A DNA stretch of 64,000 bases from Neckera pumila (lineage: Eukaryota; Streptophyta; Bryopsida; Hypnales; Neckeraceae), in assembly GCA_963969595.1 (NCBI GenBank), contig OZ018418.1, forward strand, positions 7,507,001-7,571,000. Reading direction: 5' to 3'. Positions 1-64,000 of the stretch are shown in pieces. Position 1 is the first letter of the stretch, and the number at the start of each line of letters is the position of its first letter. Under the pieces are notes generated by a model. It saw only the letters and a list, made by a program, of their open reading frames with translations. It had not been told where the DNA came from and did no database searches. The position numbers were made by a program, and so were the translations under genes.

Positions 1-1377
1 ATTATATGTTTCTTTACATAGAAAGCTTTTATTCATTTTGTTTGGATTTGTTTTTGGGAAGTTATAGAGAATCTTGCTTGTCAATCGATTAGAGCATGTT
101 TTTGAAAAAATAACGTATATAATTCATTAATGGTTGCAGTTTTTTAAGTGATTCTTCAAATATTTTCACGTGGTTTACTTTTCTTGCTAGACACATCACA
201 CTATTCAGATTAGTGCAATTTAATTCCATTTTAGAATTACTAGTACCATAGATTTTTCTTCTATCTTGTACGTAATTCTACTGCATCTTTGAACACCGCA
301 GGCACCCTAATGCCATGTCAAATAAAGATAGAAGTTAAAAAGAGTCTAATGAAATTGCAAATTTCAGTAGTTTACAATCCTGAAAGATTATTTTTGAACT
401 TTAGTTGTAGCCTGAACAATTCTATATTGGAAATGAATGATTTCAATTTCACTTTTCAAGATTTGGTGCCAAGGTACCCATTGCAATATTGACTTTTTGT
501 ATTGTTAAGGGCTTTTCCAAATGAGCCTTAAAGAAACCCAAAATACTAGAGGAAAAATCACACTAGAAGTTCATCTTCAAAAAGTACATCATAAATTTTT
601 GAGAAGTCAAAAATTAATTGGGATTTGGGGCTGTATTTGTTAGGCTTGTCAATCTCATATTTTTTTGGTCTTCAACTTTTTAGGTTCAATATGCAAAAAG
701 AGAAGTCAGTGATTTGCATAGTTTTTATTTATATTTTTTGGAACAAATAGAGTAGACCATTGCATTAGAAAAGCCCCAATACCTAAACCGCCAAGCCTTT
801 ATAGTTGGTCAACAAAGATTTGCATAGTTCTAACAACCAAATGATCAAAGATTATAATCTTTGAATCATTCAATGATTTTTTTCTTTTGTGATCTTTTAC
901 ATCAATTACATGTGTAGTTCAAATTTGTACAGTTATAATATAGAAAAATTGATTCAACTTATCAAAATGTTGGCTGCTGGATCAATTTGGAAAAAATTCC
1001 AAAAGGCTCAAAATAGGCCTTGTGCAATTAAATGATAATATTTTTGTGGTGTATGACAAATCAATATTCTTTATTTTTCCTGGGTCGTAGACTCTAAACT
1101 CAATCCTCCGCCACAAAGATTTAAAGCTCAAAATTCATTAGTGTATGAAATAAAAATTAAGAAGGCTCAAAGTCTATTGATGTTCTTTTGCAATGTGCTT
1201 CGGAATAAATTTTTTTCAATTTAAAGTGGAAACGCAAATATCTTGTAATCTCTGTTGTCTAAATTTTTGAATTTTGTTGCACACAATGTCCTACCTTTTA
1301 GGTATATGATTCTATGGTTATTTGAGCGTAAAACACCCTTTCTGCATTTTTTAATCTATGCTATAGAAATTGCAATC
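1..1377. other. AT-rich intergenic DNA, no gene seen
   Basis: No reading frame here resembles a protein. Around positions 20-60 the wording (an AAAGCTTTTATTCATT stretch followed by a TTTGGATT run) resembles the interior of the TTAA-flanked MITE family annotated elsewhere in the window, so part of this stretch may be an old copy without recognisable ends. The short open frames are what random AT-rich DNA gives. Confidence 0.5.
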
Positions 1378-1381
1378 TTAA

Positions 1382-2356
1382 CCCCTAAAGGACCAAACAC
1401 CATTTTTTGGCAATATAGCAATTTTGGGCAGCTCACTACAAATTTTAATTTTAATTTTTTTCTTTGAAATTTTTCACACAAGATGTGGCCAAGGAGTAGC
1501 TTCAAGGCCCAACAACTTTCATAACTTTTGACTACATAAGTAAAAAGTTATTGCATGATATGTAATTTTCTGCGATTGGCGGGCAGCTTGGGTAGCTCAA
1601 AAAAATTCTTTAAAAAATACTTTTTTGAAGAATAAAAATTTGAAATTGGTTTAATAGATTTATATATACATGGAAAGCTTTGAATCATTCCATTTGGATT
1701 AACAAGTCATAAGTTATGAGGAGTTTTAATTTGAGGATAGTTATGGAATCTCTACTCTACAACTCGCTCTACAATAAACTTTGAAGTCCTTTATCTAACT
1801 CAATTTTCAATAGTTCTGAATAAAACAAAAAACATTGGGTGTATATTGTCTATTACAACATTACACCCGTTGAAATTGGAATTTTCTCAATTCCATAATT
1901 AAATTCTTGACAATTTAGTATCTTGAGTCATTTTGTACCTCTTTCTACTTACTATTTTTTTCCTATATGTTGTACAATTCCAAATGATCTGAAAATTTTC
2001 AAGCATGTAGCCAACTTGCCTTGAAAAATGAATCCAAAGAGTAACCACCATTTTGGAAATTTTTTCACACAAATGTGACCTTGTGAAGGGCTGCTGCCCG
2101 AATTTTTGCAATGATTAAAAAAGGATTTTTGTCAATTCAAACGCTATTATCTTGCAATCTACATGGTGGAAAATTCTGAATATCACAACCACCAATATCC
2201 TGCATCTAATTTTTCCACATCTTCTTAAACCAGTGTACTATAAGATCCTACAATTACATGTGTTCAAAAATATTTTTTTCTACATTAGGTTACTTATATT
2301 AGAAGTGGCAATTTTGGAGCGGTTTTGGTGAAAATATAGTCAAAAACCCTTAGGGG
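1382..2356. mobile_element. TTAA-flanked MITE, copy 1 (piggyBac-like ends)
   Basis: The left end reads TTAA then CCCCTAAAGG. The right end reads CCCTTAGGGG then TAAA, so the termini are inverted repeats beside a TTAA-type duplication whose right copy has decayed. The interior, with a GCTCACTAC start, an AAGGAGTAGCTT box and a GGCGGGCAGC box near 1580, matches the element starting at 63119 over most of its length. It has no transposase. TTAA duplications and CCC-type ends are typical of piggyBac elements, but the family assignment is an inference. Confidence 0.7.
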
Positions 2357-2957
2357 TAAACTAATTACATGCAGAAAAGAAGGCAATGGTATTTTAGAGG
2401 TTTAGAATCTAAAGTTTTCTACCATCTCACAATTTCCGCAGAATTCAATATATAGCCCTATTTCGAATCATACCTTTTTTTTTCCTAACAAATGGAATTT
2501 GAATCATACTTGGGATTTCATAGAGATAATGAAGTGTAGATATGCTTCATCAGTCGATTTTTGCCGGCACCCGCGGTCTCTCCTTTATCTTCGATTGCTG
2601 CAAGACCCGCGGTCACCGTAGCCTAAGACCTGAGGCTCCAATTATCTTCACGATGAATGGAATAACGGAGGGCATGATGTTTCTCCTTAAAAGTCCAATC
2701 CAACGTCACGCAAGGAGCTTAGGCTACGGGACATTTATTTTCGTCTTTGTTTGCTTTCCCACAAGATGTCCAGTCCATCGCCGCAGAAGGAGTGTAGCCT
2801 GCAGGACATTTGTTTGGAGCATTGTCCACCTCCCCGCCATAGGAATTTGTAGGCCATAGGATTCTTGGATTTCATAACCTTTATTGCAATATACTTCCAA
2901 TGTAACAATTCATTACAACAAAGACCTGTGTTTTGTGCTTAGGATGTAAGTGTTTGT
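2357..2957. other. Intergenic; short GC-richer patch, no recognised gene
   Basis: Between about 2540 and 2860 the base composition becomes less AT-rich and an open frame of 105 codons exists, but its translation resembles no family I know. It contains loose repeats of a GTAGCCTAAGACC / AGGCTACGGGAC type. This could be a promoter or first-exon region for the fragment beginning at 2958. Confidence 0.35.
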
Positions 2958-3724
2958 GTGGCACCCAAATTTCCTTCTGGAGATAAGTGTGTGGTGTCTA
3001 ATGATTCCCTTGCTGACTATAATCAGTTGAACATATTGCAAGGTGGAATTTGTCATATCATGTACTCAGCGGCCACTGCACAGTCAACCATGGATTTTTC
3101 AATGCTGGACGTAGATGATGGTGTAGTTAACAGTCCTCCCAATGGAGGAAAGCGTCTTGTGTTACTGCACTCTCCATCTCTTCTCGAGTCCCGTCCTCAG
3201 TCGGTGTCTCCATGGGAGCACTCCGGAATGAATTCCAAAATGGAGAGGAAGCTCTACGATGATGAGGTGGGTGGTGTGGCTGTTGTAGAGGTATAGTATT
3301 AATAGTTTTTTTCTTTGCAATCCTGTTTGTTTTTAAGTAATGCTCTGTAAACGTTGTAGGGTATGAGTCTCTTTTAAAATTTGTGTACTTGTAGGTGCAA
3401 GAGATGGTACCTACGTCTCTTGCCATCAGCGGCATCAATTTTAAAGACACAAAGCCAGGAAAATGCGAAGAACGACCTACTACATGTAATGGCATCTTGC
3501 CTCCTTGGCCTTGTTCGTCTTCATTGGGCCTTATTAAATTGCAATGCAAAACACATGATGGATTGCGTCTGCTTCAATGTAGCCGTCATCCATGGGATGC
3601 TTGCGAGCAAAGGTCTTTGAAAAAACAGCGGCGAGAAATTGCTCTCCAAAGGTCCAATGTTAGTACTGGATACAATTGAGGGCCAGAGTTAATGAAGCCA
3701 ATGGAAATGTTGAAAAGTAGGTCG
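2958..3724 (+). pseudogene. Unrecognised two-exon gene fragment, copy 1
   Basis: The product is not recognised. An open frame from 2958 ends near a GAG|GTATAG donor-like site at about 3290. After a roughly 100-bp intron-like gap a CTTGTAG acceptor at about 3394 opens a second coding block. This block contains a HPWDACEQ motif followed by a lysine- and arginine-rich segment (SLKKQRR), then RPEL and a KSRSHL tail before a stop. A TGA after STGYN near 3679 breaks the frame where the second copy reads through. The block is repeated at 16943-17290 with the same order of motifs, so it is a real family and not random coding. In the second copy it lies upstream of a DUF7869-type exon, which suggests this is the N-terminal half of a DUF7869-family gene cut off by the satellite array at about 4925. 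Function unknown. Confidence 0.45.
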
Positions 3725-4925
3725 CACTTGTAGTGCATAGAAGAAGACTATGGAGGTCAACATACTGTCTCCATTTTTGTGGTATAGAATTTCGGTGTAT
3801 CACTCAATGATTATTGAGGGGTTCAGAATTTTGGATTCTTATAATTCTGCTCTTTTATAGCCAAGAACCAAAATTTGATTTTAAATAGCAAATGGCAGTA
3901 GGACTAATATAGTGTTCCAAAAATGATAGTGAAGTTCTTAGTCTATTAGGTAGAATGTACTTACTATGGGATTCACAATAAAGTGATGGAAACAAAGTCT
4001 TTGAAGCACTTCAGTCAACAATAGGGACAAACTTAGGGAAGGAAAATTACAGAGTTTGTAGAATCAAACTATTGCATCACCCTTGAGAAGGACTATCATA
4101 GGCTGCACTTCATATAGTGCGGTGTGTGAGAATTCATCTCAAGGGAGATGCTAGAATTCGGTTCTAAGATTTTTGTGCTTTTCGTTTCTTGAATTTGTCC
4201 TCGTTGTTGACTAAAGATAATCCTACTAGTGTATGTTACAAACCGGGTTGTCATAATATCACATCTTCATTGCTTGTGATAGTCATGCAATTAGAAGCTT
4301 AAAGAGATGAGGACTTGGTGATTGAAGAATGAAGTGGATGTTGAGCATTGCCCTAGATTTGGGGACAAGTAGTGAAGGAACAAAAAGATCTAGACATCGC
4401 TCTAAGGACATTCATAAATGACGCTCCAAATTGCAGCTTGTGGAGTGTGATTTCTAAGAGTCCTAGGGTGGCGTTTGGATGACTTGTTTCTACACTATTT
4501 TTGCCCTGATCTAGGTCAAAGTTCAGCATACACTTCATTCTTTAATCACCATGCATTCGTCTTTTTAAGCAATCTATTTGTAGTGTCTAACATGGGCGAT
4601 GATGATGTGATATCTTGCTGCTAGGAGTGTAACGGTAGGCAATGCTTCTATTGGATTTTGTTGGGCAATGCATATATCCAATATTTACGTGTATATGTAA
4701 TGACAATTTTCAATCAAAAGTATTTCATACCGCAAGTTGTACATGACATTTCCGCATTCTTCATTTGCAAACTCATTTTGGATGTCATTGCATTCCATTT
4801 TACGTGTTGCATACGTGATGTTCATTTTTGTTTCACTTATGTGCTTCAAGAAATGCCTAAGTCATTAAAAGAAGACTCCCATTTCACTAGAAAACTCCCA
4901 AAGTAATGAATACGATGTTTTATAG
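3380..4925 (+). repeat. Long dispersed repeat, copy 1 (partner 16925-17880)
   Basis: Beyond the coding block the two loci stay alike through non-coding DNA. Both hold a TGCGGTGTGTRAGA box (4120 and 17361), and both hold ACTCCCATTT then CTAGAAAACTC (about 4876 and 17830), followed by TAATGAAWAYG. The similarity stops at about 4925, exactly where the 178-bp satellite begins, so the array or a rearrangement truncated this copy. Confidence 0.6.
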
Positions 4926-7900
4926 TGCCTCATGATTTCTTTATGATAGGACTATTTATAACTTGTGCATTTTTTTTTCACGCCCATTGCATTGAAATTT
5001 TGTGACATTTTACATTTTGGTTCTTTAAACTACAGGGCATGGATAATTCTCTTTTTTTCTTCATTTGTAGAGTGCATAGAACAAAATGAGGCACTAATTA
5101 TAGTGCCACATGCTTTCTTTATGCTAGGATTATTTATAACTTGTACATTGTATTTCCCACGCCCGTCGCATTGAAATTTTATGACATTTGAGGTTTTGGT
5201 TCTTTAACCTCTAAAAGCCCAAGGGGTTTGGACAAAATACAAATGTGTTATAAAGTATAAGTTCTAAATCTTTTTTTAAGTTTGCATCAAAATAAATAAT
5301 GTGAAGCACAAAATGTAGAAAGCATCCGTACCATCAAAGTTATCAAATTATTTTTACATTTTTTTTAAATGAATTTTGAAGATATAAGTTCAAAAATTCA
5401 CCAAAAAAACAATTTCGGTTTTCAGCATTTGAATTTTCTTTCGGTTGATCAAAATTGTGGTTCCTAGTGATTTGTGATCAAATGCATGAGATCTAGTAAT
5501 GAGAACACCAATACTTTTCCCATAAAGTAAGTTTTTCAACACTAGGCAAAACTAGACACTTTGTGCTATTGCTCTTATAGTTTTTGTTTGACCATAGCAA
5601 TCAAAGTTTTGAATATACAAATTGATAGACAACCCAATCTTTTGCAAGAAAAAAAAAATTATTTTATTTTATTTTTTGCACAAAAATTTTGCCCAAAGTT
5701 GGGCAGCGACCATAAAATGGTCGCTTGAGCGCTTAGGGGTTAAACTACAAGGCATGAATAATTCTCTTTTTTTCATCATTCATGGAGTGCATGGAGTAAA
5801 ATGAGGCACTAATTACAGTGCCATATGACTTCTATATGGTGGTATAATTTAGAACTTGTACAATTTTTTTTTCATATCCGTTGCATTGAAATTTCATGAC
5901 ATATGAGATTTTGGTTCTTTAAACTACAAGGCGTGGATAATTCTTTTTTTTTTCTTCACACTTGGAAAACATGGAGGAAAATGAGGCACTAATAATAGTG
6001 CCTCATGATTTCTTTACATTAGGACTATTTACAACTTGTACATTTTCTTTTTCATGCCTGTTGCATTGAAATTTCATGACATTTGTGGTTTTGGTTCTTT
6101 AAACTACATGGCATGGATAATTCATTTTTTCTTCATTTGTAGAGTGCACAGAGGAAAACGAGGCAATTATTATAGTGCTTCATGATATATTACAGTAGAA
6201 TTGTTTACAATTTTTACATATTTTATTCCATGCTCGTTGCATTGAAATTACATAACATTGGATGTTCTGGTTGTTTAAACTACAGGGCATGGATAATTCT
6301 ATATCTTTCTTCATTTATAAGGTGCATGGAGGAAAATGAGGCACTAATTATAGGTCCTCATGATTTCTTTACGGTAGTACTATTTACAATTTGTACATAT
6401 TTTTTTTCACGCCCGTTGCATTGAAAGTTTATGACATTTGAGGGTTTGGTTTTTTAAACTACATGGCATGGATAATTCTTTTGTTTTCTTCATTTGTAGA
6501 GTGCATGGAGGAAAATGAGGCACTTACTATAGGTGCTCATGAATTCTTTACGGTAGGATTATTTACGACCTATACATTTATTTTTTCACGCACATTGCAT
6601 TGAAATTTCATAACATTTGATGTTCTGGTTGTTTAAACTACAGGGCATGGATAATTCTATATTTTCTTCATTTGTAGAGTGCATGGAGGAAAATGAGGCA
6701 CTAATTTTATAATGCCTCATAATTTCTTTACAGTAGGATTATTCACAACTTGTACATTTTTTTTTCACGCCCATTGCATCAAAATTTCATGACATTTGAG
6801 GTTTTGGTTCCTTAAACTACAGGGAATAAATAACTTTTTCTTTTCTTCAATCGTGGAGTGCATGGAGAAAAACAAGGCACAAATTATAGGTCCTCATAAT
6901 TTCTCTACGGTAGGATTAATTATGACTTATACATTTTTTTTTAACCCTACTGCATTGAAATTTCATGACATTTGAGATTTTGGTTCTTTAAACTACAGGG
7001 CATGGATAATTCTTTTTTTTTTCTTCATTGTGGAGTGCATGGAGGAAAATGAGGCACTAATTAAAGTACCTCATGATTTCTTTACCGTAGGATTAATTAC
7101 AATTTGTACATTTTTTTTTTCATGCCCGTTGCATTGAAATTTCATGACATATGAGATTTTGGATCTTTTAACTATATGGCATGGATATTTCTTATTTTTT
7201 CTTCATTCATGGAGTGCATGGAGAAAAACAAGGCACTAATTGTAGGTCCTCATAATTTCTCTACGGTAGGATTAATTACGACTTGTACATTTTTTTTTAA
7301 CCCCATTGCATTGAAATTTCATGACATTTGAGATTTTGGTTCTTTAAACTACAGGGCATGGATAATTCTTTTTTTTTCTTCATTTGTGGAGTGCATGGAG
7401 CAAAATGAGGCACTAATTGTATAGTGCGTCATGATTTCTTTACAGTATGATTACTTACAACTTGTATATTTTTTTTTCACGCCCATTGCAATGAAATTTC
7501 ATGACACTTGAGATTTTGGTTCTTAAAACTACAAGGCATGGATAACTTTTCTTTTCTTCATTCATGGAGTGCATGGAGGAAAATGAGGCACTAATTATAG
7601 TGCCTTATGATTTTTTTATGCTAGGATTATTTATAACTTGTACATTTTTTTTTCACGCCTGTTGCATTGAAATTTTATGACATTTGAGATTTTGGTTCTT
7701 TAAACAACACGGCATGGATAATTCATTTTTTCTTCATTTGTAGAGTGCACAAAGGAAAATGAGGCATTTATGATAGTGCCTCATAATTTCTTTACAGTAC
7801 AATTATTTACAACTTGTACATATTTTATTCCACGCCCGTTGCATTGAAATTTCGTGACATTTGATGTTCTAGTTGTTTAAACTATAGGGCATGGAAAATT

Positions 7901-8360
7901 CTATATTTTCTTCATTTGTAGAGTGCATGGAGGAAAATGAGTCACTAATTATATAGTGCCTCATAATTTCTTTACATAGGATTATTCACAACTTGTACAT
8001 TTTTTTTCTCACGCCCATTGCATTGAAATTTAAAACATTTGAGGTTTTGGTTCTTTAAACTATAGGGTATGAATAATTGTTTGTTTTTCTTCATTCATGG
8101 AGTGCATGGAGGAAAATGAGGCACGTATTGTAGGTGCTCATGAATTCCTTTCGGTAGGATTACTTACGACCTTTACATTATTTTTTTCAAGCCCATTACA
8201 TTGAAATTTCATGACGTTTGAGATTTTGATTCCTTAATCTACAAGGCATGGATAATTCTCTTCTTTTCTTCATTCGTGGAATACATGGAGGAAGTTGAGG
8301 CACTAATTGTAGGTCCGCATGATTTCTTTACGGTAGGATTATTTACAACTTGCACATTGT
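4921..8360 (+). repeat. Satellite array A, about 178-bp unit, about 16 units
   Basis: The same sentence recurs about every 178 bp: GCACTAATTATAGTGCC, TTTCTTTACGGTAGGATTA, ACAACTTGTACATTTTT, CACGCCCATTGCATTGAAA, TTCTTTAAACTACAGGG, GGATAATTC, GTGCATGGAGGAAAATGAG. Anchors fall near 5090, 5803, 5982, 6341, 6520, 6698, 6876, 7050, 7231, 7407, 7589, 7763, 7944, 8121 and 8300. Units differ by a few percent to about 15 percent by eye, so the array is not recently homogenised. A 532-bp MITE interrupts it at 5208-5739. The short reading frames inside are incidental. Confidence 0.92.
5208..5739. mobile_element. TTAA-flanked MITE, copy 2, inside satellite A
   Basis: In neighbouring satellite units the site reads TTCTTTAAACTAC. 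Here it reads TTCTTTAA, then 532 bp of foreign sequence, then TTAAACTAC, giving an exact TTAA duplication (5204-5207 and 5740-5743). The ends are inverted repeats: CCTCTAAAAGCCCAAGG on the left and, on the complement of the right end, CCCCTAAGCGCTCAAG. The uninterrupted units serve as the empty site, so the boundaries are certain to the base. No coding capacity was seen. Confidence 0.85.
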
Positions 8361-9203
8361 TAAGATATGTTTGTCTAAAATTGTGAAAGTGTTCAGAACT
8401 TTTTGATAAAGAAGATGAATTTCTATAGCTGAAGTAAAGATAAGCAAAATTTAGACGTCATGTTTATTTATGAATGGAAAAGAATTCTCCAGACTAACAT
8501 TATTGAATCCGTGGATAGGGTTGCCATGTTGTTAAATCAGCAAGTGCCCATGCCCTTCTTTTGAGGAACATTGTACAAAAAGTCGTGCAAATCCTAACTT
8601 AGTAACCGCCTACTTGCTGTCCAAAATGTTTGAAATTCCTTTTTCATACTTGCCACCTTCCTTTTTCTCGCAAAAAAGCCCTTGACTTCCATCGACATCT
8701 GGTTTAGGTCATTCATTCTTTCATTCTCGGTCGTCTATGTGCTCTTTCGACTGTGTCCTGCTTATTTTGTTTTTATGTTGTTGAGTGCGCAAACAATATA
8801 CAGCGTACAGGACTGGTGCTCAAGAATACTTTGGCAAGGCTCTCAGGGTTATGAATACGTGACTGATAGCATCTTAGTGTCTTTGTTGGTATTTGCTTTC
8901 ACTGAGCTGCCTCTCGGATGTCTTGAACCACCGGATTTGTTTAGTGATTGGATGTCTTTTCCTTTGTTGCCAATTCATTTTCATCACGCTGCCGTTTCAT
9001 TTCCATTTCCGTTGCAATTGTGAGTGCAAGATCGTGCGTCTAATGGTAGATTGCATATTTTTTCCTTCTGAATTGCTTGACAATGGTGGCATTGGTCCCA
9101 AATATGTTGCCGTGAATTTTGGAACATTGTTTGTTCATAGTGAATTGATTATGATCTTGTGAAATCCGGAAGCTGTGAAGCCAACCTCTCAAAGAGACGT
9201 TTT
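8361..9203. other. Intergenic DNA, no recognised gene
   Basis: A frame of 113 codons starts at 8682 and a second overlaps it, but neither resembles a known protein and there is no clear splice or codon signal. The sequence is less AT-rich than the satellite beside it. It could hold exons of an unknown gene. Confidence 0.3.
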
Positions 9204-9994
9204 AGGTCAAATCGACCTCTACATGGAGCCTTACACATCTCATTAGATTATTAGAAGTGTCTCACATTTTTGGAAATAGATTCAAGTCGATTTGACCTAA
9301 AAGTAAAGAGGTCATGAAAAGGGACAAGGACGTTTTGATCGACAAGATAATCCTTTCTATAATCAAGTCAAGTCAACCTGATTCAGGAGACCAATTGTTA
9401 TGCACATATGCAGTATACAATATTCTAGAGAGCTTGTTCAGTTCAGAAAGTTTGTGTAAACGATTGAGGTCAAGTCGACCTAAACTGGAGAGATGCACAT
9501 CAAAAGTATCATCTTCAAAAAACCTTATTTGAACATTCATAAATGTTGTATTACTGTTAATGTCCTGAACATGTTACTCAAACTTATTTGGAAGTATTAT
9601 ATTGATATTTGTCTTTCCACTTTGTTTTAGGTCAAGTCGACCTAAATGGTATGCCTTGTAGTTAGTACATTTTCATAGACAATGCACTTAACTGGATGAG
9701 ATTGAATTTCCATCCTTCACCATTCATCTTGGTTATCTTCATCATTGGGTTTAATCTTGTATGCTTTTCTTCAACTTAGGTGAAGGGAACTGTGATTTAA
9801 TTATTCAGGTCGATTTGACCTGAATATTTATTTGGACATTTGTTTGAGGATATGCTAAAACATGGTAGAATGATTCTTGTTGTTTGATCCTATTTCTTCC
9901 TGTTGATGATATGGATATAAGATTGCACACATCTTGAGAAGCTAATGCCATGTTTTGTTTTACCTGTATGGCATTTAGGTTGTGCCGATCTAAA
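9204..9994. repeat. Cluster of six related short palindromes (AGGTCAARTCGACCT type)
   Basis: A near-palindromic motif recurs at 9204-9218 (AGGTCAAATCGACCT), 9284-9300 (reverse orientation, ending TTTGACCTAA), 9467-9484 (AGGTCAAGTCGACCTAAA), 9627-9646 (TAGGTCAAGTCGACCTAAA), 9805-9823 (TCAGGTCGATTTGACCTGA) and, degraded, 9974-9994. Spacings are about 80, 180, 160, 180 and 170 bp. The sequence between copies is not repeated. Each motif contains TTGACC or its complement, the core of plant WRKY W-boxes, so a regulatory role is possible. Remnants of a small palindromic repeat are an equal alternative. Confidence 0.6.
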
Positions 9995-12461
9995 ATTGGT
10001 GTATTGGTTTTCGTTCCGCTTTTGATAAACCTCTTTGCAACTTCAGCTATATCTGCAGTTGTTTAATTGTGTGGGACGATGGTTCCAATTTGTAAAGGTG
10101 CAATGGAAGCTATGGCCACGCTACTGGAGATTATGGACTCATCAGACGATGAGGTCCAAGATACTGAGGGAATGGATGTTAATGTGCCACAATGTGAGGG
10201 AATTCCGCGTCGCTTCTGGAATACAATGGTTGTCACTCTATACATGGAGAGTGGAGTACTTGTTGGTGAAGGTACTTGCCATAGTGTGAACTGTGACCTG
10301 GTGCTTGGTGCCACTGGTCCTCTAGGAGATACTCATGTGGCTGTCGACATTTCCAAGTCACATTCCGAGGAGCACTTGCCACAGGAGAGGGTGGCTTTGT
10401 TGATGGCCTGGCCTATTCATCTAGTCCATTGCTGTGGTGCAAGCCTTTGGGACCGTGAAGCCCGTGATAAGTTCAACACTCTTCAATCAACTCTCTTGAA
10501 CCCGCCATATGCAACGTCTTGTCGACCATATGCAAGTTGCATCCGGAATCCTCCTTGACTAACTTCTGCAAAAATAAAGGAGCTCCTTACTTAGGATTCC
10601 ATCAATGCAATGTCTGGCAAAGTATGTTGCCCCCAAAATTGTATTCAGCCATTTTCAAGGGAGAAGATTTGTGCATTCCGCAAACATATGTATCAGAATT
10701 CAATGTTTAAACATAGAGCCATCATGAAGACAGAGGTGCACAGATTGATTCATTGTGATGCACATGGGAGAAAGATGGTGACAGTTGAAGAGATTCCTAT
10801 GTGCATGCAAGCATGGATGCATATTTTGGGGGTCTTGGAAACCACATTCTTCTGCTATCAAATGCTTGTGAAGGATAAGAGAGAAGCGACGGACCATGCA
10901 ATAGGGGACTGTTGAAGCCAAAGAGACACACTCAACAAGCTACTGCTACGTTGAAGTGCCTCTTTGACAAAGAGGCCAATCACATGCCACATTGTACTTG
11001 AACTATGAAATCAAGAGAGAAGGTTGTGTCCATGTGTCTCCCCCCTACCTTTCAATGGAAGGGGAAGATGAAAGAAATCAATGATGCCAATGTAGCCTTC
11101 GGATTGCCTGAAGTTTCAATTTCAAATTTAAGCAAGATCAGATCCTCAAATTCTCAGAGTATGAGGTGAAGAAGCTTGGGGACAATTTTGCTCAGTGCGC
11201 TATTTGTGACAAATTACAAGCACTCAGGAAGGGTGCTCTTGCTAGTTCAAACATTGTTCTCATGTGGGCGCGAAAGTTGGAGAAACATCTCGCTGTTGCA
11301 TGTGCTCACAAGGAGTTGTACTATGCAAACCGTTATTGGTCGCACACTGATCCGCACAAGTGCCTCACGATCATGCACGAACAAAATGGATCATTCTAAA
11401 ATTGCTTGTCCAGTCTTTTCCTACAAGAGTAAAGACATTGATGGCCTTGTCAAGCTACTTGTGTCTATCACGGGAATGATTGCGCATGGTCATGCTGATG
11501 TGCACTATGCACATTATAGTTTGGATCTGTTTCCTCACGATTCAAACTATACCATTGGCTCTATGGCAAAGTTGTTGCGAAATCTTGAATTGCCACCGAA
11601 GTCTTCTTACCGGCAATTGTTTGCGAGATCAAGGTCAACAACTTTGTTTAAGGCGGTTCTGAAGGGTGAGGAGATGTGCGAAGCGTCGCTTCCTCCATCG
11701 CCGATCAACTTAGTTCCGGAAACATCGTTGCCGCCCATTCTCAATGTGCAGATGGACATGCCACTAGCTACAACAAAAATAGATTTGTTTTCTGCTTTTG
11801 GTTGCTTCTTGTTGCAAACAAGATCTTCCGTGAAGTGTACGTGAACTTCATGATTGTAGGTCACACGCACAACAACATTGATGCGCTATTTGGAAAATGG
11901 AGCATACAACTGAAGAAAGAGAACTTCTCTACAGTTCCTGCGCTGATGAAGTCATTCATGGATGTGGAGTCCATTCCTCACCACTATCCACTATCCCTCA
12001 CCTTGTAGAAGGGGTGCTTGATTCAAGAATTTCATTGCAAGTTCATTTGTGGATGGTGATGACATCCTCGTTGGACACACGCGACTACAACATGTGAAGT
12101 TCTACTTGGATTCAACGGGGTGTCCAATCATGAAGTACAAACTACTGTGAATTGATGTGAACTGGTTAGGGGAAAATGGTGCAAGCATTAAGTTGTGGAA
12201 AGAAGACGCTGAAGGGCAAAGTTTGTGGTCGTATGGGGTACCGTTGGTAATTCCATTGAAGGCAATGAGAGGCCTCGATGACATTGTGAAAGGTATGTTT
12301 GGATTTATGAAGTATTGGGAGGACTTGTGCAATACGGATGACACTGGAGAATGCTGGAGGTGCTACGAGCATGTGGTGCATTACTGGCGTGATGTGAAGG
12401 TAGTACTGCAAGAACCACTCCCTACATCTACTATTTTGAAGGATGGTTTTTGGCCAAGTAC

Positions 12462-12466
12462 TGAAG
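12462..12466. repeat. 5-bp target site duplication (left)
   Basis: TGAAG directly precedes the LTR unit. The same TGAAG follows it at 16019-16023. Removing the unit and one copy joins the two halves of the DUF7869 frame without a shift. Confidence 0.9.
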
Positions 12467-12916
12467 TGTGGGAGTACGTAATATCAATACTTAGAAATCT
12501 GGATTAGTTTAGGATCAATTCCGTAAACATTTTCAAAATTTTGTAGTAGTAAAGCCGGAAACCGGAACATCTAGTAGAAACTAGGTAGTCAGAAAGTTCC
12601 GGCTCGCTAATATTTGTAGAATAGGTAAGAGACAGACTTCGGCCGGAATTTGTAAACCGGAATGGGATCCGGATTCAGGCAACCTACAAACTAGGGGTCC
12701 GACCTACGAAATCTATAGATCCGTTTGCAATGGCAGCACATTAAGTGACCGGACCAACGGATGTTGGTCATTGGCCGGGTACTTAAGCGCATGGATCTTT
12801 CATTTTCTCCCTTTTTTTTCCGCTCGAGGAGGTATGCGCTTGCAAGTTTTTGGAGCGCATTTTTAGAAGAGTGAAAGAGTGGTGAGTTAGACCGGATAGG
12901 GAGAGAAGGAAAGGAA

Positions 12917-12931
12917 GGTGCCGATTGCACC
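12917..12931 (+). promoter_or_regulatory. Conserved hairpin GGTGCCGATTGCACC upstream of the LTR ORF (unit H)
   Basis: GGTGC and GCACC can pair around a five-base loop, 23 bases before the likely ATG. The same 15 bases occur at the matching place in the other family A LTRs. Confidence 0.6.
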
Positions 12932-12954
12932 GGATTGTAGTACCGAATGGCGGA

Positions 12955-14886
12955 ATGAACGTCAGCATAAGGCTAGAAGACTGTTCCCACTGTCAAGCTC
13001 CTGTACCTGTCGTTCCGGCGAACTCTACTAAGCGCTTAGAGTTAGAAGAAGATCTCTTCAACATAGGGTGTATCGGGTTGATTCGGCACCCTTGGACAGT
13101 TAGAAGTGAGGACTTTCTTTGTGAACTGATTATGGGAACGCCAAATCAGTTTGAAACGATGGCAAGGGGTCGGTGGGCCTCTTGGACGGAAAAGATGTGG
13201 GCGGAGACTTACGGGTTCAAACAGACCGGATCCAGAAATGCGACTCGGACGGACAAGTATTTAGACGGGAAGTTTAAGAAACCAGCGCACCACAAGGAGG
13301 GTTTCGCCATTAGTGACTGCATAGACGAGTGCCACAGGCGGTTGTTAGATTTTCTGATCCCTATCGTGTATCCGAAAAAGCCAACGAGGGTTACGGTTAT
13401 AGTGGCAAATACAATTTTCGGAGCAATCGAGGGACGGGTCGTGAACTGGGTGACCATAATCCACCAGAAGGTGAAGAAGATGGCGGGGGCTATCGACAAG
13501 GCCAAGCAAAGTCCGCTCAGCACCTACTTGTTCCATATGTACCACCATTTTGATTTTATGACCCTGCAGGAACAAGTAGCCTATGAGACCGGGATGCAGA
13601 TCCTGAAATACGGATTCGTGGAAGAGTTGAAGCCGAAGGAAGAAACGCCACAAGAGGAAGAAAAAGAAGAGGAAGATCTGAAATCGAAGCCACTGGAGAG
13701 AAAGAGGAGGCAGAAGACCACCAATCCGGACGCACGAAGAACAAGTCTGGACGTGGCGGAACCGAATCCGTACCTGTCCTAGCCACTATCGAAAACTTTT
13801 GGTGAACTCGACTTCTATGAAACCGGAACCCGATGGATGGTGCAGTGTCAGAAATTGCATACTAACATGGCAAAGGTGATCACAGGCATCGCCAAGGAGT
13901 TGAATGTAGAGACGGACCACTGGACGGAGGGTTAGTTGCTCTCAACCCGGAAGAAAGAGATGGATGCCCTGAAGTTAGTCAGGGATTTGAGGGTGTTGGT
14001 AGAAGAACCGGATCATTAGATTATCCGGTCCGCACTTTACACGAAAAAACTCGATAATGATGGCATTGTTACTGGATCAAAAGTGCTGCAAGTCCTGGTT
14101 GATTACAAGGCTAAAATGAAGATCATCTTGGATAAGATGCGACAGCTGCTAGGTCACTTGGATGTGGCAAAGGAGGACTTTGGGCCACTTCCGGATATCT
14201 TCATGGAGTCCCCAGGCAAACACGGAGCAGGAACTTTTGGAGCATAAGAGGATCCAGGTCTGAAGTCTCTGTTTACATTACCTAAAGCACCTTCATCCAG
14301 TCAGTTCCAGAAGTGGGGCACGGTAAGCACTTTTGTCCCTTCCTCACAGTCTCCAAGGGAAACCGGAAAAGCTGGGCAGAAGTTGTCGATTTAGAGGGAT
14401 TTGTTAGGGGGTTTGGGGACTGTAAATTTGGCGAGAGAACACTCGGAGGAATTCCCTCACATGTAGCAAGCGTCGCCAGCTCGGGGTGGAGAAATGATTG
14501 ACTTGGGAGATCTATCTCTAGAGGTGACACCGAAAGCCAGGTCAGAAACCCGGGTGAAGAAGAGGATGGAAATAGTGGAAGCCGAGGTCACGGATCCGGA
14601 TGAAGAACTCGAGACTGTGGAGCCTGAGAAGCAACTAAAACTCTGGAAGTCTGAGAAGCGGAAATCGGAAGCTAAGAAGCCGGTGAAACAATAGATTGAA
14701 GACTCCGAATCTGGTGAATTTGAGTCAGGATCAGAGTCTAAGGACAAAATGGAGGAGGAGGAGACGTCTCCTACGACCCGTCAGAATCCGTCTTGAGCCA
14801 CCAAGATGACGTCAGCGAAGAGTTCCGGTAAGCCGACAGCCAAACAGGGACCAAGAAGTTCAAAGAAATCCCGGGTAGACAAGTAG
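12955..14886 (+). pseudogene. LTR-encoded protein (unit H), 644-codon span
   Basis: The ATG at 12955 opens a frame that runs clean to 13782. It then continues, with stops and shifts, to a tail reading KKSRVDK and a stop at 14884-14886, the position of the KKSRRK stop in other copies. The first 230 residues form the conserved domain: an EEDL start, a TPNQF motif, a W-rich stretch, then R.LLDFLIPIVYPKKPTRVT, NTIFGAIEGR.VNW and SPLSTYLF.MYHH, ending LKYG. Next come an acidic lysine-rich stretch, a helical region (LQVLVDYKAKMK) and a basic end. No gag, protease or RT motif is present. The domain is faintly like the plant-transposon-associated ORFs of Tat/Ogre-type elements. Function unknown. Confidence 0.65.
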
Positions 14887-16924
14887 TTAGAAGGGAATTA
14901 TTTGTAAAAGGTGGGTTAGAATTTAGATAGTTTAGTTCCGGAATTGGATTCCAATCATGGGCCTAGTTTCCGGAAACTTAGGGATAAGGACTTTCTGGAT
15001 TATTCGGGATTTCCTTGGTGTGTGCGGTTGCCCCGGTTTGTGGGAAGCCCTTTTTTACTTTTAGGGTGTTGACTTTGATTTTGTTTTGGGTTTTCAAGGG
15101 CGGGCAAGTTAGTTGCCCCTCATTCCCTCTTAGTTGATATTCAATTGTATTTCATTCCCTTTTTGAAATCTGAGCCTTCGGGTGTGCATTTTGGCTCTAT
15201 CAGTGTATCTGGATCGTGTCGATCTGTAGTCTGGATCGTGTTGATCTGTAGTCTGGGTGTTAGAAGGAAAGGACGGGTGAGGAGGAATCCGGATTTAGGA
15301 GAATGCGGTCTGATCGAGAGTGTTCTACTGGAATGTTGTTGGATTGTTGACTTAGGAGCTGCGCACAGTGTCTTTAAATTACCAGAAGAGTAGTCCGGAT
15401 CACAAAGTAGCGGGGAAGCGAGTCCGATTGTCAACCCATGCAGAGGTAAGCGCCTGCCCAAGGAAGCCCCCACCTTTCCGGAAGATCTGCCAACCTCAGA
15501 ATTCATTTAACATCTAGAAAGATTACACCCCCGCATTTGTTCCGGGCTCTAAGATCTGTCGTTGTAGTAAGGGAGGGTGAAGTACTCCTGAGTGACCTGC
15601 TGCCCGGAATCACCATCCAGAAGTTGTGAGGATCCAGATCTCTTCCTCTTGTTGCAACACCTTGAATACTTGGGTGTTTTTGTTTGTATTTGTTAGAATT
15701 GTAGGAGAACCAGAGTGGTAAAGTCCCTACCCTTCAAAGATCAACTAGTGGACCCTCTGAAGGTAAAACAGAGGTATCGAAAACCGGATTGGAAGAAGAC
15801 ACGTAAATCGGATTCCGGATAGGTTGGGTTCTGGGTTTGTGTTCCGGACTGTGAAAGTATCCGGAAAATGGTAAGTTGGTGAGAAGAAAGAAAGAAAGAA
15901 AAGCCGGATAGCTAGAGTATGCTGCATATATCTTGGAAATTCCCTAGAACAATATTCCGTGTCGTTTTAGTACAAAATTGGGACTAAAGATACTTACGTC
16001 TAGACTGTACGTAAGACATGAAGTTCAAGCGACTCAAGCGGATCAATTTGACAAAGACGGTGAAGACCGTGAAGAGTTTGGAGAAGATGATGCCTATGTC
16101 GGACCTTTACAGGGCCGCCCACAACCTTCTTTCAGGGTAATTTGGGATGTTTTTGATGGCTACTTCCTTGTAGTAAGGCCAGCAAATGGTGACAGTCATC
16201 CAGTTTGGATTGCAAGGGCATTGTCTGATCCACATTATAACCCTCATAAGCCGAATTGTGTGTGCATGCAGTATTTTTGTCCAACATCAAGAGATGAGGA
16301 TGTTCAGAACTTCTACACTAGCTGGGATGACAAAAGAGGTCTGCGTTGGAAGGTTGATGAAACCGAACCACCACTTTAGCAGCATACAGAAGCACTTATG
16401 ACAACATGGAAGTCTAGAATTCAAAAAGATACCACAAAGTACATGATCAAGTTTCTTGCTACTCAAATTGAAGTCATCAAGCAAAATTTGGCTTTAATTC
16501 CTTCGTCTTAAACGCGGCAGTGGATCGTTGATTTTGTGAGATTCTGACTACCTGTCAGTAATATATTATAGATTGCTATTTGGTATTTAGATGTTTACAA
16601 TAATTATGCTTTCACATGATTGTGGGATAATAATAATATTATGTTTTATCCTAGATGTGAGGTAGTAGTTTAAGATTTATGAATGTTTTTGTGCTGATTT
16701 CCATGTAAACGACTAGAATTATGGATTTGTAGTGGTGAATATATGTTTGGGGAATGTATTTGCGATCTTTACATTGCAAATGCAATGTGTACACCATATT
16801 AATATATTTTGTATTTACAATATTATTTTTACGTGGTTGTGAAATGAATGTCATTTATGACATGAAACAATGCAATATTTGTTGAAGGACATGTATTATT
16901 TGCAAGACTGATTGTTTGATGTTG

Positions 16925-17880
16925 GTTTCTATTTGCTTTTGTAGGGCAATGACGCATTGGCTACATCCATTGCCATCCATGACAATGATTCACGTGGATT
17001 GGCGCCTCCTACTTGCAATTATAAAGAGCAAAGTATGACGTCTAACGTCCTCCAACATACTCTACCTCAATGCAATTCATTGGGGTTGGTAAACACCAAG
17101 ACAAGTCACATGACATAAACTGTCCGCCAATTCATTTTGGATGTCATCCGTGGGACGCATAGGAAGAGGGGTCCTTAAAGAAGCAAAGGTTGGTGATGGC
17201 AAGCAAAAGATCCTCAAAATGTATAGAATACAATCGCAGGCCTGAATTACTCATGGCAATGAAGAAGTTGAAGAGCAAAACACACTTGTAGTAGTTGCAT
17301 GTAGCATAGAATAGTTCTTTTCAAGAAATTGTAAATATTCAAATGTTATATTTGATACACTGCGGTGTGTAAGAGTTTTTTTTCAAGGAAAGTGGAATTT
17401 CTTGTTTCCATAATTTTCTATGCTGGGGTTTCTTGATGCCTATCCGTTGTGGATTTAGTTGTTGCTTATAATTTCTATGGATTTCATTCTTCAATCACTT
17501 AAATTGCCTCTTTACTAGCAATTGACTTGCAATGGTGGTGATGTCTCCAGCACAATCTCCAATGAACATGTACTTTACTACTAACATTGCAACAGCTTAT
17601 GGATTCATTTACTTATACAAAGTCACATTTTGTAGTGATTGTAAATATATAGATTAAATATATGTACATTCATTAAGTACTTTTATAAAATGAAATGTAA
17701 TTTGTAATTACTGCATGGTATTGGAGAATTCTCCTATTGTATGTGTACTTTGTGTGTCACTGCATTGCTTATTTTGTATTTAAAGAGAGCAATTTCTCTT
17801 CAATTTTTGGTTTGTAGTGCTTTCTAAAACTCCCATTTCCCTAGAAAACTCTCACTTTAATGAAAATGGTGTTATGTATG
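16925..17880 (+). repeat. Long dispersed repeat, copy 2 (partner 3380-4925)
   Basis: It contains the coding block seen at 3395-3724, after a TTTTGTAG acceptor-like site at 16943. The block reads TSIAI, NSLGLV, HPWDA and SLKKQR and ends KSKTHL with a stop at about 17290. The non-coding sequence that follows also matches copy 1, with about 590 bp less in the middle. Stops (for example within HPWDA.EEG near 17160) show it is no longer coding. Confidence 0.6.
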
Positions 17881-18690
17881 CAACACTACTTGGCCTTAGT
17901 TTCTTCAAAGAAGTGCGTCTTTGTTTTTCAATAGTAGGCCACAACCATAAAGACATTGATTAGAGATTTAGTGTCATTTCCAATTTATTGAAAAAGAGAG
18001 ACATAGATACACTAAAAGAGATTTTGCAACTAGTAGAGAAAAGAGCATCATTAGTATACAAATGCTTTTGTGAGTGCTTGCAAGCTTGAGCACATTTGAG
18101 CTTTGGAAGGCATTTATCACACCTTGTTTGTCACAAGGGATGAATCAATTGATAGGCATATTAAAATTTCTACACCACATGAGGTTCTATGTGGAAAATG
18201 GATTGGTCCTTGTACAACATAAACATTTTAGCTCAAACAAGTAGGCTTGACAAGAGGTCAATTGTGTTTGAACTTACTACCAAGCATAGTACAAAGACCA
18301 TACCTTGCAATTGATCAAAGATAATCAAAACCACAAGACAAATTTTTTGCATATAAAGAAAAATTGACATTGAGAGGCATAAATTGGATGAAGAATTTGC
18401 AAGCTGTGGAGAAGACAAGGAAATTCAAAGATTATTTGGAGCATTTCCCGCAACCAAATAGAGAAGTCTTTTGTGATTTACCATTTTGGCCGAGCAATGT
18501 ATGGAACGACACAAAGATGGTAATATTGAACCGGATATTGGAGAAGCAACTACAAATTATAGCGCAGTAGCCAATGCGGAGGGGATTAAAACTGGAAGTG
18601 TAGCTGTGGACTTGATTATAGCAACATTGCCTAATCCAGAGAAAAGGAGGTTTTTTGGACCTCACAAGAAGCATCAAGGAGAGTAATTGG
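17855..18690 (+). pseudogene. DUF7869-type C-terminal fragment, second locus
   Basis: From 17858 the frame reads ENGVMYATLLGL.FFKEV then SIVGHNHKDID at about 17930-17970. It aligns with the VGHTHNNID block of the first locus and continues as RFSVISNLLKKRD and an IDTLKEI helix before a stop near 18086. A stop directly after HKDID marks decay. Frames at 18364-18686 (LEHFPQP, DLPFWPS, then PNPEKRRFFGPHKKHQ) look like the downstream part of the same gene in shifted frames. The two loci are clearly diverged, not a recent duplication. Confidence 0.55.
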
Positions 18691-18872
18691 AGGGAGGAAT
18701 AAAGGCAAAAGAAATGAATCTGAACCAGATGTAGTAGAAGGTGAAAATAAAGATCCTTTTCCTTTGTTCAATCTGGAGAATGATGTTGTTGTGAGCTTGT
18801 TTGTGGATTTTATTATAGAATTGAAGGAAATTACACAAAGAGTACCATTTTATGTGAAAAAGGCGCTGGAAT

Positions 18873-19178
18873 TTGATAAAGGAGGTGAACCTCAAAGATG
18901 AAGGTTTTGGGTATTGGCCAGCTATGAGACCCAAAGTGCAAGAAGAGGCAGGTAATAACAGAGTAAGGTACACAAGTTATACAGAAGCTACGTCTGATGA
19001 GAAATTTTCCTGGATTGAAAAGGAAGCTACCACATATTCATGGATGGATGTCACTTTTAGCAGAAGGAGTGGCCATGTAGTACGTTCTAATATTATAGTG
19101 CATGATGTGCAAACAGAAGAGACAGTGGTCATTCCGCAAGAGGCAAAATTGCACCTTGTGGAGTACATAGCAATGTAG
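18873..19178 (+). pseudogene. Possible last exon of the second DUF7869 locus
   Basis: An open stretch of about 100 codons begins near an AAGGAGGTGAACC sequence and includes GFGYWPAMRP, a WIEKEATTYSWMDV segment and HLVEYIAM before a stop. I do not recognise the domain. A 'pathway-to-solvent' segment followed by tryptophans sits at a comparable distance from the VGHxH motif in the first locus (WDVFDGYFLVVRPANGD), so it may be the diverged counterpart. Confidence 0.3.
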
Positions 19179-19198
19179 ATGGAAGACCTAAATGACAA

Positions 19199-19945
19199 AT
19201 GCTAGCAAAATGATTTGGATATGTATTAGAGAAGTATCGTGTACTTTAATTACAAGTGATTATATAGTATGGAGTATTACAAATATCCATCGGACAATTT
19301 TTTATAAAATAAGTGAACCATGTATTTGAAAATTTCCACCCCCCCAAATAATTTGAAAGTGTCTTTTTTGGTTAGCAATTAAACCAAGTGCAATCCCACA
19401 CTCCAAAGTGCAAACATATTTACTTCGGTGTTAGTAATAGTTTTATATAGTAGTAAGTGGTACAAAAATGGTAGTAAAATTGTTGTAAACAAGGCTAATC
19501 AAAATTCTCCTAAGTTTTGCTATTGCATGGTGAAATTATGGTAAATTCACAATATATCTATAGTGAATTTTGGCAAATCACCACACAATCATATGATAGT
19601 GAATAAGTCAAAGTTTTGTGTATAGTGAGCTAAAATCTTTTCATATTTTTGGATATATAGTTGCATTTATTGTTTCTTTAATTTCTGTCAAAATCATTCA
19701 TTGACCACTTTTAGACTGCTTGAGCAATTCAGGGTTAAAGTGGGATGTTTATAAGCATCCTTCTAAGCATTGCTCCAAGTTTTCAAGATGTTTGTACACC
19801 TCTAATCATTTTTCAACAAATTTTCCATAAAAGCTAAAAAGAAGTTGCAATTTTGGTTTATATTTTTGAACTCTTATTGAATTGGTTATGAATTTTTGAA
19901 GTTGGAATTGAAAGGTACTCCATAAATGCTCCAAAAATTTCTATT
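19199..19945. other. AT-rich intergenic DNA
   Basis: No gene, repeat array or structured element was seen in this stretch. A similar empty stretch lies at 20108-21656 on the other side of the CACTA-like MITE; it contains only scattered A/T runs and short chance frames. Confidence 0.5.
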
Positions 19946-20104
19946 CACTATGAGAAATCCGTGTTTGGGAGGATGGTTTCACTATTTTTTGAAATGCATT
20001 TTTGTAGACATTAAATAAAACAACCCATTTTTTATTTAATGTCCACAAAAATGCGTTCCAAAAAATTGTGAAAGCATCCTAAAAAATATAGGTTTCTTAT
20101 AGTG
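19946..20104. mobile_element. CACTA-like fold-back MITE (159 bp)
   Basis: The element begins CACTATGAGAAATCC and ends GGTTTCTTATAGTG, whose complement is CACTATAAGAAACC. The two halves are inverted copies over most of their length, including TGCATTTTTGTAGACATT against AATGTCCACAAAAATGCG. It is flanked by ATT on both sides (19943-19945, 20105-20107), the 3-bp duplication typical of CACTA (En/Spm) elements, whose plant ends are commonly CACTACAAGAAA. It is non-coding. A truncated relative lies at 35165-35241. Confidence 0.85.
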
Positions 20105-20107
20105 ATT

Positions 20108-21656
20108 TTTGTATCTAGCCAACATTTAATATATTTATTACCAGAATTTGATGTGGTTATTTTCCACCACAATCATGTTATTGCTATTAGTATTCTAAAA
20201 TATGAATTATATTAGAGATGAGGACCACAAAGTCCATTCCTCACTTGGACCTTTTCAAAAGAGTCCATTCTTCACCAAATTTAGAACTAATTATATATTC
20301 TACAAGCTAAAGACATGGAAAGAAATATCTTAAAATTTGAAGTAAAAATAATTGCCCTACCATCCTTTAATATTTGTCAAAGACAATTTTGCACTTACAA
20401 TTCATAAGGAATTTGCCATGCTCATCAATATCAATAATATTATTTTGCCTCTAAGTTGCACTTTAGAATTTGAAAGTGCTTCAAATCAAGCAAGCGCCTT
20501 GTAGATTGATAGTGGATTGGTTTTGAATTAGTGGAACTTTGGTAGTGGGTTTATAACAATTTTTGGAGCCTTTTAATTATGATTTTTCATTTATTATCTC
20601 TAATTTTTTTACTAGTTTTTCTCTTTGTTTGATATGCCTCAAAATTTAACACCTTTTGTTTCTCTTTCATAGCTTTCAGAATGTATTGTTAGTTGTAAAA
20701 TTTGGTGAAGTGTTGACTATGTGAGGAAGCGTCTCAATGAGGAATGGATCTTTTTGTCCCCGACTCTTTTTTTCTACTATTGGAGTATTAAAATTCTTTG
20801 GCGGTTGTACGTAGCAGTGCCACAGGGGGTGCACTTAGTATATCTAATCCAAACTACGTGCGACCAAAACTTTGTACCCCCTATATTATATCCTAAAATT
20901 TAAATAAATGAAAACAAAAATAATATGAATATATTTTTCTAATTTGAAAGTTTATATTTTGAATTATTGGTATTTCTATTTGCTAATGATAATTAGTTAC
21001 AAATTTTTGAAGTAAATAGATACACTGCAGAACTGAAAAATAACTTTCACACCCCTATATTATATCCTAAAAATTGTCTAAAAAATGAACAAAAAATTCC
21101 TAAAAATAACTCTCTATTGAAAGCTCATTTTGAGTTGAATATTGATGCAACGGTCATCTAAATGTGTTCTCTATAAATAAGCCATTTTAGGTTCATTTTC
21201 AACCTCTTCTAGAAAGCATTCCATATTTCATTTGAGTTGGAAATTTTGGCAATAGAAACCTATAGTCATTACCAAACAATGCTCAAAATTTTAGGTTGAA
21301 ATTATAGTTTATTAGAAACCACTTGTTCGCACGTGGTTTGTAGTAGTAGAACCAAGTGCCCTCCCCGAGAGCAGTGCAAAGCCTTAGAACTTAGTACTAA
21401 ATATAGTATAATATTAATAGATATAACATTATTTTATTCAATTTTATATAATACATTTATTTCTTATATGATTCATGTTTGTTGTTTGCAAACCTCACAA
21501 TGCCCTATTGTATTTGTATATTAAGTGTTTGAGTTTTGATGTGTAGGGTAACAACCTTGTGGGAAGGGCTTATGCAAATGAGGGATTCATTGAGGCCGGT
21601 AGGCCATGGTTGGGCCCTTCTTTTGTGTAAGGCCTTCCACGAGGTCGTTGCCCAGT
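20108..21656. other. AT-rich intergenic DNA, no gene seen
   Basis: Only short frames occur. The phrase ACACCCCTATATTATATCCTAAAA occurs twice in part (about 20874 and 21049), hinting at a small local duplication. A less AT-rich stretch at 21540-21650 shows no protein similarity I recognise. Confidence 0.45.
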
Positions 21657-21660
21657 TTAA

Positions 21661-22577
21661 CCCCTAAAGGCCCAAGGCCATTTTTCTGCCAAAATCCACT
21701 CAAAACTACCATTTCTATAGCAAAGAGCAAAAATAAATTTTAAATTTGTTTTTTGCATATTTAACCATAGGATCTTTTACTACATTAGTGTAAGAATGTG
21801 TGGAAGAAATTTTAAAAACTTTTACCGTGTAGATTGCAAGATATTTGCATTTAAAGTGAAAGAATCAAGTTTTTTTGTACCTTGTTCAACTACATTTTTG
21901 GCTTTGAACCTTTTTAACTTAAATTTTTTGCTATAATAATTTTGAATTTCTAATTTTATATGATGAAAAATTGAGTTGAGAATGTAGGAAAAAACTTCAA
22001 AAACGAAACATTTAGTTTTCACTCATTAGAATTTGTTAAGTAGAAGTAGGTTTAAGATTGAAGGAAAAATGAAATCATTAATAGCTCTAAGATAGGGTTG
22101 AAATATACTAATCTCAATGGTGAGATTGTTCTAACAAGAAATCTTAACCTTGTGTAACTTTTTTTTTTTAAAATGTCAAAATTGAGTTCAAAAATGAATC
22201 CTACAGGTTATTTTTTCAAGAAGATGCTCTAATTGTCCAAAAAACAAGATTGTCCATAACTTTTGCATAACAAATCCAAATGGAATGAATCAAAGCTTCC
22301 ATGTAGATGAAAATAAAATCTATATGAAAAAAAAAATTCAAAATTTAATTTTAAAGTTTTTGTGAGGTTTTTTCCTGCCCGCCAAACTAAAATTTGGAGT
22401 TTTTCTACCGTAACTTTTGCTACCGGGCACCGATTGAAATAAAAACTACATTTTTGGAAAGCTAATGTGATTCTCTATCTTCACGAAAAAATTCAAAAAA
22501 TTACAACAAATATTGAGATCATAGGAGCCTGACTGAAATCCATTTTGTCCCTCGAGGGGACAATGGGCCTTTAGGAA
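21661..22577. mobile_element. TTAA-flanked MITE, copy 3
   Basis: The left flank TTAA (21657-21660) is followed by CCCCTAAAGGCCCA. The right end is TGGGCCTTTAGGAA followed by TTAA (22578-22581). The two termini agree over twelve bases apart from two transitions. The interior is AT-rich, with no transposase. The interior recurs in reverse orientation at 31077-32497. Confidence 0.8.
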
Positions 22578-22581
22578 TTAA

Positions 22582-23286
22582 AGATGCAGCAACAACTATT
22601 TCTTTTACTAGAGTATTTCTTTACTGGATTTCTTTATTGCTCACACCTTTTTGCATGGAAGAAATGAAGATAAAAGGAAAAAAAAAAAATTGAGTGGAAG
22701 GCGCCATCCACTCATCATGAGGCGGTGTGACACATCGGGTAAGGTGCCATCCGCTCCTTCAGTAAAGTCGTTGCCGGGTCTTTACGTCTACAGCAACTGT
22801 CAGGAAAACCTGAAATGTCCGTGTCCTGTGAAAGAGCTGTGCACGAAGCTCGCAAGCGTAGAGTAATCGCTCCCAACGTTCCCTCATGGACTCTGTTGCC
22901 ACGCTGTCTATGCAGAAAAGAAATGGCCCGGAAGATGATGCACGAGGCACGCCTTTGAAGCCCCTTGAAGAAATACCAAACTGCAGAACCGGCGCAATTC
23001 CCGACGTATCGGGCTTTGCTGTGCTCAAATATCTTCACGGCAGCAGGAGAAAGCACCGTCGAAGCACTCGCCCCACACCCTGCGGTCCTGCGGACTAATT
23101 TAGGATCACGTGATGTAAAAGTAGACTGGTCTACCAATGCGTCACTTTTTCGGACCGTATATTCAAGATTGCGTCAGTCAGACCAAATAAGCGTCGTCCT
23201 TATTTGATTAAGGGTTAAAGAGCAAAAATTAACGTCGATTCAGGTCTAAGCGGTAGCTTTACAGGTTGCGTGATTCGACGTTTGCA
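22582..23286. other. Less AT-rich region upstream of SPO11-2
   Basis: The base composition changes sharply at about 22640 to a mixed, gene-like composition that continues through the SPO11-2 locus. It likely contains the promoter and 5' leader. No TATA box at a convincing distance stands out. Overlapping frames on both strands (up to 140 codons on the minus strand at 22715-23137) resemble nothing known. Confidence 0.4.
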
Positions 23287-26200
23287 ATGGAGTGGGGACG
23301 ATCAACTTGCATAGCGACTGATGCCGCTTCTTCCCAGGTGTATCATTCGAACCTAAAGGCAGTATCTCGGTGTTCTTGATTCTGAGGAAGCCTACTTGCA
23401 GTGGGTTATTTGGAGTTTATGTTACAGAAGGAAGCTAGGCCTTGATCGATCGTCGTAGTCTAATCGTCGTTGTTATGAATCGAATTTTCTGTATTATGAG
23501 TGGTTTCTTTTCGTTTCTTTGAACGATATACTGTAATCTATTTTCTTTAATGAAAGAATGGTAAGCCAGTGTTTTAACGACAACAAATAGATTCAAGATA
23601 GGTGGTATTACGGAATTGAATTGTTGGTTGAGTGTTTGCAGGTTCGTAGCAGAATTGAGTTTTTAGTCAAGCTTTTTCTCAAGAGTATAATGACAGACAA
23701 AGATGTAGCGATTGAGCCCCTGTCACTGGTAATGTTGTCCATAATTATAATCTCGAAACTTCTCAGGGCACCGCCTTTCTCTGGGGTGATTCGATTTGAA
23801 GTTATACGGCGTCTTCTCGCTTGGATGCATGAGCAACGACAATGGTTAATTCTTATGAAAGATGGTCTAGCTTCTCGTTGAATCACCATTATGAACAGGA
23901 ATCGATATAATTGAACTGATTCTAGTGTCCCCGTTATGGCTTTACGGGCTGATGCCTAGAATTGCCTAAGTTTTCTGTTACAAGAACTGTAACTATGAGG
24001 TCGCCTTGCTTTAAAGATCTCAAGAACGGAACGGAACACTGGAGCCTACGCAAAAGGCATTCATTTGACGGATGCAACTTATGAGAAAGACTTCTCTACT
24101 GGGAACTGCGGAAATGGTTTCTTTCGAGGCAAATACATTTCTCTAAGATGATGCATCTTTTATGCCTAGATGTTCTCTGCAGCTACTGAATTGTTTGATA
24201 TACCAAGAACTGTGGCCTGCGCATCCAATTAACAGTACAGTTTATGTGCACTTCTTACGGGTAGAAGTACACTCATTTCACCTGACTGGCAGACTATTTT
24301 GGCTGACCTAGGTCTATCATTTATATCGAGTTTCATGATATGCAGTTTGGAAAGTGATGGAAATCTGCTATCACTTGCTTGGAATTGGAAAACAAGCAAC
24401 GCAGAGGGAAATCTTTTACAAGATTCTATCAAATCAAAGCACCTACGTTAATTGCCAGAATCAAGTGAACAATGCAATTCAAGGTAAACTGCAAGGAAAC
24501 AGAGTTCTTCTTTCTTCGTCTACCCTAAAGGGCCATTGTATGACTTCGCGACGGACATGTGACTTGACGCTGATCTTTGTGCAGATGTTGTGGCAGTTCT
24601 GTTGTGTACTCGTCGGAGCCTTGGCATAGTTGCCTCTAGCAAAGGCCTCGTGGCTGGTCGTCTTGTAATCGAGGTAAGAAGATGAAGTGTATGGATTCGT
24701 TGAGTGTTTGGACCCTTAATAGTTATTTTAACTGTGCTTGGTAGATTTCGGTTTTGCACTATATGAACTCGTGATTTTTTTGAAGGAGCATGGTGGAGAC
24801 ATGATCGACTGCAGCAACCTAGGATCAAGCGCTCATCCTATTACCGCGGACATAAACTTGCAGCAGCAATTTTACTCGGACGCCAGATATATTCTTGTAA
24901 TTGAGAAGGTGTGATTGTTTGATATGAAGGAAATTTCAAGGTGACCTCCTGCGAATGTGCACGAAAAATTAATTCGGATATACAAAACTGCTTTTCTACC
25001 CCCTGATGATTTTTATGTTAACAATATATTGTAGGATGCAATATTTCAAAGATTGGTGGAAGAACGTTTTTTTCTTAAAGTCCCATGCATCGTTATGACG
25101 GCAAAGGGCTTTCCGGACTTGGCTTCCAGGTCTGTGGACCACTTCTGCATGCTGTATTAGTTTGTGTTGTAAATAGTGGACCAATATCAGCTGCTTAGTC
25201 AAATATGCTGGTTTATCAGCTCTCCTTGGTCATTTATATACTTATAACAAAGCCTGTTTCTTGCAGAGCACTGTTGCATCGTCTACACCAAGAATTTCCG
25301 AGTTTGCTTATTTACGCTCTTGTGGACTGGCGAGTCCTACTTCCCTTACAATTCATGATTTTACTGCATATGAAAATCATATGTAATTGAATTCTATTCC
25401 TTATAGTTTGCGGAGTGGTTGTATTAACACTTGGACTTGCTGTAGGAATCCAGCTGGTTTGGCTATTATCTGCACATACAAGTTTGGGAGCATCAGGATG
25501 GGATTGGAGGCTCCACGTTACGGTAAGCACATATTTTTATTTTCTTAAGGTAGTAATCAGCAATTTGCAAGCCATTCACCGCAACCATTGCCTCGTGCCA
25601 TACGCATCAATCTTATTCTTGGTAACGTGCAAAATTCTCAATTTAAAGCTGAAAATATTTCGCAGTCAAGTGCTCAGTCCATTCCCGAGGTCTCTAGCCT
25701 AGTCTAGCTTATGAGTACGGTGGTGTCCGCAGTTTGCGATGTCAAGTGGCTTGGATTGCGTTACAAAGATGTTCTTACGCACGTACCAGATAATGCTCTT
25801 TCAAGTCTTACGGACAGAGATGTCAGCCAGGCTAAAAACTTGTTAACTTCAAAGATGCTCCGGGTAAGGTGCTGAAGAGTCAATGGTAGTTTTCGATTAA
25901 GTGAAGGGTAGTAATTGTTGTATGTGAAGGAATACTTTTGCCTGGAACCACTTATCAGAGCTCCATTCACAGCAAGCAGATCAGAATTCCCGATTTCATG
26001 TTACGTCATGATCTAAAATTATATGTCCGATACGCCGCAGTATGAGCGCATTAGAAGTCGGTTGGATTTTCTCACAGATAAGATTGTCAGGTGTATGAGT
26101 TTTGGACCAGTTTGGATGTGATCTTGACTAGCCTTCATGGAATGTAAACAGAACAACGAACCGTACAAGCAGGAGATACTGGAAATGCTTGCATTCGGAC

Positions 26201-26292
26201 AGAAAACTGAAATTGAGGCACTATACGCTCATGGTTACGACTTCCTTGCCAAATTTATCACCGGAAAAATCGTTCAGAGGGGCTACATCTAA
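23287..26292 (+). CDS. SPO11-2: Meiotic recombination protein SPO11-2 (topoisomerase VI A-like)
   Basis: Eleven exons join to 1,071 nt (356 residues): 23287-23337, 23642-23728, 24236-24311, 24346-24483, 24585-24673, 24786-24908, 25035-25129, 25267-25329, 25446-25522, 25733-25863, 26152-26292. Every junction keeps frame. Nine introns are GT-AG, and the one at 25330-25445 is GC-AG (GCGAGT donor). SPO11 proteins make the programmed DNA double-strand breaks of meiosis, working with a topoisomerase VI B-like partner. QREIFY carries the catalytic tyrosine (about residue 96) in the winged-helix domain. LVIEKDAIF supplies the Toprim glutamate (about 187) and LVDWNPAG the metal-binding aspartate (about 240). 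GLVAGR, TAKGFPD and the KIVQRGYI end match the plant SPO11-2 type rather than SPO11-1. Exons 1 and 3 are the least certain. It is slightly shorter than flowering-plant SPO11-2 but looks intact. Confidence 0.9.
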
Positions 26293-28082
26293 CTCGTATC
26301 TAAGAAATTAGCGTAGGTTCTTGGTTCTCAATTGGTTCACATTCTGTTTCTCTGGAAAATGACTAAGTGTAGGAACCCGACGACATGCATTCTTTTCTGC
26401 ACGCAAGTTAAAGAAGTTGGTGCCATTCAGTTTCAACCATTTTCTGCATACTACTCAAGTTGGAGTATGTTTGAAACTTTAGGTTTAGGGTTTACGACAT
26501 CCCTCATTCTCCTTGTTTGATTTCCTTCCAATATTTTGCAGTTGTTTCAGTTAAGGACGAAGACGAAGTGTACGTCAGATGTCTGCGATGTTCTCATCGT
26601 TTTCTTAAAACTGTAAAGAAGCTTCCGCATAATTTGATTGCATGATCTCGTATATCAACCAGTACCGGGATATTTCTTTTGAATAATTCTATTCTTTGAT
26701 CCGAAAATTAACATTCAATGCTCTTTATCAGATTCTGGACAATGCTTTCATTTCTGTGAACAGAATCATCCCCACATGTCCTGTTCGGTCGCAAATTGTT
26801 TTAGGTGTGCCACCTTGAAATTTACACTATGTTGAGCTTTCCTTTTCTGTTCATAAGAATTGAAATGTCACTCATGTCAGAAAACACAATCTTGGGAGAA
26901 ATTTGAGCAACATAAATTTGTGAATACTTCTTATGTTTGTTGACATACTTAGCCACAACATACTTCTCATGTATCCTAAACTTGATCTTGAGGAAGCTCG
27001 ATTGTAACAGAAACGTGGCACCGCTCATCGAGCTCTTAGAGCTTTTATGAGGATGCCTGTCTTTGACGCTTTGACAGGCCTCCTTATAAAAGCACTTGGA
27101 GGTCCCCCTCCCCAAACTCTGGAAATGTCAAGTGGCATGCTTTACGAAGTCCGCGTGGCGCAAGTCAGGGAGTTGGGGAAGAACCTCGTCCTTCGCTAAT
27201 GGTCGTGGAATCATACCACCGCATTCTAATCTTGTTTTGATGGTTTATGTAAGTTAGCGGGGAGTTTTTTATGAGGCTCTAGGTGTCGGAACGACTGTCT
27301 CCATTGAAGTTCGGTGGGTTTGGACTTCGGTGATTATAGGCAAACGGTCTTGATTTCTCACGACGATGTGTTTTCATTTGCGATCATTGTCCAAGAGGTA
27401 TCTATTGCGGTTTCTCTGCGTTTAAAAAATTGAAGTTTCCACCATTTTTCTGTTGTTATCATATCGATCTTGTGCGTCCGTCAACACGGAATGACAATTC
27501 TCGGCGTCTCCTTCCTCCTAATTTGAAAATCAGCTCTCGTGGCAGATTCATGTTCTTGCTTGTGAGTCGTCTACCGATTGCACTTCGTCATTGAACTTGA
27601 GTTCTGTATTCGTGCATTGATTCTCCATGAGCTTGAGGTTTAACACAACAGGTCCTTCAAAGGGTTTAGGATTTGAATTTTCTCCTGTGAAGGACCTTAA
27701 GATCCAAATTGGGGCACCTCTTTTGGTTCAGCATCATAGAGTACATCATTCGTAGTCTTTCTTGTTCTATACTAAGTTTGTTTTCCGACCTACACTATTA
27801 AGCACTCATGCTAGGTTCCAGAGAAAATTTCTGAAATTTCTGGCTGGATAATGCGTTTTGCTTTTGATTGAGAGACGATTTAGGTGCGAATTGCTGTTTT
27901 TCTCGATGTTGGGTTTTCTTCGTCCTCCGATCATCAGTCTGGCGTGACTCTGATTTTAAGATTCCCATCAAAGTTTCTCTGATATTAGAGTTTGATGCTA
28001 ATGTGACGATCTGCCCTAATTTGAGATCGGGAACTTAGTTCTTTCAGCCCTTTAGTTTGAAGCTTCATTTGAATTTTTGATG
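26293..28082. other. Downstream of SPO11-2; no recognised gene
   Basis: The composition stays gene-like to about 28070. The first few hundred bases probably hold the 3' untranslated region, though no clear single polyadenylation signal was picked out. A 97-codon minus-strand frame at 26822-27115, with a KIKFRIHEKYVVAKY segment, is not recognised. Confidence 0.4.
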
Positions 28083-28084
28083 TA

Positions 28085-30335
28085 CAATGGGGAGATAAAA
28101 GTATCTTCGCCCCCTTTTGTTCCCACACAAACTCCTCCATTTCCAAATACTATTTTTTATAATTTTTATCTAAGTCTTGTATCATTACATTCCTACCTCA
28201 AACCCAATCATATATACCAAATTTCGACTTTAGAAAAGCAAAACTCCATTTTTGGTGAATTTTTTAAGTCATTTTTCATGGTTTTATATAATATTTTATT
28301 GAAAACAATTAATGATGAACTTTTTAAATTCGATTGCGGAGATACAGTGACTAACAAAACCGAGTACTTTTGTGAAACGTTTTCATTCAAACAACCATAC
28401 CATAAGCATCAATGGTTAAAACCCAGAAGTGTACACATGAAAGTTGTAGAGCACGACATACAACACGTTACTATGGAAGTTTAAAGAAAAAACTAGTTGC
28501 GATTTGAAAGAAAATTATTTCCAAAGTTTGCTATGTCAAAAACTCGGTTTTGTTCAACATAGTTTGGCTTTACCTTATCTTTTGTCAATTTCTTTTTAAA
28601 ACTCCAAAAAAACTTTTTGTACCTTAGCATGTTGGTATACATCATTTTTGATTGTTGTATACAAAAATTGAAGGACTTTCACATTTATAGAATTAAAAAT
28701 ATTAACAATTTAACAAACATGCAAATGATGTTGGTTCTCACAAAATTTGAGTTTTTTTGTGAAATTCAGAGCATGGGATAGCATTAGCTATGGTAAAGAG
28801 AGTATAGGTTGCAAAATAGACCACTTTTATATCTAAATGTCCTTGTATATAAAATATTTGTTGAATTGGGCAATGTGTACAATTTATATTTTACAATTGT
28901 ATAATACACTTTTAATTTCAATTTTTGTATTTAAAGACTAGAGTTCATGATGCATATAAATCATCCAAAACAATTCAAAAAATTCCATCATCATTGTCTG
29001 TATTATCCAAAATCTACTCATTTTCAAAAATTACACTGACATTCAAAAGATTAGCTGTTTTTGGATAATACAGACAATGATGATGGAATTTTTTGAATTT
29101 TTTTGGATGATTATATGCATCATGAACTCTAGACTTTAAATACAAAAGTTGAAATTAAAAGTGCATTATACAATTGTAAAATATAAATTGTACACATTGC
29201 CCAATTCAACAAATATTTTATATACAAGGACATTTAGATATAAAAGTGGTCTATTTTGCAACCTATACTCTCTTTACCATAGCTAATGCTATCCCATGCT
29301 CTGAATTTCACAAAAAAACTCAAATTTTGTGAGAACCAACATCATTTGCATGTTTGTTAAATTGTTAATATTTTTAATTCTATAAATGTGAAAGTCCTTC
29401 AATTTTTGTATACAACAATCAAAAATGATGTATACCAACATGCTAAGGTACAAAAAGTTTTTTTGGAGTTTTAAAAAGAAATTGACAAAAGATAAGGTAA
29501 AGCCAAACTATGTTGAACAAAACCGAGTTTTTGACATAGCAAACTTTGGAAATAATTTTCTTTCAAATCGCAACTAGTTTTTTCTTTAAACTTCCATAGT
29601 AATGTGTTGTATGTCGTGCTCTACAACTTTCATGTGTACACTTCTGGGTTTTAACCATTGATGCTTATGGTATGGTTGTTTGAATGAAAACGTTTCACAA
29701 AAGTACTCGGTTTTGTCTGTCACTGTATGTAGGAAATATACATACGCACATCTTTCCTTCAACAAGCATCTCCAAAAAAATTCACAGCTCTTTCAATAAA
29801 AAATTCAATATTAGGGTGACAATGTCCTAATTTTGGAAAACAGATACATTTTTATTGTAAATAGACTTTGGGCAAGGCAATTGTACCATCATGTTCAAAT
29901 GTACAAAATTAGATACAATGTGATGGTTAAATAAAAAAATCTAATTACAATAAAACTATATATATTTTTCAAAATTAGGACATTGTCCCCCCAATATTGA
30001 ATTTTTTATAAAAGAAGCTTTAAATTTTTTTTGGAGATGCTTTCTGAAGGAAAGATGTGCATATAGATAATTCCTACATATCTCCGCAATTGAATGTTAA
30101 AAATTCATCTTTAATTGTTTTCAATAAAATGTTATGTAAAATCATAAAAAATGACTTAAAATTCACCAAAAATGGAGTTTTTCTTTTTAAAGTCAAAATC
30201 TGGTATATATGATTAGAACTAAGGTTGGAATGCAATGATTCAAGAATTACATAAAAATTGTAAAAAATGGTGTTTGAAAATGGGGGCGTTTGTGTTGGAA
30301 CAAAAAGAGGTGACAATACTTTTGTTCCCCCACTA
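28085..30335. mobile_element. Outer fold-back element, Tc1/mariner-like ends, TA duplication
   Basis: The left end reads TA then CAATGGGGAGATAAAAGTA. The complement of the right end reads TA then TAGTGGGGGAACAAAAGTA, giving inverted ends close to CAGTGGGG with TA on both sides (28083-28084, 30336-30337). The left arm is 28085-28342 plus 29728-29840, and the right arm is about 29960-30335. Arm length is about 370 bp around a roughly 120-bp spacer. The inner element interrupts only the left arm. Similar frames on opposite strands at 28077 and 30418 are a by-product of the inverted copies and not genes. Confidence 0.8.
28345..29725. mobile_element. Inner fold-back element, Tc1/mariner-like, 1,381 bp, nested
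   Basis: It begins CAGTGACTAACAAAACCGAG and ends, on the complement, CAGTGACAGACAAAACCGAG. Both sides carry TA (28343-28344, 29726-29727). The arms are about 665 bp each (to about 29012 and from about 29056), nearly identical, around a spacer of about 43 bp. The uninterrupted right arm of the outer element shows the empty site, GAGATATGTAGG, at 30073-30085 on the complement. That fixes the insertion to one TA. No transposase is encoded. Confidence 0.88.
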
Positions 30336-30337
30336 TA

Positions 30338-31076
30338 CAATTTTTGATTAATTTCAATTTCTTCTCTAGTTTTTGTTTGAGAAAAATGAATCTCCATGTT
30401 TCTGCTTGTCTTTGGCAATCATAGATATAAATGTTGGAAATTCCAGTGAGTGACGACAAACATTGCAAGTGTTGATACTCTGGAGTTTCATTTAGTTTCG
30501 TTATAGCAAGTTTCTACAAGGTGGAAAAAGACTATTGTGGTTTAGGAAATTGTAATGCTCATTAAACAAATCGAAATCAATACATTCATTGGGATTTTTT
30601 CTCCTCAAGGTAAGCACTACCGCATTAGGTCCCTTTACAAAACATCCCTGATTATAGGGCATAATGTACTTGTAATAGTGCAAAGCACAATATTTTGGGT
30701 AGGCCCATGTGCTTATCACCTTCAAGGTAGGGTCCTCACATCTTTGCGGTGGGGGTGTCCCATTGTATTGAAGATGTCAATGAGATAATTGGAAGCTAGT
30801 CATTTGTAGGGTCATCACTTTGTGTGTACCTTGTACTTTGTGCTTCTTACAAAGATGGTATAGTGGTAGTGTGTATGCTTGTTTTTGTGTCTACTTTTTA
30901 AACCCATAAAGTCCCATAATCTCCTTGTGGGACAAATTGGATTTCAAGTAGGTTCAAACAATTTCATTTTTTGTTGTAATTTTTGGAACTCTTTTGAAGA
31001 TAGGAAATATATATTAGCTTTTAGGGAATGTAATTTTTATTTGAATTGGTGCTTAGGAGCAAAAGTGTTGCCACCT
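30338..31076. other. AT-rich intergenic DNA, no gene seen
   Basis: Short frames only. The wording GTGCTTAGGAGCAAAAG at about 31050 recurs at about 33490, so some old repeat sequence is present. Confidence 0.4.
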
Positions 31077-32497
31077 TAAGTCCAAAAGGTTTTTGATTGG
31101 ATAGCACCAAAAAATCCCCAAAAGTCAAAATTAAATTTTTAAATGTTTTTTCTTCCTAGAAAATATTTTATCTACACAAAAAAATTTGATTCATTCTATT
31201 TGGACTAGTGACAAGAGGTTATAGGCAATCTTTTTTTTTAGACAATTTAAGTATCTTTTTGAAGGAAGAATGTATAGGATTCATTTTTGAATGCAATTTG
31301 AATCACAATTTTTTGAAAAAAGAAGCTTGATAAGGTTTAGTTTGCTTGCTAGAACAATGACATTGTTGGAATTATTGTGATTTGATTCCATATTAGATCT
31401 ATTAACAATTTAGTTTTCCTTCAATTTCACATCTATTTCTATTGAATACTCCCTCTATCTCAAAATAAATCCACGATTTTTTGAAAAAGCTAAATTATCA
31501 TGTAAGTTTTTCATATTTGGTTGGAAATGCATAGTTATTGTAGTTGCTAATCAACCCTAGTAGGCTTGAAAGTTTCAAAGTCAAAAGTCAAGCAGACCAT
31601 ATTGAAAATAGGTTGAAAAACTTTCAATTTTTTCCTATTCTTCTAATAGCTTCAATGCAATGAATTTTGACCATTTTGTTGCCCATCCATTGTAGAGAAC
31701 TTCAATCAATTCTTATACATTCAACTTTGATCACCCCTTGTAATTCAATTGTGATGAGCTTTTTTGATGCAACTTTGATTAGTTCCTTTCAATCAACTTT
31801 GACAAGCTCAAGTTATTGCTCTTTGATCATCTCATGTAATTCATTTGTGATTGAATCTTGTGATTCAACCTCAATGAGCATTCTATTAACATTTTCTGAT
31901 AAGCTCCTATGCTTTAAATACAATTATAGCTTGCAAGTCAGCTTCAATTAGCTTTTGTCAACGTTGTTTGATAAGCTCTTGAGTTTAAACTATGATCAAC
32001 TTTTAAAATTCAAATTCAATCAACTCCAAACAATGATTCAACTTTGAATTGTTGGTCACCCTGCATTGATCAGTTGACACCATGAAGCGTGCCCACGTAA
32101 TAATTCATTTCCATTAACCATTGAAACATCAAATTTAATTTGAAACAAGCAAATTTAGAAAATCAGGGACTTATTTTGAGACGAAGGAAGAAATTTTTAA
32201 AAGAATGAAAACTGAATTTTTTGGTTTTTATTTTTTATATTCTTCCTACACTTTCAATTCAATTTTTCAACATAAAAAATTTCAAATTCAATATTGGTAG
32301 CATAAAAATTTAATGCTATAAAGATTTGAAGCATTAAAATCTAGTCAAGGAAGGTGCAAAAACTTTGATTTTTTTCACTTCAAATGCAATTATCTTGCAA
32401 TCCACATGGTGATGTGAAATCATTCATTGTCCTTCATTTCTTCATTTTTTTTAAAATTAGAAAAACCTATAAGTCTTTTATCTTCTTAACCATTTAG
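31077..32497. mobile_element. Decayed relative of the TTAA MITE, reverse orientation
   Basis: From about 31190 the text GATTCATTCTATTTGGACT, then ACAATTTAAGTATCTT, then AGGATTCATTTTTGAATGC follows the complement of copy 3 (22190-22290). After the nested Stowaway-like element the match resumes with TGCAATTATCTTGCAATCCAC near 32388. The outer ends are too decayed to place exactly. Confidence 0.55.
31449..32190. mobile_element. Stowaway-like MITE (Tc1/mariner), nested
   Basis: The left end, after TA at 31447-31448, reads CTCCCTCTATCTCAAAATAA. The complement of the right end reads CTTCCTTCGTCTCAAAATAA. This is the classic plant Stowaway terminal motif (CTCCCTCCGT followed by CTCAAAATAA). At about 740 bp it is longer than most Stowaway MITEs. 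The interior is rich in TTGATCA/CAATCAA-type repeats and has no transposase. The right TA is not clear. Confidence 0.7.
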
Positions 32498-33837
32498 TGC
32501 CAAAGGTGCTCTAGTTGCAATTAGGTATATTTAAAGGCGTAGCTAGTCTATAGTGTATAGTGATAAATGTATTGGATTTTTTTTCCAATTTGGGAGCAGT
32601 AAAGGAATCAACAGCTCACTAGAATGAATCAGTGAAGGCGGGGTTGCTCCAATTTGCAAACAAATGACCTTTTTGAAGATGAATATGGCGAGATCAGGGC
32701 TTTTTTTTTCATTTTTGAAGAAGTGCCATAGAGGCGATATAAAATGTTACAGTGGTGCTCCAAATTGCAACATTCATCCACTTATTGGATGTATAGTATG
32801 GTTTTCATCCACAATTAGGCGATTTCATCTAATATTTTTTTTTAATTTCAAAGTTGTTTGGCAATTTCATTCAATTTTTTTGGCATTTTTTATAACCTTT
32901 TTTAGCTAGATTTATTTTTTTCTAGTGCAATCTGGCACCGAAAAGCCAAAAAAACAAGCCCTAGGCGAGATACGCCAATTGTGTATAGTGGCCATCTTTT
33001 TCTTTCCAGAGTGACTTCTTCTCCCTTTTTGCTTTCAAACTGTTGTTTTATTCATTCTTTATTGAGTTGGTTGTATAAAGTAGGATCCAAACATAGTGAA
33101 CGCTTGGTCCCTCTTTGATTACACATACTCTTGAGCCTGGAAACCAATAGCAAGTTTGGTGCAAAGGAGAGTAGACATAGATGCGCAAGAAACTAGCTAC
33201 ATGAAGAATGAGGAAAACTATCCAAAAAACATTCTTGAGTTTCACAACTCTAAATCGGATTGACTGAGATAAGTCATAATAGATGTAGTAATGTAGATAT
33301 AGAATTAAGTTCATTTATCCACATTAATGAGAGTTTTTTCTTTTTACCATGCCAAATATGAAAAAAATCTTTTACTTATCTAAAAAAATAATAATTATAA
33401 AAATAATAATTATATTAGTCCTTTTTAACTGACATCTTATATAGTATAGAAAACATAGCTTCATAAAAGTATAGTTATTATTTTAAGAAGTGCTTAGGAG
33501 CAAAAGGTTATACCACAAAAAGCCTACAAATGAACTTAGCAGGTAGCCTAAACAAAATCGCAAAAATCAAAAGTAATTAGAGATTTTAGATAAAAAAAGA
33601 AAAGAATTTCATCTATTTTTTAGTCTTGGATCTACTTCTACTCAACAATTTTTGTAACAAGAATGAAAATCAAGTGATTCTTTTGTTTTTTTTAAATTTT
33701 GTTTCCTAAACTTTCAACTCAATTTTTCAAGACAAAAAATTTTCAATTTAAAGTTTGTAGTGCAAAAAAGTTTCACAAATGGTTGTCAAAATCATCTTAA
33801 ATTTTAAACCAATATTCAAAAAGTAATTAAATTCATG
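32498..33837. other. AT-rich intergenic DNA; no recognised gene
   Basis: A patch at about 33050-33310 is less AT-rich and contains an 88-codon minus-strand frame rich in hydrophobic residues. It does not match a family I know. The stretch 33485-33800 resembles the interior of the TTAA MITE family (a CTTTCAACTCAATTTTTCAA phrase), again without ends. Confidence 0.4.
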
Positions 33838-34992
33838 ACTGGAATCTTTATAATTTCCACATTTTTTTTCCAATATCAGTGTGCACTATTTTTAATATGA
33901 CTTATAAAATGAGAATTCATTGAAATGCTAGACCGAGATCCAATTTCATAGTTACATGGTCAATTTTGGGAAAAGTGGCATGGACTTTTTCTGCTCATGA
34001 ACAATTACTTCATGAGTGGAGTATTTATGACTTCTACATTTTTTATTTATACCAACATGTACTATTTTGAATAGACCTTATGGAAGAAGATTCTTTAAAC
34101 TGCGGGACCAGGGTCTTGTTTCTAAGTTACGTGGTCAATTTTGAAAAAAGTAGCATGAACTTTTTCCGCTCATGAATTTTCACTTCATGAGCAAAGTACG
34201 TACAACTTTTACACTTTTTTTTCATACCAACGTGTATTATTTTGAGTAGGACTTATAGAAGAAGAATTCTTTGAATTGCAAGACAAGACTCCTATTTCAT
34301 AGTTATGTGGTCAATTTTGGAAAAAATAGCATGCCCTTTTTTGCTCATCAATTTTCACTTCATTAGCAGAGTATTTACAACTTCTACATTTATTTTTTCA
34401 TACCAGTGTGTATTATTTTGAGTAGGACTTATGGAAGGATAAATATTTGAACCTTGAGACCGGGGTCCTATTTCTTAGTTATATGGTCAATTTTGGAAAA
34501 AGTAGCATGGACTTTTTTTGCTCATGAAATATTACTTCATTAGCAAAATACTTACAACTTTTACATTTCTTTTTTTATACCAACGTGTACTATTCTAAGT
34601 GAAACTTATAGAATGAGAATTCTTTAAACCGCGGGACCAAGATCTTATTTCTTAGTTACTTAGTCAATTTTGGAAAAAAAAGCATGGACTTTTTCCACTT
34701 ATGAATTTTCACTTCATGAGTGGAGTATTTACAACTTTTAAATTTTCTTTATCATATTAATGTGTACTATTTTGAGTAGGACTTATGGAATGAAAGTTCT
34801 TTGAACTACGGGACCAATGTCTTATTTCTTAGTTATGTTGTCAATTTGGAAAAAATATCATGCATTTTACCCGCTCACAAAATATAACTTCATGAGCGGA
34901 GTATTTACAATTTCTCCATATTTTAAATCCAACCAATGTATACTATATAGAGTAGTACTCATGGAAGGAGAATACTTTGAATTGCAAGATTG

Positions 34993-35107
34993 AGGTCCAT
35001 ATTCTTAGATACAAGGTCCATTATTCTTAGATACAAGGTCCATATTCTTAGATACAAGGTCCATATTCTTAAACACAAGGTCCATATTCTTAGATACAAG
35101 GTCCATG
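34993..35107 (+). repeat. Minisatellite, 21-22 bp unit, about five copies
   Basis: AGGTCCATATTCTTAGATAC-type units start at 34993, 35014, 35036, 35057, 35078 and 35099. They sit inside satellite array B, next to the truncated CACTA-like MITE. Confidence 0.85.
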
Positions 35108-35164
35108 TTCAATAAAACATCTTGATGTTTTATTGAACATCATTGTTGACATAAAAACATGGGT

Positions 35165-35241
35165 TCTTTTATTCAATGTCCACAAAAATGCGTTCCAAAA
35201 AATCGTGAAAACATCCTAAAAAACGTGGATTTCTTATAGTG
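35165..35241. mobile_element. Truncated CACTA-like MITE
   Basis: AATGTCCACAAAAATGCG, then GTGAAAACATCCTAAAAAA, then TTTCTTATAGTG match the right half of the MITE at 19946-20104. The left terminus is missing, probably lost when the minisatellite formed. Confidence 0.75.
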
Positions 35242-35736
35242 TATTATAGATTTTTACTGCTTATGAATTTCACTTCATGAGCGGAGTATTTACAATTTTT
35301 ACATTTTATTTTTTGTACCAAAATGTACAGATTTAAGTAGGACTTATAAAATGAGAATTCTTTGAACCGCAAAATTATGGTCCTATTTCTTATTTACGTG
35401 GTCAATTTTGGAAAAAGTAGCATGGATTTTATCTGCTCATGAAATATAACTTCATAAAGGGAGTACTTATAACTTTTAACTTTTTAATTTTTCATACCAA
35501 CGTATACTATTTTTATTAGGACTTATGGGAAGAGAAATCTTTGAACCGCAGGACTAGGGTCCTATTTTTTAGTTACGTGATCAATTATAAAAAAAATAAC
35601 ATGAATTTTATGCGCTCACGAAATATAACTTTATGACCGGAGTATTTACAACTCCTACATTTTCTTTTTTCATACCAACGTTTATCACTTTGAGTAGGAC
35701 TTACTGAAAGAGAATTCTTTAAATCACAAAATTGAG

Positions 35737-36640
35737 TGTTGTACATACAGTCTAGGCGTAAGTATCCTTAACACAAAATGTGGTAAGATAACACAAAATA
35801 TCGTCCCAGGGAATTCTACTATGTTATTGCAAACTAAGGATGTTTGTGTCTCTCCCAAAACACCCAAGCAATCCGTAAATCACATATTTGCTCTTTTCTT
35901 GGATAACACTACTTTTCAAATTCTAATCTGGATCCGTCTTTGTCTGGATTTTGGTTATGTCTAGTCACACTATGGTTTTATATACCTTTGTTTTACTCTC
36001 AGAGGGTCCACTGTTGATCTTTCAAGAGGGGTAGGGACTCACCACTCATAATTCTCACATTCAAATACACATACATACACACACAAATCACTTCTGATTT
36101 TGTAATAGGGAAGATAAAGGCAACAATCCTCATAGCTCCTCGGAAGGCCTTTTCAAAAAGTAGGTCATTCAAAATTTACTCTCTAATACCTTCACTACAA
36201 CGACGGATCAAACCACCCGGAACCGGTAGTGATGCATATGTTCTAGAATCTAGACTAATCCGGTACTTGGTAGGCCTTCTAGAGGTGGGGATATTTTGCT
36301 AGCGGTTGCTTATCTCCGTAGGAAATCCTTCCTGAGTTCCGGACTCGCATCCACTCCACTCTTTCCGGATTACTATCCCAGCAGTTTAAAAGCACAGCGC
36401 ACTAATCTTCTTTTACAAATCCAGAACTTTCCTACAAACGCACCCTATTGATAAGCTTTAGTTGCCTCAGATCCGGACTCCTCCTCACCCGTCTTTCTCA
36501 CACCTCAACACCCTTATGAACAATCCTAATACATTTGTGCACATAGCCAGAATCAGAAAAGTCCACCAAATGGTCTTAGATTAAAGAAAGCAAAAGAACA
36601 TAAACAAATGCATTCCAATGGGCTAGGATGGAATGAGAGG
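35737..36640 (-). mobile_element. Truncated family A LTR, minus strand (unit F)
   Basis: Read on the minus strand this is the last about 900 bp of a family A LTR. It runs from CCTCTCATTCC through the CGTTGTAGT box, the CCTCTGAGAGTAAAACA box and GAATTCCCTGGGACGATA, and ends at GTACAACA (35737) within satellite B. It stops abruptly at 36640, where a second-family LTR begins. The 5' part is absent from the window on this strand. Confidence 0.8.
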
Positions 36641-37738
36641 TGTCGCAACACAAGGCAAGCCAATTCCCAGTTATACTTCCATAAATCACTCTAAATCATA
36701 ACAAAGCGACTATAAAGATCAAACCTGCGAGATTCTATGAAGTATCTAGCCTTATTTAGTCTCTAAACTTAGTCAATATCCATATTTTCCTTTGCGGTCC
36801 TAACACCACAACCGGAAACACAACAACATCGAAAACTACAATCAGACCCTTCTCTCCTTTCTCGATCCGGCCAACTATCCAACCTGGTTTTATCAACTCC
36901 TATTTATTCTTATCCTCATTCGGTTTAGTTTTACCTTTGTTTCACCATCAGAGGATTCGTCGCTTGCTTTTGAGAGTAGCAGGCCCGCTACTCCTTCCGT
37001 GATTTATAGTGGCTGAAGACCCACTTTTTTGTTCTCCTACACTAACCCGGATCTGGTTTGGACCCTCCTAGCAATCCAGAGAACTCTCCAAATCATAGGT
37101 CACACAAAGACCCCCCGTACGATCCTCTTATACTACAACGACCTTCGCGCCAAGTTCCGTGTGTACGAAGTTAGGTGGTTACAAGTGTATCCATCCGTGC
37201 CAACATCAACTAAAGCTCTTCCGTTTACCAACTAGGGTAGCGAGATCTCTCAAGAGATCGGACACTCAACTGGATTTCCCACCTAGGAGTTCAAACGCGA
37301 CTAAAGAATCCCTCCCTATCTGCCTAGCCTAACAATGGTTGTCTTGATTGGAAACCTAAACCTTAAAAATGCTGAGGAATTGAAATCCACTCCCAATTCT
37401 TTCACTACTCGCTCACTTGCACATAAGATCAAAACAAGAACACCAAAGGGAGGAATCACACCCAAACCAACGTGCGCCTTCCTAACTCTTCACCACACAG
37501 CCCTGCCACACACAGGAGAGATACACAATAAGAGGCCAACAGAAGACACCAGTAAAATTTGGGCAAAAAAGACTCGCAGCTCTCAAGCAGGGGTTGGCTT
37601 ATACACAACTTGATTTACAAAGGCAAAACGGCCTCCGGAAATTCGTGCAGAACTTCTAGATCCAATCCTGATCGATCAGATCGGATCAACATCCGATCCG
37701 GTCCTAACTATCTTACAAAAATATACATTCCTACTTAC

Positions 37739-39429
37739 CTACCCTGCAACTCCTCCACCTAGTGTAGGACTCTTGGGTTCCGCAGGTAGTTGGTTGAAGA
37801 CTTCAGTTAGATTCCTGCTCCGCTCCTTGGTAGCAGGATCCAAAAGATCTGATCCATGCGATGAATCCAGATGAATTGGTTGTCTAGGCCCAGGCCTTGG
37901 TTGGCTCTTTTTTGACTCAGGAGTCCGATCTTTGGGCTCCCTCGGATTCGATCCACCTGTCGCGAACGATTCCGGCAGCAAGTCCAAAAGTTGGATCTTC
38001 CTAGAGTACATGGATCCGTTCAGCTTTTGGCTGTTGACGTCCATCCGATTGGCTGCCTCCCTTGTTGCCACCATTGTCGCTTCCACCCAATCGGTGAAAT
38101 TGGTCAGGATCCAAAATATCCCAGAACTAGATACTTTCTTCTCCTCGTGTACTCTCTTGTCAAATAACTCCGCCTCAACAGTGGCGAATCCGAATGCTCC
38201 AAGGGTGGCCTTCACCGTTTTGGCCACCTTCCGGGTTGCATCCGCCATCTTCCGGATGACGGTCTTATCTTCCGGATGACGGTCTTATCTTCCGGATGAC
38301 GGTCTTATCTTCTTTGAAGGCAACCATCTCTGCCTTCAAAGTGTCGACTTTCTCCTGAAGCCAACAAATCTCTACCTCTTGCTTCCGGTGCTCATCCAGA
38401 TTGGTGATGTGTTGTGCTACCTTAGTCGGTAGCCTGCTGTCTCCCGGCGCCCCCACTAGCTCTCTGATATTGGAGATGATCCTTCTCTTGATCTCCCAAT
38501 CCACTTGTATTCCGCAGAGGATACAGTTCAAATGATTGAACAAATCAATTGGGTCTTTGGGATCCGGCATCTCCACTTTCGGTCCCTGTTCAGGATTCGA
38601 TTGGTTGGTAGGAGGGATTCCTCTCTTATGAGGAGGCATTGTCTTCATCCGCTTCCTCGTCTGGAGGTGCTCCTCTTCGTCTTCCTCTTCTGTCTCGGGT
38701 TCGGATCCGGTTACATCCTCCGGTTCGTCCTCCGAACCCGACTTCCCATACTTTAGGATGGATTCCTGAATGTTCTATGTCTTCTCCTCCGTGTCGGTGA
38801 GGAGTTGGTTGCACTAGTAGAGTTGAAAGAGATAGGGACTCAAAAGAGTGGTCCTACTCTTTCCAACTCTCATCACAAGCTGGGAGACCAGATCGCAAAA
38901 GATCCGGGCCCAGTTTATCTTCCGTTCCTTGCTCAGGGCTCTAAAAATAGTGTTGCCAATGGTCATCGTCACCCTTGTTGGCTTCTTCGGGTGGATGATC
39001 GGAATCAGGAACTGGAGAAGGCGGAGGTGCCGATTGCCTATGCAATCTGTAACCGCGTATTCGTTCTTGCTGCTCGGCTCTCCGTAAAACTTGTCATGGA
39101 TGAATTCAGCCCTTTGTGCCGCCATGCTTAAATCCCCTAACCGGAAGTTGTAGACCTCTCTCCACCTCTCTTTTTTCCACTCGATTGGGCGCCCCCGGAT
39201 AGTATTGTCAAATTGATTCGACATTTTGCACTTCAGCTCTCTCACCATCCACTCCTCTCTAAACCCCCAGGATTTGTCCATCAATCCTACACAACCCATC
39301 GCGTTAAGGTCGTCCATGAGTTCGGTTCTTGCCGGTTCCTCGGAAGGGATGACCAAAACTACTTTCCGGAGCTTAATCTCTGAAGTGGAAACTGGGCGCT
39401 CCCAATCTACTCTTGCAAAGCTGAGGCAT
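37739..39429 (-). pseudogene. LTR-encoded protein, family D (unit D')
   Basis: On the minus strand an MPQLCK-type start at 39429 leads into the conserved domain. The clean part runs from 39356 to 38814: RTELMDDLNAMG, the W-rich KERWREVYNF stretch, LLQFLIPIIHPKKPTRVT, NTIFRAL, INWARI and LLSPYLFQLY before a stop. Downstream, 38648-38265 and 38248-37739 hold a helical region (LQEKVDTLKAEM) and a Pro/Ser-rich end. A 20-bp unit present three times at 38251-38310 adds 40 bp and shifts the frame between these two pieces; the sister copy at 54 kb has no such repeat. Family D proteins share the domain of family A but lack its KKSRRK-type tail. Confidence 0.6.
38251..38310. repeat. Three tandem 20-bp units inside the family D ORF
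   Basis: TCCGGATGACGGTCTTATCT occurs three times in a row without change. The perfect identity argues for recent slippage or amplification. Confidence 0.95.
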
Positions 39430-39963
39430 GGACATAGACTTGGCTAGCTGGACTTTTTCCGGTCGCTACCTCACTTTCTCCTAGCCGCACGTTCTACTCC
39501 TCACTTTCTCTCCTCCGGTCTCAACCGGAATCCAACACAATCTCGACCTCTCCCGCACTCTGACGCACTTGCACTTAAATTTCCACGCACATAGAGCTCT
39601 GGCGCAGACGAAGGCCTTAAAGTGCTCAAGGTCAGCTCTAAAACTTGAGGGAAGAGAAGGAGAAAAAATGGGACGACCAGCCCTTATATAGTCCCAGGAC
39701 CCTTGACTGGTCATCATGACCTTTTCCGGTCCGATCCATAGCAATCTGGTTCAACCCTAATCCGATCTGAGATAGTTTTTGGATATGATTCCGGTCCTGA
39801 GTACTAATGCTTTGACCGGATCAGATCTAGTTTACCCCTTATTGCGATAGCTTTGTCTATCTTCAGTCTTCTTCTGCCACCTAGCAGGATCCGAATTCTA
39901 ATTACTCATTTCCATTCCAACTTTTAGGTAAGCAAGGGAAAACCAAAAATTTTGGTTGCGACA

Positions 39964-40391
39964 ACAAACTTCGTATCAAGGTTTAGAGGGAAGAATGCAC
40001 TGGAGGATATTTTTGCCGAGTTTCCGAATGAGTTTCCGAAAGAGAGGGAGGTGCCAGTATTCCACTTCAATGGGAAGAACGATTTAGCACTTCAGGATAT
40101 CATCGACTACCTGACAAAGTTGAGGTTTCCGGAAGGACTGAACCGGGAAGAGAAGAATATCTTTCAGCAGAAATCTTAGAGCCCCTTATTTGCTAAATAA
40201 GGGTACGTTATTCAAGATGGGGGCGGATGATAAACTCAGACGGTGCTTAGAAACCATGGACCGGAAAAATGTTATGAGGGCACTGCATTCTTGACCGTCC
40301 GGAGGACACTTTGCTGCCACCACGACAGTCAATCGGATTCGTTCAGCCGGATACAAGTGGTCGTATCTGATACGGGATGTCAAGGTGTATG
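39964..40391 (+). pseudogene. Ty3/gypsy pol fragment: end of RNase H and start of integrase zinc finger
   Basis: The frame from 39964 reads as the tail of RNase H and the linker to integrase (a SRFRGKNALEDIF start, then DIIDYLTKLRFPEGL). It then runs, through stops, into a GGHFAA segment and a SAGYKWSYLI segment typical of the H2C2 zinc finger of Ty3/gypsy integrases. It is cut at 40391 by an LTR unit, and the rest of the zinc finger resumes at 43928. Everything upstream (gag, protease, RT) is missing; the fragment starts directly after unit D'. Confidence 0.8.
40387..40391. repeat. 5-bp target site duplication of unit G
   Basis: GTATG precedes the unit and is repeated exactly at 43923-43927. 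Removing the unit and one copy restores the integrase zinc-finger frame across the site, including its Cys-x-x-Cys pair. Confidence 0.92.
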
Positions 40392-40839
40392 TGTGGGAGC
40401 ACGAAATGTCAATACCCGGAATTCCAGATTAATTTAGGAGTAGATTAGTGAGATTTTTCAAAATTTTTGTATACTGAAGTAGCAATCCGGAACAATTAGC
40501 CGAATCAGGAAAGTAGGAAAGTTCTGGCCTAGCAAAAACTGTAAAATGGGTAAGGAATGGATCTTAATGGGATCCATAATCCGGAAGGTAATTTAGATTC
40601 TGGAAACCTAGGACCTAGATTCTGGCCTAGGAACTAGGGTTCCGTTTGCAAAAGGCAGCGCATTTATGGGCTGTCCCAATGGGTGTCGTTCGTTGGCCGG
40701 CTACTTAAGCCCGTTCTTCTCCATTTCTTCTCCCTCTTTCTTCCGCTCAAGAATGCGTGTGTTCTTGCAGGTTTGGAGCGCGCGTTAGTTGAGTGAAAGA
40801 GTGGTGAGTTAAGATCAGATAGGGAGAGAAGGACAGGAG

Positions 40840-40854
40840 GGTGCCGATTGCACC
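40840..40854 (+). promoter_or_regulatory. Conserved hairpin GGTGCCGATTGCACC (unit G)
   Basis: Same 15 bases at the same place, 26 bases before the likely ATG at 40881. Confidence 0.6.
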
Positions 40855-40880
40855 GGACTAGTAGGATTCTATCGGCGTGG

Positions 40881-42815
40881 ATGGAGGAACCTTGGAGATC
40901 GGAAGTTACGCCCAAGTTGTTCAATCCGGTTATACCTGCGGATCCGAAGGCACGGATGCTTTTGGAGGGTGATCTGGACAGCATGGGATGCACGGGGCTA
41001 CTGTGCAAGCCGTTAAATCTGAAGAACAAGGCGATGATCCACGAAGTCATGACTGGAGCTCCGAATCAGTTTGAGTTGACGGAGTGAGGGAAGTCGACAA
41101 AGTGGACCGAGCAGATGTGGACGGAAGCCTACTCATTTCAAAAGGCGGGTTCTGGTTATGCCTCAAGAAATGACGGTTACGTTCAAGGAAAGTTCTGTAA
41201 TCCATCCAATTCAAAGGAAGGTTTTACGATCCATGAGTGCATTTACCTGAGGCAGAGGCAGGTGCTGGAGTTCCTGGTTTCGATCTTGTATCCGGAGAAG
41301 CCAACCCGGCTCACCAGCATGTTGGGCAACATGATTTTTGGAGCGATGGAGGACAGGCCAGTACACTGGGGGAGAATATTGAAGGCCGTGGTGCAGAAAC
41401 TAGCAGACGGCGTGCAGAAGGCCAAGTCCAACCCCATCAGCACCTACCTCTTCCACCTTTACTACTACAACGGGATTGTGAATGAGCAAGAAACTAAGGA
41501 CTACAAGGTCGCCGAGGAGATGCTGAAGTACGGCCTGTCTCCGGATTCGGAGAAGCAAGCCGAGGAAGCAGTTCCAGAAGTGATGCCGCCAAGGACAGAG
41601 AGGCCGGAAAGTTCGTGGCAAAGGTCAACCGATCTGAACTCAAGAGGGAAGCAGCAAGTTCCGGAAACGGAGGAACCGGGCCGGACCTTTGCAGATCTAG
41701 GGGGGAACGAGTTGTTCGATTCTGGAGTAGAGTGGTTCCAGGAGGCCCGGAAACGGTATGAGGACTTGGCTGACTTTGTATGCTTGGTATTGGACGAATT
41801 GAAGGTGGAGCCAAACAAGATTAGGGGCAAGATTAGAAAGCGTTTGGATTCGACCCTGCTCAATAGGAAGGATGAGCAGATCCGAAAATTGGAGGAGGAA
41901 AAGATCCAACTCAAGACCAATTTGGGTGTTGCAGAGGAAGCCCTGAAGTTCGCATCCAAGAGGGAGTCAGATGCAATGAATATAGTGAGAGCACTAACGG
42001 AGTTGGTGGGACAGCCCGCGGATCAAATCACACGCGTCCGGCTCTTCAATGATAATTTAGTTCAAGAGGGCGTAGTGATCGAAAGCATGATCCTCAAGAT
42101 CCTGGTGGATTATGAGATCAAGATGGAAAACGTGTTGGCAGAGATGAGGAAGCTACTAGGGTTTCTTAATCCGGCAGCCATGGACTTCACCTGATTCCCG
42201 GAAGTTTCAAGTGCGCAGTTGTGGAGGACTCCGGCCAAACCAATCCCTGCTGGAAGGACTCCCATATCAGAGCAAGGTCTTCAAGCCTTGCTGAAGGACG
42301 TTACTGCTCAAGTTGCAAGTCAGGCGGGGCCGTTACAAAGAAGGAAGAGGTTAACCGTGGAGGTTGCCAAGAAGGGTCCGGATGCTCCGGTTGTTCAGGA
42401 GGCTCCGGTGCAGATGGTCCTTATCACATTTCCCACGCGCACGGCAATGGCACCAAAGGGGATCGTAGGGCCCAAAGTCATGGCTTCTCCCGTTCGGACG
42501 GATTTGACAAACCGGATGCTTGTAATTGAGAATCCGGCCCGGACACATCCGGAAGGATTCACCCACATGGAGGGAGCATCCGAGGAAGAGGAAGAAGGCG
42601 ATGATGAGGATCCAGTTGGAGCTTCATTGGGGCAACCCATTGAGATGGAGTCGGATAGGGAGTTCCTCCAGTCCGATGACGAGGAAACCGAAGAAACGGC
42701 AACTTCACTGATTTGACGCCCAATCCAGACCCGGGCAAGTGTCCGGAACACCCCCACAAAGACGACTGGAGCGACACAAGGCAGTAGCAGTACAAAGAAG
42801 CCGCGGAAGAAGTAG
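40881..42815 (+). pseudogene. LTR-encoded protein (unit G), 645-codon span, best preserved
   Basis: From the ATG at 40881 the frame runs with one TGA (41085-41087) to 42194. It shifts, continues 42219-42716, and ends in KKPRKK and a stop at 42813-42815. The domain order is: an N-terminal conserved domain (about residues 20-230) with APNQFEL, W..QMWTEAYSF, VLEFLVSILYPEKPTRLT, NMIFGAMEDR.VHW, ISTYLFHLYYY and LKYG; a charged linker; a helical region with heptad-like KDEQIRKLEEEKIQLKTNL and DYEIKMENVLAEMRKLL; a Pro/Val-rich part; an acidic run (EEEEEGDDEDP); and a basic C-terminus that could serve as a nuclear localisation signal. No nucleocapsid knuckle, protease or RT motif is present. The role is unknown. 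Being in the LTR, it would be the first frame on the element's RNA. Confidence 0.75.
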
Positions 42816-43922
42816 TTAGTTAGGATGTTTTGATTTTTGATTAGGTTTTGAACTCTAGTTCCGAAACGGGTTTTCCGCGCTTGGGACCCTGTTTCCGGAT
42901 TTATTTTTAGAATGAGCTGGCAGTAGATTTTCCAAGTGTCTTGAATGGTTCTCTGATTGGCTGCCCGGATCCCCGGGGCTCTTTTTGGCTTTTAGGTGTT
43001 GACTTTTTGTGTGTTTTTAAGGGCTGGCAAGCTTGTTGTGCTGTCATTTCCTCCTAGCAGATTTTCATTTGTATTCCATTCCTTTTTTTTAATCTAAGTG
43101 CTGAGTGACCTTTCGGAATTTTCATCTTCGTATTCAAGTGTGGGTCTGAATGCTTGAGACTGTACTAGAGTGTGAGGGAAGACGGGTGAGGAGGAATTCG
43201 GATTTTGGATAGTCGGTTCCATTTGAAAGGTACATTTGAGATAGTGTTAGATTCCTGATTGAGTGGAAGTGCACAGTGCCTTTAAACTACCGTAACGGTG
43301 ATCCGGTTGATTGATTAGCGGAAGCGAGTCCGGTTGTCAACCCGTGCGGAGGTACGCGCCTTCCCAGAGGAAGTCGCCACTCTCCCGGAAGGTCTACCAA
43401 CCTCGGAACGGTCTAGCACTTAACAAACAACCTCCGGTAGATTCCGGAACCCTGTGATCTGTCGTTGTAGTAAGGAGTGGATCGAGTCCTGAGTGACCTG
43501 CTTTCCGGATCGGGTGTCTAGGAAGTTGTGAGGATTTGGTTCATCTTTCCTTGTTACAACTCCTTTAAATACTTTGGTATTTGTTTGTGTTCGTCAAGTT
43601 TAGCAAATGTGAGAACCAGAGTGGTGAAGTTCCTACCCCTTGAAAGATCAAAGCGGACCCTCTGAGGGTAAAACAGAAGTGAAAGAAACCATCTTGATTT
43701 GGAAGTGGAAACCGGATTCCAGATAGAACCGGATTTGTATTGAATTCTGGATAGTTAAAAGTTCCGAAAACAAGTGAATAGGTGATTGGATTGAGGAGAA
43801 AAGAGAATCTAGAAAACTTGAAATGTGCAGCATCATCTTGGAATTCCCTGGGACGATAACTTGTGTCATTTTAGCACAACATTGTGGCTAAAGATACTTA
43901 CGCCTAGATTGCACGTATGATA

Positions 43923-44124
43923 GTATGTAGGAGGTTGTGATCAATGTCAACGGACAAGAGCTCCATCCTTCCGCAATCATTGGCCACTTACTTCTATTGT
44001 TCCCATAGCACCATTTGAGAAATGGGGGATCGATTCTGTTGGCCCCATTGCTCTGGTGAATGCCGGAAAGAAGAGGTACATAATCCTTGCATGGATTATG
44101 CAACCAAGTGGATAGAAGCGCGTA
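43923..44124 (+). pseudogene. Ty3/gypsy integrase fragment: zinc finger to first catalytic Asp
   Basis: It continues the pol gene after unit G. It holds a CDQCQRTRAPS zinc-finger end, then APFEKWGIDSVGP with the first catalytic aspartate of the integrase core, then a YIILAMDYATKWIEA segment. It is cut at 44124 by unit A. The GIDSVGP and YATKW motifs are typical of plant Ty3/gypsy integrases. Confidence 0.85.
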
Positions 44125-44653
44125 TGTGGGAATACAAAAACTCCAGTAGATAGAAAATGGGTTAAAATTGGGTTAGCATAGTCTAATTTTTTTGAATTTA
44201 TTATTAGTGTCTAAGAATCCAAGTCAGTGTAGGAATACAAAAACTCCAGTAAATAGAAAATAAGAGAAAATTGGATTAGCATAGTCTAATTTTTTTTTGA
44301 ATTTGTTATTAGTGTCCAAGAATCCAGGTCAGCTAGAATGAAATTAGAAATAGCTGATACCTGGATTGTTATAATTCCTAAACCGGATAAATATTCCGGT
44401 TAAGACGGAAGCTGTAGGACGGAAGACGGATCCAAAAAACCTACGACCGAGAGCCTTCCTGCCTAGACCCCCTAGGGCACCGTTATGGGAACGGTCGCAT
44501 ACCCGTTCCCCTAGAGAACTAGCGGCCGAACGTCGGGAATTTAAGGGCGCAGTTTTCATTTCTTCTATCTCTTTCTTCTTGTACTTGTGGTGTGCACTTA
44601 AAAAATGAAAGTGTGGTGAGTTAGGACCACGCTAGGGAGAGATCAGTGAGGTT

Positions 44654-44668
44654 GGTGCCGATTGCACC
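44654..44668 (+). promoter_or_regulatory. Conserved hairpin GGTGCCGATTGCACC (unit A)
   Basis: Identical to the hairpins of units H, G and C; 21 bases before the ATG at 44690. Confidence 0.6.
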
Positions 44669-44689
44669 GGATTAGCCAGTACGTAAACT

Positions 44690-46593
44690 ATGGTAGGACC
44701 GACCCGAATGATGTCTCCGGCGATTCCAAAGGATCCGGGAGTTCAAAAGCATTTAAGGAGGACTTAGAAACGATAGGATGCGCCAGATTGTTGCAACGCC
44801 CCTGGAGTTTGAAGAATGATGAGATCATCGCAAAACTTGTAGTGGGAGTTCCGAATCAGTATCAGTTGACTATGAGAGGCTAGCCCAAACTCTGGACAGA
44901 GGACATCTAAGCAAAAGTATACTTGTTTCGGAAAACCGGATTCGGATTAGCTGCTCGTAATGATAGGACTGGGTAGAGTAAGTTCCTGGGTCCGGCGCAT
45001 AGTAAAGAGGGATACAGTATTCATGACTGTATCAAGGATAGGCATAGCCAGATTCTGGAGTTATTTATTCCGATCTTGTATCTGGAGAAGCCGACCCGGG
45101 TTACGGCGACAGTAGCGAGCACCATATTCAAAGCGATGGAAGGCCGGCCAGTGAACTGGGATAGACTCATCACGGATGTAGTCTCCAAATTAGTCGCGCG
45201 CGCAACTTCCGAGAAAGCTACCGCGCTCACCTTGTATCTTTTTCATCTTTACCATGAGCAAGGGTTTTTGAATGAGCCGGAAATGCATGCTTACATCCAT
45301 GGAGAGGAAGTCCTGAAGTACGAGTTTATGGAAGAAGTCCAACCGGACCAAACCGTCGCAGGAGAATCCGAAGAGGAGGAATCAGAGCAGCCACCCTTAA
45401 CTCACAAGCGGATCCGGAGACAAAAGTCAATGGATTAGGCTGCACAAGGCAAACAGGTGGTTACAAATGACAAACCACAACTGGAGTATCCGGAAATTGA
45501 CTATATGAAGGAGTTTTGGGAGCATGGACATAAGTTGGCCGACGAGTGCTGGTTGATCCACAACAAGATGGCAAAGCACATCAGCGGGGCCATGGCACTC
45601 TTGGGAGTAAGTTGCCTGGAACAGGTAGTGGACGCGATCTGGAACAGGACGGATCCGGGGGCACTGAAGGTGCAGGAGCTCCGTATCTGGAATCTATAGC
45701 AGGACAAGACGAATCTCAAATCTTGGGTAGCTTAGCTAGAGAGCGAACTAGAGGTGGCGAGGACGAAAGAGGCAGATGCTTCCAACCTTGTCCGGAATCT
45801 GTCGACGTTGGTGGCAGCTCCGACGGAGCAAGTGCTACGAGCCCGGCTCTTCACTGACAAGCTAACGGACAAAGCTCACCCATCTGGACCGAATGTGCTG
45901 AGGGTGCTCATCGATTACCAAGCTCGGATGGAGAAGGTGTTGGTGGAGATGCAGCAGCTGCTTGAACAACTTGACCTTTGGAGGGAGTTGGATTTTGAGG
46001 GTTTCCCGAAAGTTGCGGATGCCCAGAATTACTTACAGACTCCTGCCAGAGAAGCAGTTCCAAAGGAGAATCCGGTAAGGGGACAAGATATGTTGATCAA
46101 TGAGACCAGTATGCCCCTGATGTCCGGAAAGGAAGGAACTAGAACGTTTGTTCCGGTGAAGACAACAAAAGCTGTTGTGACAGTACTGGAAGCTTCAACA
46201 TTGGAAAAGGCGAGAGACCTGATTCTGAGAACAAGACTCACCTTTCTTACAGGTGAGCCGGCCCGACCAACTGGAGCTGCAATCTTTGCTACATTGAAGT
46301 CCATAGTTCGTTGTAACCTGGCCGGACCATCAAGAGCCATCAAGAACCCGGCTTATAGTTATCTGGAGAGGTTCACCTACATGTAGCAAGCTTCTCCGCC
46401 CAAGGGCAACAAAATTCCGTTGGAGATTTTGGATGAGGAAGAGGAAGAATGCAAAACCGGAAGGGAGTCGTAGGACAAGGCCACTCCGCCTCAAGGGCGC
46501 ACAATCATCACCCGAGCGCAGACCAAGAGTACGCCGGTGAAGTCGTCACCGACTTAGGTAGGGAGTAGCGTGAAGAAATCGCGGAGGAAGTAG
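44690..46593 (+). pseudogene. LTR-encoded protein (unit A), 635-codon span
   Basis: The start is MVGPTRMMSP at 44690. A one-base loss near 44730 shifts the frame, and the copy continues as EDLETIGCA, VPNQYQL, SKEGYSIHDCI, YLEKPTRVT, STIFKAMEGRPVNW, ALTLYLFHLYHEQ and LKYEF. The second half is open from 45754 to 46386: a helical coiled-coil-like segment (LVRNLSTLVAAP, VLRVLIDYQARMEKVLVEMQQLLEQL), then a Pro/Thr-rich part. The end reads SSVKKSRRK before the stop at 46591-46593. The span is 1,904 nt against 1,905 in unit B, which fits the single missing base. Confidence 0.7.
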
Positions 46594-47701
46594 TTAGTTT
46601 GATGGTTATTGTTTTGTTGTTTTGAATTCGATCCGTATCGGGTTTTCCGAAAGTGGAACCCGGTTTTGAATTCTTAGAAGGCCACCGGCCTGGATTTCTC
46701 AAGTATCTTGGGTGTTAGTTTGTTTGGCCACCCTGATTTTCAGGTGTGCCCTTTTGGCTTTTTGGCTTTTTAGTTTGGGTTTTAAGGGAGGGCAAGCTTG
46801 TTGCCCTCTCATTCCAGTCCAGCCCAGTAGAGTGCAGTTTGATTGTGTTCTTTTGCTTTCTTTAATTGGAGACCCTCTTGTGGATATTTCTGGATCCGGC
46901 TATGTGCATGAGTAAGAGTATTTGCAAGAGTATTGAAGTGTGAGGAAGACGAGTGAAGAGGAGTCCGGATCTAAGTGAACTGGGCATGGTTGGTAGCCGG
47001 CCTTTGAGAGAACTCTGGATCTGTGAAGGAGGATTAGTGTGTTTTGTCTTTAAATTGGTGGGATAGTAATCCGGTTGATTGAGTAGCGGAAGCGAGTCCG
47101 GCTGTCAACCCATGCGGAGGTAAGCACCCGCCAAGAGGAAGTAGCCGCTCTACGGGAAGGCCTGCCAACTTCCAAATCAGTCTGAGAATCTTGAATAACG
47201 TAGCTACCGGTTCTGGGTACTTGATCTGTCGTTGTAGTGAAGGAGTAGAAAGTAGATTTTGAGTGACCTGTTTTCCGAAAGGATCATCCGGAGAGCTGTA
47301 AAGATCACTAGCTGCCTCTTTCCTGCGGCAGTACCATAAGAGAGTTGTGTGTCTTTGTATGTGTGTATATGTTGAATTATGAGTAGTGAGTCCCTACCCC
47401 TCTAAAAGACCAATAGTGGCCCTCCTGAAAATAAAACAAGGGTACAAAAAAACCAAAGTTTCGATTGAGAGTTACCGGATTCCGGATAAGGATGGATCCG
47501 GATTGGATTCCGGAAGGTAGTATTATCCGAAAAGAGAAAGAGTAAAAAGATTGAGTTACAGATTGCTTAGGATTTGTTTTAGAGAGATATCCGGATAGCC
47601 TTAGTTTGCAATAACACCTAAAATTCCCTGGGACAATATTTCGTCTTATCTTAGCACATCTTTGTGTTAAGGATACTTACGCTTGGATTGCGCGTACGAC
47701 A

Positions 47702-48519
47702 GCATGCAGCCCAGAATTGTTCCGCCAACACGGCTGCTTCATTCCTATTCGCAGAAATCATGATGAGATTCGGGCATCTCCTGGAACTAATTAGTGATAG
47801 GGGATTGCACTTTCTCAACCACGTTGTTTAGGACATCACTGAGAAGTATTTGATCAAACACCGAAAGACTACTCCGTATAATCCCAGAGCGAAAGGATTG
47901 ATGATACGGGCCAACGGCATTATTGAAAGGTCTTTGAACAAGATGGTATCGAAACACAAGATGGATTGGGACCTCAAGCTTCCGTCAGCTGTTCACTCTT
48001 ACAACACATCTAAGAAAACAACGACTGGAAGAATGCCCTTCTTTATGGTGTTTGGACAAGAGGTTGTCCACGGAATCGATTTGGAGTTGGAGTCTCACAA
48101 AGTCATGGCCACCCGCCATGCATTACGGAATGGAGATCTAGAAATTTGACTCCTGGCAATAGAAGATCTAGAAGAAGTCCGACTGGTGGCTTTGGACCTG
48201 ATGAAAGAAGTCCAAGAGGGAAGAAAGAAGGATCACGGCAGCAAACTTCCGGTAAACCATGGGATCAAGGAAGGAGGTCTGGTACTGCTATATGATAGCC
48301 ATTACCGGATTTTTCCGAATAAGGGCCATACTCATTGGATGGGACCTTATAGAGTTAAGAGCATCTTTCCAAACAGATCTATGCAGCTGGAGGATCTTCA
48401 AAGAGTATGGCTTGACAATAGGTAAACAAATCCCGAGTCAAGAAATATGAACTAGATCCGGCATCTGAGGATGAGGAAGAGGATGTTCGCGGGGACTCTC
48501 ACATTTGAAAAAGGGATTA
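47702..48519 (+). pseudogene. Ty3/gypsy integrase: core, catalytic end and GPY module
   Basis: It resumes the integrase after unit A. It has ELISDRGLHF with the second catalytic Asp, a TTPYNPRAKGL.IRANGIIER stretch that holds the catalytic Glu, then a SYNTSKKTTTGRMPFFMVFGQEV stretch (in parts) and, from about 48240, the C-terminal module with LLYDSHYR, HWMGPYRVKSIF and MQLED. The GPY/F-type module is diagnostic of Ty3/gypsy (Metaviridae) elements. Stops at 47829 and 48148 show it is dead. The gene ends in an acidic patch (DEEEDV) just before a polypurine tract and LTR unit B. Confidence 0.88.
48504..48519 (+). other. Polypurine tract next to the 3' LTR
   Basis: TTTGAAAAAGGGATTA lies directly before TGTGAAAATACGG, the start of unit B. 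A purine-rich run right after the integrase gene and touching a TG terminus is where plus-strand priming occurs in LTR retrotransposons. It identifies unit B as the 3' LTR of this pol gene. Confidence 0.75.
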
Positions 48520-48943
48520 TGTGAAAATACGGAAACTCCAATAGATAGAAAATAGAATAAAATTGGGTTAGAATAGTCTAATTTTTTTGAATTTATTATT
48601 AGTATCTAAGAATTCGGATCAGCTAGAAAGAAATTAGAAATAGCTGATACCTAGATTGCTAGAACTCTTAAACCAGATAAATATTTCGGTAACAGACGGA
48701 AGCCGTAGGATGGAAGACAGATCTAGAAAGCCTACGATCGATCGCCTTCTGGCCTAGACCCCCTAGGACACCGTTATGGGAACGGTCTCATAGCCGTTCC
48801 TTGGGGATCTGTCGGCCAAACGTCAGGTACTCAAGGGCACAATTTTCATTTTTTCTATCTCTTTCTTCTAGTACTTGTGGCGTGCGCTTAGAGAGTGAAA
48901 GTGTGGTGAGTTAGGACCGTGCTAAGAAGAGATTGGTGAGATT

Positions 48944-48958
48944 GGTGCCGATTGCACT
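48944..48958 (+). promoter_or_regulatory. Conserved hairpin, one change (unit B)
   Basis: GGTGCCGATTGCACT; the last base differs from the other four copies. Confidence 0.55.
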
Positions 48959-48979
48959 GGATTGGCAAGTCGGTAAACT

Positions 48980-50884
48980 ATGGCAGGGCCAACCCGGATG
49001 ATGTCTCCGGCAAATCCTAAGGATCCGGAAGTCCGGAAGCGCTTGGAGGAGGACTTGGAAACCATAGGATGCGCTGAGTTGTTACGGCGCCCCTGAAGTT
49101 TGAAGAATGATGAGATCATCGCGGAACTTATAGTGGGAGTTCCGAATTAGTATCATTTGACTATGAGAGGCCAACCCAAGCTCTAGACAAAGGACATATG
49201 GGTGGAGGTATATTCGTTCCACAAAGCCAAATTCGGGTTAGCTCCTCATAATGATAGAATCGGGCAGACTAAGTTCCGAGGTCCGGCGCACAGTAAGGAG
49301 GGATACAGTATTCATGACTGTATTGAGGATAGGCATGGCCGGATTCTGGAATTTCTGATTTTGATTCTGTATCCGAAGAAGTCAACCCAGGTTACGGCTT
49401 TAGTAGCGAGCACCATATTTGGAGCAATGGAAGGCAGACCGGTGAACTGGGGTAGACTTATCACGGACATAGTCTCCAAGTTAATCCCGCATGCAACTTC
49501 CGGAAAAGCCACCCCGCTGAGCCCATATCTTTTCCACCTCTACCATCAGCAGGTGTTTTTTTAAGAACCAAAGATGCATGCGTACGTCCATAGAGAAGAG
49601 CTCCTAAAATACGGGTTTACGGAAGAAGTCCAACCAGACCAACCTGTCCAAGGAGAATCCAAAGAGGAGGAATCTGAGCAACCACCCTTAACGTACAAGC
49701 GCATCAGGAGACAAAAGTCCACGGATCAGGCTACTTGAGGCAAGCAGGTGATTATGGATGACAAACCGCATTTGGAATATCCGAAAAATGAGTACATGAA
49801 GGAGTTCTGGGGGTGCAAACATAAATGGACCCACGAGTGTTGATTGATCCACAATGAGATGGCGGAATACATCAGCGGAACCATGACACTCTCGGGAGTG
49901 AATTGCTCGGAGTAGATAGCTAACACGATCCAAAAAAGGACGGATCCGGGGACACTAAAGGCGCAGAAGCTCCGCATCCGGAATCTGTAGCAAGACATGA
50001 CGGATCTCAAATCCCGGGTAGCCCAACTAGAGAGCGAGGTAGAAGTGGCAAGGACAAAGGAGGCAAATGCTTCCAACCTTGTCTGAAATATATTGACTTT
50101 GGTGGCAGCTCCAGCGGAATAGGTGTTAAGAGCTTGGCTCTTCACCGACAAGCTCACAGATAAAGCTCACCCTTCCGGACCGAATGTGCTAAGGGTGCTC
50201 ATCACCTACCAAGCCCAAATGAAAAAAGTGTTGGCAGAGATGCGGCGTATGCTAGGGCAACTAGATCTGGGAAGAGAGATGGATTTTGAGGGTTCCACGG
50301 AGGTCGCGGATGCCCAGACTCACTTGTAGACTCCGGCCAAAAAAGTTGTACCGAAAGAGAATCCGGTAGTAGGATAGGATATGCTGTTTGATGGTACTAG
50401 TACGCCCTTGATGTCCGGAAAGGAGGGAACCGGAACGTCTGTTCCGGCAAGGACGGAAATAGCTATTATGACAATACCGGAAGCTTCAACGCCGGAATAG
50501 GCAAGAGACTTGATTCCAGGAACGAGGCTCTCCTTTTTCCCAGGTGAACCAGCTCGACAGACTGGAGCTGCGCTCTTTGCTATATTGCAGTCCATGGTTC
50601 GTCGTAGCTTGGCCAGACATTCCAATGTCATCAAGAATCCGGCTCAGAGCTATCCGAAGAAGTTCACTCACATGCAGCAGGCTTCTCCGTACAAGGCCAA
50701 TAAAATTCCATTGGAGATCTAGGATGACGGGGAGGAAGAATTTAAGACCGGAAGGGAGTCGAAGGATGAGGCCACTCTGCCCCAAGGGTGCACGATTATC
50801 ACCCGCGCGCATACCAAGAGCACGCCAGTGAAGTCACCACCAACTAAGGCAGGGAGCAGCGTGAAGAAATCAAGGAGGAAGTAG
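48980..50884 (+). pseudogene. LTR-encoded protein (unit B), 635-codon span
   Basis: The frame reads MAGPTRMMSP from 48980 and stays in one phase over almost all of the 1,905-nt span to SSVKKSRRK and the stop at 50882-50884. It is broken by about a dozen in-frame stops and very few indels. The conserved domain is clear at 49202-49564 (SKEGYSIHDCI, ILEFLILILYPKKSTQVT, STIFGAMEGRPVNWGRL, LSPYLFHLYHQ). Stops compared with sister copies fit single transitions: TAG for CAG at 49148 and TGA for TGG at 49094. The preserved phase with point stops suggests decay by methylated-cytosine deamination. Confidence 0.7.
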
Positions 50885-52003
50885 TTAGTTTGGTAGGGTT
50901 TTGTGTTTAATTTTTGAATTTGTTCCGCCTCGGGTTTTCCAGAGGTGGGATCTAGTTCCAGATTCTTAAGAGGCCGCCGGCCTAGATTTCCGGTTATCTC
51001 AGATGGTAGTTTGATTGGCCACCCTAATTTTTGGATGTGTCCTTTTTGCTTTTTGGCTTTTTAATTTGGGTTTTAAAAGGAGGGCAGGCTTGTTGCCCTC
51101 TCATTCCATTCCAGCCCATTACAGTGCATTTTGATTATGTTCTTTTGCTTTCTTTAATCTAAGACCACTTGTGGATATTTCTGGATCCGGCTATGTACAT
51201 GAGTAAGACTGGTTGCAAGAGTGTTGAGGTGTGAGGAAGACGGGTGAGGAGGAGTCCGAATCTAACTCAACTGGGTGTGATCGGTAGTCGGCATTTGTAA
51301 GAGTTTTAGATCTGTGAAAGAGGATTAGTGCACCATACTTTTAAACCGTTAGGATAGTGATCCGGAAGAATGGAGTGGATGTGCGTCCAAAACCTAAGAA
51401 GGGCTTCATGAGGAGATAAGCGACCGCCAGCAGAATATTCCCCACCATCGGAAGGCTTGCCAACTGTCGGATCAATTTGAGAGTCTTGAACAGAAGCGTC
51501 ACTACAAATTTTGGGTGCTAGATCTATCGTTGTAGTGAAGGAGTAGAAAGTGGATTCTGAGTGACTTGTTTTTCGAAAAGATCATCCAAAGAGCTGTGAG
51601 GATTACTATCTGCCTCATCCCTGCCACAAATTCGGAAGAGAGTTGTTTGTGTCTTTGTGTGTGTATGAGTGTTTGAACTACAAGTGGTGAGTCCCTACCC
51701 CTCTATAAGACCAACAGTGGACCCCCTGACGGTAAAACAAGGATATAGAAAATCAAATTTTTGATTGAGAGTATCAGGATTCCGGACAAGGACGGATCTG
51801 GATTGGATTTCGGAAGGTAGTATTACTCGGAAGGAGAAAGAGTAAAGCAATTGAGTTACGGATTGCTTGGGGTTTTGGTTTGGAGAGACATTCAGATAGC
51901 CTTAGTTTGCAATAAACACCTAGAATTCCCTGGGACAATAGTTCGTGTTATCTTAGTACGTTTTTGTGTTAAGGATGCTTACGCCTGGACTGCACGTACG
52001 ACA

Positions 52004-52084
52004 GCATTTATCTCAAATCATCTGCAAGTTCCATTTTCATTATTAAAACCTTTAACAAAGCACTGACCATCTTCTTGTATTCCT
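52004..52084. other. Short host segment between unit B and unit C
   Basis: These 81 bases are neither LTR nor pol. They continue at 58818 if unit C is removed, so they represent the pre-existing DNA next to the Ty3/gypsy element. Confidence 0.6.
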
Positions 52085-52509
52085 TGTGGGAATACAAAAA
52101 CTCCAATAGATAGGAAATAGGATAAAACTGGGTTAAAGTAGTCTAATTTTTTGAATTTGTTATTAATATCTAGGAATCCGGATCAACTACAAAGCAATTT
52201 GAAATAGCTATTACCAACATTGCTAAGATCTCCTAAACCGGATAAATATTCCGGTGAAAGACGGAAGCCGTAGGATGGAAGACGGATCCGGAAAGCCTAC
52301 AATCGGTAGCCTTCCTGCCTAGAGATCCTAGGGCACCATTACGCGATTGGTCACATACCCGTTCCTCTAAGGAACTGTTGGCCAAGCATTGAGTACTTAA
52401 GGGCTCTGCTCTCATTCTTTTTCTCTCTTTCTTCTTGTACTTATGACGTGCGCTTAGAGAGTGAAAGAGTGGTAAGTTAAGACCATGCTAAGGAGAGATT
52501 AGTGAGGTC

Positions 52510-52524
52510 GGTGCCGATTGCACC
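52510..52524 (+). promoter_or_regulatory. Conserved hairpin GGTGCCGATTGCACC (unit C)
   Basis: Same 15 bases; 21 bases before the ATG at 52546. Confidence 0.6.
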
Positions 52525-52954
52525 GGATTAGCGAGTCGATAAGCTATGGCAGGGCCAGCCCGGATGATGTCTCCAGCAATTTCCAACGATCCGGAAGTCC
52601 GGAAGCACTTGGAGGGGGACTTAGAAACGATAGGATGTGCCGGGTTGTTACAGCGCCCCTGGAATTTGAAGAGTGATGAGATTGTCGCAACCAGATTTTT
52701 GGTTTTCCTTTGCTTACCTAAATGTTGGAACGGAAACGGGTAAATAGGATCCGGATTCTGTCAGAGAGGCAGAAGAAGATTGAAGATAGATAATGCTAAT
52801 CCAGTAAAGAGAAAACTGGATCTGATCCGGTCAAAACATTAGTATTCAGGAGCGGAATCACATCCGGATCTCACCTTAGATCGGATTAGGTTGAACCGGA
52901 TTGATATGGACCGGACCGGAAAAGGTCATGATGACCAACCAAGGGTCCTGGGAC

Positions 52955-52962
52955 TATATAAA
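52955..52962 (+). promoter_or_regulatory. TATA box in the family D LTR
   Basis: TATATAAA lies in GGGACTATATAAAGGCTGG, about 270 bp from the LTR start. The same box exists in unit D' on the minus strand. If transcription starts about 30 bp downstream, U3 is about 300 bp and the ORF lies in the transcribed R-U5 part. Confidence 0.65.
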
Positions 52963-53056
52963 GGCTGGTCATCTTCATTTTCACTCCTTTACTTCCCTCG
53001 AGTTCTGAAGCTGACCTTGAGCACTTTTACGCCTCCGTCTGCGCCAGAGCTATTGT

Positions 53057-54840
53057 GTGTGTGTAAACTTCAGGCCGGGTATGTCAAAGTGTGTAGGAGA
53101 GGTAGAAATTGTGTGGGTTGCAGGTTTTGCGTTGTCTTCCGGTTGGGATCGGACGAGAAGAAGTGAGGAACGGGATGTGCGGCTAGGAAAGAGTGAGGTA
53201 GTGACCGGGAAGGGTCCAGTTAGCAAGTCCTTGTCCATGCCTCAGCTTTGTAAGAACAGACCGAGAGCGCCCAGTTCCTCCTCCGACGTCAAGCCCCGGA
53301 AAGTTGTTCCGGTCATTCCTACCGCGGAACCGGCAAGGACCAAGCTCATGGACGATCTCAACGCAATGGGCTATTTGGTGTTGATGGATAAACCCTGGGG
53401 GTTTAGGGAGGAGCGGATGGTGAGAGAGCTGAAGTGTAAGGTGCCAAATGAGTTTGACAACACGCTCCAGAGCCGCCCGCCCGAATGCGAAGAAGAGAGG
53501 TGGAGGGAAGTTTACAACTTTTGGATGGGAGGTTCTGGTATGGCTAGACGGAGAGCCGAGTTCATCCATGACAAGTTTCATGGAGAGCCAAGGAATAAGG
53601 ACGCATACGTGGTCGCGGATTGCAAGAGCAACCGGCACCGCAACCTCCTCCAGTTCCTGGTTCCGATCGTCCACCCAGAGAAGCCAATGAGGGTGACGAT
53701 GACCATTGGCAACACGATTTTTGGTTCCCTGAGCGGGGAACGGAAGGTGAACTGGGCCCGGATCTTTTCTGATCTGGTGTCCCAGCTGGTGACAAGGATC
53801 GGAAAGAGTAGGGCCACTCCTTTGAGTCCCTATCTCTTCCACCTCTACCATCGCAACCAACTCCTCATGGATACGGAGGAGAAAACCTGGAACCTTCAGG
53901 AGTCTATCCTAAAGTACGGAGAGTCGGGTTCGGATGATGAGCCGGAAGATCCAACCGGATCCAAACTCAAGACAGAAGAAGAAGACAAGGAGGAGCACCT
54001 CTGGACGAGGAAGCGAATGAAGACAACACCTCCTCGCAAGAGAGGAACCCCTCCTACCAACCGGTCAACTCCAGAACAGGGACCAGATGTGGAAATGGCG
54101 GATTTCGAAGACCCGACCAACCTGTTCAATCAGTTGACTGTAATTTTGTGCGGGATACGAGCAGATTGGGAGGGCAAGAGGAGGATCCTCGCTAGTGTCG
54201 GAGAGCTGATGGGTGCACCGGGGGATAGTAAGCTACCGGGTAAGGTGGCCTAGTATCTATCTAATCCAGATGAGCACCGGAAGGAAGAGGCAGAGATTTG
54301 TCGGCTTCAGAAAGAAGTCGACACTCTAAAGGCCGAGATGGTAGCCCTCAGAGAGGACAAAGCTGCAGTCCGGGAAATGGCGGAAGCAACCCGATAAAGG
54401 TGCCTGAGTCTGTGAAGGCCACTCTTGGAGAATCCGGATCCGCCGCAGTCAAGGCGGAATTATTTGACAAAGGGGTGCATGAGGAGAAGAAGGTATCCGG
54501 TTCCCGGATAGTTCGAATCCTGACCGACTTCATCGATCGGGTGGAAGCATCATTGGTGGCGGCCAAGGAGGCAGCCAACCGGATGGACATCAGCAGCCAG
54601 AAGCTGAATGGGTCCATGTACTCCCGAGAGATCCAACTCTTGGACCTCTCGCTACTGGATTTGTTCCCAGCAGGAGGATCAAATCCAAGGGAGCTTAAGG
54701 ATCAGACGCCCGAGTCAAGAAAGAGTCACCAAAGGCCTGGGCCTGGACAACCCATTCATCTGGATTCATCACCAGAATCAGATCTTCCGGATCCTGCTGC
54801 CGTGGAGCGGAGCAGGAACCTGACTGAAGTAGGTAGGTAG
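53057..54840 (+). pseudogene. LTR-encoded protein, family D (unit D)
   Basis: The open frame from 53057 to 54253 is 398 codons, but the start shared with the sister copy is more likely the ATG at 53237 (MPQLCKNRP). The conserved domain reads RTKLMDDLNAMG, VPNEFDN, ERWREVYNF, LLQFLVPIVHPEKPMRVT, NTIFGSLSGER.VNWARI, LSPYLFHLYHRNQ and LKYG. An acidic stretch and a basic RKRMKTTP segment follow. A TAG at 54251 replaces a Gln codon of the sister copy, and a shift near 54400 moves into the frame 54298-54840, which has an Ala/Glu-rich helix (VEASLVAAKEAANRM) and a Pro/Ser-rich end. Confidence 0.7.
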
Positions 54841-57800
54841 GAATGTAATTTTTGTAAGATAGTTAGGACCGGATTTGATGTTGACCCGGTCTGGCCGGTT
54901 AGAATTGGACCCAGATGTCCAGCACGGATTTCCAGGGGCCTTTTTGCCTTGTAATCAAGTTGTATATAAGTCAGCCCTTGCTTGGGAGCTGCGAGTCTTT
55001 TCGCCCAAATTTTGTATATGTCTTCTCTTGGCCTCTTGTTGCGTGTCTCTCTCGTGTATGGCAGGGTTGTATGGTGAGGAGTTAAAAAGGCGCATACTTG
55101 TGCTGGTGTGATTTCTCCCTTTGGTGTTTTTGTTTTGATCTTATGTACAAGTGAGCGGGTTGTGAAAGCATTGGGAGTGGATTTTAGTTCCTCAGCATCT
55201 CTAAGGTTTAGGATTCCGGGCAAGACAGCCGTTGTTAGGCTAGGCGGATAGGGAGGGATTCCTTAGTCACGCTAAAACTCCTGGGTGGGAAATCCGGTTG
55301 AGTGTTCGATCTCCTGAGAGATCTCACTGCCTTAGTGGGCAAACGGAAGGACTTTAGTTGATGTTGGAATGGACAGGTTCACTTGCAACCGCCTGGCTTT
55401 GTACAGATGGAACATGGCGCTGAGGTCGTTGTAGTATGAAAGGATCGTACGGGGGGTCTTTGTGTGACCGGTGATCCGGAGAGTTCTCTGGATTGCTGTG
55501 AAGGATCAAACCAGATCCGGATTAGTGTAGGAAATTGGAGAAAGAGAAGTGGGTCTTCAACCACTATAAGTCACGGAAGGAGTGGCGGGCCTGCCACTCT
55601 CAAAAGCAAGCGGCAAACCCTCTGATGGTGAAACAGAGATAAAACTAAACCAAATGGGAGTAAGAGCGGATGTAAGTTGATCAGACTGGATCAGAAAGTT
55701 GGCCGGATCGGCAAAGGAGAAGAGGGTCTGATTGCATTTTTTGGTGTTGTTGTGTTTTCGGTTGTGGTGTTAGGACCGCAAGGGGAAATATAGGTACTGA
55801 CTAAGCTTAGAGATCAAATAAGGCTAGATACTTCACAGAATCTTGCGGGTTCGATCTTTAGAGTCACTTTGTTATACTTTAAAGTGGTTTTGGTAGTATA
55901 ACTAGGAATTTGCTTGCCTTGTGCTGCGACAAAGATCATTGCGGAACTTGTAGTAGGAGTTCCAAATCAATATCAATTGACTGTGAGAGGCCAACCCAAG
56001 CTCTGGATGGAGGACATATGAGCGAAGGTATATTCGTTCCGGAAAGCCGGATTTGGGTTAGCTCCTTGTAACGATAGGACCGGGTAGACTAAGTTCTGGG
56101 GTCCGACCCATAATAAAGAAGGGTACAGTATTCATGACTGTATCGAAGATACGCATAGTCGGATTTTAGAATTTCTGATTTTGATTCTGTATCCGGAGAA
56201 GTCGACCCAGGTTACGGCCACAGTTGCGAGCACCATATTTGGAGGGATGGAAGGAAGACCGGTGAATTGGGGTAGACTTATCACGAACGTGGTCTCCAAG
56301 TTAGTCGCATGTGCAACTTCTGGAAAAACCACCCCGCTAAGCCCATATCTTTTCCACCTCTACCATCAGCAGGTGTTTTTGAATGAACCAAAGATGCATG
56401 CGTACGTCCATAGAGAGGAGGTCATAAAATACGGGTTTATAGAAGAAGTCCAACCGGATCAACCCATCCAAGGAGAATCCGAAGAGGACGAATCGAAGCA
56501 GCCACCTTTGACGCACAAGCGGATCAGGAGACGAAAGTCCACGGATCAGGCTGTGCGAGGCAAGCAAGTGATTACGGATGATGAACAGCAATTGGATTAT
56601 CCAAAAAATGAGTACATAAAGGAGTTCTAGGGGCTTGTATTTAAGTGGGTCAACGAGTGTCGGTCAATACACAATGAGATGTTGGAATGCATTACCATAG
56701 CCATGAAACTATTGGAAGTAAATGGCCTGGAGCAGATAGCTGGCGCGATCCGGCAAAGAACGGATCTGGAGACTCTAAAGTTGTAGGAGCTCCGGATGTG
56801 GAACCTGCGACAGGACCGGACAAATCTCCGATCCCAAGGAGCCCAGTTAGAAAACAAGCTAGGAGTGGCGAGGGCAAAGGAGGCAGACGCTTCCAACCTC
56901 GTCCAAAATCTCTCAGCTTTGGTGGCAGCTCCAGCGAAGCAGGTGTTAAGAGCTCGGCTCTTCATTGACAAGCTAACGGACGAAGCTCACCCTTCCGGAC
57001 CAAATGTGCTGAGGATACTCATCGACTATCAAGCCCAGATGGAGAAAGTGTTGGCGGAGATGCAACATCTGCTGGAGCAACTAGATCTAAGCAGGGAGAT
57101 GGAGTTTGAAGGTTTCCCGGAGGTTGCGGATGCCCAAAATTACTTACAGACTCCTGCCAAAGAAGTAGTAACGGAGGAGAATCCGGTAAGGGGACAGGAT
57201 ATGTTGATCAAAGATACCAATATACCCCTGATGTCCAAAAAGGAGGAAACCGGAACGTCTGATCCGGCAAGGACAAGAGCAGCTATTGTGACAATGCCGG
57301 AAGCATCAACTCCGAAAAAGGCAAGAGACTTGATTCCAAGAACGAGGCTCTCCCAGATGAGCCGGCCCGACCAATTGGAGCCGCACTTTTTGCAACACCA
57401 GAGTCAGTGGTTTGTCGTAACTTGGCCGGACCTTTGAGTGTCATCAAGAATCCAGCTCAGAGCTATCCAAAGAAGTTCACTCACATACAGCAGGCTTCTT
57501 CGCCCAAGGGCAATAAGTTTCCGTTGGTGATTTCGAATGACGAGGAGGAAGAATGTGAGACCAGAAAGAAGTTGGAAGACGAGGCCACTCTGCCTCAAGG
57601 GTGCACGATCATCACCCGGGTGCAGACCAAGAACACGCCGATAAAGTCACCACTGACCAAGGCAAGGAGTAGTGTGAAGAAATCAAGGAGGAAGTAGTTA
57701 GTTTGGTAGGGTTTTGTGTTTAATTTTTGAATTTGTTCCGCCTCGGGTTTTCCAGAGGTGGAACTCAGTTCAAGATTCTTAAGAGGCCGCCGGCCTAGAT

Positions 57801-58817
57801 TTTCGATTATCTCAGATACTAGTTTGATTAGCCACCCTGATTTTTGGATGTGTCCTTTTTGCTTTTTGGCTTTTTAATTTGGGTTTTAAAAGGAGGGCAG
57901 GCTTGTTGCCCTCTCATTCCATTCCAGCCCATTACAGTGCATTTTGATTATGTTCTTTTGCTTTCTTTAATCTAAGACCACTTGTGGATATTTCTGGATC
58001 CGGCTATGTGCAAGAGTAAGACTGGTTGCAAGAGTGTTGAGGTGTGAGGAAGACGGGTGAGGAGGAGTCCGGATCTAACTCAACTGGGTGTGATCGGTAG
58101 TCAGCATTTGTAAGAGTTTTAGATCTGTGCAAGAGGATTAGTGCACCATACTTTTAAACCGTTAGGATAGTGATCCGGAAGAATGGAGTGGATGTGCATC
58201 CAAAACCTAAGAAGGGCTTCATGAGGAGATAAGCAACCGCCAGCGGAATATTCCCCACTATTGAAAGGCTTGCCAACTGTCGGATCAATTTGAGAGTCTC
58301 GAACAGAAGCGTCACTACCAATTTTGGGTGCTAGATCTATCGTTGTAGTGAAGGAGTAGAAAGTGGATTCTGAGTGACTTGTTTTTCGAAAAGATCATCC
58401 AAAGAGCTGTGAGGATTACTGTCTGCCTCATCCCTGCCACAAATCCGGAAGAGAGTTGTTTGTGTCTTTGTGTATGTGTGAGTGTTTGAACTACAAGTGG
58501 TGAGTCCCTACCCCTCTAAAAGACCAACAATGGACCCCATGACGATAAAACAAGGATACAGAAAACCAGAATTTTTGATTGAGAGTATCAGGATTCCGGA
58601 CAAGGACGGATTTGGATTGGATTCCGGAAGGTAGTGTTATCCAAAAGGAAAAAGAGTAAAGCAATTGAGTTACGGATTGCTTGGAGTTTTGTTTTGGAAA
58701 GATATCTAGACAGCCTTAATTTGCAATAATTACCTAGAATTCCCTGGGACAATAGTTCGTGTTATCTTAGTACATTTTTGTATTAAGGATGCTTACGCCC
58801 GGATTGCGCGTACGACA

Positions 58818-61278
58818 CTCCTTGTACAATTCCTTCCCTTGCTTTTTTTATACATTAAATAGAAAGCTAGGCAAGCGAGTTCCAAGAGCTTGTTTGTTGT
58901 CAACATTTTGGCTGCAAAGAATTCCAAGTGAATACTTCATCAGTAAGGCATAGATCAAAACAACTATGAGGTAGAAGATGAAGGTTGAAACTCATCAAAG
59001 ACCGCCATAGGAAGTGACTAGGAGCAATAAAATGCCGTTGCATAGGCAAATGAGGTGATCGATCATCTTTAACCACAATGAAAACTACTGCGACCTCTCA
59101 ATGCATCTCCCAACGTAAGCAACAGAATGCACATGCTCTTGGCCAATCACTTGATCCGCATACTCAATGCACACAAAAGATAATCCACTCTCGTTCCATT
59201 TGACCATGACCTGTTCTACCATTTTCTCACAAGAAATTTGCAGCTACTGCTTGGATTTCTTAACTTGATCCTTTTGCTCCTGCAATCTCTACTAAATAAC
59301 ACATGAAAATGAGAATTATCAATGAAGGTGAATGCAAGAAACACTTGTACTATTTTTGGTCACACCTTGCATGCTGATTTGTTTTTTAGGCATAGCTTTT
59401 GCGTATTGAATCCAAATGACTTAAAACTTTTAGGGAAGGTGGTCATGACCACTATACACCTTGCCTAATTTTTGAGCAATTTTCAAAAATGTTTTACTAA
59501 ACAAAAACAGCCCCCGATTTTATGTCACAAATTCCAATTTGGAAGTTTTAAGTACTATTTAGTACCCAAAAAATCAAATTTGGAGCTGAAACTTGGATGA
59601 GATGGTCTTCTAGTAGACTTCTAGCTCTCTAGAAGAGGGATTTAAAAAAACATTAATTTTGAGTAGTGTAGAAGTCTACAAAGTGAGCTTCTTTTTGCTT
59701 GCATTTCAAAATACATAAAACATTATTTTGATGTTTTTTGGGGGAATGACCATCTCCATAGAGCTGTTGCAAATGACCAATTTTTATTTAATTTATTTAA
59801 TTTATTTTACTACTTTAAATTAATTAAAGCATCAAAGTGTTTATTTTCTTGAGATTTGGCACTTTCTAGTTCTCCCACTTAGAGAATTTTTCTATGCTTT
59901 TCCTTCTCAAGGTTTCTTCATCTTAAAGGTATACACGTTGGCCATATTTTTTAAAAAGTCAAAAATTATTTTTCTATGCTTAAAGTACTCCAGAAAAAAA
60001 AGCATCAATTAGTGAAAACGCAACAAATAGTACAAGTGTTTTTTGCATTCATCCAACATTCTGCACAAGATCTCATAATCTCAAGGCTCAACCACGGAAA
60101 ACTAAAAATGCAAACAATAATCACTCCCAATCAATTGCCATCATTATGTAGCCAAGTAATAAATTGCATCTAAATAAGCGAGAAATTCACGGCTTCTGCT
60201 TCAAGCTCAATTCCCTGTCAACCTAACCCGAGAACTGCAAGGCATGCACATCCGTCAAACACCGCAATTTCCTATCAACCTAATACAACCTAATACGAGA
60301 ACTACGAGAACTGCAAGGCACACACATCCGCCGAACACCGCAGAAATCACAACAAAGAGCCTTGTATAGAACTTCGTCAAAGCAAAATTAGCTTACAAAG
60401 CAACAAATTAAGAGTTTTGAATGACTACAAGTCAGAAAGTCTCGTCAGAAGCGGAGAAACTCACATCCCAGCAACCATTGGTACCTTCGATAGAACGTTC
60501 TCTCGTGCAGCAAAAGATGAACAGATCACATCTAAGTACTCCAATTTGTTACAACAGAGACACAAAACTTACCAAATCTGAAACAACAACAACAAACTTA
60601 CCAATTATTGCCAATACACGACCACACGTGCAATTGATGATGCGGCAGTTCTCACCACGTCCGCTTTAGGTTGCTTCTCTCCGCCTCCACCTCAATAAAA
60701 GAGACCTCAACCGGATTCCAAAGCTTGCAGTTGCTTTGGTAAACCTCCAAACAAAAACCTCAGAAAATAGTCCCCTAAAACCTCAAACAGAATACTCCAA
60801 AAGCGCGAGATGTAGCTCTTGACCACGTCCTGCCGTGGCAAGGTAGATTGCGTATAAAAACACTAGCAACACCAGCGAGACAAGTGACCACTCAAAAAAA
60901 TTAGACACAGAAATTTACTCACGATAGCAACTGCATATCTTTGCCTTCATCATTCAAACAGAAATTGGACTACAAAAAAACTCTCACATCAAAGAATACG
61001 AATATGAAGAAATCCATTTATGACTATTTCAAAGCTATTTACCTTTATTTGGCGCATTACCAACTCCATCTCAATTTCTGTTACAAGACCAATCTGTTGG
61101 CAAGAATTTTGATTCATGACATAATCAAATGTGAAGAAGCAGAACAGAAACTCAGTCTGCAAGCATAACCTTGCCAAAATATGAAGGATATAGACTTTCT
61201 GCAGTGGTACTAGTCCATCAAGTATGAACTAGACATAGGACATAGCAAAACATCATATACCCACTCAAAGTAGGATAC
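58818..61278. other. Mostly non-coding DNA beyond the LTR nest
   Basis: No complete gene was seen. On the minus strand around 59290-59090 there is a possible exon: a Gln/Lys-rich helix, a TAG, then a KMVEQVMVKWNESGLSFVC segment and a DQVIGQEHVHSVAYV segment. Its family is not recognised. A partial tandem duplication (GAGAACTGCAAGGCAYRCAC with the sequence around it) occurs at about 60229-60345. From 60640 to 60880 the sequence is less AT-rich and includes TATAAAAAC at 60851. Confidence 0.4.
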
Positions 61279-61475
61279 CTTGTTCAAAATGATGCAATCC
61301 ACATAGACAATCTGCTCCACTACTTCATTAGCCACACCATCAGGCTTGACTTCCTCTATATGCTATGTTGCATGCTTGGCATTCACTAGGGTCACAACTC
61401 CATCCAGACGCAAGTGATGTGCCAAATGCTCCTCAAGATAAATTGTCTGGATGATTGGAGCAGGGTTTGCAAGAT
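61279..61475 (-). pseudogene. Isolated exon of a CobW-type (COG0523) GTPase
   Basis: On the minus strand a TTCAG acceptor at 61476-61480 leads into LANPAPIIQT, then HHLRLDGVVTLVNAKHA, a TAG (plus-strand CTA at 61363-61365), HIEEVKPDGV, NEVVEQIVYVD and IILNK, and an AAG|GTATCC donor. LDGVVTLVDAKHA and ADRIILNKTDL (the guanine-binding NKxD region) are signatures of CobW/ZNG1 zinc-metallochaperone GTPases. The Walker A part and the C-terminal domain are not found nearby. With one stop and no neighbours from the same gene, it is a gene fragment. Confidence 0.75.
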
Positions 61476-61673
61476 CTGAAGATGACCACTTCCAAATTAC
61501 ATTTCTTATACAGAAGCAAAAGCAACAGATCAACTGCTATTGAACTAACATTATTTTTAACAAGTATGTCCCGGTCCACAGCTATTGAAGATCCAAAAGA
61601 ATGAACTTCCAAACCTCTAAGACAATAAAATATAACAAAAAATGTTACGTAACAGAGTGAAAGTTGTCTTTAC

Positions 61674-61791
61674 TGCTGCAATGTTAGCCAAGTCCTGCTT
61701 TGATAAATCAGGTGCGATTTTCACTAGTAGAGGAGGTGGCCTTGCTTCTTTCCATTGCATTTTATCTTGAGTATCTAGAACCTTCAAAGTT
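61674..61791 (-). pseudogene. Isolated exon of dihydroorotate dehydrogenase
   Basis: The minus-strand frame reads LKVLDTQDKMQW, then PPPLLVKIAPDLSKQDLANIAA, followed by a GTAAAG donor (plus 61668-61673). The VKIAPDLS motif with a following helix is characteristic of class 2 mitochondrial dihydroorotate dehydrogenase (pyrimidine synthesis). The FMN-binding continuation (DGLIISNTT region) is not found downstream. Only one exon is present, about 200 bp upstream, in the reading direction, of the CobW exon. Confidence 0.75.
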
Positions 61792-63114
61792 GACACTATA
61801 CATTATCAGTTGAGCTGTTCCAAAAAATTCATCAAGATGCATTTGAATAGATAACTTTACATAGTAGTACCTTTTTTATAAGGTCCTGACTTGGGGGATG
61901 CAGTAAATGTGAGAAGTAGCGCACTACATGCGAACAAATGATAGGGTGCCAAAAAAACATTGGAGCTAAAAATTTTAAATTGGTTGATTATACTATAGTG
62001 TATGTAAAATGTCATTGGGTGTATTGTAAATACTATAGGGTGTGGAATAATGGGATGCATTAGGAAAAATTTAGACTTAAAATACCCCCTTTTTTATTAG
62101 TTTAGTGGGTCAAAAGTCTTAATTATGGGTTTAGAGCTGGCATTTCATTCCATATTTATACTACATTGTCCTTTTATTTTAGATTCTTTAAGCTATAATG
62201 ATCTATTATATTTTACCCACCACTTATAGTGTTAGATTTAAATGAGGGTATCATCCTACCATATGCAAGTTGTGGTTATAACTCCATGTGAGGAATAAAT
62301 TGTGAACACATAAGTTATGGGAGTGCATTTGAAAATGCATTTCTCCAAAAGCAATATCATCAAAAATGTAGAATGGAATGGTTTACTAAATTTACAATCC
62401 AGATAGCCTAATGTCTTTCCTCTTTCCTAGTCATACTTGGTCTGGTCATGTACATCTTGCTTCTCTTCTGTGCAAACCACTTGTAAAGCCTGGGTGAATT
62501 GACCCCGCACTTGCTCCCAAGGGAAAATGTTGACTTTTTAAATTTGCAATACATGATAAAATTTGCAAATTTTGAATTTAAGTTTGCAATCAAAAGCCCC
62601 AAAATTAGCAAGGAGGATTGTACAAAATAAATTAATCAAGTACAAAGTAGGACGCTTTTTCTTACGTGCACCCTTAGAATGACTTGGGGGAACAAGCAAT
62701 GGGGGCAATTCACCTTGGCCACTTGTGGCTAGCCGGCTTGTAAGTTATTTTTTACCAATGAAAATATATTTCATTTGTTTCAAAATTAAAACAAAATCTG
62801 GACAATAACGAATCATATAATTGGATTATGGTTTTTGAAGCTGCAAATATCTGCACTTTACATGAATATCAATTCTGCTACTAAAATCCTGTCAATGAGA
62901 AATTGATTACAAATTGAGCTTAAAAGGTAAGAGGTTTATAAATTGCCCATTTAAGAGCTGAAATTGAATTTTGAGGAGGTGAAACTTCTTAAAATATCCT
63001 TCAGGAAATTCTCTTTGAAAGATGAGTAGAATTGGCATCTAATCCAAGTTGTTTCATAATTTTAGAGCTTTATGGAATTAGATATGAATTTTTGGACTTC
63101 AAAGCACTAAATGA
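61792..63114. other. AT-rich intergenic DNA, no gene seen
   Basis: Only short chance frames were found; the longest are 67 codons on the minus strand. No arrays or clear inverted ends were noticed. Confidence 0.45.
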
Positions 63115-63118
63115 TTAA

Positions 63119-64000
63119 TCCCTAAAGCCCTAAACATGCTTTTTTGAGAACATAGCGGTTTTGGGGAGCTCACTACAAGCGGAGTTTTTAATTGTTTTCT
63201 TTGAAATTTTGACAAAATGTTTTCTCAAGGAGTAGCTTTAAGGCCTAACAACTTTCATTTCTTTTGACTACATGATTAAAAAGTTACTGCATGATATGTA
63301 ATTTTCATTGCTCGGCGGGCAGCCCGGGCAGCAAAAAAAACTTCTTTAAAAATCACTTTTTAAGAAAATAAAAATTCGAAATTGGTTCCTTAGATTTATA
63401 TATATGCAGGAAGCTTTGAATCATTCCATTTCAATTAACAAATCAAAAGTTATGAGGATTCTTAGTTTGGAGGTAGGAATGGAATCACAACTTTAAAATA
63501 AACTTTGAAGTCCTTTATTTAACTCAATTTTCAAATGTTTTTGAAAAAAAATAAAAAAGTTGGATGTAGATTGTTTATTATTACATCACAACCGTTGGGA
63601 TTGGCATTTTTCAATTCCATAAATAAACTCTTAACAATTTAGTGTTTTGAATCATTCTCTACCTCTTCCTACTTACTATTTTTTTCCTATATGTTGTACA
63701 ATTCCAAATGATCTGAAATTTTTCAAGCATGTAGCCAACATGCCTTCGAGAATAAATGCAAAGAATAACCACCATTTTGGACATTTTTTCATACAAATGT
63801 GACCTTGTGAAGAGCAGCTGCCCATTTTTTTGCAGGGATAAAAAAAGTATTTTTGTCAATTCAAACGCTATTATCTTGCAATCCACATGGTGGAAAATTC
63901 TGAAATTTTTTCCACATCTTCTTAAACAAGTTTACTACAAGATCCTACGGTTATATGTGTCCAAAAATACTTTTTTTTCTAAAATTTGGCACTAGTATTA
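63119..64000. mobile_element. TTAA-flanked MITE, copy 4, cut by the window end
   Basis: TTAA (63115-63118) is followed by TCCCTAAAGCCC. The interior follows copy 1 (1382-2356) closely: GAGCTCACTACAA, AAGGAGTAGCTT, ACTGCATGATATGTAATTTTC, GGCGGGCAGC, CAAATGATCTGAAA and ATTATCTTGCAATC. The right end lies beyond the window. Confidence 0.75.

What the first reader, a model, noticed from the sequence alone, without database searches (positions are those of the whole stretch)
40392..52003. LTRs that encode a protein: a 635-645-codon ORF inside each family A LTR
Units H, G, A, B and C are each about 3.5 kb with TG starts, CA-type ends and no internal LTR or pol. Each holds the same reading frame: 644 codons in H, 645 in G, 635 in B, and one base short in A. 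Coding genes normally lie between LTRs. A frame carried in both LTRs would be present twice per element and would survive as solo LTRs. Constant length among diverged copies argues for past selection on the protein. I know of no described plant LTR family with such an ORF, but I could not search.
Basis: partly seen in the sequence, partly recalled or inferred. Interest (0 to 1): 0.88.

Follow-up and report, generated by a model that had tools for sequence, protein, structure and literature searches.

The report
Plant retrotransposon gene inside its LTRs
A plant jumping element carries a conserved gene of unknown function inside the repeats at both of its ends, where normally only control signals lie, so the gene comes twice per element and stays behind when the rest is lost.

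Summary
The 3.2-3.6 kb units are true LTRs of Ty3/gypsy retrotransposons with a tRNA-Asp primer site, and a protein frame lies inside the LTR. Of five candidate elements fetched from the host genome, three have such LTRs at both ends of gag-pol; one has identical 5-bp target duplications, LTRs 98.2% alike and a 514-codon open frame in each. In 24 of 30 integrase loci the frame follows integrase. The frame is under purifying selection: pooled dN/dS 0.16-0.25 within families, 0.77-2.15 in shifted frames; close integrase pairs give 0.25. Intact frames of 550 and 644 codons exist elsewhere, with relatives in other collections. I found no convincing Pfam, PDB or fold match. The copies at the stated coordinates are decayed: lengths as claimed, but 3, 9 and 14 internal stops. 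My model, an accessory gene in U3 with its own promoter followed by a second promoter for gag-pol RNA, is inferred. Closest parallel: mouse mammary tumour virus sag. The reviews I consulted place plant extra ORFs in the internal region.

The parts
12467..16018 (+). U-type solo LTR, TSD TGAAG/TGAAG
   Evidence: ends and duplication read; U-type LTRs at both ends of a full-length element
12955..14886 (+). LTR-encoded frame, 643 codons plus stop, 8 internal stops
36641..39963 (-). F-type LTR (unit G), no target duplication; lies between an LTR remnant and a pol remnant
37745..39395 (-). LTR-encoded frame in G, broken
   Evidence: tblastn
39967..40386 (+). Ty3/gypsy pol remnant before the A insertion (linker after RNase H and start of the integrase zinc-binding domain)
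   Evidence: DNA match to L041; Pfam on the L041 frame
40392..43922 (+). A-type solo LTR inserted in integrase, TSD GTATG/GTATG
40881..42815 (+). LTR-encoded frame, 644 codons plus stop, 3 internal stops
   Evidence: intact relatives in L057-L059
43923..44119 (+). integrase remnant between A and B
44125..47701 (+). B-type solo LTR inserted in integrase, flanks GCGTA/GCATG; its frame has 9 internal stops
47707..48507 (+). integrase C-terminal part that runs up to the 3' LTR
48508..48519 (+). polypurine-tract-like sequence AAAAAGGGATTA
   Evidence: similar sequence at the same place in L044 and L045
48520..52003 (+). C: 3' LTR of a truncated element
49001..50884 (+). LTR-encoded frame in C, 627 codons plus stop, 14 internal stops
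52085..58817 (+). D: B/C-type solo LTR, TSD TTCCT/CTCCT, interrupted by F
56088..57437 (+). two open pieces (56088-56627, 56787-57437) of the LTR-encoded frame in D
52683..55931 (+). F-type solo LTR nested in D, TSD GAGAT/AAGAT, ends TGTCGCAA...GCGACA
53237..54831 (+). LTR-encoded frame in F, changes frame near 54395
52955..52961 (+). TATATAA upstream of the frame (candidate promoter 1)
54963..54969 (+). TATATAA downstream of the frame (candidate promoter 2)

Best explanation
These are LTRs of a group of plant Ty3/gypsy retrotransposons in which an accessory gene lies wholly inside the LTR, in the same sense as gag-pol. Shown: the element is LTR - tRNA-Asp primer site - gag - RT/RNase H - integrase - polypurine tract - LTR, both LTRs carry the frame, the frame has been under purifying selection, and the frame remains in solo LTRs. 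Inferred: the LTR holds two start sites. Promoter 1, near the LTR start, makes an mRNA for the accessory protein. Promoter 2, after the frame, starts the genomic RNA, so the gene lies in U3 and is copied to both ends at each round of reverse transcription. The protein (about 550-640 aa: helical N-terminal domain, acidic linker with basic patch, coiled coil) is most likely a nuclear regulator of the element, such as a transactivator or anti-silencing factor, that can also act in trans from solo LTRs. That role is a guess from architecture.
For: Full-length F-type element at C2:40270913 (L055/L056): LTRs 3321 bp, 98.2% alike, TSD GCACT/GCACT, frames of 553 and 1065 codons where gag and pol lie, a 514-codon open LTR frame in both LTRs. 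U-type element L043/L044: aligned LTR parts 99.75% alike over 2018 bp, primer site TGGCGCTGCTGCCGGGGA. A-type element L045/L046: LTR pieces 94.4-94.7% alike. Primer site fits this genome's own tRNA-Asp 3' end. gag, RT, RNase H and integrase by Pfam in L043/L045. 24 of 30 integrase loci have the frame downstream on the same strand. dN/dS 0.16-0.25 in frame against 0.77-2.15 shifted, 44 copies, 99 codons. Integrase yardstick 0.10 over all pairs, 0.25 for close pairs, 23 loci. Third-position excess only inside the frame. Frames without a stop in L047 and L054 (550 codons) and L057-L059 (644 codons, two independent insertions). TATATAA before the frame in 21 of 21 F-type matches; TATATAAG after it in 15 of 17 (matches include both LTRs of one element).
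Against: Every copy of the frame in the window carries stops, frame changes or an insertion. In the U-type element both near-identical LTRs share stops, so an element with a broken frame could still jump, at least with help in trans; in the F-type element both LTRs share an early stop, at 514 instead of about 558 stop-to-stop codons. Six of 30 integrase loci show no frame; two of them (L027, L031) reach the LTR junction. The four A, U, B and C copies checked lack a TATAWAW box; their candidates TACTTAAG and TTTTAAGG are weak. By 8-base conservation 896 of 3148 windows score above promoter 1 and 197 above promoter 2. A conserved splice-donor-like GGTGAGTTAG before the frame in A/U/B/C fits the rival with one promoter. 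No RNA data were available.
Confidence: 0.85

Rival explanations
1. One promoter only, before the frame. The frame lies in R/U5, is the first cistron of the genomic RNA, and splicing from a donor in the leader removes it to allow gag-pol translation.
For: TATA in F types about 280 bp and a TATA-like TACTTAAG in A types about 180 bp before the start codon, and GGTGAGTTAG plus a GGTGCCGATTGCACC hairpin conserved between A, U, B and C copies.
Against: F-type LTRs have a second conserved TATATAAG after the frame (15 of 17); no matching acceptor was identified (only looked at by eye).
Confidence: 0.3
2. Like MMTV sag: the frame is in U3 and is expressed only from the 3' LTR by spliced or downstream-initiated RNA of full-length elements; solo LTR copies are silent.
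For: Position and sense would fit U3 of the 3' LTR; Sag is called an LTR-encoded protein in PMC11998498 (passages). How sag is expressed is recalled, not from a call.
Against: A conserved TATA lies before the frame inside the LTR itself (21 of 21 F-type matches).
Confidence: 0.2
3. The units are not LTRs but independent mobile units or captured host genes that look like LTRs.
For: Five of the seven window units stand alone with equal or similar 5-bp flanks.
Against: Paired units flank gag-pol, with primer site and purine tract, and in one element an identical outer duplication; 24 of 30 integrase loci run into one.
Confidence: 0.02
4. The frame is a neutral leftover that is open by chance or by recent copying.
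For: Every window copy is broken.
Against: dN/dS 0.16-0.33 for pairs that are not saturated, third-position excess, predicted proteins in other collections up to 57% identical over the whole length.
Confidence: 0.03

Closest known systems
Mouse mammary tumour virus sag (superantigen gene in the LTR)
   Same: A protein frame inside the LTR; called an LTR-encoded protein in PMC11998498 (passages). That it lies on the sense strand within U3 is recalled
   Different: Animal retrovirus, type II membrane protein with an immune role; here a plant Ty3 element and a protein with a predicted coiled coil. Sag itself was not fetched or compared
Additional ORFs (aORF/eORF) of plant LTR retrotransposons, such as Retand, Grande, RIRE2, SIRE and the OTA group
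   Same: An extra protein besides gag-pol, in some families kept across most copies; the Grande protein is reported nuclear (PMC11963269, passages)
   Different: Described in the internal region, upstream or downstream of gag-pol (PMC11963269), or in the 5' or 3' part of the element (PMC6317226); the review PMC7264820 as held has no hit for 'in the LTR' or 'within the LTR'. Here the frame is inside the LTR
Non-chromovirus Ty3/gypsy elements (OTA superclade Athila/Tat; Phygy; Selgy)
   Same: 5-bp duplication and a tRNA-Asp primer site, one of the primers named for non-chromoviruses (PMC6317226, passages)
   Different: Membership by RT tree not tested; Phygy and Selgy are described as rather short, most OTA as having eORFs (section 9)
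HIV nef and foamy virus bel/bet regions (recalled, no call)
   Same: Coding sequence that reaches into an LTR
   Different: They start outside the LTR and only overlap it; here start and stop are both inside

Membership tests
Ty3/gypsy LTR retrotransposon | paired LTRs with short target duplication | tested here: met
   L055/L056: 98.2% LTRs, GCACT/GCACT; L045/L046 flanks ATACT and TATAC, alike only if shifted by one base; outer 3' flank of L043/L044 not seen
Ty3/gypsy LTR retrotransposon | order gag - RT - RNase H - integrase | tested here: met
   Pfam matches in L043 and L045 in element order; not run on L055
Ty3/gypsy LTR retrotransposon | primer site after 5' LTR and purine tract before 3' LTR | tested here: met
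   TGGCGCCGCTGCCGG and related forms against tRNA-Asp(gtc); GAAAAAGGGGTCA or a G-run before the 3' LTR
OTA superclade (Athila/Tat) | RT/RH/IN phylogeny; extra RNase H in Tat | not tested
   no reference sequences fetched; the Pfam output shows no second RNase H region, but this was not searched for
Plant aORF elements (internal extra ORF) | extra ORF lies between LTRs | tested here: not met
   frame lies inside both LTRs
MMTV sag-like LTR gene (works like) | full coding frame inside the LTR, sense strand | tested here: met
MMTV sag-like LTR gene (works like) | homology to Sag protein | not tested
   Sag was not fetched or compared
PF20167/PF04195 plant transposon proteins (considered from recall) | Pfam match | tested here: not met
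   neither among the matches of window and L054/L047 proteins nor among the 25 of 62 families shown for 52 relatives

The most novel reading that the evidence does not exclude
Each LTR is a complete gene: promoter, protein frame and terminator, followed by a second promoter for the genomic RNA. Solo LTRs then form a free-standing gene family in the host (each of three frame queries gave 2500-2900 first-look candidates in this genome, mostly unscored and partly the same places), whose protein acts on the LTRs, for example against silencing, so an element can lose gag-pol and still feed its relatives in trans.
Probability: 0.35. Interest if true: 0.88.

Novelty: new variant of a known kind. Interest (0 to 1): 0.77.

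Why it matters
LTRs are usually treated as control sequence and solo LTRs as non-coding. A conserved gene inside them means that each insertion brings two copies of the gene, that solo LTR formation spares it, and that reverse transcription renews both copies from one template. It gives a plant counterpart to the LTR gene of a mouse retrovirus and a protein family with no Pfam entry found here, whose role in element control or silencing can be tested directly.

Tried and rejected
Plasmid tblastn of the frame: no match. Viral contigs: 284 pattern hits, none a relative by tblastn. Pfam: single proteins gave only weak matches below the curated cut-offs, mostly in the coiled-coil part; among 52 relatives the commonest was PF23403 (LTI65/LTI78 N-terminal), 24 of 52 members, best E 0.0014, then DUF3140 in 4 and DivIC in 3. 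I read these as composition effects but did not test that. Fold search of the AlphaFold2 model: mean pLDDT 62; residues 31-230 in blocks of ten from 44 to 93, the dip at 61-80; 39 PDB and 92 BFVD matches at E <= 10, none at E <= 0.001, best 1.7 and 0.045. PDB sequence profile: six matches, best E 0.096. Two fetched candidates (L039/L040, L041/L042) had the 3' LTR but no LTR of the same type in the 15 kb upstream of integrase; L040 holds a reversed F-type piece. A comparison of window A with L059 gave dN/dS 0.99, most likely because the aligner dropped stop symbols; with X at stops it is 0.31. The first integrase yardstick (30 rows with duplicate loci and the window) was replaced (23 rows; window, L010, L011 and L019 left out, one match per locus). 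In one search I left out three of 47 rows: L044_U (other LTR of the L043 element), L019 (same locus as L045), L016 (divergent); before that 4 loci that duplicate others were skipped and 14 of 61 extracted frames dropped for coverage. L057 and L058 are 99.97% alike including flank, so they count as one insertion. Paper searches: eight answered (others gave no paper). No listed title or abstract start describes a plant frame inside an LTR; I did not open the listed papers that contain the words 'LTR ORF', except PMC11998498. Papers seen: passages of PMC6317226, PMC7264820, PMC11963269 and PMC11998498, and section 9 of PMC6317226.
Full report
What is there. The window is G000:C11:7507001-7571000 of a 339.5-Mb genome in 18 contigs. 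A LEAFY-family search finds five matches in it and none in 14 control genomes, which points to a land plant; its name is not given. The cluster at 36-59 kb is a nest of LTRs. A Ty3/gypsy pol stretch, mostly integrase, is cut by two insertions, A and B, bounded by unit G on its left, and ends at unit C. A has an identical 5-bp duplication. B's flanks agree at 3 of 5 bases. D has 4 of 5 and is itself split by F, whose flanks agree at 4 of 5. The unit at 12467 has 5 of 5. C has none, but it follows integrase and a purine-rich tract, so I read it as a 3' LTR. Unit G has no duplication and sits between an LTR remnant and the pol remnant.

True LTRs. An integrase query listed 43 matches, of which 30 were given as loci. 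In 24 of 30 the frame (match of at least 120 residues) lies downstream on the same strand. Six have none: four hold only part of integrase and do not reach the LTR junction, while L027 and L031 do reach it and still show no frame in the 1.5 kb held. A pattern for the LTR end followed by a primer-like TGG gave 14 places, 6 with the same CTTTTGG. Two of these lay about 6 kb before integrase and were fetched. L043/L044 carries U-type LTRs that align at 99.75% over 2018 bp; the 3' LTR then breaks off before an F-type frame, which I read as a nested insertion. L045/L046 carries A-type LTRs, 94.4-94.7% alike in two pieces, the 3' one lacking about 650 bp. A third element, L055/L056, chosen because two F-type frames flank a pol match, has LTRs of 3321 bp, 98.2% alike, a primer site, a long G-run before the 3' LTR, and GCACT on both outer sides. 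Where gag and pol should lie it has frames of 553 and 1065 codons separated by one stop; the second ends inside integrase, and Pfam was not run on it. Pfam finds gag, zinc knuckle, RT, RNase H and integrase in the other two. The primer site reads as the complement of the 3' end of this genome's tRNA-Asp(gtc): the pattern occurs in 7 places, and ARAGORN names the two fetched ones tRNA-Asp. Two more candidates fetched showed only the 3' LTR.

The protein. F-type copies L047 and L054 have 550 codons without a stop. A-type copies L057-L059 have 644 codons from the first Met, in a 672-codon stop-to-stop frame; L057 and L058 are one duplicated insertion. F- and A-type proteins are 31% identical over 437 columns. 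Searches of 5.8 billion proteins gave 192 relatives of the F type (best 57% identity over the whole length) and 27 of the A type (best by E-value 44% over 73%), each time with only about 8000 candidates scored. Organisms and DNA context are not given, so I cannot say whether they lie in LTRs. No Pfam family passes its cut-off for these proteins; weak matches of relatives are listed under Tried and rejected. The model, made for relative P0002, has a mostly confident helical N-terminal part (residues about 30-230, with a dip at 61-80), a disordered acidic linker and a long helix typical of a coiled coil. No fold or sequence match to solved structures stands out.

Selection. On 44 copies and 99 shared codons, pooled dN/dS within families is 0.16 (F), 0.17 (U), 0.20 (B/C/D) and 0.25 (A); shifted frames give 0.77-2.15 over all group comparisons. 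Between families synonymous sites are saturated; pN/pS is 0.38-0.53 in the core and 0.57-0.73 over the whole frame. Whole-frame pairs give 0.19 (L047/L054), 0.33 (L058/L059), 0.31 (window A/L059) and 0.23 (window B/C). Integrase treated in a similar way gives 0.10 over all pairs and 0.25 for close pairs, with 1.26 and 1.34 in shifted frames. So at like distances the LTR frame looks about as constrained as integrase. Divergence by codon position peaks at the third base only inside the frame. Many copies are decayed, so these values mix selected and neutral change.

How it may work. The F-type LTR of L055 has TATATAA at base 276, start codon at 557, and a second TATATAAG at 2350, after the frame. 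The first is kept in 21 of 21 F-type matches, the second in 15 of 17; these matches are related and include both LTRs of one element. A, U and B types have weaker TACTTAAG and TTTTAAGG-like sequences at the matching places, plus a conserved splice-donor-like GGTGAGTTAG and a small hairpin before the frame. I read this as two promoters, with the frame in U3. A single early promoter with splicing is the main rival. As a whole the LTR looks like a gene cassette.

Results against. No window copy is intact. The young U-type element shares its stops between both LTRs, so it jumped with a broken frame already present, unless help came in trans. Promoter conservation is moderate: 896 and 197 of 3148 windows score higher. 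Two integrase loci that reach the LTR junction have no frame.

Known or new. The mouse mammary tumour virus sag gene is the nearest parallel (PMC11998498, passages). [quoted passage not shown] Eight answered literature searches listed no plant frame inside an LTR. The held library lacks many subscription papers, so priority is not proven.

Noticed in passing
5740-8358 and 33847-34989: Two satellite arrays with units of about 179 and 176 bp, alike only in short blocks of 23-55 bp
   Followed up: partly
28342-29728: Nearly perfect palindrome of 1.39 kb, 97% self-complementary, arms 649 nt with 107 nt between
   Followed up: no
11170-11844: Frame of 224 codons with a DUF7869 match
   Followed up: no
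1378-2282 and 63115-63981: Dispersed repeat, 81% alike, also found just after an LTR in L039 (9276-9911)
   Followed up: no
   Followed up: no
L057 and L058: An A-type LTR with flank is present twice, 99.97% alike over 3776 bp and in opposite orientation about 27 kb apart
   Followed up: no
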